Assembly: GCA_036271555.1 (NCBI GenBank)
Contig: DATBAK010000076.1
Span: 1-49,972 of the forward strand
Length of the DNA: 49,972 bases
Source: Acidimicrobiia bacterium
GTDB lineage: Bacteria > Actinomycetota > Acidimicrobiia > IMCC26256 > PALSA-610
Direction of reading: 5' to 3'
The position numbers and the translations under genes are program-made. Within the stretch, counting starts at the first letter, position 1, and the number at the start of each line of letters is the position of its first letter. The notes under the pieces were generated by a model. That model made no database searches and was not told the origin of the DNA. It saw only the letters and a program-made list of their open reading frames with translations. Positions 1-49,972 of the stretch are shown here, one piece after another.

Positions 1-2
1 CT

Positions 3-185
3 GCGAACGGGCTATCGCCTGGCTCGGTCCCGAAACATGTGGCGACGCTTCCCGACCGCTTGCGGCACTTCGTCATCCCTCCTCGACGAGGAGAACGGAT
101 CTATCCACGGGCCGTGAAAATCAAGATGAGCAACTACGCCCGCAAGCTCCCCACGAAGTCCTCGTCGAGAAGCCACTCTAAGTGA
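3..185 (+). CDS. possible transposase C-terminal fragment (5' truncated by window edge)
   Basis: An open frame runs from the window edge to a TGA at 183-185 and gives a basic tail containing RIYPRAVKIKMSNYARK. A short Tyr-Pro-Arg-x-Val-Lys run followed by Lys-Met-Ser-x-Tyr resembles the C-terminal tail of IS4-type DDE transposases as I remember them. No catalytic residue is visible because the gene lies mostly outside the window. The other two forward frames are also nearly open here, so the call rests only on this tail. It could equally be chance coding in high-GC DNA. Confidence 0.35.
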   Translation, partial: ANGLSPGSVPKHVATLPDRLRHFVIPPRRGERIYPRAVKIKMSNYARKLPTKSSSRSHSK

Positions 186-197
186 GCGGCATTGGAA

Positions 198-1010
198 CTA
201 GCGACGATCGGCGAGGCCGTCGCGCGCCAGGTTCGCGGCGATGACGACCCACATCAGCGCGAGGCCGGGCGCCAGCGCGTAGTGCGCGAAGCCCGGCTTC
301 CACAGGAACGCCGTGCCCTGCTCGAGCATCGCGCCCCAGCTGTAGTCGAGCTGCGGGCCGAGGCCGAGGAACGACAGCGACGCCTCGGCGAGGATCGCGC
401 CGCCGAGCCCGAACGCCGCCTGGATGAGCACCGGCCCGACGACGTTCGGCGCGAGGTGCTTGCGGATGACGTGCCCGCTCGACGCGCCGAGCGCGAGCGA
501 CGCGGTCACGAAGTCGCGCTCGCGCAGCGACAGCACCTCGCCGCGCACGAGCCGCGCGTAGCCGACCCAGCCGTTCGCGCACAGCGCCGCGATCGTCATC
601 CCGAGGCTGGGGCGCGCGACCGTCGCGACGATCGCGATGTTCATCAGCACGCCCGGGAACGCCATCATGACGTCGACGATCCGCATCGCGACCTCGTCGA
701 CCGCGCCGCCGAACCAGCCGGCGACGAGCCCGACCGCCGTGCCGACGATCGCGGTCACCGCGACGACCGCGACGCCGACCTCGAGCGCGCCGCGCGCGCC
801 GTAGAGCAGCTGGCTGAGGGCGTCGATGCCCTTGCTGTCGGTGCCCAGCCAGTGCGCGGTCGACGGCGCGAGGAAGCGCGCGCCGAGCACGATGTGCTGC
901 GGGTCGTCGGGCGCGAGCCACGGCCCGACGACGCCGACCGCGACGAACGCCGCGAGCATCGCGAGGCCGACGCGCGCGCTGCGCGTGAGCTTGACCGACC
1001 CGAGCGTCAT
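198..1010 (-). CDS. ABC transporter permease, DppC/OppC type
   Basis: This 270-residue inner-membrane protein matches the second permease of dipeptide/oligopeptide/nickel ABC importers. The N-terminus has one membrane segment (about residues 12-32) followed by the family's extracytoplasmic loop with [19 protein letters not shown], close to the usual HxLGTDxxGRDxxSRLLYG signature. The cytoplasmic EAA-like loop is at [20 protein letters not shown], and the C-terminus carries [11 protein letters not shown]. The ATG overlaps the stop of the upstream DppB-like gene, so the two are translationally coupled. No ATPase or substrate-binding protein is visible in the window, so the substrate cannot be named. 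Confidence 0.9.
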
Positions 1011-1942
1011 GCGCGGCGGATCCTCGGGTCGACGACGCCGTACGCGAGATCGACGACCAGGTTCACGACGACGTACATCGCCGCGATCACGAGCACGGTG
1101 CCCTGCACGACCGGGTAGTCGCGCTCGGCGATCGCGTCGAGCAGCGTCAGCCCGAGCCCCGGCCGCGCGAACACCTTCTCGGTGATGACCGCGCCGCCGA
1201 GCAGCGAGCCGAACTGCAGGCCCGCGACCGTGACGATCGGCAGCAGCGCGTTGCGCAGCGCGTGCACGAGCGCGACCCGGCGCTCGCCGGCGCCCTTCGC
1301 GCGCGCCGTGCGCACGTAGTCCTCGCCGAGCGCGGCGACCAGCGACGCGCGCGTCATGCGGGCGAGCAGCGCCATCAGGTGCACGCCGAGCGCGACCGCC
1401 GGCAGCACGATCGCCGCCGGCCCGGTCTCGGTCGGGCCCGGCAGCCAGCCGAGCTCGACGAAGAACACCAGCAGCAGGATCGGCGCGAGCAGCATCATCG
1501 GCGCGGCGACGCCGAGCAGCGAGCCGATCGACAGCGCGGCGTCGATCCACGACCCGCGGCGCAGCGCGGCGAGGATGCCGAGCGGCAGCGCGAGCACGAT
1601 CGCCACCGCCATCGCGGCGAACGCGAGCGCGACCGTGTGCGGCAGCGCGTCGGCGAGGCGCGCGGCGACGGTCGGCCGGTGCTCGGGGTTCGGGCACTGG
1701 TGGCCGAGCGAGCCGTCGGCGACGTGCTCGAGGAACAGCCCGAACTGCGCCGGCAGCGAGCGGTCGAGGCCCATGCACGCCTCGAGCTTCGCGCGCTGCT
1801 CGGGCGTCGCCTCGCCGCCCGCGAGGTGGTCGACCGGATCGCCCGGGACCAGGTGCAGGAACGCGAACACGAGCAGCGACGCGCCGACCACCGCGAGCGC
1901 GCCGGAGCCGAGCCGGCGCAGCACGAACCTCGCGATCGACAC
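1007..1942 (-). CDS. ABC transporter permease, DppB/OppB type
   Basis: This 311-residue protein is the first permease of a peptide-type ABC importer. It begins with a membrane segment (residues 8-32) ending in HLVPGDP, the conserved LxPGDP motif of the family. The coupling loop [20 protein letters not shown] precedes RNALLPIVT, both diagnostic, and the C-terminus DPRIRR is typical. The start is GTG at 1942, immediately before the family N-terminus. It partners with the DppC-like product whose start it overlaps. A Cys-rich lipoprotein gene ends 20 bases upstream on the same strand and may share the transcript. Confidence 0.92.
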
Positions 1943-1962
1943 GTGGCGAGACTACGCGATAG

Positions 1963-2529
1963 CTACGAGCCGGGCGCGGCGCCGCAGAACTTCGGCGTGC
2001 TGTCGTCGACCGTGTCGCCCGGCGCCAGGATCGGCTGGCCGCCGTGCTCCTTCATCAGGTTCAGGTCGCGGCACTCGTAGCCGTCGCGGCAGTCCCCGCC
2101 GCTGGTGCACGTACGCATGCAGTAGCGAACCTCGCTCGCGATCGGCGCGCAGTGGCCGTCGAGCGTGCACGCCTCGTCGGGGTTGCAGTCGTTCGTGCCG
2201 CCCGGCTGGTCCTCTGTGGCCGCGTTGCAGGTCTCGTTGTCGAACTCGCCCATGAAGAACGCGACGCACTCGGCCTCGCTCGGGCAGGTGTCGTAGTCGC
2301 AGCCCATGATCGTGCAGTAGCCGTCGGTCGCGGACAGGTCGCAGACGCGCGCGCCGTTGGGATCGCAATCGGTCGACAGCACGCAGGAGTCACCGATCTC
2401 CTTGCCACAGCCGGCCGCGAGCCCGAGCAGGCAAACGGACAGGCACATCGCAAGCCCGACGGAGGTCGGGCGCGCGCCATCGCCGGAGGCGATGCGCAGA
2501 TCGATCGGCAGGCGCATGGGCGGGCGCAT
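1963..2529 (-). CDS. Cys-rich lipoprotein of unknown function
   Basis: The protein of about 188 residues has a hydrophobic stretch ending in a lipobox LAAGC, so it is probably a lipid-anchored envelope protein. After the anchor come about 16 cysteines spaced as in small extracellular EGF-like or Cys-rich modules (DSCVLSTDCDPNGARVC, GCDYDTCPSEAECV, EACTLDGHCAP). Such proteins are common in Myxococcota. No enzymatic motif is seen. The start is uncertain: ATG codons at 2529, 2517 and 2448 are all possible, and the longest frame (2574) would overlap the dtd start codon. It lies just upstream of the permease genes but does not look like a solute-binding protein. Confidence 0.7.
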   Translation of the reverse strand: MRPPMRLPIDLRIASGDGARPTSVGLAMCLSVCLLGLAAGCGKEIGDSCVLSTDCDPNGARVCDLSATDGYCTIMGCDYDTCPSEAECVAFFMGEFDNETCNAATEDQPGGTNDCNPDEACTLDGHCAPIASEVRYCMRTCTSGGDCRDGYECRDLNLMKEHGGQPILAPGDTVDDSTPKFCGAAPGS

Positions 2530-2572
2530 CCTAGCGGCGAGTGTGACCTCGGACAAGCTAGAGTGGTTGCCC

Positions 2573-3025
<453 letters not shown>

Positions 3026-3072
3026 GCGATGGCAAGCCGCGCCCGCTTGCAGTTAGGTTCGCCTCTGGCTCG

Positions 3073-4005
3073 ATGAAGGTCAGGTTCTGGGGAGTCCGCG
3101 GCTCGATTCCGGTTCCCGGAAAAGCCACGAACCGGTACGGGGGGAACACGTCGTGTGTCGAGGTCCGGCCGCGTGGCGACGCGCCGATCATCATCGACGC
3201 CGGCACCGGCATCCGGAAGCTCGGCAAGTCGCTGATGGAGGGCTCGTTCGGCGACGGCCACGGCCGCGCCGCGATCCTGATCAGCCACACCCACTGGGAT
3301 CACGTGCAGGGGCTGCCGTTCTTCTCGCCGTTCTATCGCGCGGGCAACCAGGTGAACATCTTCGCGCGCCAGCGCGACATGCACCTCGAGGCCGTGTTCA
3401 GCCAGCAGCACAACACGCCGTACTTCCCGGTGCCGCTGCAGGCGATGCAGGCCGACACGCACTTCCACGAGATCGTCGAGGGCAACACGTTCGCGATCGG
3501 GACCGCGAGGGTGTCGTGCACGCGGCTCAACCACCCGTGGGTCGCGATCGCGTACCGCGTCGAGGCCGACAACGCCGCGGTCGTGTACTGCTCGGACACC
3601 GCGCCGTTCACCGACATGCTGCTCGGGCGCGAGTTCGTCGAGCAGCCCGACATGCGCACGCTGCCGCCGCCGGTCGCCGCGGAGCTGCGCGCGATGCGGC
3701 AGGGCGTGGTGGCGCTCGCGCGCGGCGCCGATCTGCTGATCTACGACACGCAGTTCACGCCCGAGGAGTACCAGGTGCGTCCGCACTGGGGACACTCGCG
3801 GCCGGCCGACGCGATCGAGATCGCGCGCGAGGCCGGCGTCAAGCAGCTGTGCCTGTACCACCACGCGCCGATGCGCAGCGACGACGCGAACGACGCGATC
3901 CTGGTCGCGACGCGCGCGATGATCGAGAAGCGCGGCGACCCGTTCGGCGTCGTCAGCGCGTACGAGGGCCTCGAGCTCACCGTCGGCGAGGAGGATCCCG
4001 CGTGA
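3073..4005 (+). CDS. metallo-beta-lactamase-fold hydrolase (first of a tandem pair)
   Basis: The 310-residue protein begins MKVRFWGVRGSIPVPG and TNRYGGNTSCV, the hallmark N-terminus of a COG1235-like branch of metallo-beta-lactamase-fold hydrolases. The metal-binding HTHWDH is at about residues 72-77, and further ligand candidates are in LNHPW, YCSDTAPF and the C-terminal LYHHAP. Members hydrolyse phosphoesters or cyclic nucleotides in some cases, but the substrate cannot be told here. Its stop overlaps the GTG of a second paralogous gene, so the two are co-translated. The N-terminal RFWGVRGS motif fits cytosolic location; no signal peptide is seen. Confidence 0.88.
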   Translation: MKVRFWGVRGSIPVPGKATNRYGGNTSCVEVRPRGDAPIIIDAGTGIRKLGKSLMEGSFGDGHGRAAILISHTHWDHVQGLPFFSPFYRAGNQVNIFARQRDMHLEAVFSQQHNTPYFPVPLQAMQADTHFHEIVEGNTFAIGTARVSCTRLNHPWVAIAYRVEADNAAVVYCSDTAPFTDMLLGREFVEQPDMRTLPPPVAAELRAMRQGVVALARGADLLIYDTQFTPEEYQVRPHWGHSRPADAIEIAREAGVKQLCLYHHAPMRSDDANDAILVATRAMIEKRGDPFGVVSAYEGLELTVGEEDPA

Positions 4006-4847
4006 AGATCCGCTTCTGGGGCGTGCGCGGGTCGATCCCGGCGCCCGGGCCCGAGACGAACCGCTACGGCGGCAACACCGCGTGCGTGTCGATCGCGACC
4101 GCGAGCGGCGGGCTCGTCATCATCGACATGGGCACCGGCCTGATGCACCTCGGCAACGCGCTGATGGCGCAGGGCTTCGCGAAGGGCCAGGGGCGCGCGT
4201 CGATCCTGCTGTCGCACACGCACTGGGACCACATCCAGGGCCTCGGGTTCTTCCCGCCGGTGTTCGTCGCGGGCAACGAGATCACGCTATGGGGCCCCGG
4301 CGGCTCGGACCACGTGCTCGAGGAGATCCTCGAGGGTCAGATGGATCCGAACTTCTCGCCGCTGCAGACGCTGAAGAACTTCTCGGCGAAGTTCGAGGTC
4401 CACGCGGCGCCGCTCGATCGCACGTTCGAGGCCGAGGGCCTGACGATCACCGCGCGCGAGCATCCGCACGGCAACACGACGGCGCTGGCGTTCCGCATCG
4501 AGGAGCGCGGGCGCGTGTTCGTGTACGCCAGCGACGTCGGCTACCTCGACGCCGGCGTGGCGCCGCCCGAGGCGATCGCGCACTACCGCGGCGCGCACGT
4601 GCTGCTGCACGACACGACGTACAAGCCCGAGGACCAGGCGACCCGCCGCAACCGCGGCTTCTCGTCGTGGGACGAGGCCTGCGACGCCGCGCGGGCGGCC
4701 CAGGTCGAGCGCCTGGTGACGTTCCACTACGACCAGGACTACAGCGACGACGACGTCGACGCCATCATCGAGGCCTGCCGCGCGCGCCTCGCCGGCAGCG
4801 GCGTCCAGGTCGTGCCCGCGCGCGAGGGCGACGAGCTGGAGATCTGA
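4002..4847 (+). CDS. metallo-beta-lactamase-fold hydrolase (second of a tandem pair)
   Basis: This 281-residue paralogue of the preceding gene shares the opening KIRFWGVRGSIPAPG, RYGGNTACV, IIDMGTG and HTHWDH (about residues 72-77). It diverges in the middle and in its C-terminal half, where YASDVGYLD and LVTFHYDQDYSD supply candidate metal ligands. It is shorter than its neighbour and lacks the neighbour's LYHHAP. The start is GTG at 4002, overlapping the upstream stop in a GTGA arrangement. Keeping two diverged copies side by side suggests different substrates or a heteromeric enzyme; that is inference. Confidence 0.87.
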   Translation: MKIRFWGVRGSIPAPGPETNRYGGNTACVSIATASGGLVIIDMGTGLMHLGNALMAQGFAKGQGRASILLSHTHWDHIQGLGFFPPVFVAGNEITLWGPGGSDHVLEEILEGQMDPNFSPLQTLKNFSAKFEVHAAPLDRTFEAEGLTITAREHPHGNTTALAFRIEERGRVFVYASDVGYLDAGVAPPEAIAHYRGAHVLLHDTTYKPEDQATRRNRGFSSWDEACDAARAAQVERLVTFHYDQDYSDDDVDAIIEACRARLAGSGVQVVPAREGDELEI

Positions 4848-4858
4848 GGGGACGCGAC

Positions 4859-5911
4859 GTGCGCGTCCCTCTGTTCGACATGGCCGCAGAGCTCGCGCCG
4901 ATCCGCGGCGAGCTCGACGCGGCGATCGCGCGCGTCCTCGACTCCGGCATATTCATCGGCGGCGACGAAGTCGCGGGCTTCGAGCGCGAGCTGGCGGCGG
5001 CAACCCACGCCGCGCACGCCATCGGCGTCAGCTCCGGCACCGACGCGCTCCTCGCGGTCTTGATGGCGCTCGGCGTCGGTCCCGGCGACGAAGTGGTCAC
5101 GACGCCGTTCACGTTCTTCGCGACGATCGGCGCCGTCCTGCGGGTCGGCGCGCGCGTCGTGTTCGCGGACATCGATGACGCGATGACCCTGGATCCCGAG
5201 GCTGCGCTGTCGGCGTGCTCGCCGCGCACGCGCGCGATCCTGCCGGTGCACCTGTTCGGCCGCACGGCCCGTATCCCCAGTGCGCCGTGTGCGATCGTCG
5301 AGGATGCAGCGCAGGCAATCGGCGCCCCGCTCGGACCGATCGCCACCCTGTCGTTCTTCCCGACGAAGAATCTCGGCGCTCTCGGCGACGCCGGCGCGGT
5401 CATCGTCGATGACGACACCCTCGCCGACCGAGTCAAGCTCGTGCGAGGTCACGGCGCGCGGCCGAAGTATCACCACCTCGCGCTCGGTGGGAACTTCCGG
5501 CTCGACGCGCTCCAGGCCGCCGTGCTCCGGGCCAAGCTCGCGCACCTCGGCGACTGGACCGCTGCGCGCCGCCGCCACGCGGCCGCGTATCGCGCCGCCG
5601 CCGCCGCCACCCGCCTACCCGACGAGCTTCACCTTCCGGGCGACCACGCATCGCACGTTTATCACCAGTTCGTGATCCGCGCGCCGCGCCGCGACGCGCT
5701 CGCAGCGCACCTGGCCTCGTCCGGAATCGGAACCGAGATCTACTACCCGGAGCCGCTTCACCTCCAGCCGTGCGTATCCGGCTATCGGCGCGGTGCGTTC
5801 CCAGCCGCCGAGCGCGCCGCTCGCGAGGTCCTCGCTTTGCCGATCCATCCGATGCTTGCCCATGACACGCCCGCGCGTGTCATCGATGCCATCGCGGCCT
5901 TTTACCGATAG
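4859..5911 (+). CDS. DegT/DnrJ/EryC1/StrS-family sugar aminotransferase
   Basis: A PLP-dependent fold-type I enzyme of 350 residues that transfers an amino group to a keto-sugar nucleotide. It begins VPLFDMAAELAPI, has the early GVSSGTDALLAVLMALG cofactor-binding segment, the EDAAQAIGA motif, and the lysine in SFFPTKNLGALGDAG (about residue 170) that forms the Schiff base. NFRLDALQAAVL near residue 215 is also typical. The GTG start at 4859 is preceded by a strong GAGGGG ribosome site at good spacing. It opens the plus-strand glycan block, and the next gene follows after 10 bases, so the amino sugar is probably modified by neighbours. Confidence 0.92.
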   Translation: MRVPLFDMAAELAPIRGELDAAIARVLDSGIFIGGDEVAGFERELAAATHAAHAIGVSSGTDALLAVLMALGVGPGDEVVTTPFTFFATIGAVLRVGARVVFADIDDAMTLDPEAALSACSPRTRAILPVHLFGRTARIPSAPCAIVEDAAQAIGAPLGPIATLSFFPTKNLGALGDAGAVIVDDDTLADRVKLVRGHGARPKYHHLALGGNFRLDALQAAVLRAKLAHLGDWTAARRRHAAAYRAAAAATRLPDELHLPGDHASHVYHQFVIRAPRRDALAAHLASSGIGTEIYYPEPLHLQPCVSGYRRGAFPAAERAAREVLALPIHPMLAHDTPARVIDAIAAFYR

Positions 5912-5921
5912 GATTCGCGCG

Positions 5922-6938
5922 ATGGATGTACCTCGGATCGCCGTCGTCGGCGCGGGCACGTGGGGCTTGAACCACGCGCGCGTCGTCCGCGACGATCCGC
6001 GATGTGAGCTTCACGCGATCGTCGACACCGATCCCGATGCACGTGCACGCGCGACGAGTCTCGTGCCATCGACGATCGTCGTCTCGGATCCGGATCGCGT
6101 GTTCTCCGACCCGGCGATCGACGCCTGCATCGTCGCCACGCCTGCAGCCACGCACGTGGAGCTCGCACGCGCTGCGCTCGCAGCCGGCAAACATGTCCTC
6201 GTGGAGAAGCCCGTCGCGCTCGCGCTCGCGGACGCGAGGCGCCTCGCCGCAACGTCGGCGGCCGCGCCCCAGCTCGTCGCGATGGCCGGCCACCAGATGG
6301 TGTTCCATCCCGCGTTCGCGGCGCTGCGCATGCTCGCACGCGAGCGTGCTCTCGGTGACCTGTTGTACATCCACGCGATCCGCGCCGGCCAAGGGAGGAT
6401 CCGCCTCGATGAAGGTGTGATGTGGACCCTCGGACCGCACGAGCTGTCGATGTTGAACGCCCTTGTCGATGCGCCGATTCGAAGCGTGTCGGCACGTGGG
6501 CGTTGCCTGCACGCGCCGGGGATCGACGACATCGCATTCGTGACGCTCCACTACGCGACCGGGCAGCTAGCGCACCTCCACCTGTCCCGCATGCACGCGC
6601 GCAAGGAGCGCACGTTCACGGTTGCGGGCTCGCTCAGGGTGGCTCGGTTCGATGATCTCGCTCCCGCCAAGCTGCAGCTCTACGCCCAACGCGAGGACGA
6701 ACTGTCGCGGCCGGCTCCGTTCGAGCATCACGCGGTGTCACCTCCCGGCGATGCCATCGCGCTCCCAGCCACCGAACCGCTGCGCGCGCAGCTCGATCAC
6801 TTCCTCGATTGCATCGCCACCGGAGCCCGCCCCGTGACCGATGTCGCGGATGCCGTTCGGATCGTGGCGATCTTGGACGCTGCGCAACGCTCCCTGGCGC
6901 TGGACGGCGCGCCGATCGCAGTTACAACAGACTCATGA
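5922..6938 (+). CDS. Gfo/Idh/MocA-family NAD(P)-dependent sugar oxidoreductase
   Basis: The 338-residue protein has the N-terminal Rossmann motif in IAVVGAGTWGLNHARVV and the family signature EKPVALALADARRL near residue 95, where the Lys-Pro pair sits by the active site. GHQMVFHPAF and GPHELSMLNAL mark the C-terminal substrate domain with the expected histidine. These enzymes oxidise or reduce sugar nucleotides, often at C3, and frequently accompany a DegT aminotransferase as it does here. The likely pair would make a 3-amino sugar acid or similar compound, which is inference. Its TGA overlaps the ATG of the next gene. Confidence 0.9.
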   Translation: MDVPRIAVVGAGTWGLNHARVVRDDPRCELHAIVDTDPDARARATSLVPSTIVVSDPDRVFSDPAIDACIVATPAATHVELARAALAAGKHVLVEKPVALALADARRLAATSAAAPQLVAMAGHQMVFHPAFAALRMLARERALGDLLYIHAIRAGQGRIRLDEGVMWTLGPHELSMLNALVDAPIRSVSARGRCLHAPGIDDIAFVTLHYATGQLAHLHLSRMHARKERTFTVAGSLRVARFDDLAPAKLQLYAQREDELSRPAPFEHHAVSPPGDAIALPATEPLRAQLDHFLDCIATGARPVTDVADAVRIVAILDAAQRSLALDGAPIAVTTDS

Positions 6939-8908
6939 AGCGCGCGTACGCCGTGGCCGGCTTGCTGTGCGCGCTCGGGGCGCCGGTGCCGATGCTGACG
7001 GCGACGGCAACAGCGAGCGCGTTGCCAAGCTTCGATTCGCACACTCCGATGCGACCGCTGCCCGTCGCGTCGACGCGCCCAGCTGCGAGTGGCACCGTGC
7101 ACTACGTCGACGCGAAGGCTGGTGACGACAAGGCGAACGGCAACCAGCAGCATCCGTGGAAGTCGGTCGCCCACGCGATCGCCGCGGTCAAGGCCGGTGA
7201 GACGATCTACCTGCGAGCGGGGACGTACTGCGAGAGCGCCACGATCACGGCGAGTGGTACCGCGACCGCACCGATCACGATTCGATCCGCGCCCGGTGAG
7301 GTCGCTACGATCGATGCGGGCTTGTGCGAGTTCGAGACCGCGCCGCAATCGGCCTGGGAGCCGGTGACCGGCGGCGCGACCGGCGAGTACCAATCCACGG
7401 CCACCTACTCGACCGGCATCACGAACGACGTCGAGCGTGGCATCTGGATCCTCGGCAACTTCGCCGACTCGATGGTGCCGCTGCACGGCTATCGTTACGT
7501 GGCGGACCTGCGCTCCGACAATCCGTACTGGACCGTGAAGAACTCCGAGGCTGGCGCCGGCGTCTACCTCGGTCCGGGCCTGTGGTTCGACTGGTCGTCG
7601 CACCGCATTCACGTCCGGCTCGCGCACACGACGCTCGCGAGCCAACCCAACTACACCGGTGAGACCGACCCGAGAAAGCTGCCGCTTGTCGTCGGGATCG
7701 ACCGCAGCGCACTCGTGATCGATCACGCGAAGCACGTACGCATCCAGGACATCGTGTTCCGCGGCTCCGCGACCGACACCGTGCAGATCGCCGCCTCGGA
7801 CGCGATCGACCTCGACGGCGTCACGATCTACGGCGGCGCGCCAGCGCTGCGTGTCAAGTCGACGCATGGCTTCCGGCTCGTGCGCTCTGCGCTCCGCGGC
7901 GTCGCCGCACCGTGGTCGTCTCGCGCGAGCATGAAGTACCGCGGTGGCGCGCAGTACCTGTTCGTCGCCGGCAACAAAGCCCCGCAGAGCGAGGACTGGG
8001 AGATCGCGTACGACGAGCTGACCGACAGCCACGATGGGATCATCGTCGACAGCATCAAGAAGCTGCGGCTGCATCACGACCGCATCGACAACTTCAACGA
8101 CGACGGCATCTACCTCGCACTGCCCCCGCGAGATTCAGTTCCCGAGGACGTGCAGATCTACGAGAACTACATCTCGCGCGTGTACACGGTGATCGCTCAC
8201 GCGCAGCACAAGACGACGAGCAACACCGTCGGCCCCGGCGTCTACGTCTTTCGCAACGTGTTCGATCTGCGCGAGCCGACCTACAACTGGATCGCCAAGG
8301 ACGCGGACCTCGACGCGAGCGGCAACAAGGCCGGCATGCTCGCCAGCCGCATGTGCGGCGACCACGGCAGCCCCACGTGGGAGCCGCTGTTCGTCTATCA
8401 CAACACGATCGTCACGGCCGAAAACGCGTTCCGCAACTACTACGGCGCGATGCTCGTGATGGGGACGAAGGGCACGAAGCGTCGCTTGTTCGACAACATC
8501 TTCTTGCAGGTCAGCGGCAAGCCCGGCCTCTCGTTCGCCAACGCGACCGACGACCTTCAGGTCGACGGGAACCTACTGTGGAGCCTGACCGCCAACGCGG
8601 GCATCGATTATTTCAAGCAGTTTCGCAAGTCCAAGGTGTTCGAGGCGAGCAAGCAGGTCTACGCGCCTGGCTTCGGCGCGCACGACGTCTACGGCGACCC
8701 GAAGCTCGCGAGCGTGATCGCTGGAGTGCCGCTCGACGCACGCCTCGGCGGCGGCAGCCCAGCGATCGACGCCGGCCAGCCGGTGCCGAAGGATTGGCCC
8801 GATGTGCTCGCGACCTCGGACACCGGCGCGCCCGACATCGGCGCGCTACCGAACGGCACCGCGATGTTTGCGGTTGGGCCCGCCGCGGCGCCATCCGCAT
8901 CACCCTGA
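6935..8908 (+). CDS. secreted right-handed parallel beta-helix protein
   Basis: The 657-residue product has a signal peptide (MKRAYAVAGLLCALGA ... ATASA, about residues 1-27). It then shows the start common to extracellular pectate-lyase-like beta-helices: HYVDAKAGDDKANGNQQHPW, followed by IAAVKAGETIYLRAGTY. Repeated short strands with DAIDLDGVTIYGG, HHDRIDNFNDDGIYL and IYENYISRVYT fit the coils of the helix. The family includes polysaccharide lyases and epimerases, but I cannot identify catalytic residues. The start overlaps the upstream oxidoreductase stop (ATGA). It is the only secreted protein in this part of the operon and may act on the polymer. Its 3' end overlaps the opposite-strand gene by 9 bases. 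Confidence 0.8.
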   Translation: MKRAYAVAGLLCALGAPVPMLTATATASALPSFDSHTPMRPLPVASTRPAASGTVHYVDAKAGDDKANGNQQHPWKSVAHAIAAVKAGETIYLRAGTYCESATITASGTATAPITIRSAPGEVATIDAGLCEFETAPQSAWEPVTGGATGEYQSTATYSTGITNDVERGIWILGNFADSMVPLHGYRYVADLRSDNPYWTVKNSEAGAGVYLGPGLWFDWSSHRIHVRLAHTTLASQPNYTGETDPRKLPLVVGIDRSALVIDHAKHVRIQDIVFRGSATDTVQIAASDAIDLDGVTIYGGAPALRVKSTHGFRLVRSALRGVAAPWSSRASMKYRGGAQYLFVAGNKAPQSEDWEIAYDELTDSHDGIIVDSIKKLRLHHDRIDNFNDDGIYLALPPRDSVPEDVQIYENYISRVYTVIAHAQHKTTSNTVGPGVYVFRNVFDLREPTYNWIAKDADLDASGNKAGMLASRMCGDHGSPTWEPLFVYHNTIVTAENAFRNYYGAMLVMGTKGTKRRLFDNIFLQVSGKPGLSFANATDDLQVDGNLLWSLTANAGIDYFKQFRKSKVFEASKQVYAPGFGAHDVYGDPKLASVIAGVPLDARLGGGSPAIDAGQPVPKDWPDVLATSDTGAPDIGALPNGTAMFAVGPAAAPSASP

Positions 8909-10294
8909 CGCGAGCCGACGCAGCTCGTCGACAGCAATAGCGATCGGAGACGGCAGAGGGACGCGGATCAGCGCGGCCGACTGATCCGTGGCGAACTTCG
9001 GGAGCCGCGGCACGTGCACCGTGACCGGGAACCGCGCCGGCAGCTCCGCGCATGCGGCTTCGACGGCGAGCTTCGCGGCGCGAAGATCCGCTGGGCCGCC
9101 CGGCCCGTCGAGGACCGCCGTCGATGGTACCCACACGACGAGCGGTATCGCCGCGGCGCCGAGCGCGATGGTCTCGGCCACCACGTCATCGAGGCTCGTC
9201 GCGAGCACACGCATCGCGAGCTCGCGCTCCGACCTCGGAGCCGGGTTCGCGACGTAATAGAGATGCGTCGGCGGTGCGCTCGCTCCCCATCGCTGCGCGA
9301 GCACGCCCGGAGCGAGCACATCGAACTCGAACGAGCGCACTGGATGTCCCGTTGCAGCGAGCTCGCCAGCGACCCTCGCCGCGTCGCGTTCGCCAACGCG
9401 GTACGTGAAGGCGACGTCGGCGCCGCCGAGGGCGAGCGCCTTGACCAGCGCCTCGCCGAGCCCGCGGGATCCGCCAATGACGAGCGCACGCTGAGAGGCG
9501 TACTCGGAAGGTGCGACGAGTCGCACCACCTCATCGAGAGGCACGACCGCGGGTGGCGGTCGGTAGAAGGTGTCGAGCGTGCCGCTCCAAACCGCGCCGC
9601 GCACGGACAGCGCGATCGACGAGTAGCGCGCGATCGCCTTCGCCACCTCGTAGCGCAATACCGCGTCGCCGCCCGCGTGCGGTAGCTGAGAGGTCAGCGC
9701 GAGACCCGCGTACAGGGAATGGAGTCCGGGAGCGATCATGCCGACGAGGCGCGTCGTCGCGAGGAGCTCGGCCACTGCGAGATTGCCTAGACGCGCCACA
9801 CACGCCGGGAACGTACGAGACGCACGCTCGACATCGAGCATCAGCACGAGAGCGCCGCTAGCGCTGGCGGCGTCGTCGAACGACCGGTCGAGCGCGTCGG
9901 CCGAGCCGGGCGGCTGCAGGATGCGGTTGGCGCGCACGTGCGACGCGTCACGCATCTGGAACGCCAGATCGAGCACGACGCGCCCGTCGTCACGGACCTC
10001 GATGGTGTCGGTGTCGAACCGCGCCACGAGCTCGCGATCGAGGTACGCCGGGTTGCGGAACGCGGCACGGACGCGATCCACCACGACCTCGCCACTCGCG
10101 CCTGCAAGAGCTCCCTCGAGCGCCCACATCACGAGATGCACGCCGTGCACGACCGGTGCGCCGAGCAGAGTCCGCCGCGCCGCCACCGGGTCGACGTGCA
10201 GCAGGTTCCAGTCGCCCGACAGCTCGGCGAACTCGCGCTGGTCGGCGAGCGTGAATGCTCGCGCGATCGCTGGGATCGGCCGGACGGATGTCAC
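8900..10294 (-). CDS. MaoC-like hotdog dehydratase fused to a short-chain dehydrogenase/reductase
   Basis: The 464-residue protein combines two domains. The N-terminus carries FAELSGDWNLLHVDP and GAPVVHGVHLVMWALEG (residues 20-60), the hydratase motif of MaoC-type hotdog folds with its Asp/His pair. The C-terminal half begins with a Rossmann motif VIGGSRGLGEALVKALALGG (about residue 268) and reads as an SDR reductase. I do not see a clear SDR Ser-Tyr-x3-Lys triad, so activity is uncertain. The start is GTG at 10294. It lies on the minus strand inside a plus-strand operon, convergent with the beta-helix gene and divergent from the deacetylase. A role in making or trimming an acyl-carrier-bound acid is suggested by the neighbouring FkbH and ACP genes. 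Confidence 0.75.
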   Translation of the reverse strand: MTSVRPIPAIARAFTLADQREFAELSGDWNLLHVDPVAARRTLLGAPVVHGVHLVMWALEGALAGASGEVVVDRVRAAFRNPAYLDRELVARFDTDTIEVRDDGRVVLDLAFQMRDASHVRANRILQPPGSADALDRSFDDAASASGALVLMLDVERASRTFPACVARLGNLAVAELLATTRLVGMIAPGLHSLYAGLALTSQLPHAGGDAVLRYEVAKAIARYSSIALSVRGAVWSGTLDTFYRPPPAVVPLDEVVRLVAPSEYASQRALVIGGSRGLGEALVKALALGGADVAFTYRVGERDAARVAGELAATGHPVRSFEFDVLAPGVLAQRWGASAPPTHLYYVANPAPRSERELAMRVLATSLDDVVAETIALGAAAIPLVVWVPSTAVLDGPGGPADLRAAKLAVEAACAELPARFPVTVHVPRLPKFATDQSAALIRVPLPSPIAIAVDELRRLASG

Positions 10295-10295
10295 G

Positions 10296-11183
10296 GTGAG
10301 ACGGCCATGCTACCTGTTGGCCGTGGCTGCCGGCTCCCTTTGCATCTCGATCGACCTCGAGCTGGCGTGGGGAACGTGGGACAAGCCATCCGCGGACGTC
10401 CATGTACGGTGTGCGGAGCGCGAGCGCGACATCGTCGGTCGACTCGTCGCGATGTTCGAGAGCCACGACGTATCAGCGACGTGGGCAATCGTCGGCCGCT
10501 TGCTCGATCGGGACGCGGAGCGCAGCGGCGAGATCTGGTACGCGCCCGATCTCGTCGACAAGATCCGCGGTGCGCGCGTCGAGCAGGACATCGGCTCGCA
10601 CGGCTACGCGCACATCTACTTCGGCAGCGCCAGTCGTGACGACCTGCGCGCCGACCTCGAGGCCGCGCGCGACATCCACGGGCGGCACGGCCTACCGTTT
10701 ACGTCGTTCGTGTTTCCGCGCAACCAGGTCGCCCATCTCGATCTGCTGCGCGCGGTCGGAATCCGCGTGTTCCGCAGCGTCGACCTCGGCTGGCACATCG
10801 CCGTGCGCCGGAGGCTTGGTGCGGTCGCCGGTCGCGTCGCGAACCTGGCCGACAAGATGCTGCCAGTCCCGCCGGCGGTCGTCGAGCCGATCGAGCACGA
10901 CGGGCTTGTCGAGCTACCGAGCTCGATGCTGCTGCTCGCACGCAACGGACTGCGGCGCGCGGTACATCCGGCGGCGATCGTCGCGAAGGCGGAGCTTGGC
11001 TTGTCGCGAGCGTGCCGAGGCGGCACCTTCCACCTCTGGTTTCATCCGTCGAACTTCTATTACGATACCGACCGCCAGCTCGAGACGCTCGAGAAAATCA
11101 TTCGGCGTGCCGCGCATCTACGCGACCGCGGGCAGCTCTCCATCCGACCGATGAACACGTTCGCGTCCACGAGCATCCAGTAG
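10296..11183 (+). CDS. polysaccharide deacetylase-family protein
   Basis: The protein of about 295 residues matches the NodB-type carbohydrate esterase 4 fold. It has SIDLELAWG in place of the usual TFDDG-like metal motif, the HxxxH motif in GSHGYAHIYFG, FVFPRNQVAHLDLL as the arginine/proline motif, and a late FHLWFHPSNFYYD containing the catalytic His region. The family removes N-acetyl groups from sugars or peptidoglycan-like polymers. The start is unclear: GTG at 10296 leaves one base before the divergent gene's start, while GTG at 10323 is the shorter alternative. No signal peptide is convincing, which suggests cytoplasmic action on a lipid-linked or nucleotide-linked sugar. Confidence 0.8.
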   Translation: MRRPCYLLAVAAGSLCISIDLELAWGTWDKPSADVHVRCAERERDIVGRLVAMFESHDVSATWAIVGRLLDRDAERSGEIWYAPDLVDKIRGARVEQDIGSHGYAHIYFGSASRDDLRADLEAARDIHGRHGLPFTSFVFPRNQVAHLDLLRAVGIRVFRSVDLGWHIAVRRRLGAVAGRVANLADKMLPVPPAVVEPIEHDGLVELPSSMLLLARNGLRRAVHPAAIVAKAELGLSRACRGGTFHLWFHPSNFYYDTDRQLETLEKIIRRAAHLRDRGQLSIRPMNTFASTSIQ

Positions 11184-11193
11184 CAGCCGTTCG

Positions 11194-13023
11194 ATGAGCG
11201 ATCCTGCGTCTGTCCCTGCGTCCGGTCCTGGCTCCGTTGCCGACATCCTGTCCTCGGTCGACTCCAAACCGGCATCGTATTTACTCGCGGCGCGGCGACT
11301 CGCGGCGCTACCCGCGCATGCCCGTGACGGTCTCGCCCCGGTCCGCGTGTTCGTGCTCGCGAGCTTCACGTTCGATTTGCTCGTGCCGTACCTCTTGGTC
11401 GAGTGCGCGCGACGAGGACTCGATGCCGCCGTCGAGACCGGGCCGTTCAATCAGCTCGAGCAACTGGTGCTCGATCGCGAAAGCGCGCTTTGGACGGCCG
11501 CCCCCGACGTCGTAATCGTCGCGCCGCGTCTCGAGGATCTCGCGCCGGAGCTCGATGCACAGTTCCTGTCGACGGCGACCGACGCGGCGATCGACGGTTA
11601 CGTGTCACGGATTGTCGGCCTCGTCCGCGCGCTCCGCACCGACTCGGCCGCGCGTGTCGTGTTGTGGAACCAGGCACCGCCGCAACGGCTCGTCGCCGGA
11701 CTCGCGGACGTCGCGCTCGAGCACGGCCAGCAATACGCGGTCGCGGAGCTCGATCGCCGCCTTGCGCGCGCATGTACCTCGATCCCCGGCGTCATCATGC
11801 TCGACGTGGCGCGGCTCGCGAGCGAGCTCGGGACGCGCCAGTGGTACGACGCGAAGCTGCAGGCTCTCGCGCGCGTGCCGCTGACAGCTGCCGCGCAGAT
11901 CGCCGTCGCAGCCCGAACCGCACGAACCCTGCGTGCCATGCGGCGCGCGCCGGCGAAGTGCCTGGTTCTCGACCTCGACAACACGCTCTGGGGTGGCGTG
12001 CTCGGCGAGGACGGCCTGGCCGGGATCGCGCTCGGTGAGGACTATCCCGGTAGCGTCTACAAGACGTTCCAGCGCGTGCTTCGCGGCTATCGCGACCGTG
12101 GCGTGCTGCTCGCGATCGCGAGCAAGAACAACGCGACAGACGTCGACGAGCTGTTCGCGAGCCATCGCGACATGGTGCTGACGCGCGATGACTTCGCGGC
12201 GATGCAGATCCACTGGAACGACAAGGCCAGCAGCCTCCGCACGATCGCCGCGGAGCTCGAGATCGGCATCGACAGCCTGGTGTTCTTCGACGATAGCCCG
12301 GTGGAGCGAGCGTGGGTCCGTGACCAGCTGCCCGAGGTGACCGTCGTCGACGTGCCGGGCGATCCGGTCGGCTACGTAGCCGCGCTGGACGATTGCGGCG
12401 CGTTCGATCACCTCGTCGTCACCGCCGAGGACCGGCAGCGCGCGGAGCAGTATATCCAGCAGCGCGAACGCGTCGCACTCGAGCACAGCACGGGTTCCGT
12501 CGAGGAATTCCTGCACGCGCTGCAGATGACGGCGACGATCGGTCGGCTCGACACCGCGACCCTCCCACGCGCCGCCCAGCTGCTCGCGAAGACGAACCAG
12601 TTCAACGTGACGACGCGCCGCCACGACGAGGCGGCGCTACAGGCGATGCTCGCACGAGATGGGGCCATCGCCCTGTGGATGCGGGTCGCGGATCGATACG
12701 GTGACAATGGTCTCGTCGCGCTCGCGATCGCGTTGCCGTCGCCGGCCAGTGACGCCTACGTGCTCGACAGCTTCCTCATGAGCTGTCGGGTGCTCGGGCG
12801 TAGCGTCGAGAACGCACTCTTGTGGTCGGTCGCTCGCCGCGCGCGTTCCCACGCGACGGCGCTCCTCGGTGAGTGGATCCCGACGAAGAAGAACAAACCT
12901 GCGGCGGGCTTCTTCGCGAGCACGGGGTTCGTGCCCGACGGGGAGCGTCCGAATTGCTGGCGGCTGGACCTCACCCAACTTGCCCCGCCGGCACTCGCGT
13001 TCGAGTTGTTCGAGGAGTCATGA
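11194..13023 (+). CDS. FkbH-like HAD-IIIC protein (glyceryl/acyl-carrier loading type)
   Basis: The 609-residue protein has the three-part FkbH layout. There is an N-terminal region of about 230 residues (VRVFVLASFTFDLLVPYL), a HAD domain with motif I DLDNTLWGGVLGEDG near residue 258, IASKNN as motif II, and FFDDSPVERAWV near residue 364. A C-terminal GNAT-like region ends with YGDNGLVALAI and LMSCRVLGR. FkbH proteins load a glyceryl unit from 1,3-bisphosphoglycerate onto an acyl carrier protein. The stop overlaps the ATG of the adjacent carrier protein, the expected partner. It starts 10 bases after the deacetylase gene. Confidence 0.9.
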   Translation: MSDPASVPASGPGSVADILSSVDSKPASYLLAARRLAALPAHARDGLAPVRVFVLASFTFDLLVPYLLVECARRGLDAAVETGPFNQLEQLVLDRESALWTAAPDVVIVAPRLEDLAPELDAQFLSTATDAAIDGYVSRIVGLVRALRTDSAARVVLWNQAPPQRLVAGLADVALEHGQQYAVAELDRRLARACTSIPGVIMLDVARLASELGTRQWYDAKLQALARVPLTAAAQIAVAARTARTLRAMRRAPAKCLVLDLDNTLWGGVLGEDGLAGIALGEDYPGSVYKTFQRVLRGYRDRGVLLAIASKNNATDVDELFASHRDMVLTRDDFAAMQIHWNDKASSLRTIAAELEIGIDSLVFFDDSPVERAWVRDQLPEVTVVDVPGDPVGYVAALDDCGAFDHLVVTAEDRQRAEQYIQQRERVALEHSTGSVEEFLHALQMTATIGRLDTATLPRAAQLLAKTNQFNVTTRRHDEAALQAMLARDGAIALWMRVADRYGDNGLVALAIALPSPASDAYVLDSFLMSCRVLGRSVENALLWSVARRARSHATALLGEWIPTKKNKPAAGFFASTGFVPDGERPNCWRLDLTQLAPPALAFELFEES

Positions 13024-13268
13024 CCGCCGCAACCGATCTGAAGACGCGCATCCGCAACGTTGTCGCCGTGGCGCTCGATATTCCACCGAGCACGATCGAC
13101 GACACGACCAGCTCGACGACCGTCGAGGAATGGGACTCGATGAACCACATCCAGCTGATCGTGGCGCTCGAAGGCGAGTTCGGCGTGTCGTTCGAGCCCG
13201 AGCGCGCGGTCGAGCTCGTCAGCGTCGCGGAGATCGAACGCGCCCTGATCGCGCTCGGCGTGACGTAG
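13020..13268 (+). CDS. stand-alone acyl carrier protein
   Basis: This 82-residue acidic protein has the EEWDSMNHIQL motif, in which Ser40 is the site for 4'-phosphopantetheine attachment. The residues around it (Asp-Ser-Met) match acyl carrier proteins. It starts with the A of the upstream ATGA overlap and ends one base before a possible GTG start of the acyltransferase gene. Together with the FkbH-like enzyme it would hold an acyl group, perhaps glyceryl, for transfer to a sugar by the following GNAT protein. It is far too short to be a modular synthase domain. Confidence 0.92.
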   Translation: MTAATDLKTRIRNVVAVALDIPPSTIDDTTSSTTVEEWDSMNHIQLIVALEGEFGVSFEPERAVELVSVAEIERALIALGVT

Positions 13269-13276
13269 TGGCCGCG

Positions 13277-14152
13277 ATGGCAGGCACGATCCGACGCGCG
13301 CAGGCCTCGGACCTCGATGCCGTGTCTGCGTATCTGGCGCGCGCACTGGGGGGTAGCGGCGACCGCGCGTCACCAGGTCGCTACCGCCGCTTCTTGAGTT
13401 ATTCGTGGCTTGCCTCCGTGGACAAGCCTGACCTCGGCATCGTGCTCGACGTCGACGGCGCGGTGTGCGGGTTCATCGGCGCGATTTATTCGCGGCGTGA
13501 TATCCGCGGGGCAACGGTCCGGTGCTGCAACCTGACCAGCATCGCGGTCGACGACAAGCATCGCGGTCACACGCTCAAGATGTTCGCGGCACTGTTCGCC
13601 GACAAAGACGTCTCGTTCACGTGCTTCTCGGCATCCGAAGAGGTCGCGAAGATCCTCGACTTCTTCAAGTTCAAGCACCGCGCTAGCGAGCGTATCGTCG
13701 CGACTCCGCTGTCGGGGCTTACGGGAGCGTGGTCGGCGCACCGGGTCGAGGTGGTCACGTCGCCGCGCGCGCTCGACGCGGCGCTGACCACCGACGAGCT
13801 GACCATCGCACGCGACCATCGCGCGTACCGGTGCGGACAGCTCCTGCTCGTCTCCGGGCAACGACGCTGCTTCGTCGTCACCATCCGTCGCGGCCGCGGC
13901 GCGCGCGCGTTCGCAGACGTATTGCACGCGAGCGATCCCGAGCTGTTGATGACGCACCTATCGCGTGTCCACGGGCCGCTGTTCCGCGCACATCGGACGC
14001 TGCTGACCGGCATCGATCGCGCGTGGGTCGCGCACCAACCCGCGGCGTCGTTCGTGTATCGCAACCTGCGTCCGGTCTATCTCCGGTCTTCTGCCCTCCA
14101 ACTCGACGAAGTGGACGCGCTCTACAGCGAGCTCGTCCCGATGTACGGATGA
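13277..14152 (+). CDS. GNAT-type N-acyltransferase
   Basis: The 291-residue protein begins with IRRAQASDLDAVSAYLARAL, typical of GNAT folds, and has the acyl-CoA/acyl-carrier binding motif in LTSIAVDDKHRGHTLKMFAALF, with the LDFFKFKHRA strand in the expected later position. The C-terminal half (from about residue 140) extends beyond a single GNAT domain and is not recognised. Start choice is between GTG at 13268, which overlaps the upstream stop, and ATG at 13277. Position right after the carrier protein suggests it transfers the carrier-bound acyl group to an amino sugar. That is inference from context. Confidence 0.72.
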   Translation: MAGTIRRAQASDLDAVSAYLARALGGSGDRASPGRYRRFLSYSWLASVDKPDLGIVLDVDGAVCGFIGAIYSRRDIRGATVRCCNLTSIAVDDKHRGHTLKMFAALFADKDVSFTCFSASEEVAKILDFFKFKHRASERIVATPLSGLTGAWSAHRVEVVTSPRALDAALTTDELTIARDHRAYRCGQLLLVSGQRRCFVVTIRRGRGARAFADVLHASDPELLMTHLSRVHGPLFRAHRTLLTGIDRAWVAHQPAASFVYRNLRPVYLRSSALQLDEVDALYSELVPMYG

Positions 14153-15315
14153 CCGTGTCGATCGCGTTCGTGTTCACGAATCCCAAGCATCATCTCGAGA
14201 TGATGGCCCCGGTGGCCGCGGAGCTGCGGTCGCGCGGCATCGCGTGCGATCTCCTGTCGCTGGCCGAGTTGCGCGGGCTCGAGACACCCGCGGGCGCGCG
14301 GCGGGTCATCCCGCTGAACCTGCGCAAGCGCCGCGGCCAGCCAGCGCTGGCGAGCGAACACGCGGTCGGTTGGAGCCGCGGCAGCATCGCCAAGCGCGCG
14401 GTGTGGTCGCTGGTGCTTGCACCCGCGATGCGGGTGTTGCTGCGGCACGCACGTGTCGTCGTGGTGCCCAACGACGCGGTGTATCCGTACAGCGAGCTCG
14501 TCGCAGCGATGCGTGCGCGGGGCGTCGCGACCGTCCTGATGCAGGAAGGCATCCGGTTCCCGCTCCCGGATGGTTATCGCGGTCCGCAGTACGGTGCGGC
14601 GGTCGACGTGGTGTGCGCGTGGGGTGAGGGCAGCCGCGATTACTTCGTCGCGAGCGGGGTCGCGCCGCGCGTGATCGAGGTCACCGGCGCGCCTCGGCTC
14701 GACACGCTCGATCCTGGAGCGTGGCGCGACGGGGCCGCGGCGCTGCTCGCGCGCCACAAGCTCGCGACCGCGCCGCTCGCGTTCCTGTCGAACCCGATCG
14801 AGATCCAGGGCTACGGGGACAAGCGGATCAAGCTCGATCTGTTCGCGCGCGTGCTCGCCGAGGCGGCGCCGCTGTTACGCGCCCGTGGGATCCCCGTGCT
14901 GGTCAAGAACCACGCGCACGAGGATCCGGCCGACTTCCGTCGCGTCGCGGACGCGAGCCCGATCGCGGACCTCGTGACGCTGGCACCCGAGGCCTCGATC
15001 TTCGCGGCGATCGCAGCGTCGCGCGCTGCGATCGTCCTGACCTCGACGGTCGGTCTCGAGTCGCTCGTCTTCGATCGCCCGATCGGCGTGCTCGAGATCC
15101 CGGGACACGGCTACGCGTTCGAGTACGTCCAGCAGGGCGCGGCAACCCCACTTCGACACGACGCGCTCGCGCGCGACATCGAGCAACTTCTCGCGCCACC
15201 CGCCGAGCGACGAACCGCTGGCGAAGCATTCATCCGTCGACATCTCCACGACCGTGGTCGCGCGCGGTACCATGTCGCGGCCGTCCTAGAGCGCGCGCTC
15301 GCGAGGCACACATGA
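14149..15315 (+). CDS. GT-B-like glycosyltransferase/capsule-type polysaccharide enzyme
   Basis: A 388-residue protein with SIAFVFTNPKHHLEMMAPVAAELRSRG at the N-terminus, a Rossmann-like half ending near PNDAVYPYSELV, and a second half that carries LTSTVGLESLVFDRPIGVLEIPG (about residues 300-325). That serine-threonine-rich loop with a conserved glutamate is shared by capsule enzymes such as KpsC/KpsS and by UDP-GlcNAc 2-epimerase-like glycosyltransferases. Donor and linkage cannot be told. No membrane segment is seen. The ATG overlaps the upstream stop and the TGA overlaps the next start, so it is tightly coupled in the operon. Confidence 0.72.
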   Translation: MTVSIAFVFTNPKHHLEMMAPVAAELRSRGIACDLLSLAELRGLETPAGARRVIPLNLRKRRGQPALASEHAVGWSRGSIAKRAVWSLVLAPAMRVLLRHARVVVVPNDAVYPYSELVAAMRARGVATVLMQEGIRFPLPDGYRGPQYGAAVDVVCAWGEGSRDYFVASGVAPRVIEVTGAPRLDTLDPGAWRDGAAALLARHKLATAPLAFLSNPIEIQGYGDKRIKLDLFARVLAEAAPLLRARGIPVLVKNHAHEDPADFRRVADASPIADLVTLAPEASIFAAIAASRAAIVLTSTVGLESLVFDRPIGVLEIPGHGYAFEYVQQGAATPLRHDALARDIEQLLAPPAERRTAGEAFIRRHLHDRGRARYHVAAVLERALARHT

Positions 15316-16373
15316 CGCAGTTCTCGGTTGGCATCGTCGGTTGCGGTCTGATTTCGGCTGCGCATCTCTCGGCATGGCAGCGCACGCCCGGGTTTCGCGT
15401 GCGCGGCGTGCTCGACACCAATCTCGAGCAGGCGAAGAAACGCGCAGGTGAGTTCGGTGTCGAAACGGTCTACGATCGCCTCGACCAGCTCGTCGAAGAA
15501 TGCGACATCGTCGACGTCTGTACGCCCCCGCAGAGCCACGCCGCGATCGCGGAGCAGGCAATCGCGCGCAAGCGCCACCTCGTGATGGAGAAGCCCGTCG
15601 TCACGAAGCTAGCCGACTGGGAGCGCATGGCTGCGAAGGTCACCGAAGCGAAGTGCAAGCTCGCGGTCATCCACAACGCGAAGTTTCTGCACAGCATCCA
15701 GCTCGCGAAGCGCTGGGTCGATGCCGGACGCATCGGCGAGGTCATCCGTGTCCACCGCGAGTTCCTCACTCACGAGAGCACCGACCGGATGCTCGTCGGC
15801 GACAAGCACTGGTCGCACAAGCTCCCCGGGGGCCGCTGGTTCGAGACACTCCCGCACGAGCTGTACCTGACTCATTGGTTCGCGGGTCCGCTCGAGGTCG
15901 CGAACGTGACCGCGATCCGTACGCCGACCGCGCCTCCGGGAACGTCAGCCGATGAGATCCTCGTCACGCTCTCAGGTGGTCACACGATCGCCTCGTTCCA
16001 GTTTTCGGCCAACTGCCGCGAGAACCGGCGCACGCTCACGCTGCAGGGCACGACCGGACGCATCGTCGTCGACATGCTCAGCGACTTCGCGACGTTGTCG
16101 ACCCTCCAAGACTCGAAGATCCGACGCGCGGTCGGTCGATCGATTGTCGAGGCGGGTGGCGCGCTGCTCCAGGCGGTCCCGGACCGGGGCCGTTACGGCT
16201 TGCAGCGGCTCCGCAAGGAGTCGCCGCACCTACGCATCATCCAGTCACTTGGCCGCAATCTGCAGGGCCAGGGTGACGAGCCCACGCCGTTCGCCGAGGT
16301 CGATTACGTGATCCGCAACTGTGATCGCATCGGCCGCGAAATCGATCGTCAGGTCGGCTTCACCCGAGCGTAG
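15312..16373 (+). CDS. Gfo/Idh/MocA-family oxidoreductase (second copy)
   Basis: The 353-residue protein has the Rossmann motif in VGIVGCGLISAAHLSAW and the EKPVVTKLADWERM signature, followed by the central AVIHNAKFLHSIQLA. It is distinct from the first Gfo/Idh protein, since the C-terminal region has ETLPHELYLTHWFAGPLE in place of the GPHELSMLN seen there. Reaction is probably NAD(P)-dependent oxidation or reduction of a sugar derivative. It overlaps the preceding gene by ATGA and closes the block before the gene for a lipoprotein. A short inverted repeat (16374-16379 with 16392-16397) sits right after the stop. Confidence 0.88.
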   Translation: MTQFSVGIVGCGLISAAHLSAWQRTPGFRVRGVLDTNLEQAKKRAGEFGVETVYDRLDQLVEECDIVDVCTPPQSHAAIAEQAIARKRHLVMEKPVVTKLADWERMAAKVTEAKCKLAVIHNAKFLHSIQLAKRWVDAGRIGEVIRVHREFLTHESTDRMLVGDKHWSHKLPGGRWFETLPHELYLTHWFAGPLEVANVTAIRTPTAPPGTSADEILVTLSGGHTIASFQFSANCRENRRTLTLQGTTGRIVVDMLSDFATLSTLQDSKIRRAVGRSIVEAGGALLQAVPDRGRYGLQRLRKESPHLRIIQSLGRNLQGQGDEPTPFAEVDYVIRNCDRIGREIDRQVGFTRA

Positions 16374-16398
16374 GGGCGATTTCGTATATGCTCGCCCG

Positions 16399-17238
16399 GT
16401 GAGGGTTGGGCTCGGAGCTTTCCTTTTGATGGGCTGCTCGTTCAGTCCGTCGAACGCGACTCCAACCGACTCCTCCGTGGACGGTGTGAGCGATGCCTCC
16501 CACGTCCTGCCCGACGCAAACGGCGATGCCTCGAACGACGGGAACTCGGGTGGACGCGTGACCAGCGGCCTCGTTGCGCTGTGGACGTTCGACGATGGAG
16601 GCGGCAGCGTCGCGAACGAGACCAGCGGCGTTCTCCCCGCCGTACCGCTGTCGATCAGCAAGGGCGCGGTGACCTGGGGCGCGGGTACGATGACCGTGGC
16701 TGGACCGACGTTGTTGCTGTCGGACGTTGGCTCGGCGACCCGCCTCAGCCAGGCCGTCCTCGGAGGCCACGGAGTCACGCTGGAGGCGTGGGTCGACCCC
16801 GCAGCTTCGAGCGAGGGTAGCCCTACAACACCCGCGACGGTGGCAGGGATCGACTCCAGTGTGAGCTCGCGCGACATCTCGATCTTTCAGGTCGGCGATC
16901 AGTGGATGGGACGAGTCCGTACGAACATGACTGACCCGGCATGGCAGAACGGTGGCCCTGACCTGCTGCCGGCACCGAACGTGGTCGTGGCTGGTGTGAT
17001 GACTCACATCGTGCTCGTGGCGGACGATACGAACCGTGCGCTCTACGTCGACGGACAGCAGATCGCTTCGACGCCTCCGGAGGCACCGTTCAAGTGGGAC
17101 GGGTCCTACAAGATGGTGCTCGCCAACGACAACAACACCTTGATGCGGGCGTGGACGGGGACGTATGCCCTGGTTGCTGTCTACGACCGCGCGCTCGGCT
17201 CTGCCGAGATCGAGGCGAACTTCATCGCCGGCCCTTGA
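16399..17238 (+). CDS. LamG/concanavalin-like lipoprotein
   Basis: The 279-residue product begins VRVGLGAFLLMGCSF, a short signal with lipobox cysteine at about residue 13, and then a Ser/Asp-rich linker. The following domain (residues 55-279) has VALWTFDDGGGSVANETSG, GVTLEAWVDP and YKMVLANDNN ... WTGTYALVAVYDRAL, the pattern of the laminin-G-like jelly-roll fold in bacterial surface lectins. It probably binds a polysaccharide or sits at the cell surface. The GTG at 16399 is the start that gives the signal sequence; the longer frame has no signal. It lies between the Gfo/Idh gene and a giant lipoprotein. Confidence 0.78.
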   Translation: MRVGLGAFLLMGCSFSPSNATPTDSSVDGVSDASHVLPDANGDASNDGNSGGRVTSGLVALWTFDDGGGSVANETSGVLPAVPLSISKGAVTWGAGTMTVAGPTLLLSDVGSATRLSQAVLGGHGVTLEAWVDPAASSEGSPTTPATVAGIDSSVSSRDISIFQVGDQWMGRVRTNMTDPAWQNGGPDLLPAPNVVVAGVMTHIVLVADDTNRALYVDGQQIASTPPEAPFKWDGSYKMVLANDNNTLMRAWTGTYALVAVYDRALGSAEIEANFIAGP

Positions 17239-17329
17239 CGGTCGAATAAACGTTGAGGCGTGAACCGGACACAAACCGCGTATGCGGTGTTGGGTTATCC
17301 TGGCTCCGAGTTTGAAGAAGGGATCTATT

Positions 17330-20300
17330 GTGATTAGCCATGCGAGCTTGCTGCGTTCGTTGCTGTTCGGCGCCGTCATCGCCGTGATGGGATGCCAGGG
17401 TGGCGACGGACCCGACCAGGCTCCCGTTACCGATCAGCCCGATGCGGCTCCGACCCAGCTGTTCGCGGGCCCCGAGCGCATCGCTCGCACCGCGAGTGGC
17501 GTCGTGCTCGCGTTCCAGCCCGAGGGCAACGGGTTCACGGGCGGGTATCGGAGTCAGTCGACGAACGTTGCCGACGGCATCGTGTCGTTCACGCCCTACA
17601 CGTACACGGGCGGCCAGCGCACCCCGCACGCCCCGATCACCCTCGAGACCACGCGTATCGCCGCCGACGACACCGTTCTGGCGGGCGCAGCAAATAGCAC
17701 CAGCCTGGACGACGACGGTGGTGTGTCGATCGCGCGTGGTGACATCGTCGAGCACCTTCACAACGACCCCGACGACCTGCACCAGGAGTGGTCGTTCGCG
17801 ACGCCGCCGAGCGATGCCGACGCCGACCTCGTCGTCGAGGTCACGGTGTCTGGCTATCACTACCAGCAGACGACCGCGAGCGGCTTGCACTTCGTCGGCG
17901 CCGATGGCGCGATGATTCGCTACAGCAACGCTGTGTGGGTCGACGCCGCTGGCGGCGAGTGGGCGATCTCGGCCGAATACGAGGACGGCTTGGTTCGCAT
18001 GACGATCCCGAGCAGCGTGCTCGCGGAGTCGACCTTCCCAGCTCTCCTCGACCCGACCGTGTCGGCAGAGGTGATCGCGGACAACCCGGTGACCGGGCCG
18101 GTGGGCGCGAACCAGATCCAGCCGGCGATCGCGTTCGACGGTACGAACTACCTCGCCGTGTGGTCGGACGACCGCGACGGCACCGATAGCGACATCTGGG
18201 GCACTCGAATCAGCCAGACCGGCGCTGTCCTCGACCCCCTCGGGATCAAGATCGCTACGACCACGGGCATCCAGTCGCGTCCGACCGTGGGCTTCAACGG
18301 CACGAACTACATCGTCGCGTACGAAGACTTCCTGACGGGCGGTGGGTCGGCGGCCAACATCGTGGCGGCGAAGGTCAGCAAGACCGGTGTCGTCACGGCA
18401 ATCGGCTCGGTCGCGGCGACCGCAGCGAACGAGCAGCGCCCGGCCATCGCGACGCGCTCGAACGGGACGGCACTCCTGACCTGGAATGCCGGCAGCGCGG
18501 CAATGGCCTCGATCTTCAATGGCACGAGCTTCGGGACCGCGTTCCAGATCGCGACGGCTGCCGTCGTCGAGCCGATGGGCGTGGCTGCATCGACCTCGAG
18601 CGATTACCTCGTGACGTACTCGACGAACACGGACCTCGAGGGCCAGCTCGTGACCACCGCAGGTGCGCTGCACGGCTCCGCTTTCGCGGTGTCGGCCGGC
18701 AGCGGCACGCAGTCGCAGTCCAACGCGACCTTCGATGGCACCAACTTCGACGTGGTGTTCGCCAACGCCGGTGGAACATCGACCGGCACGGACGTCTTCG
18801 GCACGCGCGTGTCGACGGCAGGCGCCGTGCTCGACCACCACACCGAAGGGTCGGCATCGGTCGGCGGCCTCGTGATCGCCGAGGTCACGCAGAGCCAGGA
18901 CACGCCCAACATCGAGTGCACGTCCACGACGTGTCTCGTCGTGTGGGAAGACCTTCGCAACGTCAACACGACAAACTACGACGTGTTCGGCCAGCTGATG
19001 ACGACCGGCTTCGCGCTCAGCGGCTCGAACTTCGCGATCTCGACGGCCGCGCAGCCGCAGGAGAACCCTGTGGTGGCCACGTCGCCGTCCGGTTTCTACG
19101 GCATCTGGCGCGATCTCCGCGACGACAACGCGTTCCAGACGTTCGGCGCGACGATCTCGACAGCCGGCGCTGTGGGCACCGCTGGACCGATCGGCACGGG
19201 AAACAACCGCGAGACGCAGCCGACCATGGGCCGCGCCGGCTCCATCTTCGGCATGTTCTGGAGTGACAGCCGCGTATTCAGCAACAACATCGAGCTCGTC
19301 CGCTTCAACGCGAGCAACACGAAGCTCGACGCGACTGCGCTGACCGTATCGAACGCTGCCAACGCGCAGATCTCGCCGTCGGCATCCACCGACTTGGGGT
19401 CGAACTCGCTGGTCGTGTGGTCGGACACGCGCAACAACGTCGACAAGGACATCTTCGCTGCACGCGTTGCGCTGAGCACCGGCACGGTGCTCGATACCGC
19501 AGGCACGCCAATCACGACCGCCAAGGGCGATCAGCTGTCGCCTGCCGTCGCGTCGAGCGGTTCGGTCGCGCTTGCCGTGTGGGCGGATCGGCGCAGCGGG
19601 ACGTCGTTCGATATCTACGGGGCTCTCATCAACAGCTCGGGCACGGTGAGCGTTGCCGACATCGTGATCTCGGCCGCGGCCGGCGATCAGACCTCACCGT
19701 CCGTGACGTTCGACCCCACGGCGAGTCAGTTCATCGTGGTCTGGCAGGACAAGCGCCAGGTGCCGGTGAACCACATCTTCGGAGCTCGCGTGTCGACGGC
19801 CGGGGTCGTCCTCGACACGTCCGGTATCCAGATCACGAGCGCTGGGGTCGGTCAATTCACCCCGGCAGTGACGTCGCTCACCGGCGAGTCGTTTGTCGTG
19901 TGGTCGGATCGTCGCAATACCGGCAAGAGCGACATCTTCGGCTCGCGACTCGTCGGCGGCTCGAGCTCGTTGACGGTCTCCGATCCGAACGGCATCCAGC
20001 TGAGCTCCGTGGTGACCCAGCAGACGACGCCGGCTCTCAGCGGAAACGGCACCGGGATCTTGGTCGTGTGGGCTGATAACCGCGCCGGAAACAGCGACGT
20101 GTTCGGTCAGCAGGTTAACTCGAACGGAACGCCGTCCGGCACCGAGTTCGTCGTCACGAACTCGACGGCTGACGAACTGTCGCCGACGGTGCTCGCGCTC
20201 GGCGGCACGAGCCCTGGCTTCCGCGTGGCGTACGCGGTCCAGCGACTCGACACGGCTCGCGTCGCGACGCGCGTCATCACGGCATCGTCGACGAACGGCA

Positions 20301-20683
20301 CGACGTGCACCGGTAGCACGCAATGCGCCACGGGCTTCTGCGTCGATGGCGTGTGCTGCGACCAGGCATGCGGTGGCAACCACAAGAGCGCCGGTGCCGC
20401 GGGCACCGGGGTTGCGGGTGACTGCCACGGCTGCGCGGCGAAGTTCACCAACCAGGCGAACGGCACGTGCGCTGCGATCCCGTCGACGACGATCTGCCGC
20501 GACTACGTCAGCAGCTTCTGCGACAACCGCGAGTACTGCGACGGCACGAACACGGTGTGCCCCGGTGACACGGGACGCAACGCGGGCAAGGTGTGCGCGA
20601 AGTCGACGAACTTCCCGCCGGGCAGCGGCAACGGGACATGCCCGGCCAGCGACGCGACGGGCGCGCCGCACGCCTGTCGCTGA
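17330..20683 (+). CDS. very large repeat lipoprotein (probable beta-propeller) with Cys-rich C-terminus
   Basis: The product is about 1117 residues. Start GTG at 17330 is chosen because a strong purine-rich ribosome site (GAAGAAGGG) sits just upstream, and it gives a clear signal with a VMGC lipobox at about residue 22. After a distinct N-terminal region (about 40-260), a repeat of about 50 residues recurs roughly fourteen times, with the core W-[SA]-D-x-R ... D-[IV]-[FWY]-G (for example AVWADRRSGTSFDIYG, VVWSDTRNNVDKDIFA). Fourteen blades would suit two seven-bladed propellers. The last 130 residues contain 16 cysteines (CVDGVCCDQACGG). I see no enzymatic motif; it is likely a surface adhesin or binding protein. 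Confidence 0.8.
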   Translation: MISHASLLRSLLFGAVIAVMGCQGGDGPDQAPVTDQPDAAPTQLFAGPERIARTASGVVLAFQPEGNGFTGGYRSQSTNVADGIVSFTPYTYTGGQRTPHAPITLETTRIAADDTVLAGAANSTSLDDDGGVSIARGDIVEHLHNDPDDLHQEWSFATPPSDADADLVVEVTVSGYHYQQTTASGLHFVGADGAMIRYSNAVWVDAAGGEWAISAEYEDGLVRMTIPSSVLAESTFPALLDPTVSAEVIADNPVTGPVGANQIQPAIAFDGTNYLAVWSDDRDGTDSDIWGTRISQTGAVLDPLGIKIATTTGIQSRPTVGFNGTNYIVAYEDFLTGGGSAANIVAAKVSKTGVVTAIGSVAATAANEQRPAIATRSNGTALLTWNAGSAAMASIFNGTSFGTAFQIATAAVVEPMGVAASTSSDYLVTYSTNTDLEGQLVTTAGALHGSAFAVSAGSGTQSQSNATFDGTNFDVVFANAGGTSTGTDVFGTRVSTAGAVLDHHTEGSASVGGLVIAEVTQSQDTPNIECTSTTCLVVWEDLRNVNTTNYDVFGQLMTTGFALSGSNFAISTAAQPQENPVVATSPSGFYGIWRDLRDDNAFQTFGATISTAGAVGTAGPIGTGNNRETQPTMGRAGSIFGMFWSDSRVFSNNIELVRFNASNTKLDATALTVSNAANAQISPSASTDLGSNSLVVWSDTRNNVDKDIFAARVALSTGTVLDTAGTPITTAKGDQLSPAVASSGSVALAVWADRRSGTSFDIYGALINSSGTVSVADIVISAAAGDQTSPSVTFDPTASQFIVVWQDKRQVPVNHIFGARVSTAGVVLDTSGIQITSAGVGQFTPAVTSLTGESFVVWSDRRNTGKSDIFGSRLVGGSSSLTVSDPNGIQLSSVVTQQTTPALSGNGTGILVVWADNRAGNSDVFGQQVNSNGTPSGTEFVVTNSTADELSPTVLALGGTSPGFRVAYAVQRLDTARVATRVITASSTNGTTCTGSTQCATGFCVDGVCCDQACGGNHKSAGAAGTGVAGDCHGCAAKFTNQANGTCAAIPSTTICRDYVSSFCDNREYCDGTNTVCPGDTGRNAGKVCAKSTNFPPGSGNGTCPASDATGAPHACR

Positions 20684-20722
20684 CGTCGTCGGCGTCGACA
20701 AGCGAGCCGCAGAGGAGTCCGA

Positions 20723-21832
20723 ATGAGCCGACCCGGGCGTCACGTACCGGAGCTCGACGGGCTCCGCGCGCTCGCGATCCTGTCGGTGTTCGTGTTCCAC
20801 GCACGTGGTACCGACACGACCGCGAATACGGCGCAGGAGACGTTCTATCGGATCACCGAGACCGGATGGACGGGCGTCGACCTGTTCTTCGTGCTGTCGG
20901 GGTTCCTGATCACGGGGATCCTCCTCGACTCACGAGACGGCCGGCACTACTTCAAGAGCTTCTTCGCCCGTCGCGTGCTCCGGATCCTGCCGCTGTATTA
21001 CGCGGTGCTGACGGTCGTGTCGGTCGGCGTCGTGTCGCACGCGATGGCGGGCTCGTCAGCGGCCGTGCCGTACTACTGGGTCTATCTGCAGAACTGGCTG
21101 CAGATCCACCCGGACGACTACCGGATCCGGATGCTGAACCACTTCTGGTCGCTCGCGATCGAGGAGCAGTTCTATCTCGTGTGGCCGCTGTTGATCTGGG
21201 CTCTCCCGAGGCGCGCGATCGCGCCGATGTGCGGCGCCGCCGTCGCCATCGCCGCCGCCCTGCGGATCGTGTTGATGGAGACCGGGACGTTCGAGACGCA
21301 CACGCTGCATTTCTTGACGTTCACCCGGATCGACACGCTCGCGCTTGGTGGGCTCGTCGCGGTCGTCGTGCGCTCGCCGGACGGCGTCGCGCTGTTGAAG
21401 CGCCTCATGGTCCCGGTGGCGACCGCGGCTGTCGCAGGGATCGTCGCCGTAGCCGTGTTGACCGGGCACTTCCGCGCCGAGGATCCGGAGATGGTGTGGT
21501 GGGGCTACGTCTCGATCGAAGCGTTGTTCGCGTGCGCGATCGTCGCGTGTCTCGCGGCTTCCGAGGATGGCGCGTGGCGACGGTTCCTGCGCCGCCCGAA
21601 GCTGATGTGGGTCGGCAAGGTCAGCTATGGCGCGTACGTCTATCACTGGATCGTGATCGTGCTTCTGGGAAAGGTGTGGCCGTTCAAGACGCGGCTCGGG
21701 TTCTGGCCCAACCAAATCGCGTGGTGGATCGCGACGCTGTCGATCACACTCGTCGTCGCGGCGGCGAGCTATCGCCTCTACGAGTCTCGGTTCCTGGCGC
21801 TCAAGGACCGCTTCAAGCCAGACGCAGCCTAG
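20723..21832 (+). CDS. membrane O-acyltransferase, OafA/acyltransferase-3 family
   Basis: This 369-residue multi-pass inner-membrane protein acylates sugars using an acyl-CoA-derived group. The N-terminus has the family motif in VPELDGLRALAILSVFVFHA, where the later His is the likely catalytic residue, then WTGVDLFFVLSGFLITGILL and FFARRVLRILPLYY. Multiple hydrophobic stretches, with YVYHWIVIVLLG near the end, fit the ten-segment topology. It starts at ATG 20723, downstream of GAGGAG. The stop codon overlaps that of the opposite-strand glycosyltransferase in a CTAG. It could acetylate the exported polysaccharide or a precursor. Confidence 0.92.
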   Translation: MSRPGRHVPELDGLRALAILSVFVFHARGTDTTANTAQETFYRITETGWTGVDLFFVLSGFLITGILLDSRDGRHYFKSFFARRVLRILPLYYAVLTVVSVGVVSHAMAGSSAAVPYYWVYLQNWLQIHPDDYRIRMLNHFWSLAIEEQFYLVWPLLIWALPRRAIAPMCGAAVAIAAALRIVLMETGTFETHTLHFLTFTRIDTLALGGLVAVVVRSPDGVALLKRLMVPVATAAVAGIVAVAVLTGHFRAEDPEMVWWGYVSIEALFACAIVACLAASEDGAWRRFLRRPKLMWVGKVSYGAYVYHWIVIVLLGKVWPFKTRLGFWPNQIAWWIATLSITLVVAAASYRLYESRFLALKDRFKPDAA

Positions 21833-22896
21833 CGTGCGTGTGCGGTCCACACCGCGTTCATGCGCGTCCCGACTTCGTCCCACGTGAACCCGCGTGCGCT
21901 GTCCGGGGCTACGGAGCGCATCGCCCCGGCGAGCGATGCATCGCCGAGGATGCGCGCGATCGCGCTCGCGAGCGCTTCCGGTGAGCCGGGCGTGACGAGC
22001 AGGCCGTTCACGCCGTCACGGATGACGTCGATCGCGCCAGAGTCGTGGCTCCCGATCACCGGCACGCCGTAAGACAGAGCCTCGAGGTACACGAGCCCGA
22101 GACCCTCGAACGCCGGGCCGACATGCTCCGACGCGAGCACGAACAGATCCGCGCCCGCGTACAACGCTGCCAGCTCGTCCGCCGATACGACGCCGCGGAT
22201 CGAGACGTCCGCGCCGAGGTCGTGATCGCGGACGAGGCCGTCCAGCCGTGCTCGATACGCCTTCGATGGGATCGGCCCGACGATGTCGCACGCGACGCGC
22301 ACACCGCGCGCGTGCAGCCGCGCGATCGCGACGAGGAGCGTGTGAAAGCCTTTCCGCTCCTTGAGCACGCCGACCGAGAGCAGGCGCGGGACCTCGCTCG
22401 TCGTCGTGCGGGCTTGCGGTCGCAGCGGCGGCGGCGTGAATCCACCCGGCACGACGGCGATCGGCACGTCACCGAAGCTTCGGCGCGCCACGGTCGCGGT
22501 GTACGAGCTCACGGGCAGTATGGCTGCTGCGCGCCGAAACGCGAACCTGATCGCCGCGCGCTGTCTCCTCGGATACGCCGCGAGGTCCGCATAGGTCCCA
22601 TGAGCCGACACGACAAACCGGCATCGCGCGAGCGTGGCCAGCGCCAGCGCCAGTGGCGCGGCCGGTTCGACGAGCGCGTGGATCAGCGCGCTACCCCGCG
22701 CGAGCCGGACGAGCCGAGCGAGGTCGCGTGGCGTACCGAGCTCGCGCCAACGCCAACTGCGGTCCAGGCTCGCGAGCGGCGGACACGCGACCGCATCGTC
22801 GCCGTGAACCGCGCGCGCGCGCGCCAGGAAGCCGTTGCAGTAGGTCCCCCACCCGCTCGTGGTGGTGAGGTCGCCGGCGAGGAACAGGAGCCGCAT
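21829..22896 (-). CDS. GT4-type glycosyltransferase
   Basis: A 355-residue GT-B enzyme. The N-terminus MRLLFLAGDLTTTSGWGTYCNGFL is the acceptor-binding half, with VSAHGTY (about residue 110) in the middle. The donor half has LLSVGVLKERKGFHTLLVAI and the retaining-GT4 motif EGLGLVYLEALSYGVPVIGS, with the conserved E...E pair. It shares the shape of glycosyltransferases that add hexoses in polysaccharide assembly. ATG at 22896 gives the family N-terminus; GTG at 22902 would overlap the upstream stop. It is co-directional with the methyltransferase gene and convergent with the acyltransferase. Confidence 0.85.
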   Translation of the reverse strand: MRLLFLAGDLTTTSGWGTYCNGFLARARAVHGDDAVACPPLASLDRSWRWRELGTPRDLARLVRLARGSALIHALVEPAAPLALALATLARCRFVVSAHGTYADLAAYPRRQRAAIRFAFRRAAAILPVSSYTATVARRSFGDVPIAVVPGGFTPPPLRPQARTTTSEVPRLLSVGVLKERKGFHTLLVAIARLHARGVRVACDIVGPIPSKAYRARLDGLVRDHDLGADVSIRGVVSADELAALYAGADLFVLASEHVGPAFEGLGLVYLEALSYGVPVIGSHDSGAIDVIRDGVNGLLVTPGSPEALASAIARILGDASLAGAMRSVAPDSARGFTWDEVGTRMNAVWTAHAR

Positions 22897-22898
22897 CG

Positions 22899-23711
22899 TC
22901 ACGCCCGCTTGCGGACGTACGCGACCGAGCCGTAGCCGAGGTCTTGCAACACCGGGCTCGCCTTGAAACGCTCGAGGATCTCGACGAGGGGCAACAGCGC
23001 GGAGAAGTACGGCACCACAAGCGTCGCTGCCTCGAAGCGTACGATCTCGAAGCCAGCCCCTTCGAGCCGACGCTTCATGACCCACGGGTAGCGCCACACG
23101 TGCGGCAGCTCGTCGGTGCCCGCGTAGCCTTCCTGCACACCCTCGTTGCGCAGGTTCGCGACGATGCGCCACAAGCCGCGAAGCAGCCCGAGAGGCGCGG
23201 CTTTCGACGGTCGCCAGAAGCTGGCGCCGCCGAGCTGCGAGGCCGCCGCGAGGTTCAGGCACGTCGGCAACGCGACGACGGCGTGCGACCGCGTCACGCG
23301 CCGGATCTCGGCGAGCCCCCGGTCGAAGTCCGGTAGGTGCTCGAGGACATGCGAGCTCACGACAAGATCGAAGCTCGCATCGGGAAACGGTAGGCTCTCG
23401 GCGTCGCCGTGCACGAGCGTCACCCGATCCGCGACGCCTCGCTCGGCGAGAAACTTCGATGCGTTCTCGAGGTTCGGCCGCGAGATGTCCATCGCGGTCA
23501 CGATCGCGCCGGCTTCCGCGAGGTACCATGCGAGTACTCCCTCACCGCAGCCGGCATCGAGAACCGTCATCCCCGGACGCACGTACGATTGGATCGTGCG
23601 ATAGCCCTGGCGATGAGCGTGACGTCGCAGCGGGAACGGCGACTCGAGCCGCTTGGCGACGATCTCGTCGCTGTAGGTCTCGTAGAAGCGCTTGACGTCC
23701 GCGGACTGCAT
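22899..23711 (-). CDS. SAM-dependent class I methyltransferase
   Basis: The 270-residue protein contains motif I VLDAGCGEGVLAWYLAEAG (about residue 51), VTAMDISRPNLENASKFL, and LPFPDASFDLVVSSHVLEHL, the pattern of UbiE/Methyltransf_11-type enzymes. Its C-terminal half is longer than a minimal fold, with ELPHVWRYPWVMKRRLEGAGFEIV, which suits a substrate-binding extension. The substrate is unknown; in this location a sugar or lipid-linked intermediate is likely. The ATG at 23711 lies 45 bases from the divergent Wzx start. Its stop overlaps the alternative start of the GT gene. Confidence 0.88.
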   Translation of the reverse strand: MQSADVKRFYETYSDEIVAKRLESPFPLRRHAHRQGYRTIQSYVRPGMTVLDAGCGEGVLAWYLAEAGAIVTAMDISRPNLENASKFLAERGVADRVTLVHGDAESLPFPDASFDLVVSSHVLEHLPDFDRGLAEIRRVTRSHAVVALPTCLNLAAASQLGGASFWRPSKAAPLGLLRGLWRIVANLRNEGVQEGYAGTDELPHVWRYPWVMKRRLEGAGFEIVRFEAATLVVPYFSALLPLVEILERFKASPVLQDLGYGSVAYVRKRA

Positions 23712-23756
23712 CGCGCTGTGTATAGCAGCTCGGTATAACCTCCACCTAGGACACTC
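23712..23756. promoter_or_regulatory. short divergent promoter region between methyltransferase and flippase genes
   Basis: Only 45 bases separate the two divergent starts. A TATAAC at 23734-23739 on the plus strand and TATACA on the minus strand (complement of 23719-23724) resemble sigma-70 -10 boxes, about 20 and 10 bases from their start codons. No convincing -35 box is seen for either one. TAGGA at about 23747-23751 may serve as the flippase ribosome site. Confidence 0.3.
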
Positions 23757-25079
23757 GTGGGACGACGCTCGATACGCCGAACTGACGGCAGCCTGCGCTC
23801 CATCGCGATCCTCGTCGTGTCCCGTGGCTTCGTCGCCGGGGCAGGCTTCCTCGCAAGCGCGCTGTGGGCGCACTACTTCTCCAAGGACTCGTACGGCCGC
23901 TATCAGATCTTGGTCGCCGTCGCGTCGGTCGTGGCGAGCTTCTGTCTGACCGGGCTCGACGACGCGACGTTGATTTCGGCCGCGAAGAAAAAGGACGGCA
24001 ACCTGTGGCCGATCATCAAGCTGCGCCTGATCGCGAGCACGATCGGCGCGGTCGCGATCGCGGTGTGGGCCATCGTTCGCTACTGGTATCCCGACCCGAT
24101 CCTCGCCGAGGCGATGCTGGTGTCGGCTGCGCTGTTCATTCCGGCACAGCTCGCGTCGATCTGGCAGTCGTTCACGAACGGGAAGGGCAAGTTCCGCGCG
24201 CTCACGATCGGCCAGGTCGCGCTCTCGTCGGGGAACCTCGTCGCGGTCGCGACATTCGTCGCCGCCGGCGCGACCTCGCACTCGATGCTTCCGTGGGTCG
24301 TGCTGGGTGGTCAGGGCGCCACTGCCACGATCGGCATCTTGCTCCAGTTCTGGCTGCGCAACATCAAGGAGACCGACGACCGCGACCCCGCAATCATCCG
24401 CTACGGCCACCACGTCACGGTCGCGTCCCTGATCGGATGGGTGTTCAGCGCCGACCGCTTGATCGTCGGCGAGGTCATGACACCCGCCGACGTCGCGGTC
24501 CTGTCCGTCGCGATCGTGCTGCCGGCGCAGGTCAAGGTGTTCTTCAACGCGTTCGAGCAGGTGTTCCTGCCTGGGGTCACGGCCGCAGCGTCGGTCGCGG
24601 ACGCGTGGGTCTACATCAAGCCGCGGATGTTCCGGCTCGGCGCCGCATACATCACGCTTGGGCTGATCGGGTTCTTCCTGCTGCCGATCTTGATCCCTCT
24701 GTTCTTCTCGCAGCGCTACATCGACGCGGTCCCATACGCAAAGTGGCTGTGGCTTTCGACATGTATGGCATCGCCGTTCGTATTCCTCGCGTCGATCCTC
24801 AACGCGCAACAGGACCGGCGATTCCTGTACACGCGCCGGCTATCGAGCCAGCTCATCCTGCTCGCGATGTTCTTCATCCTGATCCCGCAGTTCGGGCTGC
24901 TCGGCGCGATCGTGGCGCGCATCATCAACCACGCCATCCTGATCGTGTTCAACACCGCGTACTTCGCTCACGTGATCCGCGCACGGCCGCCGAGCACGCC
25001 GCCGTCGAACGTCACGCCGCCGGAGACGCCGTCGACACCGTCGACACCGACGGATCCGCCGGCTGCAGATCCGCCTTGA
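23757..25079 (+). CDS. Wzx-type polysaccharide flippase
   Basis: The 440-residue integral membrane protein belongs to the MOP/polysaccharide transporter superfamily that flips lipid-linked repeat units across the inner membrane. It begins RSIAILVVSRGFVAGAGFLASALWA, then GRYQILVAVASVVASFCLTGLD, the typical first helices, and has numerous hydrophobic segments with short polar loops such as QSFTNGKGKFRALTIGQ. The C-terminus is a polar Pro/Thr-rich tail (RARPPSTPPSN ... PADPP). The start is GTG at 23757. It partners with the polymerase, OPX and kinase genes. Its 3' 68 bases overlap the 3' end of the opposite-strand sulfotransferase-like gene. Confidence 0.88.
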   Translation: MGRRSIRRTDGSLRSIAILVVSRGFVAGAGFLASALWAHYFSKDSYGRYQILVAVASVVASFCLTGLDDATLISAAKKKDGNLWPIIKLRLIASTIGAVAIAVWAIVRYWYPDPILAEAMLVSAALFIPAQLASIWQSFTNGKGKFRALTIGQVALSSGNLVAVATFVAAGATSHSMLPWVVLGGQGATATIGILLQFWLRNIKETDDRDPAIIRYGHHVTVASLIGWVFSADRLIVGEVMTPADVAVLSVAIVLPAQVKVFFNAFEQVFLPGVTAAASVADAWVYIKPRMFRLGAAYITLGLIGFFLLPILIPLFFSQRYIDAVPYAKWLWLSTCMASPFVFLASILNAQQDRRFLYTRRLSSQLILLAMFFILIPQFGLLGAIVARIINHAILIVFNTAYFAHVIRARPPSTPPSNVTPPETPSTPSTPTDPPAADPP

Positions 25080-25785
25080 GGACGCGACGATACCCGAGCT
25101 GGTCGAGGAGCCCCTGGTCGAGCTCGGCGTTGATCAGGTCGAGCAGCTCCGGCGTATAGACCTTCAAGTAGCTCCGCTTCTTGTAGCGGTCGGCATCGAA
25201 CTTCGCGCCGCGCTTGATGTCCTTGCCGCGGTAGTTGTTCGGTACACCCATCAGGTGAACGTCGGGCAGGAAGAACTGCGGGGCATGCTCGGCGATCCCG
25301 AGCCGATGCGCGATGCGATGGCGCAGCGGCCGAAGGCGGCGCAAGCCGAGCGTGGTCACCAGCTCCCGGATCGAGGCTTCTGGATCGGCCAGGACCTGCT
25401 CGTAGCGGAACACGAACTTGCGGCGGTGCAGCAGATCGATCGCCAGCCAGTGCTGATACATCGTGACCCAGAGCTGGACCGGGCTCGAGCTCGTGACCTG
25501 GCCGCGTGGCGGCCGTCCGACCGTCAGCGGCGTCCGTAGATACGTCTCGAACGAGACGTCCTTCTTCGGGTGACGGAAATTGTACTGGGAGAGCAGCCAC
25601 GCGTAGGGATCCTTCACGCAGATCAAGCAATCGACCTCGCGATGAAGGCGCGCCGGCAGCTCGTAGAACCCGTGCTTCCAGCCCCCGATGTTCGTGAGCA
25701 GCCGGACCTCGTAGTTCTCTTGCAAGATCACGCGGAGAAAGTTCGTGCCGCTCCGCTGGCACCCGTACTCCTTCAACTCCTGCAT
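25012..25785 (-). CDS. sulfotransferase-like protein
   Basis: The 257-residue product shows the PAPS 5'-phosphosulfate loop in YGCQRSGTNFLRVIL (about residues 7-21), corresponding to the QRSGT motif of bacterial sulfotransferases, and CVKDPYAWLLSQYN as the likely 3'-phosphate motif. A later LVTTLGLRRL fits the fold. It would transfer sulfate from PAPS to a hydroxyl or amino group on a sugar. ATG at 25785 gives the family N-terminus; a longer start at 25830 is possible. The cysN and cysC genes at the right end of the window would supply PAPS. The C-terminal STVSTASPAA tail is encoded within the overlap with the flippase gene. Confidence 0.7.
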   Translation of the reverse strand: MQELKEYGCQRSGTNFLRVILQENYEVRLLTNIGGWKHGFYELPARLHREVDCLICVKDPYAWLLSQYNFRHPKKDVSFETYLRTPLTVGRPPRGQVTSSSPVQLWVTMYQHWLAIDLLHRRKFVFRYEQVLADPEASIRELVTTLGLRRLRPLRHRIAHRLGIAEHAPQFFLPDVHLMGVPNNYRGKDIKRGAKFDADRYKKRSYLKVYTPELLDLINAELDQGLLDQLGYRRVLKADLQPADPSVSTVSTASPAA

Positions 25786-25956
25786 CGTTCTCGCGGTCAG
25801 AGTCTGTACCCTGCTTTGCGGTTCATACAAGTTGAACGCCTACGGGGTGGGCGGCCACATACGACGTTCCCGGATGGCGGCTCAATCTGTTGACTTCACC
25901 GGACCATCCTGTGAGGATGACAGCCGGTTTTATCCTTCAAAAACCCGAAACCCCTC
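25786..25956. promoter_or_regulatory. divergent intergenic region upstream of the outer-membrane barrel gene
   Basis: About 170 bases lie between the two divergent starts. An inverted repeat GTTCA-N7-TGAAC lies at 25821-25837, and ATCC-N5-GGAT sits around 25906-25918. TTGACT at 25889-25894 could be a -35 box, but the -10 match about 17 bases downstream is poor. No factor-independent terminator is seen. The longer sulfotransferase start at 25830 would cover part of the repeat. Confidence 0.3.
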
Positions 25957-27309
25957 ATGAATCGGTCGCTGCGCTCTAGCTGCTTCAAAGCCCTTCTCGG
26001 ACTCCTCGGGTTCGTAGGCGCGACCGTGATGGCGGTCGGAAGTGCTCACGCGCAGAGCGCACCGATGATCGACCCAGAGGATGCCGTAGCCCCCGTCGCG
26101 ATCGTCGAGGGTGCCGGCGTCAAGGTGGGCGAAGGCACAGTCCTGCACCCGCAGATCGGCGTCGAGGGCGGCATGGTGTCGAACGTGTTCTTCACGAACA
26201 CGAACCCGACGGCAGCTGCTTTCATGCGCGTCCTCGGCGAGGTAGGAGCTGGATCGCTATCGGCGAAGCGCCTCGCGACGACGGAGCACGACGCAGACCA
26301 CACGCAGGGCGAGAACGACTACGGTCAGTTCGAGTATCGTGCGGACCTCCGCGCGTCCTACGACTATTACCTTTCAGACAACGATCGCGTCACCGCACAG
26401 GATGGCCTCGGCCTCGGTGCGTTGTTTCGAGGCATCGTCCACCCAGGTCAGCCTCTACAGTTCCTCGCGTACGACAACTACAGCCGGTTGATCCGTCCGA
26501 CGAACTTCGAGTCGAACTCGAACACCAACCGGGACATCAACGACATCAAGCTCCAGGTGATGTATGCGCCGTCGGGTCGCAGCCTGGCGGGCATCATCCA
26601 CTACGAGAGCATCGTCGACGCGTTCGAGCAGGACACTCAGAAGTTCGCCGATCGGTTCCAGAACCTCATCGGGTTCACGCTGCGCTATCAATGGCTTCCG
26701 CAGACGCGGGTCTACGCCGATGTTAGCCAGGGCGTCTACACTGGCATCTCGTCGAGCGTGAAGGTCACGTCCTATCCGCTGATGGGACTGGTCGGGGTCC
26801 AGACCTTGCTGTCGCCGCTGACCTCGATCGTCGCGCGTGCGGGCTATCAAAACGGATTCTACGCGTCCGGCCCGAGCTACTCGTCGGCGCTGGCCGCGCT
26901 CGAGTTTGGCTGGCGTTATGCGCCGCAGGGTCACTTTTCGTTCCTCTACAACTACCTACACAACGACTCGATCAACGCGAACTACTATCGCGACCACCAG
27001 TTTTTCGCGACGCTCGAACACGCCCTCGCGCCATTCGATGCCTTCATCCAAGCTGGCGTGATCTTTCGCGAGTACAACGGCGTGATCGTGAATTTCGACA
27101 TGCCGATGTACGGCACCGGCACTCGCGATGACTTCCTCGCGCTAGGCGCCGCGGAGTTTCGATACAACTTCAAGGATTGGTTGGCAGCCTCGCTGGCCTA
27201 CCACCTCACGATCGACAACACGAACTTCCGCTACACGGTCGACGGTGTGATGGAAGACCCCAGTTACGTCCGTCACGAAGTCCTGTTGGGCATTCGCGCG
27301 GCGTATTGA
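25957..27309 (+). CDS. outer-membrane beta-barrel of the exopolysaccharide export locus
   Basis: The 450-residue protein has a signal peptide (FKALLGLLGFVGATVMAVGSAHAQS, cut near residue 33). Then come many alternating aromatic strands of about 10-12 residues typical of outer-membrane barrels, such as YRADLRASYDYYLSDNDRV, FTLRYQWLPQTRVYADVSQGVY and FSFLYNYLHNDSINANYY. It ends in a terminal aromatic (LGIRAAY). In Myxococcus, separate barrels (the Wzp proteins) serve as exit pores for OPX proteins without a membrane helix. The gene sits two genes upstream of the OPX gene and directly before the kinase, which fits that role. It is inference, not shown here. Confidence 0.75.
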   Translation: MNRSLRSSCFKALLGLLGFVGATVMAVGSAHAQSAPMIDPEDAVAPVAIVEGAGVKVGEGTVLHPQIGVEGGMVSNVFFTNTNPTAAAFMRVLGEVGAGSLSAKRLATTEHDADHTQGENDYGQFEYRADLRASYDYYLSDNDRVTAQDGLGLGALFRGIVHPGQPLQFLAYDNYSRLIRPTNFESNSNTNRDINDIKLQVMYAPSGRSLAGIIHYESIVDAFEQDTQKFADRFQNLIGFTLRYQWLPQTRVYADVSQGVYTGISSSVKVTSYPLMGLVGVQTLLSPLTSIVARAGYQNGFYASGPSYSSALAALEFGWRYAPQGHFSFLYNYLHNDSINANYYRDHQFFATLEHALAPFDAFIQAGVIFREYNGVIVNFDMPMYGTGTRDDFLALGAAEFRYNFKDWLAASLAYHLTIDNTNFRYTVDGVMEDPSYVRHEVLLGIRAAY

Positions 27310-27387
27310 CGCTGATTGGTGCTCGGGCGATGAACTCTTCCAGCCGAAACAGCCACTAACCAGGCTCTACGAGCGCGGAGAGTCACG

Positions 27388-29571
27388 TTGGACGAGCAGG
27401 AGCAGGCTCAAGCAGGAGCGGCTGAAGAGCCGCTCTTCAACTTCGATCTGAAGCGTTATCTCGACGCGCTTCGACGCTATGGACTTGCGGTGCTCGCACT
27501 CGTTGCGGTCGTAGCGACGGGTGCGGTCGTCTATACGAGTCGCCTCCCGAAGCAGTTCGAAGCGAAGGCCTCGGTCCAGATCGAGCCGCGCCTTCCCGAC
27601 CTTCTCGGTCAGGGCGCCGAGCTCCTCGCGATGGGCGCCGGCGGCGCCGACTACTACCGTCAGCAGAAGCAGGTGCTGTCGAGCTACACGGTCACCCGCC
27701 AGACGGTCGAGCAGAACCAGCTCCAGTTGAAGCTCCTCAACGACGCGCAGCGCGCGACCCTTCAGCCGGACGAGCAGCTCGACGTCGCGACCGAGAAGCT
27801 GCAGTCGGCGATCACGATCAAGTACCCCGATCAGGATCGCATCATGTACGTGTACGTTCGCAACGAGGACCCGCAATTCGCGGCGCAGCTCGCGAACTGG
27901 CAGGTCTCGACGTACATCGACTACACGAAGAATCTTCTCAACTCGAGCTCGAAGACAGCATCGGACGTGCTGTCCAAGGAGTTCGAGACCGAGGAGAACA
28001 ATCTGTCGACCGCCGAGAAGAAGATCTACCAGTTCGAGAAGGACAACGACCTCCTCGCGGTGTCGCTCGAGAACCAGCAGAGCCTGGTGTCGGGCAACAT
28101 CACGCTGTTCACCCAGAAGCAAGACGAGGCTCGCGCACATCGAATCGAGATCGACGCCAAGCTCGCCCGCATGAAGGACGTCGAGGCGCACTCGCCCGAC
28201 CTCGTCGACTCGCCGATCCTGCTGATGGGCGAAACGGTTGGTTCGTTCGATTCGCTGCGGGCGCAGTACTACACGGAGCGCAACACCTTCCAGCAGCTCG
28301 AGAAGGAAGTCGGTCCGAAGCACATCGATTTCCAGAAACAGAAGGCCAAGGTGGATGACCTGTTCGAGGCTCTCCAGTCCGAAGCCAAGCGCATCATCGG
28401 GGGCGTCGAAGAGGCGCATGAAGCCGCGGTATCGACGGAGAAGGCGCTCAACGACGAGGTCGAGCACTATCGCAAGGAAGCGTTCTCCCTCGGCCCGAAG
28501 ATCATCGCGTACAACGAGTTGCTCCGCGACAAGAAGAGCATCGAGGATCGCTACATGATTCTCCGCAACCGGTTGTCGACGAGCGAGATGACCGAGCGCA
28601 TGAACACGAGCAGCGACAGCTCGTACGCCAAGAAGCTCGACCCGGCACTTCCCCCTACAGCGCCGGTCGCACCCGATGCACGCGTCAATGCGATGCTCGC
28701 CGGTGGAATCGCGCTCGTCATCGGGCTCGGGCTGCTGTTCCTCGTCGTGTTCCTCGATCGCTCGATCAAGTCGACCAACGACGCGCAACAGGCAAGCGGC
28801 GCGCCGGTGCTCGGCATCATTCCGATGCTGTCTGCGAACGACCTGTCGAGCGACGACGACCGCGCGCGCGACCTGTACGTCAGCGAGCACCCGACGTCGT
28901 CGGTGGCCGAGTGCTGCCGGTCGCTGCGCACGAACGTGCTGTTCTCGAGCGCCGACCGGAAGCTCAAGACGATCGTCGTCTCGAGCGCGAATCCGCGCGA
29001 GGGCAAGACCACGAACGTCATCTACCTCGGCACGACAATGGCCCAGAGCGGCAAGCGCGTGCTCTTGGTCGACACCGACATGCGGCGGCCGCGTCTGCAC
29101 GACTCGATGAAGGTGTCGCGTACCGAGGGTCTGTCGAATCTCATCCTCGGTGACCACCGGTACGACGAGGTGATCAAGCCGACGGAGATCGAGAACCTGT
29201 TCGTACTTCCGTGCGGACCGACGCCGCCGAACCCGGCCGAGTTGCTGCTTACCAAACGGTTCCAGACGGTCCTCGCCGAGCTCGAGAGCAGGTTCGACAT
29301 GATCGTGCTCGACTCGCCGCCGCTGCAGCCGGTGACCGATGCCGTCGTGCTAGCGAAGCAGGCCGACGGCGTTATCTTCGTCGTGCGCGCCGGCAAGACG
29401 CAACGCGAAGAGATCAAGCGCTCGACGCGTCAGCTGCGCAACGTCGGCGGCACGATCATCGGCGTCGTGCTCAACGAGTTCGACGCTCGTGGCCGCGACA
29501 CCTACTACTACAACTACTACGGCTACCGCGAACCGGCCGAGAAGCCCGGCAAGCCGGACAAGGCCGCATAG
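27388..29571 (+). CDS. Wzc-type polysaccharide co-polymerase/tyrosine autokinase
   Basis: The 727-residue protein combines an N-terminal Wzz domain with a cytoplasmic BY-kinase. Membrane segments are at residues about 31-50 and 431-455, with a long periplasmic coiled-coil region between (NNLSTAEKKIYQFEKDNDLL). The kinase has Walker A in SSANPREGKTTNV near residue 533, Walker A' in LLVDTDMRRPRLH and Walker B in MIVLDSPPL near residue 638. A Tyr cluster DTYYYNYYGY near the C-terminus is the autophosphorylation tail. It regulates chain length and export. The start is TTG, preceded by GGAGAG. It follows the barrel gene after 78 bases. Confidence 0.93.
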   Translation: MDEQEQAQAGAAEEPLFNFDLKRYLDALRRYGLAVLALVAVVATGAVVYTSRLPKQFEAKASVQIEPRLPDLLGQGAELLAMGAGGADYYRQQKQVLSSYTVTRQTVEQNQLQLKLLNDAQRATLQPDEQLDVATEKLQSAITIKYPDQDRIMYVYVRNEDPQFAAQLANWQVSTYIDYTKNLLNSSSKTASDVLSKEFETEENNLSTAEKKIYQFEKDNDLLAVSLENQQSLVSGNITLFTQKQDEARAHRIEIDAKLARMKDVEAHSPDLVDSPILLMGETVGSFDSLRAQYYTERNTFQQLEKEVGPKHIDFQKQKAKVDDLFEALQSEAKRIIGGVEEAHEAAVSTEKALNDEVEHYRKEAFSLGPKIIAYNELLRDKKSIEDRYMILRNRLSTSEMTERMNTSSDSSYAKKLDPALPPTAPVAPDARVNAMLAGGIALVIGLGLLFLVVFLDRSIKSTNDAQQASGAPVLGIIPMLSANDLSSDDDRARDLYVSEHPTSSVAECCRSLRTNVLFSSADRKLKTIVVSSANPREGKTTNVIYLGTTMAQSGKRVLLVDTDMRRPRLHDSMKVSRTEGLSNLILGDHRYDEVIKPTEIENLFVLPCGPTPPNPAELLLTKRFQTVLAELESRFDMIVLDSPPLQPVTDAVVLAKQADGVIFVVRAGKTQREEIKRSTRQLRNVGGTIIGVVLNEFDARGRDTYYYNYYGYREPAEKPGKPDKAA

Positions 29572-29577
29572 TCGGTC

Positions 29578-29599
29578 GCGCTCCTCGTACGAGGAGCGC
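29578..29599. terminator. perfect 22-base palindrome between convergent genes
   Basis: The arms are GCGCTCCTC and GAGGAGCGC around a self-complementary GTAC centre. It lies 6 bases after the kinase stop and 33 bases before the end of the opposite-strand gene. It would form a stem on both strands and may end both transcripts. No U-run follows, so it is not a classical intrinsic terminator; a protein-binding site is another possibility. Confidence 0.5.
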
Positions 29600-29631
29600 T
29601 GCCAAGCTCCAGGCAGACGAACGCGCCGTCT

Positions 29632-30147
29632 TCAGTTGAACGGCGACGCGTAGCCGGGCGGCTCGATGATCGGCCCGAACGGGTTGCCGAGCGTCGGATC
29701 GTCAGGAAACGTTGGCGACGTGAAGCCGTTGACGGACTCGCCGTACAGCTCCGGCTCTCCCACGCACGCGTCCGCTTCTGCACGCGCGCGATGCACGGCG
29801 TGTGCTGCGTTCTGCATGTCTTCGAACAACGCCCCGTTGGCGCCACCGTTGGGGCCGCTCACGAGCTCGACCTCGTGACGCGAGGAATCGAAGATGTTCG
29901 CCTGTGCCTTGAGCTCGACCATGCGATCGTTCACGCACGTCAGCTTGATGATGTCGCGCTGCTTGCGCGAGATCTCCTGGAGGTGCTTGACGTGTCGGAC
30001 GTCCTGCTCGACCTCCGAAGCCAGTGCAGCGATGCGCCCTTGGGCGTCGCCGTGCGGCGCCGATTGCGCGAGCGCAGCTCCAGCTAGCGCGGCTCCCCCG
30101 ATGCCGAGGGCAATGGCGGCGAGCCATCGCTTTTGCAGGAATTTCAC
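29632..30147 (-). CDS. secreted protein of unknown function between kinase and OPX genes
   Basis: The 171-residue protein has a signal peptide (MKFLQKRWLAAIALGIGGAALAGAALAQS), then a charged stretch with likely coiled-coil character (EVEQDVRHVKHLQEISRKQRDIIKLTCVNDRM, residues about 45-80) and a second helical segment containing FEDMQNAAHAVHRARAEADACVGE. Only two cysteines occur, so they may form a disulfide. The tail is rich in Pro, Gly and Phe and ends GYASPFN. I do not recognise a family. Start is GTG at 30147, preceded by a good GAGGAGAAG ribosome site. It is opposite in direction to both export neighbours and lies in the periplasm or outside. Confidence 0.65.
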   Translation of the reverse strand: MKFLQKRWLAAIALGIGGAALAGAALAQSAPHGDAQGRIAALASEVEQDVRHVKHLQEISRKQRDIIKLTCVNDRMVELKAQANIFDSSRHEVELVSGPNGGANGALFEDMQNAAHAVHRARAEADACVGEPELYGESVNGFTSPTFPDDPTLGNPFGPIIEPPGYASPFN

Positions 30148-30284
30148 AGGCTTCTCCTCGACCTAAAGCAGAGCGTACAAAGGTCCAAAACGCGTGTCAA
30201 TCGACAGGGTTGGATGTCCAGCTTCTGCTACATGTTCATTGAACGCTAGGGTCGTGCCCGGCAACATAGCTCGCGTTCCGCCCC
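30148..30284. promoter_or_regulatory. divergent region upstream of the OPX gene with a GTTCA-T-TGAAC palindrome
   Basis: These 137 bases separate the secreted-protein gene from the OPX gene. A perfect 11-base palindrome GTTCATTGAAC lies at 30234-30244, about 41 bases before the OPX ATG. The same half-sites, with a 7-base spacer, occur before the barrel gene at 25821-25837. No convincing sigma-70 promoter is visible. Confidence 0.3.
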
Positions 30285-30899
30285 ATGAAAGCGCTCGCCC
30301 GGTTTCTCGTCGTGTTCGGAGTGGTTGCGAGCCTTGGCCAGTTCGCCACGGGGTGCGCGGATAACCCACCCGCGACCTATCCGACCATCGCGCCATTCGA
30401 CGAAACCCAGATTCCCCTCGGCCCTGCGGACAAGATCGAGCTGGTCATCTACTACGGATCCCACGAGATCAAGGCCGACTACGTGATCGATCCCGCAGGG
30501 GACATCGAGGTCCAGTTCATCGGGCGCGTGCCTGTCCAGGGCAAGACGGCTCACACCATCCAAGAAGACGTGAAGCAGCGTCTGGCGGACGGGTATCTGA
30601 TCGACCCGATCGTCAACATCACGGTCGCCGAGATCAACTCGCAGAAGCTGTCGGTGTTCGGTCAGGTCGCGCGCAGCGGCTCGATCAAGTTCGCACCTGG
30701 GATGACGATCGTCGACGCGATCGCCGACAGCGGTGGGTTCTCCCCGCTCGCACGCAAGAACATGGTCAAGGTGACGCGCATGCTCGACGGTAAGCCGGCG
30801 ATCTACAAGATCCCGGTCGAGAGCATCGCCGAGGGGACACGTCCCAACTTCCCGGTGATGCCCGGCGATCAGGTCTTCGTCCCGGAACGCGCCTGGTAG
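30285..30899 (+). CDS. short OPX (Wza-like) polysaccharide export lipoprotein
   Basis: The 204-residue protein begins with a lipoprotein signal whose lipobox is ATGC (Cys24). Residues about 42-118 form a Poly_export domain (GPADKIELVIYYGSHEIKADYVI ... DPIVNITVAEINSQKLSVFGQV), and about 122-170 an SLBB unit (SGSIKFAPGMTIVDAIADSGGF). The C-terminus ends VMPGDQVFVPERAW with no outer-membrane amphipathic helix, unlike Wza (about 379 residues, with several SLBB-type domains). It lies upstream of the polymerase and near the kinase and barrel genes. It probably forms the periplasmic channel and needs a separate barrel to cross the outer membrane. Confidence 0.9.
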   Translation: MKALARFLVVFGVVASLGQFATGCADNPPATYPTIAPFDETQIPLGPADKIELVIYYGSHEIKADYVIDPAGDIEVQFIGRVPVQGKTAHTIQEDVKQRLADGYLIDPIVNITVAEINSQKLSVFGQVARSGSIKFAPGMTIVDAIADSGGFSPLARKNMVKVTRMLDGKPAIYKIPVESIAEGTRPNFPVMPGDQVFVPERAW

Positions 30900-30908
30900 G
30901 CGGCGGCG

Positions 30909-33257
30909 ATGCGGCTTCGAGACAAAGTCTCGATCGGCGTCGGCGTCGTCGCGCTGACGTGGTGCGTGCTCGCGCTCGGAAGCGCGCTGCGCTGGATCGC
31001 CGCGATCGATGCGTTGCTGGTCGGGCTGGCTCTCGTCCCGCTCGTGACATCGCGACGAGGCCTCGGCCGTTCGCCTCTGATCATCACGATCCTGCTCGCG
31101 CTCGTGTTGACGCTACTCCAGCTCGTACCGTGGCCTGCAGGTTGGCTCGATGCCCTGAATCCGATCGGGGACGGGCTCCGCAACGACGGCGCGAGCCTGG
31201 CGGGAGTGTCGCCGTGGGATGCCATCACGCTCGACGTTCCCGGGACGCTGCGCGCGATCGCTTACTTCGTCACGCTGCTCGGGGTCGCAGTCATCGCGCT
31301 TCGATTCGCCCACTCCGAGCGCGGGCGACTCGCATGTCTCAGCGCCGTCGCCGGGATCTGCTTGGTCACCGTGGTCGTGGTGGCGATCCACACGGTCTTC
31401 GACGCGTCGACGCTGTACGGGCTGTACACGCCCGAGCAGGCATCACCACCGGTGCTCGGCCCACTCTTGAATGCGAACCACCTCGGTGGCTTGTGCGCGT
31501 TGGGGTGCGCGGTCTCGACCGGATTGCTTCTCTATCCCAAGCAGTCGCGCGCCGCGCGCATCGTGTGGGCGGTGACGATCCTGGGCACGCTCGTCGTCGT
31601 GCTGGCCACCCTGTCTCGAGGTGCGCTCCTGGCGGCGCTCGCCGGCATCGGCGTCACGCTCGGGACCTATGCGGCGCAGCGCCTCGCGCGCCCCGTCGAC
31701 CGACGGGCTCGCTCTGCGCGCCGGCGGTTCATGATGACCTCGCTGCCGATTGGAGCGGTCGCGCTCTGCATGATGACGGTGATCGTGTTCACGAGCACGG
31801 GCACGGCTCATCAGCTGGAGGACACGTCGCTCCAGGAGATCCACGACCCGCGCAGCAAGTACGAGGCATGGCGGTCCGCGACCACCCTGATCGAGGAGGC
31901 ACCGTGGGCTGGCGTCGGACGTGGCGCCTTCGAGCCTGCCTTCACGCGCGTACACAAGGCGAGCTCGTTCCTGACGTTCTCGCACGTCGAGAACGAGTAC
32001 ATGCAGGCCGTGATCGACTGGGGCATCCCCGGCGCGATCGCGCTCGCACTCGCGTTCGGCTGGATCGGCGTCGTCGCGCTGCGAAGATGGCGAGATGGAC
32101 CACTCGCTGCCGCTGGACTCGGTGGTCTCGCAACGGTGCTCGTGCAGAGCAACGTCGACTTCGGTGTGGAGCTACTCGGCCTCGCCGTGCCGGTCACGAT
32201 CGTCGCAGCGACGCTGACGTACACCTACGTTCGCCCGCTGCGCTCGAAACTCGTGGCGCCGGTCGCCGTCCTCCGGCTTGCTCTGATCGGGCTGCTCGGG
32301 ATCGTCGCGTACACGATGTTCTCGCCGATGACGAGCACGGTCGAAGAGGATCACGATCTTCTCGACGAGCATCCGTCGGACGATGTCGTTCGCGAGGAGC
32401 TCGCGCGCCATCCGCTCGACTACTATGGCTATGCGATCGACGCGAAGTTCGAGCTCGAGGAGCGCGAGCCCGACGTGATCCCGCTCCTCAACCATTCGCT
32501 CGAGCTCCACCCCAACCACACCGGCCTGCACCGGTTCGCAGGCCGCATCCTGCTCGCGCTCGATCACGTCGATCAGGCGGCGCTCGAGTACTCGTCCGCG
32601 CTCGAAGGCATCACCGACCCGCGGAACATCATCTACGAGATCGACCACAGTTTCCCAGCAAACAAGGCTGCGGAGGCAATCCCGACCGACTACGACAGCC
32701 TCGATCTGATCGTCACCGCGCTCACCAAGGACGGGCATCGAGACATCGCCCTCCAGTGGATCCGCCGCGTTGTCGAGCAACGGCCGCGCGACCTGACGGC
32801 CATCGACATGTTGTACATGCTCGCCGCCGATGCGGGCGACGACACGCTCGCCGAGCGCGCGGTACGGAATCGGATCGCTGTGATCTGGAGCCCGCACGCA
32901 GCACTTCAGCTCGCGCAGATCCTGCTCCGGCGTCACGCCGACAGCGAGGTCCTGACGCTCCTCGCGAACGTTCAAGACTGGCACGGGCGGATCGAGGACC
33001 AGGGTGAAGCCTGGCTAGCCCTCTGCGACGCCAAGCTAGCGCTGCACGACGTCGACGGCGCGACCAAGTGCCTTCACCGCCTCGATATCGAGGGCTTGCT
33101 CGTCGGCGAGCGCGAGGAGATCAAGCGCCGTCTCGACGAGATCGAACGCGAGCGTAAGCAGCAGGATCTTCTCGAGCACTACCAGACGGGGACTCCCGAC
33201 GTCGTATTGCCCGGCCAACACCTTCCGAAGACCAAGCCTCCACCGAGCACGCCGTGA
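30909..33257 (+). CDS. O-antigen ligase/Wzy-type polymerase fused to a C-terminal repeat domain
   Basis: The 782-residue membrane protein has many hydrophobic segments (residues about 8-480) and the Wzy_C-type signature near SKYEAWRSATTLIEEAPWAGVGRGAFEPAF, with the HVENEYMQAVIDWGIPG element typical of O-antigen ligase/polymerase proteins. The last 290 residues are soluble, acidic and helical, with a pattern resembling TPR helices (HSLELHPNHTGLHRFAGRILLALDHVDQAALEY). It would join repeat units at the periplasmic face; a TPR tail may bind partners. ATG at 30909 follows the OPX stop by 9 bases. Its TGA overlaps the next GTG. Confidence 0.85.
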   Translation: MRLRDKVSIGVGVVALTWCVLALGSALRWIAAIDALLVGLALVPLVTSRRGLGRSPLIITILLALVLTLLQLVPWPAGWLDALNPIGDGLRNDGASLAGVSPWDAITLDVPGTLRAIAYFVTLLGVAVIALRFAHSERGRLACLSAVAGICLVTVVVVAIHTVFDASTLYGLYTPEQASPPVLGPLLNANHLGGLCALGCAVSTGLLLYPKQSRAARIVWAVTILGTLVVVLATLSRGALLAALAGIGVTLGTYAAQRLARPVDRRARSARRRFMMTSLPIGAVALCMMTVIVFTSTGTAHQLEDTSLQEIHDPRSKYEAWRSATTLIEEAPWAGVGRGAFEPAFTRVHKASSFLTFSHVENEYMQAVIDWGIPGAIALALAFGWIGVVALRRWRDGPLAAAGLGGLATVLVQSNVDFGVELLGLAVPVTIVAATLTYTYVRPLRSKLVAPVAVLRLALIGLLGIVAYTMFSPMTSTVEEDHDLLDEHPSDDVVREELARHPLDYYGYAIDAKFELEEREPDVIPLLNHSLELHPNHTGLHRFAGRILLALDHVDQAALEYSSALEGITDPRNIIYEIDHSFPANKAAEAIPTDYDSLDLIVTALTKDGHRDIALQWIRRVVEQRPRDLTAIDMLYMLAADAGDDTLAERAVRNRIAVIWSPHAALQLAQILLRRHADSEVLTLLANVQDWHGRIEDQGEAWLALCDAKLALHDVDGATKCLHRLDIEGLLVGEREEIKRRLDEIERERKQQDLLEHYQTGTPDVVLPGQHLPKTKPPPSTP

Positions 33258-34423
33258 ACATCCTGTACCTGTCGCTGTCGTACATCCCGTCGCGCCGGGC
33301 CTCGAGCGTTCAGGTGATGCGGATGTGCGAAGCTTTCGCTGCGGTCGGCCACTCCGTGACGCTCGTCGGCAAGCGCCCCGAAGCCGACGCGACGCTCGCG
33401 CCGGACCCCTTCGCGTTCTACGGAGTGCGTCGGACATTCGAGCTCGATCTCGTCGCGCGCCCCCCCCGACGTGGCGGCGGCCTGGTGTACGCCGTCGGCG
33501 TCGTGCGCCACGTACTCGCCGCGCGGCGCGACGTCGACCTCGTGTACTCGCGCGACCTGCTGGGCGGTTGGATCGCGACGGAGCTTGGCCTGCCGACGGC
33601 GTACGAGGCACACGGCGTGTTCGATCGCGAGTGGCAACGCGGGCTGTGGCGTCGGATGGTGAACGCTCCGAGCTTTCGCGGGCTCGTGCCGATCTCCAAT
33701 GCAATGATCGGCGAGCTCGAACGCGTGGACCTGTTGCCGCGCGCCCGCCCGATCGTCGTCGCGCACAGCCCCGCGAGCCGCCCGGCGGCGTGCGGAGCGC
33801 GCGCAGCATGCGCGACACCGCCGAGGATCGCGTATGTCGGGAGCATCTATCCGGGCCGCGGGATCGAGCTCGTGCTTCGTGTCGCGAAACGGATGCCCGG
33901 TTGCACGTTCCACATCATCGGCGGCTCGGACAGCGAGGTCGAGCGGTGGCGCACCGGCGAGGTCCCCACCAACGTGACGTTTCGTGGGTTCTGTGCACCG
34001 GCGACTCTGCCCGCGCTGTATCGCGACATGGACGTGCTGCTGATGCCGTACCCACATGCTGGGATCCACGGCGCCACGCGTCGTCTCGACACGGCGAAGT
34101 ACTGCTCGCCGATGAAGATGTTCGAGTACATGGCGGCTGGCGTCCCGATCGTGGCGTCGGATCTGCCCGTGCTGCAGGAGGTCCTCGTCGACGGGCGAAA
34201 TGCCTTGATCGCCGCGGCCAATGACGATGTCGCCTGGGCTCGCGCGATCGATCGCCTCCTCCACGACCGCGCGCTCCGCGTCGCGCTCGCCGAGACCGCG
34301 TTCGCGGACCTGGCCGAGTTCACGCCCGAGGCGCGCGTTTCACGGATCTTGGCGGGCCTCGCGCCAACAGGGTCGAATCGGCCAGGCTCACGAACAGCGC
34401 CAGGAAGATCCACAGCAGCGTGA
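33254..34423 (+). CDS. GT4-type glycosyltransferase
   Basis: The 389-residue GT-B protein starts MNILYLSLSYIPSRRASSVQVMRMCEAFAAVGH, an acceptor half typical of GT4. It has AYEAHGVFDREW, a donor half with AYVGSIYPGRGIELVLRVAKRM, and KMFEYMAAGVPIVASDLP, where the glutamate matches the conserved GT4 motif. GTG at 33254 overlaps the upstream stop. The C-terminal tail (TGSNRPGSRTAPGRSTAA) falls inside the 104-base overlap with the convergent ligase gene and looks like a non-conserved extension. It may build the repeat unit handled by the polymerase before it. Confidence 0.85.
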   Translation: MNILYLSLSYIPSRRASSVQVMRMCEAFAAVGHSVTLVGKRPEADATLAPDPFAFYGVRRTFELDLVARPPRRGGGLVYAVGVVRHVLAARRDVDLVYSRDLLGGWIATELGLPTAYEAHGVFDREWQRGLWRRMVNAPSFRGLVPISNAMIGELERVDLLPRARPIVVAHSPASRPAACGARAACATPPRIAYVGSIYPGRGIELVLRVAKRMPGCTFHIIGGSDSEVERWRTGEVPTNVTFRGFCAPATLPALYRDMDVLLMPYPHAGIHGATRRLDTAKYCSPMKMFEYMAAGVPIVASDLPVLQEVLVDGRNALIAAANDDVAWARAIDRLLHDRALRVALAETAFADLAEFTPEARVSRILAGLAPTGSNRPGSRTAPGRSTAA

Positions 34424-35540
34424 CGCGCATGCCCTGGTGACTGAGCCCGTACGCGACGACGGGCCCGAGCATGATCATCTGTCTGAGCTTCGCGATCCGT
34501 ACCAGCTGGAAGAAGAACCACAGGAACACCGCGGAGCCGACGATTCCGTAACAGAAGAAGATCGTTCCTGCTGACGAGTGGAGCTCGTGCTCTCCGATCT
34601 TGCCGGTGTCCGCGTACCGGTAGTACGCGCCCTCCCCCGCCCCGAGCACCCAGTGCTCGGGGTGTTGTGCGATGCGATCGTAGCCACGCTCCTCGGCAAA
34701 GTCGTAGGACTTGTCGGTGTTGATCCGCTCGAGCGTACGGTTCACGGTGTCGCCTTGCGGGTCGATCGCGAGGAGCGCGACCGCAGCGATCACCGACGCG
34801 AAGATGACCGTGCGTATCCGGGTGATCAGCGAGACGATCAGGATCAGCGCGGTCGCTGCGAGGCCGGCCTTCGACGCAGAGATCAGCGCCAGGTACGAGC
34901 ACGCGACGACGCCGACCGCCGAGTGGAGCGCGGTCAGGCCGGCGCGCCGTTGGCCGAGCACGATGATCGAGGCCGACAGCACGGCGTAGTAGCCGAACTG
35001 GTTCGGGTTGTTGAACATGCCGGTGCTGCGCAGCAGGCTGTGGTGGCCGAACACGAACGACAGCGGCACCTGGATCAACACGGACACGACCGCAGCTCGG
35101 ACCGTGATCTCGATGAATCGCGGGCCGCGGAGCTGGTAGAGCGCCAGCCCCATCACGAACACGAGGGCGTTGTAGATGTAGAACACTGGGCTGAGCAGGA
35201 AGCCGATGCGAAGGTTGATGGAGATCGTGCCCAGCCAGAGCGACCACACGACGGCCGAGATCGTCGTGTAGGCAGCGAACGCGAGAAGCGCGAACACCGC
35301 GCGCCGCTGCGGCTTGCCGAGCCTGCCGCTCCAGCGCTGCAGCACGAACGGCATCAAGACGAGGAGCACCGCGTCGGCCGGCTGGGGCAGGCCGCTGGGC
35401 AAGATGTACATCGGGAACAGGACGATGAATGCTCCCCAGGCGCGCAGCAGCGGATCGCGGAGCAATGTACGCGTCGGCGTCGAATGCACGACGGCCGGGC
35501 GCGGTGGCTTCGCGCGCCGTGTGGCGGGGGCTGCGGTCAC
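34320..35540 (-). CDS. O-antigen ligase/polymerase-family membrane protein (second)
   Basis: The 406-residue multi-pass inner-membrane protein has an initial polar segment, then numerous hydrophobic helices (DAVLLVLMPFVLQRW, AVFALLAFAAYTTISAVVW). It has the NNPNQFGYYAVLSASIIVLG loop, and HPEHWVLGAGEGAYYRYADTG with HSSAGTIFFCYGIVGS near the C-terminus, as in Wzy/WaaL proteins. It differs from the fused polymerase gene in lacking the repeat domain. The GTG at 35540 overlaps the stop of the upstream GT gene. The 3' end overlaps the opposite-strand GT by 104 bases. It is the last gene of a minus-strand sugar operon. Confidence 0.82.
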   Translation of the reverse strand: MTAAPATRRAKPPRPAVVHSTPTRTLLRDPLLRAWGAFIVLFPMYILPSGLPQPADAVLLVLMPFVLQRWSGRLGKPQRRAVFALLAFAAYTTISAVVWSLWLGTISINLRIGFLLSPVFYIYNALVFVMGLALYQLRGPRFIEITVRAAVVSVLIQVPLSFVFGHHSLLRSTGMFNNPNQFGYYAVLSASIIVLGQRRAGLTALHSAVGVVACSYLALISASKAGLAATALILIVSLITRIRTVIFASVIAAVALLAIDPQGDTVNRTLERINTDKSYDFAEERGYDRIAQHPEHWVLGAGEGAYYRYADTGKIGEHELHSSAGTIFFCYGIVGSAVFLWFFFQLVRIAKLRQMIMLGPVVAYGLSHQGMRVTLLWIFLALFVSLADSTLLARGPPRSVKRAPRA

Positions 35541-36676
35541 GCGGCGAGCTCCGGCTCGCCGGTCAGCGCGCGCTCGTAAACTGGCATCGCGACGTCGAAC
35601 GCGAAGCGTTTTGCCGCAATGCGCGCGGCTTCGGCGAAGCGCTCGCGCAAACCGGGCTCGTCGAGTATCTGCGCCGCGCGCCGGGCGATCCCATCGGAGT
35701 CGCCGACCGGAACGAGCCAGCCATCGACGCCGTCTCGAACGACCTCACGCGGGCCGTGGTTGCAGTCGGTGGCGATCACCGGCGTGCCGACCCCCATGGC
35801 CTGGATCAATACACCGGGCAGACCCTCGACGACCGACGACTGGAGCAGCGCGCGAGCACGCGCCATGTACTTGAGCGGGTTGGGGTCGAACCCGAGGAAG
35901 CGAACGTGCGCGGTGAGCCCTAGAGCGCGCACGCGGTCCTCGAGGCTCGCGCGGAGCGGACCTTCGCCCAGGATCGCGAGCCTCGCGTCGTGCGTACAAC
36001 GCAGCCGGGTGAATGCCGCGAGCATCGTCGGGTAGTCTTTCTGGGCGACGAGCCGACCGCATGCGACGAACACCGGAGTGATTGCGTCTGGTGCGAACCA
36101 AGGATCGACAACCGGCTCACGCGCGGCGGCGTCCGCACCCGGCGTGAGGACCGGGTTGAAGACCGTGCGAACGAGCGCCGGCGGTAGCGCGAGTCGCTCG
36201 ACGAGCTCGCGCGCAACGCCGTCGGAGACTGCGGTCACGAGATCGGCGTGCCGGTACGCGAACCGCTTCAGCGGCAACTCGAGAGCGCGGCGCCGACGGC
36301 TCACGGTGTCGCGGAACACCGCGCTCCGCTCCGACAGCACGAGCCTCGCGCGGCTGCGGGCTAGCATGCGCGCGGCGACCGCGACCGCGTTCCCGCCGCC
36401 CGACGTCGAGAAGATGATGTCCGGGTCGGCACGCCGGATCGCGCGTGCAAGCGCGGGTACTGCGAACACGAGCCGCGACGCCCCGAGGTCGATGATCGGT
36501 ACGTCGCTGGGCACCTTGGACAGCAACACGCCGCGAGCGCGGACCAGCGCGAGCATCGGCATGAACTTGTTGCGATCGAGTAGCTCGAGGACCGTCAGCG
36601 TGATGCGATCGGCGCCGCCGTCGCCCATCTCGGGGCGAAACAGCAAGACACGCTTCGCGGCCACGCGGCCGGTCAC
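35537..36676 (-). CDS. GT4-type glycosyltransferase
   Basis: The 379-residue GT-B protein has the acceptor-side VLLFRPEMGDGGADRITLTVLELL, TAVSDGVARELVE in the middle, and donor-side FVACGRLVAQKDYPTMLAAF with SSVVEGLPGVLIQAMGVGTPVIATD near the C-terminus. These are conserved GT4 elements. The start is GTG at 36676, 7 bases after the upstream stop; the longer reading frame extends into the previous gene and is not real. It shares the operon with a HAD hydrolase, an epimerase and a cytidylyltransferase. Confidence 0.86.
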   Translation of the reverse strand: MTGRVAAKRVLLFRPEMGDGGADRITLTVLELLDRNKFMPMLALVRARGVLLSKVPSDVPIIDLGASRLVFAVPALARAIRRADPDIIFSTSGGGNAVAVAARMLARSRARLVLSERSAVFRDTVSRRRRALELPLKRFAYRHADLVTAVSDGVARELVERLALPPALVRTVFNPVLTPGADAAAREPVVDPWFAPDAITPVFVACGRLVAQKDYPTMLAAFTRLRCTHDARLAILGEGPLRASLEDRVRALGLTAHVRFLGFDPNPLKYMARARALLQSSVVEGLPGVLIQAMGVGTPVIATDCNHGPREVVRDGVDGWLVPVGDSDGIARRAAQILDEPGLRERFAEAARIAAKRFAFDVAMPVYERALTGEPELAA

Positions 36677-36683
36677 GACGTGA

Positions 36684-37322
36684 TCACCACGCAGCGACTC
36701 GCGCTGCGAGATCCGATAGGTCGGGTGCTCGGCGCACCCCGAGCTGCATCCAGCGGTCGTGCAACGCCGGCGTGTCGCGTGCGAGGAACTCCACGCCCGC
36801 ATCGACCGCGGCTTCGTAGTCGGTATAGCCGTCGCCGATGAACAGCACTTGATCGCGCGACCAACTATGGCGCTGCATCAGGCCACGCAGCACGGCCGGC
36901 TTCTCGGACGGTGAGCCGTGGACCTCGCGGAACCGCGGCGTCAATCCTCGCCGCTCGACGATCATCGTCAGCTCGTCCTGCGGCGTCCCCGATGCGACGA
37001 ACAGCGGCACGCGCAGCGCCGTGAGCGCACCCTCGGCGCCGGTCACGAACGGCGCGGCCAGGACCTTGGCCAGAGCGAGCTCGGAGAAGCGACGTCCGAG
37101 CGCGGCGCTGGCGTCATCGCCCAAGCGCTCGCCAAGCACGTTCTCCGAGATCCACGCGAACTTCTTGAACCGGGAGATGCCGAGGTTCGCGAGGTGATGC
37201 TCGCGAACCTTCGCAGTCACCGCGGGACCGTGATGCGCATAGAGGTCGATGAACGCGTCGGTCTTGACGTCCGCCGACTCGAGGATGACCCCATCGAAAT
37301 CGAATACGATTGCTTCAAGCAC
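36684..37322 (-). CDS. HAD-superfamily hydrolase (probable sugar phosphatase)
   Basis: The 212-residue protein has HAD motif I in VFDFDGVILESADVKTDAF, motif II SGTPQDE, the Lys in SPSEKPAVL, and motif IV in VLFIGDGYTDYEAA. The cap domain lies between motifs I and II, as in the phosphoglycolate phosphatase/beta-phosphoglucomutase group. It probably removes a phosphate from a sugar intermediate. The start is GTG at 37322, overlapping the upstream epimerase stop by 8 bases. Neighbouring epimerase and cytidylyltransferase genes suggest it works in a sugar-nucleotide pathway. Confidence 0.85.
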   Translation of the reverse strand: MLEAIVFDFDGVILESADVKTDAFIDLYAHHGPAVTAKVREHHLANLGISRFKKFAWISENVLGERLGDDASAALGRRFSELALAKVLAAPFVTGAEGALTALRVPLFVASGTPQDELTMIVERRGLTPRFREVHGSPSEKPAVLRGLMQRHSWSRDQVLFIGDGYTDYEAAVDAGVEFLARDTPALHDRWMQLGVRRAPDLSDLAARVAAW

Positions 37323-38196
37323 GGTCGAGCTCCGCGTGGATCTGCTCCACGAGCGTGAGAAGTCCTTGGCCCATATCGACGTAGTGTGTGGTCACGAGCT
37401 TGCGCCCGGCGCGTGGCGTGTACGCATAGGGGGTCACTGCGTAGTGACCGCTGCCCGGCCCTTCGACACGCCGGTACTGAACCTCGAGCTTCCGCCCCAA
37501 GAGCTCTTGGAACATCATGAACAGGTCGGCCGCGCGCGTCGGGCTCGAGCCGCTGAGCATGACGTGTTGACCGACGAATGCATCGTCGAGCACGTCGGCG
37601 GACATCCGCGCCGCGTCCTCGACATGGATGTACTCGCGAACGTCGTCGGGCGCACCGGCATACGAGATCCTGCCCTCCGTGATCGCGGTGCGCAGCAGCC
37701 GGTACACGCCGTTGGTCGCGTCGGCGCGTGGTCCGTACAGCGAGCCGTAGCGGATCACGGTGTAGCGGATGTCGAAGGCGCGACCGTACTCCTCGATGTA
37801 CGACTCGCAGGCCTGTTTGGAACAGCGATAGAAGCCACCCTCGCGGCTGTACACGTAAGCGGTCGATGCGAACAGGAATCGCTGGATTCCGTGCTGCCGC
37901 ATCGCTTCGAGCACGTGGATCGTGCCGACGATGTTGGTCTGCACGGTGTCCAGCGGACGCGTGCGTGCGGCGTTGAGATCTGCGAACCCACCGAGGTGGT
38001 ACACGGCGTCGTGACCCGCGACGGCGGACGCGACCGCGGCGGAGTCACGTAGATCGCCGGCGATGGCTACAGCACCACGCGGCAGCTGGTGAGGCACCTC
38101 GCGATCGAGCACCGTCACGACGTGACCGCGCTCGACGAGCGTGTCGACGAGGTGACTACCGAGGAAGCCGGCGCCGCCGGTGACGAGGATCTTCAT
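37315..38196 (-). CDS. NAD(P)-dependent nucleotide-sugar epimerase/dehydratase
   Basis: The 293-residue extended short-chain dehydrogenase has TGGAGFLGSHLVDTL at the N-terminus as its Rossmann motif, DLRDSAAV, and a catalytic pair Tyr123 and Lys127 in FYRCSKQACESY with the serine just before (FASTAYVY). The substrate cannot be told from sequence. ATG at 38196 gives the family start MKILVTGGAG; the longer frame upstream is spurious. It sits 19 bases from the cytidylyltransferase stop and overlaps the HAD gene. Confidence 0.9.
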   Translation of the reverse strand: MKILVTGGAGFLGSHLVDTLVERGHVVTVLDREVPHQLPRGAVAIAGDLRDSAAVASAVAGHDAVYHLGGFADLNAARTRPLDTVQTNIVGTIHVLEAMRQHGIQRFLFASTAYVYSREGGFYRCSKQACESYIEEYGRAFDIRYTVIRYGSLYGPRADATNGVYRLLRTAITEGRISYAGAPDDVREYIHVEDAARMSADVLDDAFVGQHVMLSGSSPTRAADLFMMFQELLGRKLEVQYRRVEGPGSGHYAVTPYAYTPRAGRKLVTTHYVDMGQGLLTLVEQIHAELDRA

Positions 38197-38215
38197 GCGG
38201 CCCGCATCTCGCGCG

Positions 38216-38950
38216 TCAGTGATTCTCTTCGTTGATCTTCGCGACGATGTCCGGGTGGCCAACCCACTGCTCGGAGTAGAAAACATCGATCAGGCCGTGG
38301 ATGTCGCGGCCAGTCACCCACGGCCGAACGATTGGAAGGACGCTCTTGCCCATCCACCACCACGGGTTTGGACCGTCCTGGGTCTGAACGGTGCGCTTGC
38401 GGAAGGCCCACACACCCTGATCGTAGTAGTAGGCTTTCGGGTAGCTCTGACGCTCTGTGGATACCTTGCGCGGACCACCGAACGTCTCGATCAGGCCGTC
38501 GTTGTTGATCTGGAGGGCGCGGTACGGATGATCATCTGCAGCCTCCCAGACCGTCATTACCGAGTCGAGCTCGCGGCGCTCGTCGAGCAACCCGAGAGCT
38601 CGATCGATGATCTCGCCATCGATGTACACGGTATTGCCGAGCAGCAAGACGATGTTCTCGAGGTTGTCGACGCGCGCGTCGACGTACTCGACGGCGTGCT
38701 TGATCACGATGCCGTGATTGACGCTGTCTCCGCCGAGCTCGTCCGGGCGCGGGATGATCTTCGCGCCGGCATCGCGCGAGGCCGACGCGATCGCGTCGCC
38801 GTCGGTCGACACCCAGACCTCGGCGATGCGCTTCGCCGCCTGGGCGGCTTTGATGGGGTACTGCACCATCGGCTGCCCGCATAGGGGCAGCACGTTCTTG
38901 TCGATGATGGACTTCGAACCTGCGCGGGCGGTGACGATCGCTACATTCAT
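38216..38950 (-). CDS. cytidylyltransferase (CMP-sugar/NeuA-like family)
   Basis: The 244-residue protein opens with VAIVTARAGSKSIIDKNVLPL, the CTP-binding signature of acylneuraminate-type cytidylyltransferases, and LPLCGQPMVQYPIKAA. VSTDGDAIASA follows and fits the fold. A C-terminal stretch (DQGVWAFRKRTVQ) is less conserved. It would activate a sugar or polyol phosphate with CTP. No NeuB-type synthase is present, so a sialic acid is not supported. The ATG at 38950 lies 59 bases from the preceding GT stop. With the epimerase and HAD hydrolase it forms a candidate pathway for an unidentified CMP/CDP-linked sugar. Confidence 0.85.
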   Translation of the reverse strand: MNVAIVTARAGSKSIIDKNVLPLCGQPMVQYPIKAAQAAKRIAEVWVSTDGDAIASASRDAGAKIIPRPDELGGDSVNHGIVIKHAVEYVDARVDNLENIVLLLGNTVYIDGEIIDRALGLLDERRELDSVMTVWEAADDHPYRALQINNDGLIETFGGPRKVSTERQSYPKAYYYDQGVWAFRKRTVQTQDGPNPWWWMGKSVLPIVRPWVTGRDIHGLIDVFYSEQWVGHPDIVAKINEENH

Positions 38951-39009
38951 GACTGAACGCGGGCGGTTATAGCGTAGTTAGTGTCCGGTCGGGCCATCCG
39001 CGTTCGCGG

Positions 39010-40125
39010 CTAAAGTCCCATGGTTTCAAGCATCTGGCTTGCGACCTGCCGAGCGTCGTAGAGGCTCTCGACGCGAGCTCGTGCCCCGGCGGCGAGGCGC
39101 TCGACGAGCGCGCGCGACTCCACCAGGCGTAGCGCGGCACGTGCCAGCGCCCCCGGATCGCGGACCGGCACCAGCAGCCCGCTGACGCCATCGACGATCG
39201 TGTCGCGACAGCCGGGTGCGTCCGTCGTGATCACGGCGCGGCCCGTGCTCATCGCCTCGAGCACCGAGCGAGGCGTGCCCTCGCGATACGACGGCAACAC
39301 GACGACATGCGCGTCGCGCAAGTGCGGTCGAACGTCCTCCGTGGGACCGCGGTAGTCGATCAAGCCCGCGGCACACCAGCGATCGAGCTCGTCGCGGCGT
39401 ACGCACTCGGGATTCGAGTCGAGCCAGCCAACGACGCGAAACCGCGCCTGCGGGTGACGCTCGCGCACGCGCGCCGCCGCGGCGACGTATTCGCCGATTC
39501 CCTTGTCGTGCAGCAAGCGGCCGAGGAACAGGAAGGTCGGATCGCCGTCGGGTAGCGGTGCCTTCGCGTAGTGCTCGAGATCGACACCACTGCCGCGCAC
39601 CATCGTCACCGGCGCGGTCGAGGCAAGCACGTGGCGAGCGCGGAGCTCGGCCAGATCGTCGGCGTTCTGGACGAACACGGCCTGGCAGCGCGCCAGCGCG
39701 GCGCGATAGAGCGAGCGCGCGACGACCGCAACCGCGCGCTGCTTCGCCGTCCGCGGCGTCGCGAGTGCGTAGCCCAAGCCGGTGATCATCGCGGCCCGCC
39801 ACGGCACGCCAGCGACGGAGGCCGCGAGGCTGCCGTACACGATCGGCTTGATCGTGTAGCCGAAGACGAGGTCCGGCCGGTGCGCGCGGAGCGTGCGGAC
39901 GAGTGCCGCGAATGCGCGGGTATCCTCGATCGGGTCGATCCCGGTGCGAGCGAGCGCGATCGGCTCGAACCGCACTCCGAGCTCGGCGAGCTGGCGCGTC
40001 ACAACGTCGCTGCCGTCGGCGGCCATCGCGATCACGTCGTGGCCGCGCGCGACCATCGCGGCCAACAGCGGCCCACGAAACCGCACCAGCGACGGCGCCC
40101 AGCCGCCGATCACGACGACGCGCAT
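39010..40125 (-). CDS. GT4 glycosyltransferase, PglA-like
   Basis: The 371-residue protein has VVVIGGWAPSLVRFRGPLLAAMVARGH at the N-terminus and LVFGYTIKPIVYGSLAA with MITGLGYA, resembling the PglA GalNAc-transferase group that works next to bacillosamine genes. The donor half carries FLFLGRLLHDKGIGEYVAAAARV and PSYREGTPRSVLEAMSTGRAVITTD. The ATG at 40125 overlaps the upstream stop (ATGA). It would add the second sugar to a lipid-linked amino sugar if this is a Pgl-like pathway. Actual sugar specificity cannot be read from sequence. Confidence 0.85.
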   Translation of the reverse strand: MRVVVIGGWAPSLVRFRGPLLAAMVARGHDVIAMAADGSDVVTRQLAELGVRFEPIALARTGIDPIEDTRAFAALVRTLRAHRPDLVFGYTIKPIVYGSLAASVAGVPWRAAMITGLGYALATPRTAKQRAVAVVARSLYRAALARCQAVFVQNADDLAELRARHVLASTAPVTMVRGSGVDLEHYAKAPLPDGDPTFLFLGRLLHDKGIGEYVAAAARVRERHPQARFRVVGWLDSNPECVRRDELDRWCAAGLIDYRGPTEDVRPHLRDAHVVVLPSYREGTPRSVLEAMSTGRAVITTDAPGCRDTIVDGVSGLLVPVRDPGALARAALRLVESRALVERLAAGARARVESLYDARQVASQMLETMGL

Positions 40126-40736
40126 CAGCCGATCGTCCGCGGTCGCGCCGGCACACCGACCGCGACCGCGTCGGCCGGGACGTCGCGCACGACGGCCGCG
40201 CCGGCGCCGATCGTCGCGCGCGCGCCGATGTGCACACCGGGGATGGCGACCGCGCCGATCCCGACGAAGGCCTCGTCGCCGACCGTGACACCACCAGCGA
40301 GCCGGGCCCCTGGAGCGATATGGACCGCGCTGCCGAGCGCGCAGTCGTGGTCGATCGACGCACCGGTGTTGACGATGCCGTGCGCACCGAGCCGGGTGTC
40401 GGGCTGGATGATCGCGCCCGCGAACACGACCGTACCTGCGCCGAGTACCACCGAGGCGTGGACGACGGCGGCGGGGTGGACGAGCGTCGCGAACGCGCAG
40501 CGCGCGCCGCGAGCGAGCCTGGCGCGCACGGCATTCGAGCCGATCGCGAGCACGCACGTCGCTGTCGTATCGGCGAGCACCGGCGCCACCGGTCCATCGA
40601 CCGGTACCCCGAGTAGCTGACCTCCCCAATTCGCACGATCGTCATCGGCGACCGTCACCGTCCACCCGAGCGCCTGCGCGGTCGCTACGACGACCTTGCC
40701 GTGACCGCCTGCGCCGATGACGACGAGCCGGGCCAT
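40125..40736 (-). CDS. left-handed beta-helix sugar O/N-acetyltransferase, PglD-like
   Basis: The 203-residue protein starts MARLVVIGAGGHGKVVV, as in PglD, and has the hexapeptide-repeat region with IQPDTRLGAHGIVNTGASIDHD, HIAPGARLAGG and GVPARP. PglD acetylates the 4-amino group of UDP-4-amino-sugar. The catalytic His is in the SIDHDC segment. It overlaps both neighbours (ATGA at each end), matching a pathway order aminotransferase then acetyltransferase. Product is inferred as an acetylated amino sugar nucleotide. Confidence 0.9.
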   Translation of the reverse strand: MARLVVIGAGGHGKVVVATAQALGWTVTVADDDRANWGGQLLGVPVDGPVAPVLADTTATCVLAIGSNAVRARLARGARCAFATLVHPAAVVHASVVLGAGTVVFAGAIIQPDTRLGAHGIVNTGASIDHDCALGSAVHIAPGARLAGGVTVGDEAFVGIGAVAIPGVHIGARATIGAGAAVVRDVPADAVAVGVPARPRTIG

Positions 40737-41848
40737 CACGCCGTCGCGCGAATCGTGTGAATCACGTGCTCGAGCTGGCTGGCCGTCATCCCCGAGCCGC
40801 TCGGCAGGCACAGTCCGGTCTCGAATAGCCGTTCGGCCACCGTCCCGCCGATCGCCCGCGCCCGCGCGAACGCTGGCTGGCGGTGCATCGGCTTCCACAG
40901 CGGACGCGCCTCGATGTCCTCGCGCGCGAGCGCAGCGATGACGTGGTCGCGAGCTGCGCTCGACGACATCAGTGCGCACGTCAGCCAGAACGTCGACCTC
41001 CCGAAGGCAGGCTCCGGCGTGAACGTCCAGCCGGGAAGGTCGGCGAGGGCGGCGCGGTAGCGTGCGTTGATCGCGCGGCGCGCGGCGACCCGGCGATCGA
41101 GATCGGCGAGCTGCGCGCGCCCGACGGCGGCGAGCAGGTTGCTGAGGCGGTAGTTGTAGCCGACCTCGACGTGCTCGTAGTGAGCGGCTCGCTCGCGAGC
41201 CTGCGTCGCGAGGTAGCGCGCGCGTTCGATCCATTCGGCGCGCGCGCCCAACAACATGCCGCCGCCGGACGTCGTGATGATCTTGTTGCCGTTGAAGGAC
41301 AGGATCGATAGATCTCCAAACGATCCCGCGGGACGTCCGCGATAGGTCGCGCCGAGCGCCTCGGCGGCATCCTCGATCAGCCACACGCCATGCTCTCGGC
41401 ACGCCGAGACGATCGGCTCGTAGTTGGCGCACTGGCCATAGAGATCCACGACGATCAACGCCTTCGGCAACGCGTCTCGACGCGCGGCCGCGCGAAGCTC
41501 TTCGGCGAGTAAGACCGGATCGAGGTTCCAGGTCGCCTGCTCGCTATCGAGAAATACCGGTGTCGCGCCAACGTAGTGGATGGCGTTGGCGGTCGCAGCG
41601 AACGTCAGGGTGGAGGCCCATACCTCGTCACCTGCGCCGATGCGAAGCGCGAGCAGCGCGAGGTGCAGGGCGGCCGTTCCACTCGACAACGCGACGGCAT
41701 GGGGCACGTCGAGTCGCGCGGACATCTCAGCCTCGAATGCGTCGACATGCGGCCCGAGCGGCGCGATCCAGTTCGATGCGATGGCCTCCGACACCAGGCC
41801 GAGCTCGGTGCCGGCCAGATCAGGTGCAGACAGGTAGATTCGCGCCAT
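40736..41848 (-). CDS. DegT/DnrJ sugar aminotransferase, PglE-like
   Basis: The 370-residue PLP enzyme begins IYLSAPDLAGTELGLVSEAI, with ALSSGTAALHLALLALRIG for cofactor binding, EDAAEALGATYRG, and the Schiff-base lysine in SFNGNKIITTSGGGM at about residue 189. NYRLSNLLAAVG is the family substrate motif. It would aminate the 4-keto sugar made by the adjacent dehydratase. It overlaps the flanking genes by ATGA. The PglF-PglE-PglD order matches bacillosamine clusters. Confidence 0.92.
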   Translation of the reverse strand: MARIYLSAPDLAGTELGLVSEAIASNWIAPLGPHVDAFEAEMSARLDVPHAVALSSGTAALHLALLALRIGAGDEVWASTLTFAATANAIHYVGATPVFLDSEQATWNLDPVLLAEELRAAARRDALPKALIVVDLYGQCANYEPIVSACREHGVWLIEDAAEALGATYRGRPAGSFGDLSILSFNGNKIITTSGGGMLLGARAEWIERARYLATQARERAAHYEHVEVGYNYRLSNLLAAVGRAQLADLDRRVAARRAINARYRAALADLPGWTFTPEPAFGRSTFWLTCALMSSSAARDHVIAALAREDIEARPLWKPMHRQPAFARARAIGGTVAERLFETGLCLPSGSGMTASQLEHVIHTIRATA

Positions 41849-43785
41849 CAGTTCGCGGCCACGACGGGGCGAGGTCCCGTCCCATCGCCGACGTCGGTCG
41901 AGGTCCGCCGCGCGGCAGGAGCGGGCTTCGCCATTCCCGGAGCTCCCGTGTACTCCGGCACGATCGCCAGCAGCGCCCGGCGCACGCCGTCCGGCGTGGC
42001 CTCGGTCGCGAGCAGGTCGTCGATGCTGCGCACCGCCGAGGGCAGCGGGTCCGCGGGGATGCGCCCGATGAAGATCTTGGGATGTTTGGTCTTGTCGGCG
42101 TGCTCGACGTCCGTCGACAGCTCCTCGAACAGCTTCTCACCGGGGCGAACGCCAGCGAACTCGATGGCGATGTCGTCATCGGGCCGGAGACCAGACAGCG
42201 TGATGAGGTCGCGTGCCAGATCGACGATCCGCACCGGCTCGCCCATATCCAGGATGAAGATCTCTCCACCCTGCCCCATCGCCCCAGCCTGCAACACGAG
42301 CTGACTGGCCTCGGGGATCGTCATGAAGTAACGCTGCATCTCGGGGTGCGTGACCGTGACAGGGCCACCCTTCGCGATCTGCTCCTTGAAGATCGGGATC
42401 ACGCTGCCGTTCGAGCCCAGCACGTTGCCGAATCGGACCGTCACGAACCGCGTCTTGCTCCGCTGACCGAGCGCCTGGGTGTAGATCTCGGCGACGCGCT
42501 TCGTCGCTCCCATGACAGAGCTCGGGTTCACGGCCTTGTCCGTCGACACGAGCACGAACCGCGACACGCCGTACTTGTCGGACAGATCTGCGACGACACG
42601 CGTGCCACCGACGTTGTTCTTCACCGCCTCGCCCGGATTGGCCTCCATCATCGGTACGTGCTTGTGAGCCGCGGCGTGGAACACGAACGACGGTCGCTGC
42701 TCGATGAACAATTGATCCATGCGGGCAACGTCAGTGACATCGGCGATCTTCGGCTCAATAAGGACTCCAGGAAACGCGGCGGCAAGCTCGCGATGGATCT
42801 CGAACAGGGCGTTCTCGAACCGCTCGACGAGCACGAGCCGGCGCGGAGCGTAGTGACACACCTGCCGGCACAGCTCGGAGCCGATGCTGCCGCCGGCTCC
42901 AGTCACCATCACGACCTGCTCGCCGATCGCGGACGACACGATCGCGGCGTCGAGCTCCACCGGCTCTCGACCCAGTAGATCTTCGATAGCGACCTCGCGG
43001 ATCCGCGACAAGTTCACGCGATCCCCGACGATTTCGTGGATGCCCGGGATGATCTTGGTGCCGAGTCCGGCGGCGTGGCACGCGAGCGTGATGCGCCGGA
43101 TGTCCGGCCCCGATGCATTCGCGATGGTGATCAGGACCCGGTCGACGCGCTTGCGCGCGGCGATCTCGGCCACCCGGTCCGTCGTCCCGAGCACCGGCAA
43201 ACCGTTGATCTGGGTGTTGGCCTTGAGCGGATTGTCGTCGAGGAATCCGACCGGCGTCAGCTCGAGATCCGGCCGGGCGACGAGCTCGCGCGCGACGAGC
43301 ACACCGGCCTGCCCGGCCCCGATGAGGAGCACGCGCTTCTTCGCGCGTCCACCGTCGCGAAGCCGACGCTCCGAGACCTCGCCATAGACCCGGCGCGAGG
43401 CGCGCACACCGACGAGTCCAACGAACGCGAGGAACAGGTTCGATCCGAGCACGCCGAGTGGCAAGCCGGTGATCTGCCATGGCCCCTCGTGTCCCTGGAC
43501 GACGAACCGCAGGGCGACGAGGACTCCGGTAGCCACGAGCACCGCAAACGCGATGCGCCAGCTCTCTCGCAGACTGACGTATCGCCACGAGAACCGCGGC
43601 ACACCAAACGCCCATAACACCGTGTACTCGACGGCAAGAACGTAGGGCCAGTTCACCAGCCCGACCCGTGCCCAGAAGGCAGGGATCTGGGTTTCGAACC
43701 GGAACAGAAACCCACACCACAACGCCGCCGACAACGCGACCAGATCCAGTGCAACCTGCAGGCTTCTGGTCAGATAGCGAGGCAT
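41848..43785 (-). CDS. membrane nucleotide-sugar 4,6-dehydratase, PglF/CapD-like
   Basis: The 645-residue protein has four N-terminal membrane segments (residues about 10-125), a first Rossmann-like domain (VLLIGAGQAGVLVAREL), and the C-terminal dehydratase with VTGAGGSIGSELCRQV near residue 293 and STDKAVNPSSVMGATKR near residue 411, where the family has the catalytic Thr-Asp-Lys. The likely reaction is UDP-GlcNAc to a 4-keto-6-deoxy sugar. It is longer than soluble versions owing to the membrane region, and has an extra C-terminal polar tail. ATG at 43785. It is the first gene of the nine-gene minus-strand series ending at 34320. Confidence 0.92.
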   Translation of the reverse strand: MPRYLTRSLQVALDLVALSAALWCGFLFRFETQIPAFWARVGLVNWPYVLAVEYTVLWAFGVPRFSWRYVSLRESWRIAFAVLVATGVLVALRFVVQGHEGPWQITGLPLGVLGSNLFLAFVGLVGVRASRRVYGEVSERRLRDGGRAKKRVLLIGAGQAGVLVARELVARPDLELTPVGFLDDNPLKANTQINGLPVLGTTDRVAEIAARKRVDRVLITIANASGPDIRRITLACHAAGLGTKIIPGIHEIVGDRVNLSRIREVAIEDLLGREPVELDAAIVSSAIGEQVVMVTGAGGSIGSELCRQVCHYAPRRLVLVERFENALFEIHRELAAAFPGVLIEPKIADVTDVARMDQLFIEQRPSFVFHAAAHKHVPMMEANPGEAVKNNVGGTRVVADLSDKYGVSRFVLVSTDKAVNPSSVMGATKRVAEIYTQALGQRSKTRFVTVRFGNVLGSNGSVIPIFKEQIAKGGPVTVTHPEMQRYFMTIPEASQLVLQAGAMGQGGEIFILDMGEPVRIVDLARDLITLSGLRPDDDIAIEFAGVRPGEKLFEELSTDVEHADKTKHPKIFIGRIPADPLPSAVRSIDDLLATEATPDGVRRALLAIVPEYTGAPGMAKPAPAARRTSTDVGDGTGPRPVVAAN

Positions 43786-43908
43786 GTACAGCTCGGGTTT
43801 AGTGCGCCGCGGCGCGGGATCTGTTCATCCCGGCGCTGGTCACGCTATCACGGTTCGTCGCGATGCGATCGAGACCGTAACCGGCTGCAGATACTCGTCT
43901 AATCCCGA
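43786..43908. promoter_or_regulatory. intergenic region upstream of the PglF-like gene
   Basis: About 120 bases lie between the thrombospondin-type-3 repeat gene and the PglF-like gene, both on the minus strand. A 6-base-pair stem CGGGAT...ATCCCG lies at 43815-43832. It could end the upstream transcript or form part of the leader of the sugar operon. No clear promoter boxes are visible. Confidence 0.25.
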
Positions 43909-44937
43909 TCAGGGGCCGCAGCGCTGAGCTGCTGTCGTACAGCCGTCGACGATGCCATCGCCGTTGGAGTCGATGTCGATCGCGTTGCACCCACACCCAC
44001 CGCTGCCTTGCTTGAACGGGTCCGTCGGGCAGGCATCGCAAGCGTCGCCCACGCCATCCCCATCCCCGTCGGCTTGGTTCGCGTTCGCGACCGTCGGGCA
44101 GTTGTCGCATGCGTCGCCCACACCGTCGCCGTCGCCATCGGCCTGGTTCGCGTTCGCGACGGTCGGACAGTTGTCGACGTTGTCCGGCACGCCGTCGCCG
44201 TCGCTGTCAGGAGCGGTGCAGGCGTCGCCCACTCCGTCGTGGTTCGAATCCGCCTGATCGGGATTCGCCACCGTCGGGCAGTTGTCTCGCCAGTCCGGGA
44301 CGCCATCACCATCGGTGTCGGCGTTGAGAGAGGTCTCTGTGCGGAACTTGATCTGGAGGTTGCTACCCGGTGTCATCCGGTGGAACGGCAGGGTCACCGC
44401 ACCGGCCGTGATCTGCATGTCCGTGAAGCCCATCGAGAACCCGTCGAGCTCGAACTTGACGCGGTAGCACTCGCCGGTCACGAGGCCGGTTCCGATTTGC
44501 TTGATGTTCTTCGTGACCTCGAACTTGGCGCCAGCGATCGCGACCGACACCGGCAGGAACTGGCTGAACGTCGCTGGGTCCTCGGCCGGTCCCGACGTGG
44601 TGCACGACGCGAGGTGCACGACGTGCCCCTTGAGACGGCTCGTGGCGAAGTTGAAGAACGTGCCCGTGAACGTCGTCGTGTCCGTCGTCGTGCCGAGAGG
44701 AGAGAAGATGAAGAAGCCCTGCGTTCCACCGGTCGTCTGATCGCTCAGCGCCGAATATGCCGAGCCCGAGCCCGGCGCAACATCCGGCGTGACCGCGACA
44801 TCCGGCGTGACCGCGACATCCGCGGTGTCCGCACTCGGCGAGTCGTCGATGCCGGTGATGTTATCTTCGGTGCCGCACGCGCCTGCGCTCGCACCCACCA
44901 CACAACCTGCGAACGCCATCCACTTCAGTCCCGTCAT
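43909..44937 (-). CDS. thrombospondin-type-3 repeat secreted protein
   Basis: The 342-residue product has a signal peptide ([21 protein letters not shown]; a lipid anchor is possible but the lipobox is not clean). Then comes a middle domain of about 150 residues with two cysteines ([21 protein letters not shown]). The C-terminus has Asp-rich calcium-binding repeats ([36 protein letters not shown]-like units), at least four. Thrombospondin-type-3 repeats bind calcium and are common in surface and spore proteins of Myxococcota. It may belong to the cell surface or matrix. No enzyme motif is seen. Confidence 0.85.
44042..44179 (-). repeat. two near-identical 69-base repeats encoding thrombospondin-type-3 units
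   Basis: The unit starting at 44042 recurs at 44111, 69 bases later, and encodes 23 residues ([23 protein letters not shown] type). A diverged related unit follows from about 44222. Near-identity at DNA level suggests recent duplication within the gene. Confidence 0.8.
44780..44827 (-). repeat. 18-base tandem repeat encoding TPDVAV
   Basis: The 18-base unit ACATCCGGCGTGACCGCG is present twice exactly (44780-44797 and 44798-44815) and then partly a third time to 44827. It encodes the linker [12 protein letters not shown] after the signal peptide of the thrombospondin-type-3 protein and may vary in copy number between strains. Confidence 0.8.
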
Positions 44938-44968
44938 GCTGGTCCCCCCTCAAGAGTGAGGCGCCAAT

Positions 44969-45862
44969 CTATCGGCGTTGGATCGAAGTTGAAACTGCGG
45001 GTCGGGTACGACTGGGGTTGCTCGATGCGGCCGCGCGCTGGCGGAAGAAACTGCGAAGCAACATTGCGTCGACGACGATCGTCACCGCAAGAACGACGTA
45101 GCTGACTCCCGGCGGCAACGCGATCGCGTCGTCGACCAGGCGCGACAGGCCGAAGCCGACCAGCCAGGCGTCGAAGCTCATGCAGACGCGGCGAAAGATC
45201 TCGGGAGCAAACCGGCGGATCAACGCGTGGCCGAGCGGCATGCCGATCAGCACACCCGGGACGAGGTAGCCGGTGAGCTCGGCGGCGTCCCAGGTCAACA
45301 GGCCAAGCCATGCATAGGCAGCGAGCGTCAGCACGGACTCGATCGTGCGCGTCAGCGCGAGCGCAACCTTGAAGTCCTCCTTCGCGAGGCCCTGGTTATT
45401 GAAGAACAGCGCGAGCGGCGGACCGGAGATGGTCGTCATCGAGTACAGCACGCCGACCGCGACGCCGAACGGCACGCCGACCGCGCGCGTGTGGCGGATC
45501 GCGATGCGCAGGCCCGCCGCCTGGATCAGGATCAGCGGGAGCAGGGCCGAGTAGCAGACGAGCTTGATGGTCCCGACCGGCAGAGACGCGAGCAGTAGCG
45601 CGCCCGCGACCACCCCCGGGATGACCCCGATGACGACTGGCGCGACGTGCGGCCAGATCGCGCGGATCGACCTCCGATACATGATCGCCGCGTAGCCGTT
45701 CACCATCGTCTCGACGATGACCAGCGCGGGGTTGAGCCGCTTGCTGCTGATCGCCAGCAGCGCGATCGGGACGGTGATCGACGAGTAGCCGTAGCCGAGC
45801 GCGCCGGTGATCAGCGCCGCCGCGAGGCTCACCAGCCCGAGCAGCAGCGGCAGGCCGATCAC
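44969..45862 (-). CDS. TauE/SafE-type anion (sulfite/sulfonate) permease
   Basis: The 297-residue inner-membrane protein has the family pattern of eight or so helices (LLLGLVSLAAALITGALGYGYSSITVPIALL; VIGVIPGVVAGALLLASLPVG; GVLYSMTTISGPPLALFFNNQGL), ending in a basic tail. TauE/SafE proteins move sulfite, sulfonates or related anions. The GTG start at 45862 overlaps the kinase stop (GTGA). It is the last gene in an operon with cysN, cysC and a Ser/Thr kinase, which supports a link to sulfur. Transport direction is not shown by sequence. Confidence 0.87.
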   Translation of the reverse strand: MIGLPLLLGLVSLAAALITGALGYGYSSITVPIALLAISSKRLNPALVIVETMVNGYAAIMYRRSIRAIWPHVAPVVIGVIPGVVAGALLLASLPVGTIKLVCYSALLPLILIQAAGLRIAIRHTRAVGVPFGVAVGVLYSMTTISGPPLALFFNNQGLAKEDFKVALALTRTIESVLTLAAYAWLGLLTWDAAELTGYLVPGVLIGMPLGHALIRRFAPEIFRRVCMSFDAWLVGFGLSRLVDDAIALPPGVSYVVLAVTIVVDAMLLRSFFRQRAAASSNPSRTRPAVSTSIQRR

Positions 45863-48258
45863 CGATCCTCCGCGAGCGCGTGCTCGATCCACGCGCGGTG
45901 CTGGGCGCGCGCGACGATCGGCGCGAGCACGGCAACGGCGCCGGCGCGATCGCCACGCGCGGCGAGCCAGGCCGCCCGCTCGCAGGCGGCGTAGGTGACG
46001 AAGAACGGCAGGTGGTAGGAGGCATAGAAGTCGACCGGCGCGTCGAAGGCGCGGCCGTCGACGGCCGCCGCGGCCGTCGCAGTGTCGCGATCGCCGTGGC
46101 CGACGCACGCGCCGGCGAAGAAGCTCGCACGCGCGCGTACGAGCATCGCGAGCGACGCCGGCGCACCGTAGGCCGGGTGCAACGGCGTCGAGTCAGCCGC
46201 GAGGTGGTCGAGCTCGCGCGCTGCAGTCTCGGCCGCGGTCGTGTCGACGACACCGGCGACGAACAGGCACGCGCCGCGCTCGCGCGCTGCCGCGTCGGCG
46301 CCGCCGGGCAAGCACGGCGCGACGGTCGCCTGTGCGGTGGCTGCATCGCCGGCGATCCACTGCAGCAGCGCCAGCGCCGCCCGCCGCAAAGGCCGCCGGT
46401 TCGGACCCGCACGATCGATCGACCGCTGGTACAGCCCCTCGGCGCGCGCGAAGTCGTCGCTGCCGCCGCTGACACCGCTGCCGCTGCTCTCGCCGTCCCC
46501 GAGCGCCTTGAGAGCCAGCACCTTCGCGAGCCCCGCGAGCGTGTCCTCGCCCTCGTTGAGCCGCAGCGCGTCCTCGGCCGCCGCCACCGCCTCGCCGTAA
46601 CGCCCGGCAGCGGCAAGCGTGGTCGCGTACACGCCAACCGCGTCGGCCTCGCCGGGGAACGCGTCGCGATACAGCCTCCCGATCGCGAGCGCCTCGTCGG
46701 GCCGATCGAGATACAGCAACACGCTCGATTCGTGGTCGTAGATCCGCCCGCGGAACTGCAGCGCCGGGTCCGCGAGCAGCGCGCGGTACTCGTCGTCCGC
46801 GGCGGCGTAGGCGCCGGCTCGATAGTCGAGCTCCGCGGTCCAGAACGCGAGCTCGCGATCGACCGTCGCGCCGCTCGCCGCGATCGCCGCGCGCGCGGCC
46901 GCCGGTCCGCCGCTCGCGAGCGCCAGTGCGGCGTCGATCAGCGCGCGGTCCTTGCTGCCGGCCTCGGTCGCTGGTCTCGCGCGCTGCGCGCCCGCGACCG
47001 CCGCCGCGCGGTCGACCTCCGAGCCGTTGAACAGGATGATGTACGCGTTCGCGCGCGCGTGGTCCGGCGCGACGGCGAGCGCCGCGCGCAACGACGACAG
47101 CGCCTTGTCGTTGTAGAAGACATCGTACTCTTCGAGCGCGCGGGACACGTAGCTGTCGCCGGGCTTGTCGGGCGCCGGGCCGCCGTGGGTTCCCCACATC
47201 GAGACGCCCGCGATCACCGCTGCCGCGATCGCCGCCGCGCCAGCCGCCACGAGGGGCCACCGCCGGCCGCGCGGCGCGAACAGCCGTGCGCGCTCCGCCG
47301 CGACCGCGTCGCGCAGGGCCGCCATCGCCGGCCACCGGTCGTCGCGCTCCTTCGCGAGCGCGCGGTCGACGATCGCCACGACGCTCGCCGGCACGCGCGT
47401 GCGGTCGAGCGCCGGCGTCGGTGCGCTCGCGATCTGCGCGAACAGCTCGTCGAGCGTCGTCGCGTTGTACGGTGGCTTGCCGGCGAGCACCTCGAACGCG
47501 AGTACGCCGAGCGAGAACACCTCGCTTCGCTCGTCGGGGAGATCGCCACCGATCTGCTCGGGCGCCATGTACAGCGGCGTGCCGAGCAGCTGGCCGGCGT
47601 GCGTGCGATAGCTCGCGACGTCCTCTGCCGATGGCGAGCCGTGCGCACGCGCGGCCACGGCCGCCATCGGCCGGCTCTGGCTTGGCATCGTCTCGTCGAG
47701 CGCGATCCGCGTCTCGGACGTGCTCGGCATGCTCGCGCGCGCCGGCGGTGGCGTCCCGCTCGCAGGCGCCGCGTCACCGTCGCGCAGCTTCGCGAGCCCG
47801 AAATCGAGCACCTTCACCCCGCCCTCGCTCGTGATCATCACGTTCGCGGCCTTGATGTCGCGGTGCAGGATCCCGCGCGCGTGCGCTGCCGCCAGCGCGT
47901 CCGCGACGCCCTCGATCCACGCCAGCGCCTGCGCGAGCGGCGGCGGGCCGTCCTTCTTCAGCAGCTCGGACAGCGTCCGCCCCTCGACGAGCTCCATCAC
48001 GAGGATGTCGTCGCCGTGATGCTGCACGACGTCGAACAGCGTGACCACGTTCGCGTGCCGGATCGCTGCCGCCGCGCGCGCCTCGCGCAGCATGCGCACG
48101 CGTCGCTCGAGATCGGCATCGAGGTCCGCCGGCACGACCTTGAGTGCCACGTAGCGGTCCAGGCGTTCATCGCGCGCGCGCCACACCTCGCCCATGGCGC
48201 CGCGGCCGAGCTGGGACACGAACCGGTACGGCCCGACGAGGTCGCCCGGCTCGGGCAT
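45859..48258 (-). CDS. membrane Ser/Thr protein kinase with C-terminal TPR-like region
   Basis: The 799-residue protein has an N-terminal eukaryotic-like kinase domain (residues 1-330) with RFVSQLGRGAMGEVWRARD (glycine loop), VALKVV lysine, HRDIKAANV near 131, DFGLAK near 151 and PLYMAPEQIGG. A Pro/Ala-rich linker sits in the activation region. A membrane segment is at about 333-355, and the rest is extracytoplasmic, rich in Ala and helical, resembling TPR repeats. Such kinases are typical of Myxococcota. It is embedded in a sulfate-activation operon; its start overlaps cysC and its stop overlaps the TauE-type gene. Confidence 0.93.
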   Translation of the reverse strand: MPEPGDLVGPYRFVSQLGRGAMGEVWRARDERLDRYVALKVVPADLDADLERRVRMLREARAAAAIRHANVVTLFDVVQHHGDDILVMELVEGRTLSELLKKDGPPPLAQALAWIEGVADALAAAHARGILHRDIKAANVMITSEGGVKVLDFGLAKLRDGDAAPASGTPPPARASMPSTSETRIALDETMPSQSRPMAAVAARAHGSPSAEDVASYRTHAGQLLGTPLYMAPEQIGGDLPDERSEVFSLGVLAFEVLAGKPPYNATTLDELFAQIASAPTPALDRTRVPASVVAIVDRALAKERDDRWPAMAALRDAVAAERARLFAPRGRRWPLVAAGAAAIAAAVIAGVSMWGTHGGPAPDKPGDSYVSRALEEYDVFYNDKALSSLRAALAVAPDHARANAYIILFNGSEVDRAAAVAGAQRARPATEAGSKDRALIDAALALASGGPAAARAAIAASGATVDRELAFWTAELDYRAGAYAAADDEYRALLADPALQFRGRIYDHESSVLLYLDRPDEALAIGRLYRDAFPGEADAVGVYATTLAAAGRYGEAVAAAEDALRLNEGEDTLAGLAKVLALKALGDGESSGSGVSGGSDDFARAEGLYQRSIDRAGPNRRPLRRAALALLQWIAGDAATAQATVAPCLPGGADAAARERGACLFVAGVVDTTAAETAARELDHLAADSTPLHPAYGAPASLAMLVRARASFFAGACVGHGDRDTATAAAAVDGRAFDAPVDFYASYHLPFFVTYAACERAAWLAARGDRAGAVAVLAPIVARAQHRAWIEHALAEDR

Positions 48259-48797
48259 CAGCCGACGAGCCCGCGAGCCTGCAGCGCGGCCACGATCGCG
48301 GCCTCGCAGGCCTCGCGTGACATCCGGTCGGTGCGCACCATCACGTCGGGATCCGGCGGCGGCTCGTAGGGATCCGACACACCGGTGAAGTGTGGGATCT
48401 CGCCGGCGAGCGCGCGCTTGTACAAGCCCTTGACGTCGCGCGCGGTCACGACGTCGAGTGGCGCGTCGACGTGCACCTCGACGAACGCGTGCCCGGCCGC
48501 CGCGCTGAGCGCGCGGATGTCGCTGCGCGTCGCCGCGTACGGCGAGATCGCCGACACGAACACCACGACGCCGTGCTTCGCGAGCAGCCGCGCCACGTAC
48601 GCGATGCGATGCACGTTCGTGTCGCGGTCGGCGCGCGTGAAGCCCAGGCCGGCGGAGATGTACAAGCGCACCTCGTCGCCGTCGAGCATCTCGACCGGCC
48701 GCGCCGCGCCGATCCGCGCCGCCACCGCGGTCGCGAGCGTCGACTTGCCGGCGCCCGACAGCCCGGTCAGCCAGACCACTCCACCCGCGCCCGCCAT
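48258..48797 (-). CDS. cysC: adenylylsulfate kinase (CysC)
   Basis: The 179-residue protein phosphorylates adenylylsulfate at the 3' position to give PAPS. It has the P-loop GLSGAGKST (about residues 12-20), [20 protein letters not shown], and [17 protein letters not shown]. The stretch [11 protein letters not shown] near the C-terminus is typical. The DGDEVR form differs from the commoner DGDNVR but occurs in the family. It starts 2 bases after the cysN stop and overlaps the kinase gene. PAPS would supply the sulfotransferase-like gene elsewhere in the window. Confidence 0.96.
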
Positions 48798-48799
48798 CG

Positions 48800-49972
48800 C
48801 TATTCCGCCAGCAGCATCCCGGCCGCGACCGTGTTGTTCGTCCCCTCGTCGACGAGGATGAACGAGCCCGTCGCGCGGTTGCGCTTGTAGGCGTCGTAGA
48901 TCACCGGCGTCGTCGTGCGGAGCCGGATCCGTCCGATGTCGTTCAAGCCGAGCTTGCCGGTGGTCTCGTCGCGGTGCCCGGTGTTGACGTCGAGCCGGTA
49001 CAACACGTCCCCGACGACCGCGCGCGTCCATCGCGTCGTGTGCTTGAGCGCGTAGCGGCCCTTCGGCTGCAGCGGCTTGTCGGTCATCCAGCACACCATC
49101 GCGTCGAGGTCCTGGCCGACGGTCGGCTGGTTGTTCGGCCGGCACAGCATGTCGCCGCGCGACACGTCGACGTCATCCGCGAGGTGCACGACCACGCTCA
49201 TCGGCGCGAACGCGGCCTCGACGTCGACGCCTCCGCTCTCGATGCGCGCGATCTTGGTCTCGAGGCCGCTCGGCAGCGCGACGATGTCGTCGCCGACGCG
49301 CATCACGCCGCCCGCGACCTGGCCGGCGTAGCCGCGGTAGTCGTGGTGCTCCGCGGCCTGCGTCTGCGGGCGGATCACCCACTGCACGGGGAACCGCACG
49401 TCGATCAGGTTGCGGTCGCTCGCGATGTGCACGGTCTCGAGGTGATAGAGCAGCGTCGGGCCGCGGTACCAAGACATGTCGGCGCTGCGCTCGACGACGT
49501 TCGCGCCGGTGAGCGCGCTGATCGGGATGAACGCGATGTCCTGCACGTCGAGGCGCGCCGCGAAGTTGCGGAACTCGGTCTCGATGCGCCGGAACGTGGC
49601 CTCGTCCCAGCCGACGAGGTCCATCTTGTTGACCGCGAACACGAGGTGCGGGATGCGCAGCAGCGACGCGATGAACGAGTGCCGGCGGCTCTGCTCGACG
49701 AGCCCGTGCCGCGCGTCGACGAGGATGATCGACAGCGACGCCGTCGACGCGCCGGTGACCATGTTGCGCGTGTACTGCACGTGGCCCGGCGTGTCCGCGA
49801 TGATGAACTTGCGCTTCTTCGTCGCGAAGTAGCGATACGCGACATCGATCGTGATGCCTTGCTCGCGCTCGGCGCGCAGGCCATCGGTGAGCAGTGCGAG
49901 GTTCGTGCGCTCGTCGCCGCGGCGGCGCGAAACGTCCTCGACGTGCGCGAGCTGATCTTCGAACGCGGTCTT
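48800..49972 (-). CDS. cysN: sulfate adenylyltransferase subunit 1 (CysN), 5' truncated by window edge
   Basis: The frame is open to the window edge and gives 390 residues; about 20-30 N-terminal residues, including the P-loop, lie outside. The GTPase domain shows [11 protein letters not shown] (switch I), [17 protein letters not shown] (G3), NKMDLVGW (G4) and ISALTGANV (G5-like), characteristic of CysN. The following beta-barrel domains contain [22 protein letters not shown] and [16 protein letters not shown]-like segments. With CysD it makes adenylylsulfate from sulfate and ATP. cysD is expected just upstream, outside the window. Two bases separate it from cysC. Confidence 0.96.

Follow-up and report, generated by a model that had tools for sequence, protein, structure and literature searches.

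The question raised by positions 4859 to 16373 of the window, by which we mean the whole 49,972-nucleotide stretch analysed (contig DATBAK010000076.1 of assembly GCA_036271555.1, an Acidimicrobiia bacterium), is what an FkbH protein and a stand-alone acyl carrier protein (ACP) do among sugar-modifying enzymes. The genes in this interval are real (Table 1), and Pfam and NCBIfam profile searches, applied to 20 window proteins (of approximately 43 called genes), bore out the aminotransferase, two Gfo/Idh oxidoreductases, deacetylase, FkbH protein and ACP named in the original prediction, whereas its GNAT and GT-B-like proteins scored below the family cut-offs. FkbH and the ACP are firm calls, and the family calls for the GNAT-like and GT-like proteins are weak.

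Table 1. Predicted genes of the locus, with window coordinates and profile evidence.
Feature	Positions	Strand	Evidence
DegT/DnrJ/EryC1 sugar aminotransferase	4859-5911	+	PF01041 2.3e-89
Gfo/Idh/MocA oxidoreductase, candidate sugar 3-dehydrogenase	5922-6938	+	PF01408 3.4e-25
Right-handed beta-helix protein	6935-8908	+	DUF1565 26 bits (cut-off 20.3); Beta_helix below cut-off
MaoC (double hot-dog) hydratase/dehydratase fused to SDR	8900-10294	-	PF01575 41.4 bits (cut-off 27), PF00106 27.5 bits
Polysaccharide deacetylase family protein	~10323-11183	+	PF01522 2.1e-6, 28.1 bits (cut-off 23.1)
FkbH protein: FkbH_N, HAD-IIIC and C-terminal domain, predicted glyceryl transferase/phosphatase	11194-13023	+	TIGR01686, PF21211
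Stand-alone acyl carrier protein	13020-13268	+	PF00550 32.2 bits (cut-off 20.8)
GNAT-like acyltransferase P0008, predicted acyl-ACP user	13277-14152	+	PF13527 18.6 bits, below cut-off 25
Surface-carbohydrate protein P0009, possibly GT-B (weak)	14149-15315	+	TIGR04396 34.6 bits (cut-off 125)
Second Gfo/Idh/MocA oxidoreductase	15312-16373	+	PF01408 2.2e-28

The gene order runs aminotransferase, Gfo/Idh and beta-helix protein on the plus strand, then the opposed MaoC-SDR gene, then deacetylase, FkbH, ACP, GNAT-like protein, P0009 and Gfo/Idh on the plus strand again. The 'tight order' originally described had overlooked the beta-helix and MaoC-SDR genes; since the latter lies on the minus strand, the supposed single run is split into two forward runs, a single polycistronic operon is ruled out, and the aminotransferase and first Gfo/Idh gene are set apart from FkbH. 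The repeated ATGA overlaps were found at four of the seven same-strand junctions (6935, 13020, 14149 and 15312), with gaps of 10, 10 and 8 nt at the other three, the 8-nt value hinging on the start of the GNAT-like gene, for which 13268 is an alternative. The deacetylase start is also uncertain (10251-10323), and the beta-helix protein, whose gene has an ATGA overlap with the preceding one, has a signal-like N-terminus by eye. The glycan setting itself stood, with a polysaccharide locus downstream encoding Wzc-, Wza-, Wzy-, GT4-, PglD-, DegT- and PglF-like proteins (10 proteins scanned). Because the contig may have been binned wrongly, loci from the order and phylum of the assembly were not treated as close kin of the window and served as extra loci only.

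The FkbH protein scored 283 bits against the curated TIGR01686 cut-off of 146.65 (31.9 bits for PF21211) and has the HAD motifs DxDxT, S, K and DD together with a conserved SCR cysteine; D260, D262, T264, S310, K344, D366, D367 and C531 were invariant in an alignment of six FkbH proteins. In the ACP, the phosphopantetheine attachment motif DS occupies residues 39-40 (codons from 13134), and D39 and S40 were invariant among seven aligned carriers or candidates. Pfam and NCBIfam searches found no AMP-ligase family in the ten proteins of the locus, where FkbH would be the loader instead of an RfbL/RfbK-type ATP-dependent acyl ligase.

Comparison with other FkbH loci (denoted here by L and a number) showed the same pairing. 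Within three genes of FkbH, an ACP was present in 71 of the 80 closest loci, which were kept as the survey sample, and it was adjacent and on the same strand in 64; by position, ACPs filled 69/297 places one or two genes from FkbH versus 3/704 at three to eight genes. GNATs were not the most frequent transferase: they were present within three genes in six of the 80 loci, MBOAT transferases in 20 and hexapeptide transferases in 21, and the GNATs near FkbH span several families (Acetyltransf_3 in L074, Acetyltransf_9 in L080). The Paraburkholderia loci L117 and L130, for instance, have MBOAT in place of GNAT. Related sets are present in many bacteria and extend to the archaea; of the 14 archaeal loci in the survey sample, 12 have their own AcpS within six genes. 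The window FkbH forms a five-row clade (100/100) with those of L074, L075, L076 and L079, in which all five members have an ACP and three have both MaoC-SDR and GNAT; L075, from Myxococcales, is a pseudaminic acid locus (PseG and PseI over cut-off) with the order GNAT-FkbH-ACP-MaoC/SDR. When the FkbH tree was labelled by context, the PKS and MaoC labels each fell into more than one clade (10 changes apiece; 58 and 40 of 500 shuffles needed no more changes), and because the PKS labels are also noisy, taking in AMP ligases and KASIII, a reading of origin from this tree was dropped.

A PDB sequence search with the aminotransferase gave 267 bits for the transaminase 2oga, 263 for 7b0d, 228 for WbpE and 223 for QdtB, versus 126 for perosamine synthetase and 115 for ArnB, so that WbpE and QdtB are its nearest named solved relatives by bit score. 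The protein of 2oga is DesV, a 3-aminotransferase, and WbpE and QdtB are C-3 aminotransferases. The first Gfo/Idh protein gave sub-cut-off matches to inositol 2-dehydrogenase and UDP-GlcNAc 3-dehydrogenase models.

The analysis shows the gene content, the catalytic motifs and a conserved grouping of FkbH with ACP, MaoC and acyltransferases; beyond that, we propose with moderate confidence that the locus encodes an acyl-carrier module for modifying an amino sugar in a surface polysaccharide, by a glyceryl-ACP route through FkbH, the ACP and the GNAT-like protein. By analogy with its family, FkbH would remove the phosphate of D-1,3-bisphosphoglycerate (1,3-BPG) and load the glyceryl group onto the ACP phosphopantetheine; MaoC may, with some uncertainty, dehydrate the glyceryl-ACP. 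Gfo/Idh and the DegT aminotransferase would supply a 3-amino nucleotide sugar, the GNAT-like enzyme would pass a three-carbon acyl group from the ACP to the sugar nitrogen, and the acylated sugar would then be built into polymer by the downstream Wzy-type locus. The loading of the ACP by FkbH and the handing on of the acyl group by a GNAT, as first predicted, fits most of the comparative evidence; the MaoC-SDR enzyme had been missed, and given its presence the group finally transferred may be something other than plain glyceryl.

The last transfer is where the main alternative arises, in which FkbH and the ACP do make an acyl-ACP, the GNAT-like protein simply uses acetyl-CoA (in a PseH/WbpD role) and the acyl group goes to another acceptor, for example in O-acylation of the polymer by the PF01757 membrane acyltransferase present at 20723-21832. 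P0008 is named GNAT-like because its PF13527 score is below the cut-off; its four-row AF2 model has a low pLDDT (58.1) and so says neither CoA nor ACP, and its best Foldseek folds, Eis2, Ard1 and Gna1 (E about 2e-5 for Eis2 and Ard1), include acetyl-CoA enzymes, which agrees with this alternative, as does the number of FkbH/ACP loci with MBOAT or hexapeptide transferases instead. However, the four members of the P0008 family known here (the window, L069, L070 and L141, the last from Ideonella) each have a nearby carrier that passes the PF00550 cut-off, and the window protein has RGHTLK, without the glycines of RxxGxG, the usual CoA-loop motif of GNATs, although L141 retains that loop (by scores above the cut-off, L070 and L141 count as exosortase-A loci). 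We regard the acetyl-CoA role as fairly unlikely. L058, with a carrier candidate and a GNAT-like protein without a Pfam family at E 0.01, was set aside as firm support and counts for FkbH and MaoC-SDR only. For P0009, searches found no Pfam family and no credible solved relative in the PDB (best E 0.18).

Under the preferred acyl-ACP reading, the identity of the acyl group turns on the MaoC-SDR fusion. Of the 80 closest loci kept, 26 had MaoC no more than two genes from FkbH and one had it at a distance of three to eight; in the other 53 it was not found within eight genes. By position, it filled 26/297 places one or two genes from FkbH versus 1/704 at three to eight. Because of its nearness to FkbH in those 26 loci, MaoC belongs to the module. 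Its catalytic Asp and His (D28 and H33) were invariant in 14 aligned fusions, and the AF2 model of the fusion (pLDDT 81.5) found PKS DH-ER-KR, MaoC hydratases and SDRs among its nearest folds. The SDR half retains the cofactor motif, with Leu404 (codon CTT) at the position of the catalytic Tyr, so that YxxxK is not matched; this Tyr is kept in 14 of 16 fusions, those of L141 and L058 included, being replaced by Phe in L080 and by Leu in the window. Leu404 makes reduction to lactyl doubtful in the window organism and weakens the idea that MaoC-SDR simply makes lactyl-ACP there. MaoC enzymes are often hydratases, and no member of the window's FkbH clade is known to have been tested, both of which leave room for a second alternative, that FkbH of this clade takes another acyl phosphate or that MaoC acts as a hydratase, the transferred group then not being derived from glycerate. 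The excerpts of PMC4552970 point the same way, with unusual extender units and one FkbH-like module thought to be non-working; against this, the HAD motifs and SCR cysteine are conserved, and FkbH domains in the excerpts of PMC8949500 load glyceryl from 1,3-BPG onto carriers. On balance a group of other origin is distinctly unlikely.

The closest relatives of the window FkbH also depart from the mostly polyketide context that had been ascribed to this family: glycan markers were found in 46 of the 80 loci, an NRPS/AMP-ligase cluster in seven (in L141 an exosortase AMP ligase), a PKS cluster as labelled here in none, and no context label applied to 29. It is very unlikely that the module works for a small natural product or lipid (polyketide/NRPS-like) and that the polysaccharide locus is just its neighbour. 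FkbH domains are described rather from PKS lines (excerpts of PMC8949500 and PMC4552970), and PKS-like neighbours occur in L063-L065, L067 and L071, but neither the contexts of the 80 closest loci nor the window scan, with no ketosynthase, condensation or adenylation family among the 20 proteins, supports a polyketide by-product. Glycerate-bearing NRPS/PKS and tetronate FkbH-ACP systems share their loader family and carrier kind with the window; their acyl group becomes part of a polyketide or peptide, whereas the window neighbours are sugar and polymer genes. In the bryostatin BryA loading module, FkbH, ACP, DH and KR give D-lactyl; the window has the same FkbH, carrier, dehydratase and reductase, but as discrete proteins in a glycan locus and with an SDR lacking the Tyr.

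Carrier-protein-based sugar acylation has precedents, and its FkbH-ACP version is partly precedented. In the O-antigen locus of V. cholerae O1, the nitrogen of an amino sugar receives a short hydroxy acid that has been activated on CoA or on a carrier protein (excerpts of PMC12208996 and PMC3441752). This tetronate route (RfbL/WbeL ligase and RfbK carrier, acyl group on perosamine) resembles the proposed one in taking an activated hydroxy acid to an amino sugar; in the same excerpts 2,4-dihydroxybutanoate is loaded by a putative CoA ligase, whereas the loader of the window is FkbH, a predicted 1,3-BPG user, and RfbK is a putative alternative to CoA as the point of attachment. According to the excerpts of PMC7099621, C. 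jejuni 12664, in which the fkbH-domain gene cj1302 is a pseudogene, has no dimethylglyceric pseudaminic acids, unlike 11168 (n = 1); 12661 also lacks them, the missing gene there being said to be cj1301, not cj1302, and the gene shown to be needed is cj1295. This flagellar region is like the window in having an FkbH-type gene in a glycan locus, there one that makes dimethylglyceric pseudaminic acids. It differs in that its product is a flagellin glycan and that the window has MaoC-SDR. ACP and FabH-type genes lie beside cj1302; KASIII was not found among the 20 window proteins scanned. Literature searches found no paper joining FkbH with an acyl carrier protein and O-antigen, FkbH with polysaccharide and glyceric acid, or acyl carrier protein with flagellin and viosamine; judged by title, there was no FkbH paper on archaea, nothing relevant for HAD-IIIC with acyl carrier protein, and none on BryA among the bryostatin/FkbH/lactyl matches listed.

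More broadly, and more tentatively, these loci could represent a widespread, self-contained pathway, possible though somewhat doubtful as a whole, in which FkbH diverts 1,3-BPG to a dedicated ACP, MaoC and SDR, as the stand-alone counterpart of a PKS dehydratase-ketoreductase, convert glyceryl-ACP to pyruvyl- or lactyl-ACP, and interchangeable GNAT, hexapeptide or MBOAT transferases decorate surface glycans in bacteria and archaea; in the window, where the reductase would be dead, the route would go no further than glyceryl or pyruvyl. If true, a glycolytic intermediate is tapped directly for surface-sugar decoration by carrier chemistry of the polyketide/fatty-acid type, archaeal ACP and AcpS genes acquire a role beyond fatty acid synthesis, and the origin of N-glyceroyl (perhaps N-lactoyl or pyruvoyl) O-antigen sugars is explained. 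A natural example of the predicted product type is known, the O-antigen of Pragia fontium 97U124 containing an N-(D-glyceroyl) amino sugar (excerpts of PMC10609480), and its tie to FkbH is a prediction. Deacetylases near FkbH/ACP, as in the window, were also seen in L060, L061 and 12 of the 80 survey loci.

The region comprises ten genes, three forward, one reverse and then six forward (see table), with ATGA overlaps at four of the seven same-strand junctions. The tight gene order of the original prediction is interrupted by a reverse-strand MaoC-SDR fusion (a hot-dog hydratase/dehydratase domain joined to a short-chain-dehydrogenase-type domain), which, like a beta-helix protein, was missing from its gene list. 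Of the families in that list, the scan returned five proteins firmly and the deacetylase less so, but the GNAT-like protein and its downstream neighbour only weakly.

Genes of the acylation region in the window, with the outcome of the family scan
Feature	Coordinates	Strand	Identification
Aminotransferase	4859-5911	+	family scan, firm
Gfo/Idh (first)	5922-6938	+	family scan, firm
Beta-helix protein	6935-8908	+	
MaoC-SDR fusion	8900-10294	-	
Deacetylase	about 10323-11183	+	family scan, less firm
FkbH	11194-13023	+	family scan, firm
ACP	13020-13268	+	family scan, firm
GNAT-like protein	13277-14152	+	weak, 18.6 bits (cut-off 25)
Surface-carbohydrate protein	14149-15315	+	weak, 34.6 bits (cut-off 125)
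Gfo/Idh (second)	15312-16373	+	family scan, firm

Nine of ten additional window proteins were assigned by the family scan (acyltransferase, GT4, Wzz plus AAA-domain protein, export protein, Wzy-like ligase/polymerase, cytidylyltransferase and PglD-, DegT- and PglF-like proteins), while the scan gave no family for the tenth, at 23757-25076. The cytidylyltransferase, PglD-like, DegT and PglF-like genes lie at 38219-43785 and would form another amino-sugar route that has an acetyltransferase of its own. By eye, translations of 3073-4847, directly upstream of the locus, show a tandem pair of similar metallo-beta-lactamase-fold genes with a 4-nt overlap, and 16429-20683, within the locus, carries two putative secreted or lipoprotein genes, the second, of 1117 aa, containing repeats and ending in a Cys-rich stretch.

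The FkbH residues D260, D262, T264, S310, K344, D366 and D367 of the HAD motifs and C531 of an SCR motif are invariant across six aligned proteins, as are D39-S40 of the ACP across seven aligned carriers or candidates and D28 and H33 of MaoC across 14 fusions. The SDR half of the window fusion retains the cofactor loop and has Leu404 (codon CTT) at the expected Tyr, four residues before Lys408; among 16 aligned fusions this residue is Tyr in 14, Phe in L080 (an FkbH locus from another genome) and Leu in the window. AlphaFold2 modelled the fusion (14 rows, pLDDT 81.5) as two hot-dog-like halves and an SDR; among the best matches to this fold are a PKS DH-ER-KR region, fatty acid synthase, hot-dog thioesterases, MaoC hydratases and SDRs. 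The model of the 13277-14152 protein (four rows, pLDDT 58.1) matches GNATs of the Eis2, Ard1 and Gna1 type, and at this confidence the protein may be called GNAT-like and nothing finer.

The family of this GNAT-like protein was found in three of 296 phylum genomes, the window counted, and in one of 15 genomes behind other loci. Each of the four members has a carrier above the PF00550 cut-off close by: the next gene in L069, the third gene on in L070 and, in L141, within the order ACP-FkbH-MaoC/SDR-GNAT. Exosortase-A-associated genes exceed their cut-offs in L070 and L141. GNATs usually carry the CoA-loop motif RxxGxG/A; at this site the window has RGHTLK, L069 RKFSMQ, L070 RAGSLG and L141 RRHGIG, the last of which agrees with the motif.

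An FkbH alignment scanned against one genome per species gave at least 585 relatives, of which the closest 80 were taken and all used; with the window and 14 loci of the assembly's phylum they made up a labelled set of 95. Genes were called automatically by a custom script tried on the window, and the threshold-dependent labels came from clustering and similarity, with cluster representatives identified by Pfam; the 80 loci are the nearest FkbH relatives rather than a sample of all FkbH genes. Among these best 80 of at least 585, an ACP lies within three genes of FkbH in 71, the two are same-strand neighbours in 64 (with 30 nt or less between them in 51), and glycan markers occur within eight genes in 46. 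A GNAT lies within three genes of FkbH in at least six loci (five GNAT queries only). Within three genes there is a MaoC in 26 loci (13 of them fusions), an SDR in 20, a hexapeptide transferase in 21 and an MBOAT membrane acyltransferase in 20 (L079, L092, L097, L098, L101, L102, L116, L117, L121 and others), and 45 of the 80 have an MBOAT, hexapeptide or GNAT transferase. The MBOAT proteins, which are DltB/AlgI-like, suggest a transfer resembling D-alanylation, in which glyceryl would leave the ACP and cross the membrane. An NRPS/AMP-ligase cluster was present in seven of the 80 (the L141 member is an exosortase ligase), a PKS cluster label in none, and 29 carry no glycan, NRPS/AMP-ligase or PKS label, ten of them on less than 11 kb of DNA.

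In the same 80 loci, ACPs occupy 69 of 297 positions at one to two genes from FkbH versus 3 of 704 at three to eight, and MaoC 26 of 297 versus 1 of 704, so that MaoC, if present, sits as near FkbH as the ACP does. Deacetylases are near FkbH rather than adjoining (5/297 at one to two genes, 6/138 at three, 1/566 further). Of the 95 loci, seven have a methyltransferase family alongside FkbH and ten have a VOC/glyoxalase family (noted for L127, L128, L151, L106, L138, L098 and L086), and the making of O-methyl-glycerate is a possible role.

In a tree of 94 FkbH rows (one fragment, L072, dropped), the window forms a clade of five (support 100/100) with L074 (SAR116), L075 (Myxococcales), L076 (Bryobacterales) and L079 (Verrucomicrobiia). 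The ACP adjoins FkbH in all five; L074, L075 and the window combine a MaoC-SDR with a gene of GNAT or GNAT-like type, a hexapeptide transferase is present in L079, and L076 has neither. L075 is, by its PseG (217.8 bits, cut-off 153.55) and PseI (497.6 bits, cut-off 340.25) matches, a pseudaminic acid locus, in which these genes are followed by GNAT (PseH model below cut-off)-FkbH-ACP-MaoC/SDR. The L080 order is MaoC/SDR-FkbH-ACP-GNAT, the GNAT being an Acetyltransf_9 above cut-off. In L058 the MaoC-SDR is next but one to FkbH and is the only other near-full-length match among the matches listed for 296 phylum genomes (five candidates scored per genome); between and beside the two genes a GNAT-like protein and a carrier candidate were seen by eye, for which Pfam gave no family. 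Two loci of the assembly's order, L060 and L061, each carry a deacetylase, an ACP, an FkbH and a GNAT-like protein, which in L060 scores above a GNAT cut-off. The L061 protein (5786-6856), beside FkbH/ACP, has a sub-threshold match (16.3 bits, cut-off 27) to the FeeM family of N-acyl amino acid synthases; FeeM uses acyl-ACP.

PMC8949500 describes FkbH domains as loading D-1,3-bisphosphoglycerate and removing phosphate, which leaves glyceryl on a carrier. In the window, FkbH would accordingly place glyceryl from this donor on the ACP, MaoC could convert a 3-hydroxyacyl thioester such as glyceryl to an enol and then pyruvyl, and an SDR could reduce pyruvyl to lactyl. The bryostatin loading module follows the same logic, with dehydration of glyceryl to pyruvyl and reduction to lactyl. 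The window SDR appears dead at Leu404, which argues against lactyl as its product. The aminotransferase scored best in a PDB sequence search with the transaminase 2oga, then 7b0d, WbpE and QdtB, and the acceptor is therefore likely a 3-amino sugar, which this enzyme would make together with the first Gfo/Idh (from 5922). The GNAT-like protein would transfer the acyl group from the ACP to the amino sugar; it is likely the transferase because its family follows ACPs, and is the weakest link. Sequence gives good support to the predicted loader, carrier and linkage; the substrate, transfer and acceptor are inferred.

Acylation of this kind has partial precedents in three systems. V. cholerae O1 bears tetronate on the perosamine nitrogen, with ligase RfbL and putative carrier RfbK (PMC12208996, PMC3441752), and an O-antigen of Pragia fontium contains an N-D-glyceroyl amino sugar (PMC10609480). 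The C. jejuni flagellar glycan region contains the fkbH-domain gene cj1302; dimethylglyceric pseudaminic acids are present in strain 11168 and reported as absent from 12664, in which cj1302 is a pseudogene, and from 12661, said to be without cj1301, the gene proven necessary being cj1295 (PMC7099621). L066, on an AT-rich contig, is reminiscent of the C. jejuni arrangement: a KASIII gene adjoins FkbH, and a sugar-transferase-like gene was seen by eye nearby. The FkbH-ACP-MaoC/SDR module in glycan loci, and its archaeal forms, were not found in the published literature searched, which covered a minority of subscription journals.

FkbH is uncommon in the assembly's order (4 of 58 genomes) and phylum (12 of 296, 11 above cut-off), and was found in none of 14 control genomes. 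The window contig may be misbinned and foreign to its assembly. D-Tyr-tRNA deacylase is encoded twice in the assembly, at 2573-3022 in the window and on another contig (G000:C23:2138-2572), with 52 percent identity between the copies; the window protein, with best matches of 59 percent in the assembly's family and 60 percent in a Myxococcota genome, appears no closer to the former than to the latter. Judged by eye, several proteins of the window resemble those of myxobacteria. Tetranucleotide correlation is 0.91-0.96 with ten other stretches of the assembly versus 0.96-0.97 within the window, a small difference, and both phosphopantetheinyl transferase genes of the assembly are on other contigs.

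Fourteen of the best 80 of at least 585 loci are annotated as archaeal (L085, L089-L091, L093, L094, L096, L097, L100, L103, L108, L111, L129 and L134), from Nitrososphaerota, Asgard, Bathyarchaea, Micrarchaea, Nanoarchaea and Methanospirillaceae, several of them metagenome bins. An ACP lies within two genes of FkbH in all 14, in 12 a phosphopantetheinyl transferase of the AcpS type is no more than six genes away, and acyltransferases and deacetylases are often present.

Follow-up and report, generated by a model that had tools for sequence, protein, structure and literature searches.

The composite arrangement of a short OPX protein and a separate outer-membrane beta-barrel was published in 2022 for Myxococcus, with the pair EpsY/EpsX (WzaX/WzpX) (PMC9601211; Saidi et al. 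PMC9603273). OPX proteins of this kind, referred to as D1D2-OPX or class 3, have at most 280 amino acids, contain only Poly_export and SLBB, lack a C-terminal helix and bear a lipoprotein-type signal, while a barrel is encoded within five genes and genes for a co-polymerase and a polymerase lie alongside (PMC9601211, PMC9603273). The lipoprotein (type II) signal peptide is common in this class but not universal. The partner in the composite translocon is, in the published description, an 18-stranded outer-membrane barrel. In M. xanthus EpsX and EpsY were found to interact in pulldown and to stabilise each other, and loss of EpsX strongly cuts EPS production. VpsN/VpsM of Vibrio cholerae have also been named as a short OPX/barrel pair (PMC9601211). 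According to survey data, short OPX proteins typically carry a helix or else have a coupled barrel, and the arrangement is widespread, since one survey counted 453 short OPX proteins with a coupled barrel and without the helix. Some short OPX proteins do have a C-terminal helix, and these are believed to function without a barrel, while a syntenic barrel is missing for 7 of 48 myxobacterial short OPX genes. An 18-stranded barrel found in capsule clusters is also known in Wzi.

Here we analyse a stretch of DNA of 49,972 nucleotides (the window), which is a whole contig (1–49972) of a 4.68-Mb MAG with 104 contigs and a reported contamination of 4.45%. Very probably, its export locus encodes an ordinary example of the two-part exit gate known since 2022. 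We consider it likely that a short OPX ring and a separate barrel of a Wzx/Wzy-type pathway form the exit route here. The DNA almost certainly derives from a Gram-negative organism, which may be a myxobacterium, and not from an actinobacterium.

Results

Short OPX protein

The gene at 30285–30899 (+) encodes a short (D1D2, class 3) OPX protein of 204 aa, which is within the length limit of 280 aa. In a Pfam scan its residues 41–114 correspond to Poly_export (PF02563, E 6e-16, 58.8 bits against a cut-off of 28) and residues 120–199 to a single SLBB unit (SLBB_2, E 1e-8), while Wza_C and GfcC domains were absent from the protein. Thus Poly_export is followed only by SLBB, as in other class 3 proteins. 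The N-terminus MKALARFLVVFGVVASLGQFATGC looks by eye like a lipoprotein-type signal, with a putative lipobox FATGC that appears to follow the usual pattern. This signal is the only hydrophobic stretch: past residue 40 the best 19-residue mean is 0.85, and no membrane-spanning 19-residue window was found after the signal peptide. The alignment to the SLBB_2 model runs to the end of the model, reached at residue 199 of the 204, so that the C-terminal end ...PGDQVFVPERAW extends five residues past the SLBB unit. Since the stop codon occupies 30897–30899 and the downstream gene starts at 30909, there is no room for a hidden helix spanning the outer membrane. The protein therefore lacks the C-terminal helix of the class 1 Wza proteins and does not belong to them. 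An earlier note on this DNA had described it as an OPX protein of only 204 residues with one SLBB unit and no membrane helix; Pfam, the stop position and hydrophobicity all agree with this, and the hidden C-terminal helix considered there as a counter-argument was looked for and is impossible.

Among solved structures (phmmer against PDB) the protein is closest to 9n9a, a short OPX chain of 186 aa (E 5e-28, residues 23–202), followed by Wza (2j58, E 1e-13), which is aligned over D1-D2 only. The best NCBIfam match along the protein is the XrtA/PEP-CTERM exopolysaccharide export protein TIGR03027 with 88.7 bits against a cut-off of 180 bits. The EpsY equivalog model NF041843 gave about 58 bits (58.3), below its cut-off of 320 bits.

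Gene cluster

The barrel and the OPX protein are encoded in a cluster of Wzx/Wzy type. It includes, in this order, a flippase-like gene, the barrel gene, a co-polymerase gene directly downstream of it, a small reverse-strand gene, the OPX gene and a gene for a Wzy_C protein. The Wzx-like flippase candidate (23757–25079, +; 440 aa) was assigned by eye from nine hydrophobic segments and has no Pfam, NCBIfam or PDB match. The polysaccharide co-polymerase (27388–29571, +; 727 aa) with its tyrosine autokinase domain is of the Wzc/EpsV type: it matches Wzz (E 3.5e-7) and AAA_31 (E 3e-13) in Pfam, TIGR01007 above the cut-off and Wzc structures, has transmembrane segments near residues 25–43 and 437–455, and ends with a Tyr-rich tail RDTYYYNYYGYREP. 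Immediately after the OPX gene follows a Wzy/O-antigen-ligase-type membrane protein of 782 aa (30909–33257, +), in which Wzy_C (E 3e-18) and nine hydrophobic segments are combined with a C-terminal TPR region, and then a GT4-type glycosyltransferase (33254–34423, +; Glyco_trans_1_4, E 8e-22). The surrounding genes encode further glycosyltransferases together with a sulfotransferase, an acyltransferase and a protein resembling polysaccharide deacetylases, and sugar genes of the PglF/PglE/PglD kind are also present. An initiating phosphoglycosyl transferase was not found among the open reading frames scanned. A multi-pass membrane protein at 34320–35540 (−), with eight hydrophobic segments and no match in Pfam, resembles a further polymerase or ligase of Wzy type. 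The region 37315–43785 (−) encodes a UDP-sugar 4,6-dehydratase, a DegT aminotransferase, a PglD-like acetyltransferase and a CMP-sugar synthetase-like protein, and this set suggests an amino-sugar in the polymer, for instance bacillosamine or a nonulosonate.

Between the co-polymerase and OPX genes lies, on the opposite strand, a gene for a secreted protein of 171 aa (29632–30147, −), recognised as an open reading frame with a signal peptide. This protein includes the stretch KQRDIIKLTCVNDRMVELKAQ, appears helix-rich by eye and could be placed in none of the families of Pfam, NCBIfam and PHROGs; no relative was found in plasmids or viral contigs. Both reading frames named in the earlier note, that of the barrel and that of the OPX protein, were recovered at its coordinates. 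The barrel and OPX genes are two genes apart within a polysaccharide cluster, that is, inside the span of five genes typical of the composite translocon. The placement of both in one export block, put forward in the earlier note, holds even though the co-polymerase gene and the small opposite-strand gene intervene, and no competing process to which the barrel might belong is encoded nearby, its flanks being the flippase-like gene and the co-polymerase gene. Length, domains, lack of helix, nearby barrel, co-polymerase and polymerase all fit the correspondence with the barrel-requiring OPX class of Myxococcus drawn in the same note.

Barrel candidate

The gene at 25957–27309 (+) encodes a candidate outer-membrane beta-barrel of 450 aa, a proposed exit pore with a role like that of Wzp/EpsX. 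It has a signal peptide (...SAHA|QSAP) and a C-terminal beta-signal, an amphipathic strand with an aromatic end (...EVLLGIRAAY) and a terminal tyrosine as in outer-membrane barrels. The match to Pfam OMP_b-brl reached 28.7 bits, which is exactly the cut-off. No further Pfam match was obtained at E up to 1, BBP2_2 (PF10082) included (HMMER), and PDB and the plasmid collection contained no sequence relatives. A rough calibrated counter registered 17 amphipathic strand-like segments; applied to E. coli barrels it found 19 segments in LamB (true number 18), 16 in the C-terminal part of PgaA (16), 15 in FadL (14), 13 in OmpF (16) and 11 in Tsx (12). Visual inspection suggests 18 segments, with the N-terminal part ambiguous, and a number of about 18 strands is tentative. 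In the 15 C-terminal segments the putative periplasmic turns have 2–6 residues and the outside loops are mostly longer (4–17). AlphaFold2 run without an alignment gave no usable barrel model (pLDDT 31 for the barrel and 45 for the OPX protein).

When the mature barrel was compared by hhalign with a profile of 12 OPX-paired barrels of BBP2_2 type, a score of 41.6 (P 8e-5) was obtained, while the maximum was 28.9 in 400 shuffles and 24.0 among seven unrelated outer-membrane proteins of E. coli. With profiles of the alpha-only and gamma-only subsets the barrel was not separated from unrelated porins, and a relationship to the OPX-partnered BBP2_2 barrels is therefore only suggestive. One could also suppose that the barrel represents an undescribed family of OPX partners, distinct from both myxobacterial Wzp and BBP2_2, and that the 171-aa secreted protein is a third part of the exit complex, but we regard this as unlikely.

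The same pairing was searched for elsewhere, as the earlier note had proposed, starting from the OPX protein of the window in the plasmid collection and taking partner barrels by annotation. A short OPX gene lies within a few genes of an annotated outer membrane beta-barrel protein in Azospirillum oryzae, Azospirillum TSH100 and Thalassobaculum, as well as in Sphingomonas taxi, Enterobacter, E. coli plasmid and Pseudoalteromonas loci; a co-polymerase, where seen, accompanies them. The barrel-paired OPX proteins of these plasmid loci have 160–207 aa and share their end point with the OPX protein of the window (alignment A2), so that the pairing recurs with co-terminal proteins in several loci. 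Two barrels of these loci were scanned, and both belong to BBP2_2 (PF10082). Several of the barrel-paired short OPX proteins end with ER-x-F (W instead of F in the window, 30885–30896), and this ER-x-aromatic ending might be a motif for docking to the barrel. For the S. meliloti OPX no annotated barrel was present within 6 kb, and the neighbourhood of the barrel relative in S. meliloti is unrelated. Scans of genome and viral contigs for relatives of the barrel, the OPX protein and the 171-aa protein gave one remote OPX fragment from Calditrichota and nothing else usable, and in alignments A1 and A2 no stretch was conserved enough to serve as a search probe.

The barrel may alternatively be a surface-attachment protein like Wzi or a bystander outer-membrane protein, with the OPX protein using a barrel encoded elsewhere. 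The reverse-strand gene between the co-polymerase and OPX genes makes it probable that barrel and OPX, two genes apart, belong to different transcription units, Wzi likewise occurs in capsule clusters, and some myxobacterial short OPX genes (7 of 48) do have no syntenic barrel. However, OMP_b-brl is the only family matched, and up to E 1 there was no hit to Wzi, AlgE, PgaA or BcsC. The protein shows no obvious helical bundle at its N-terminus, and a barrel gene beside the co-polymerase, as in two of the plasmid loci (A. oryzae and S. taxi), is commonly seen in OPX/barrel loci. We therefore give this possibility a low probability and prefer the barrel as the exit pore.

Origin of the contig

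The contig is almost certainly misbinned, being DNA of a diderm (Gram-negative) bacterium placed in an actinobacterial MAG. This follows from several observations. The MAG has seven matches to WhiB, an actinobacterial marker whose probe matched only Corynebacterium among the controls, while BamA is absent from the MAG and from 12 relatives. No OPX protein was found in the 60 relatives of the MAG that were searched, and the barrel of the window was likewise absent from all 60. DTD and CysN of the window are second copies on long branches, the native ones being located elsewhere in the MAG. The DTD of the window is 49–59% identical to those of the relatives, which share 62–76% among themselves; for CysN the values are 65–69% and 69–85%, which taken alone is weak evidence of misbinning. 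Finally, the tetranucleotide correlation of window pieces with the MAG is about 0.60, whereas within the MAG it is about 0.72.

If an actinobacterium truly carried this system, it would need either a diderm-like envelope or a transfer of 50 kb. The presence of the contig in the bin, the similar GC content of window and MAG and one weak TonB-plug match elsewhere in the MAG speak in favour of such a carrier; they are opposed by the lack of BamA and OPX in the sets searched, by the native DTD and CysN with the long-branched copies in the window, by the outlying tetranucleotide usage and by the reported contamination, which leaves this explanation very improbable. The TonB-plug match (27.5 bits) is at 6396–6632 of contig C63, inside an open frame of 1179 codons, and this contig is possibly a second misbinned Gram-negative one.

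As to the actual source of the window, its Cys-rich and thrombospondin-3-like secreted proteins, which gave weak hits to myxobacterial models, point to a myxobacterium, perhaps. A lipoprotein-like secreted protein of 1133 aa (17282–20683, +) combines blade repeats with a Cys-rich tail (CVDGVCC) of a kind associated with myxobacteria.

Discussion

On another reading, the OPX protein would be a shortened relative of Wza whose helix disappeared through a mutation or an error in the assembly, and which has no need of a barrel. This idea might appeal to the helix-bearing, apparently barrel-independent short OPX proteins, but it has practically no chance. At the level of sequence it is refuted by a stop at the natural end of D2, common to other short OPX proteins and chain 9n9a, with no space for a helix before the next start.

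From the gene context and the published precedent we infer that the OPX protein and the barrel may physically form an exit channel. A surface polysaccharide would then be made by the Wzx/Wzy-type pathway, with chain growth at the inner membrane controlled by the co-polymerase. The short, presumably lipid-anchored OPX protein, which cannot cross the outer membrane, would probably assemble a periplasmic ring of its D1 and D2 domains and take up the chain. The barrel would be the outer-membrane pore docked on this ring, completing the path of the polymer across the outer membrane.

The locus is one further example of what seems to hold for most OPX proteins, namely that they are unable to span the outer membrane alone and rely on a separate barrel; how a short OPX ring docks to its barrel is a general question already under test in Myxococcus. 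What is added here is the misbinned contig and the unexplained 171-aa gene. The former is also a practical warning, because an outer-membrane export locus seems actinobacterial solely through a misbinned contig.

Compared with Wza of E. coli (2j58), the OPX protein of the window shares homology in D1-D2 but is devoid of D3 and of the outer-membrane helix. Its best NCBIfam match is to the XrtA/PEP-CTERM type (TIGR03027), yet below the cut-off, and no exosortase genes were noticed in the open reading frames scanned. With the short OPX and BBP2_2 (PF10082) loci of Pseudomonadota the locus has in common the gene set and the OPX end point, and the barrel profile match is suggestive, although the barrel of the window has no PF10082 match by HMMER. 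In contrast to EpsY/EpsX of M. xanthus, the barrel gene of the window adjoins the co-polymerase gene rather than the OPX gene, and the proposed likeness of the barrel to EpsX is one of role and context. In its composition, the locus is nevertheless like EpsY/EpsX: a short, putatively lipoprotein-type OPX protein of D1 and D2, a separate candidate outer-membrane barrel and a Wzc-type co-polymerase are brought together in a cluster of Wzx/Wzy type.
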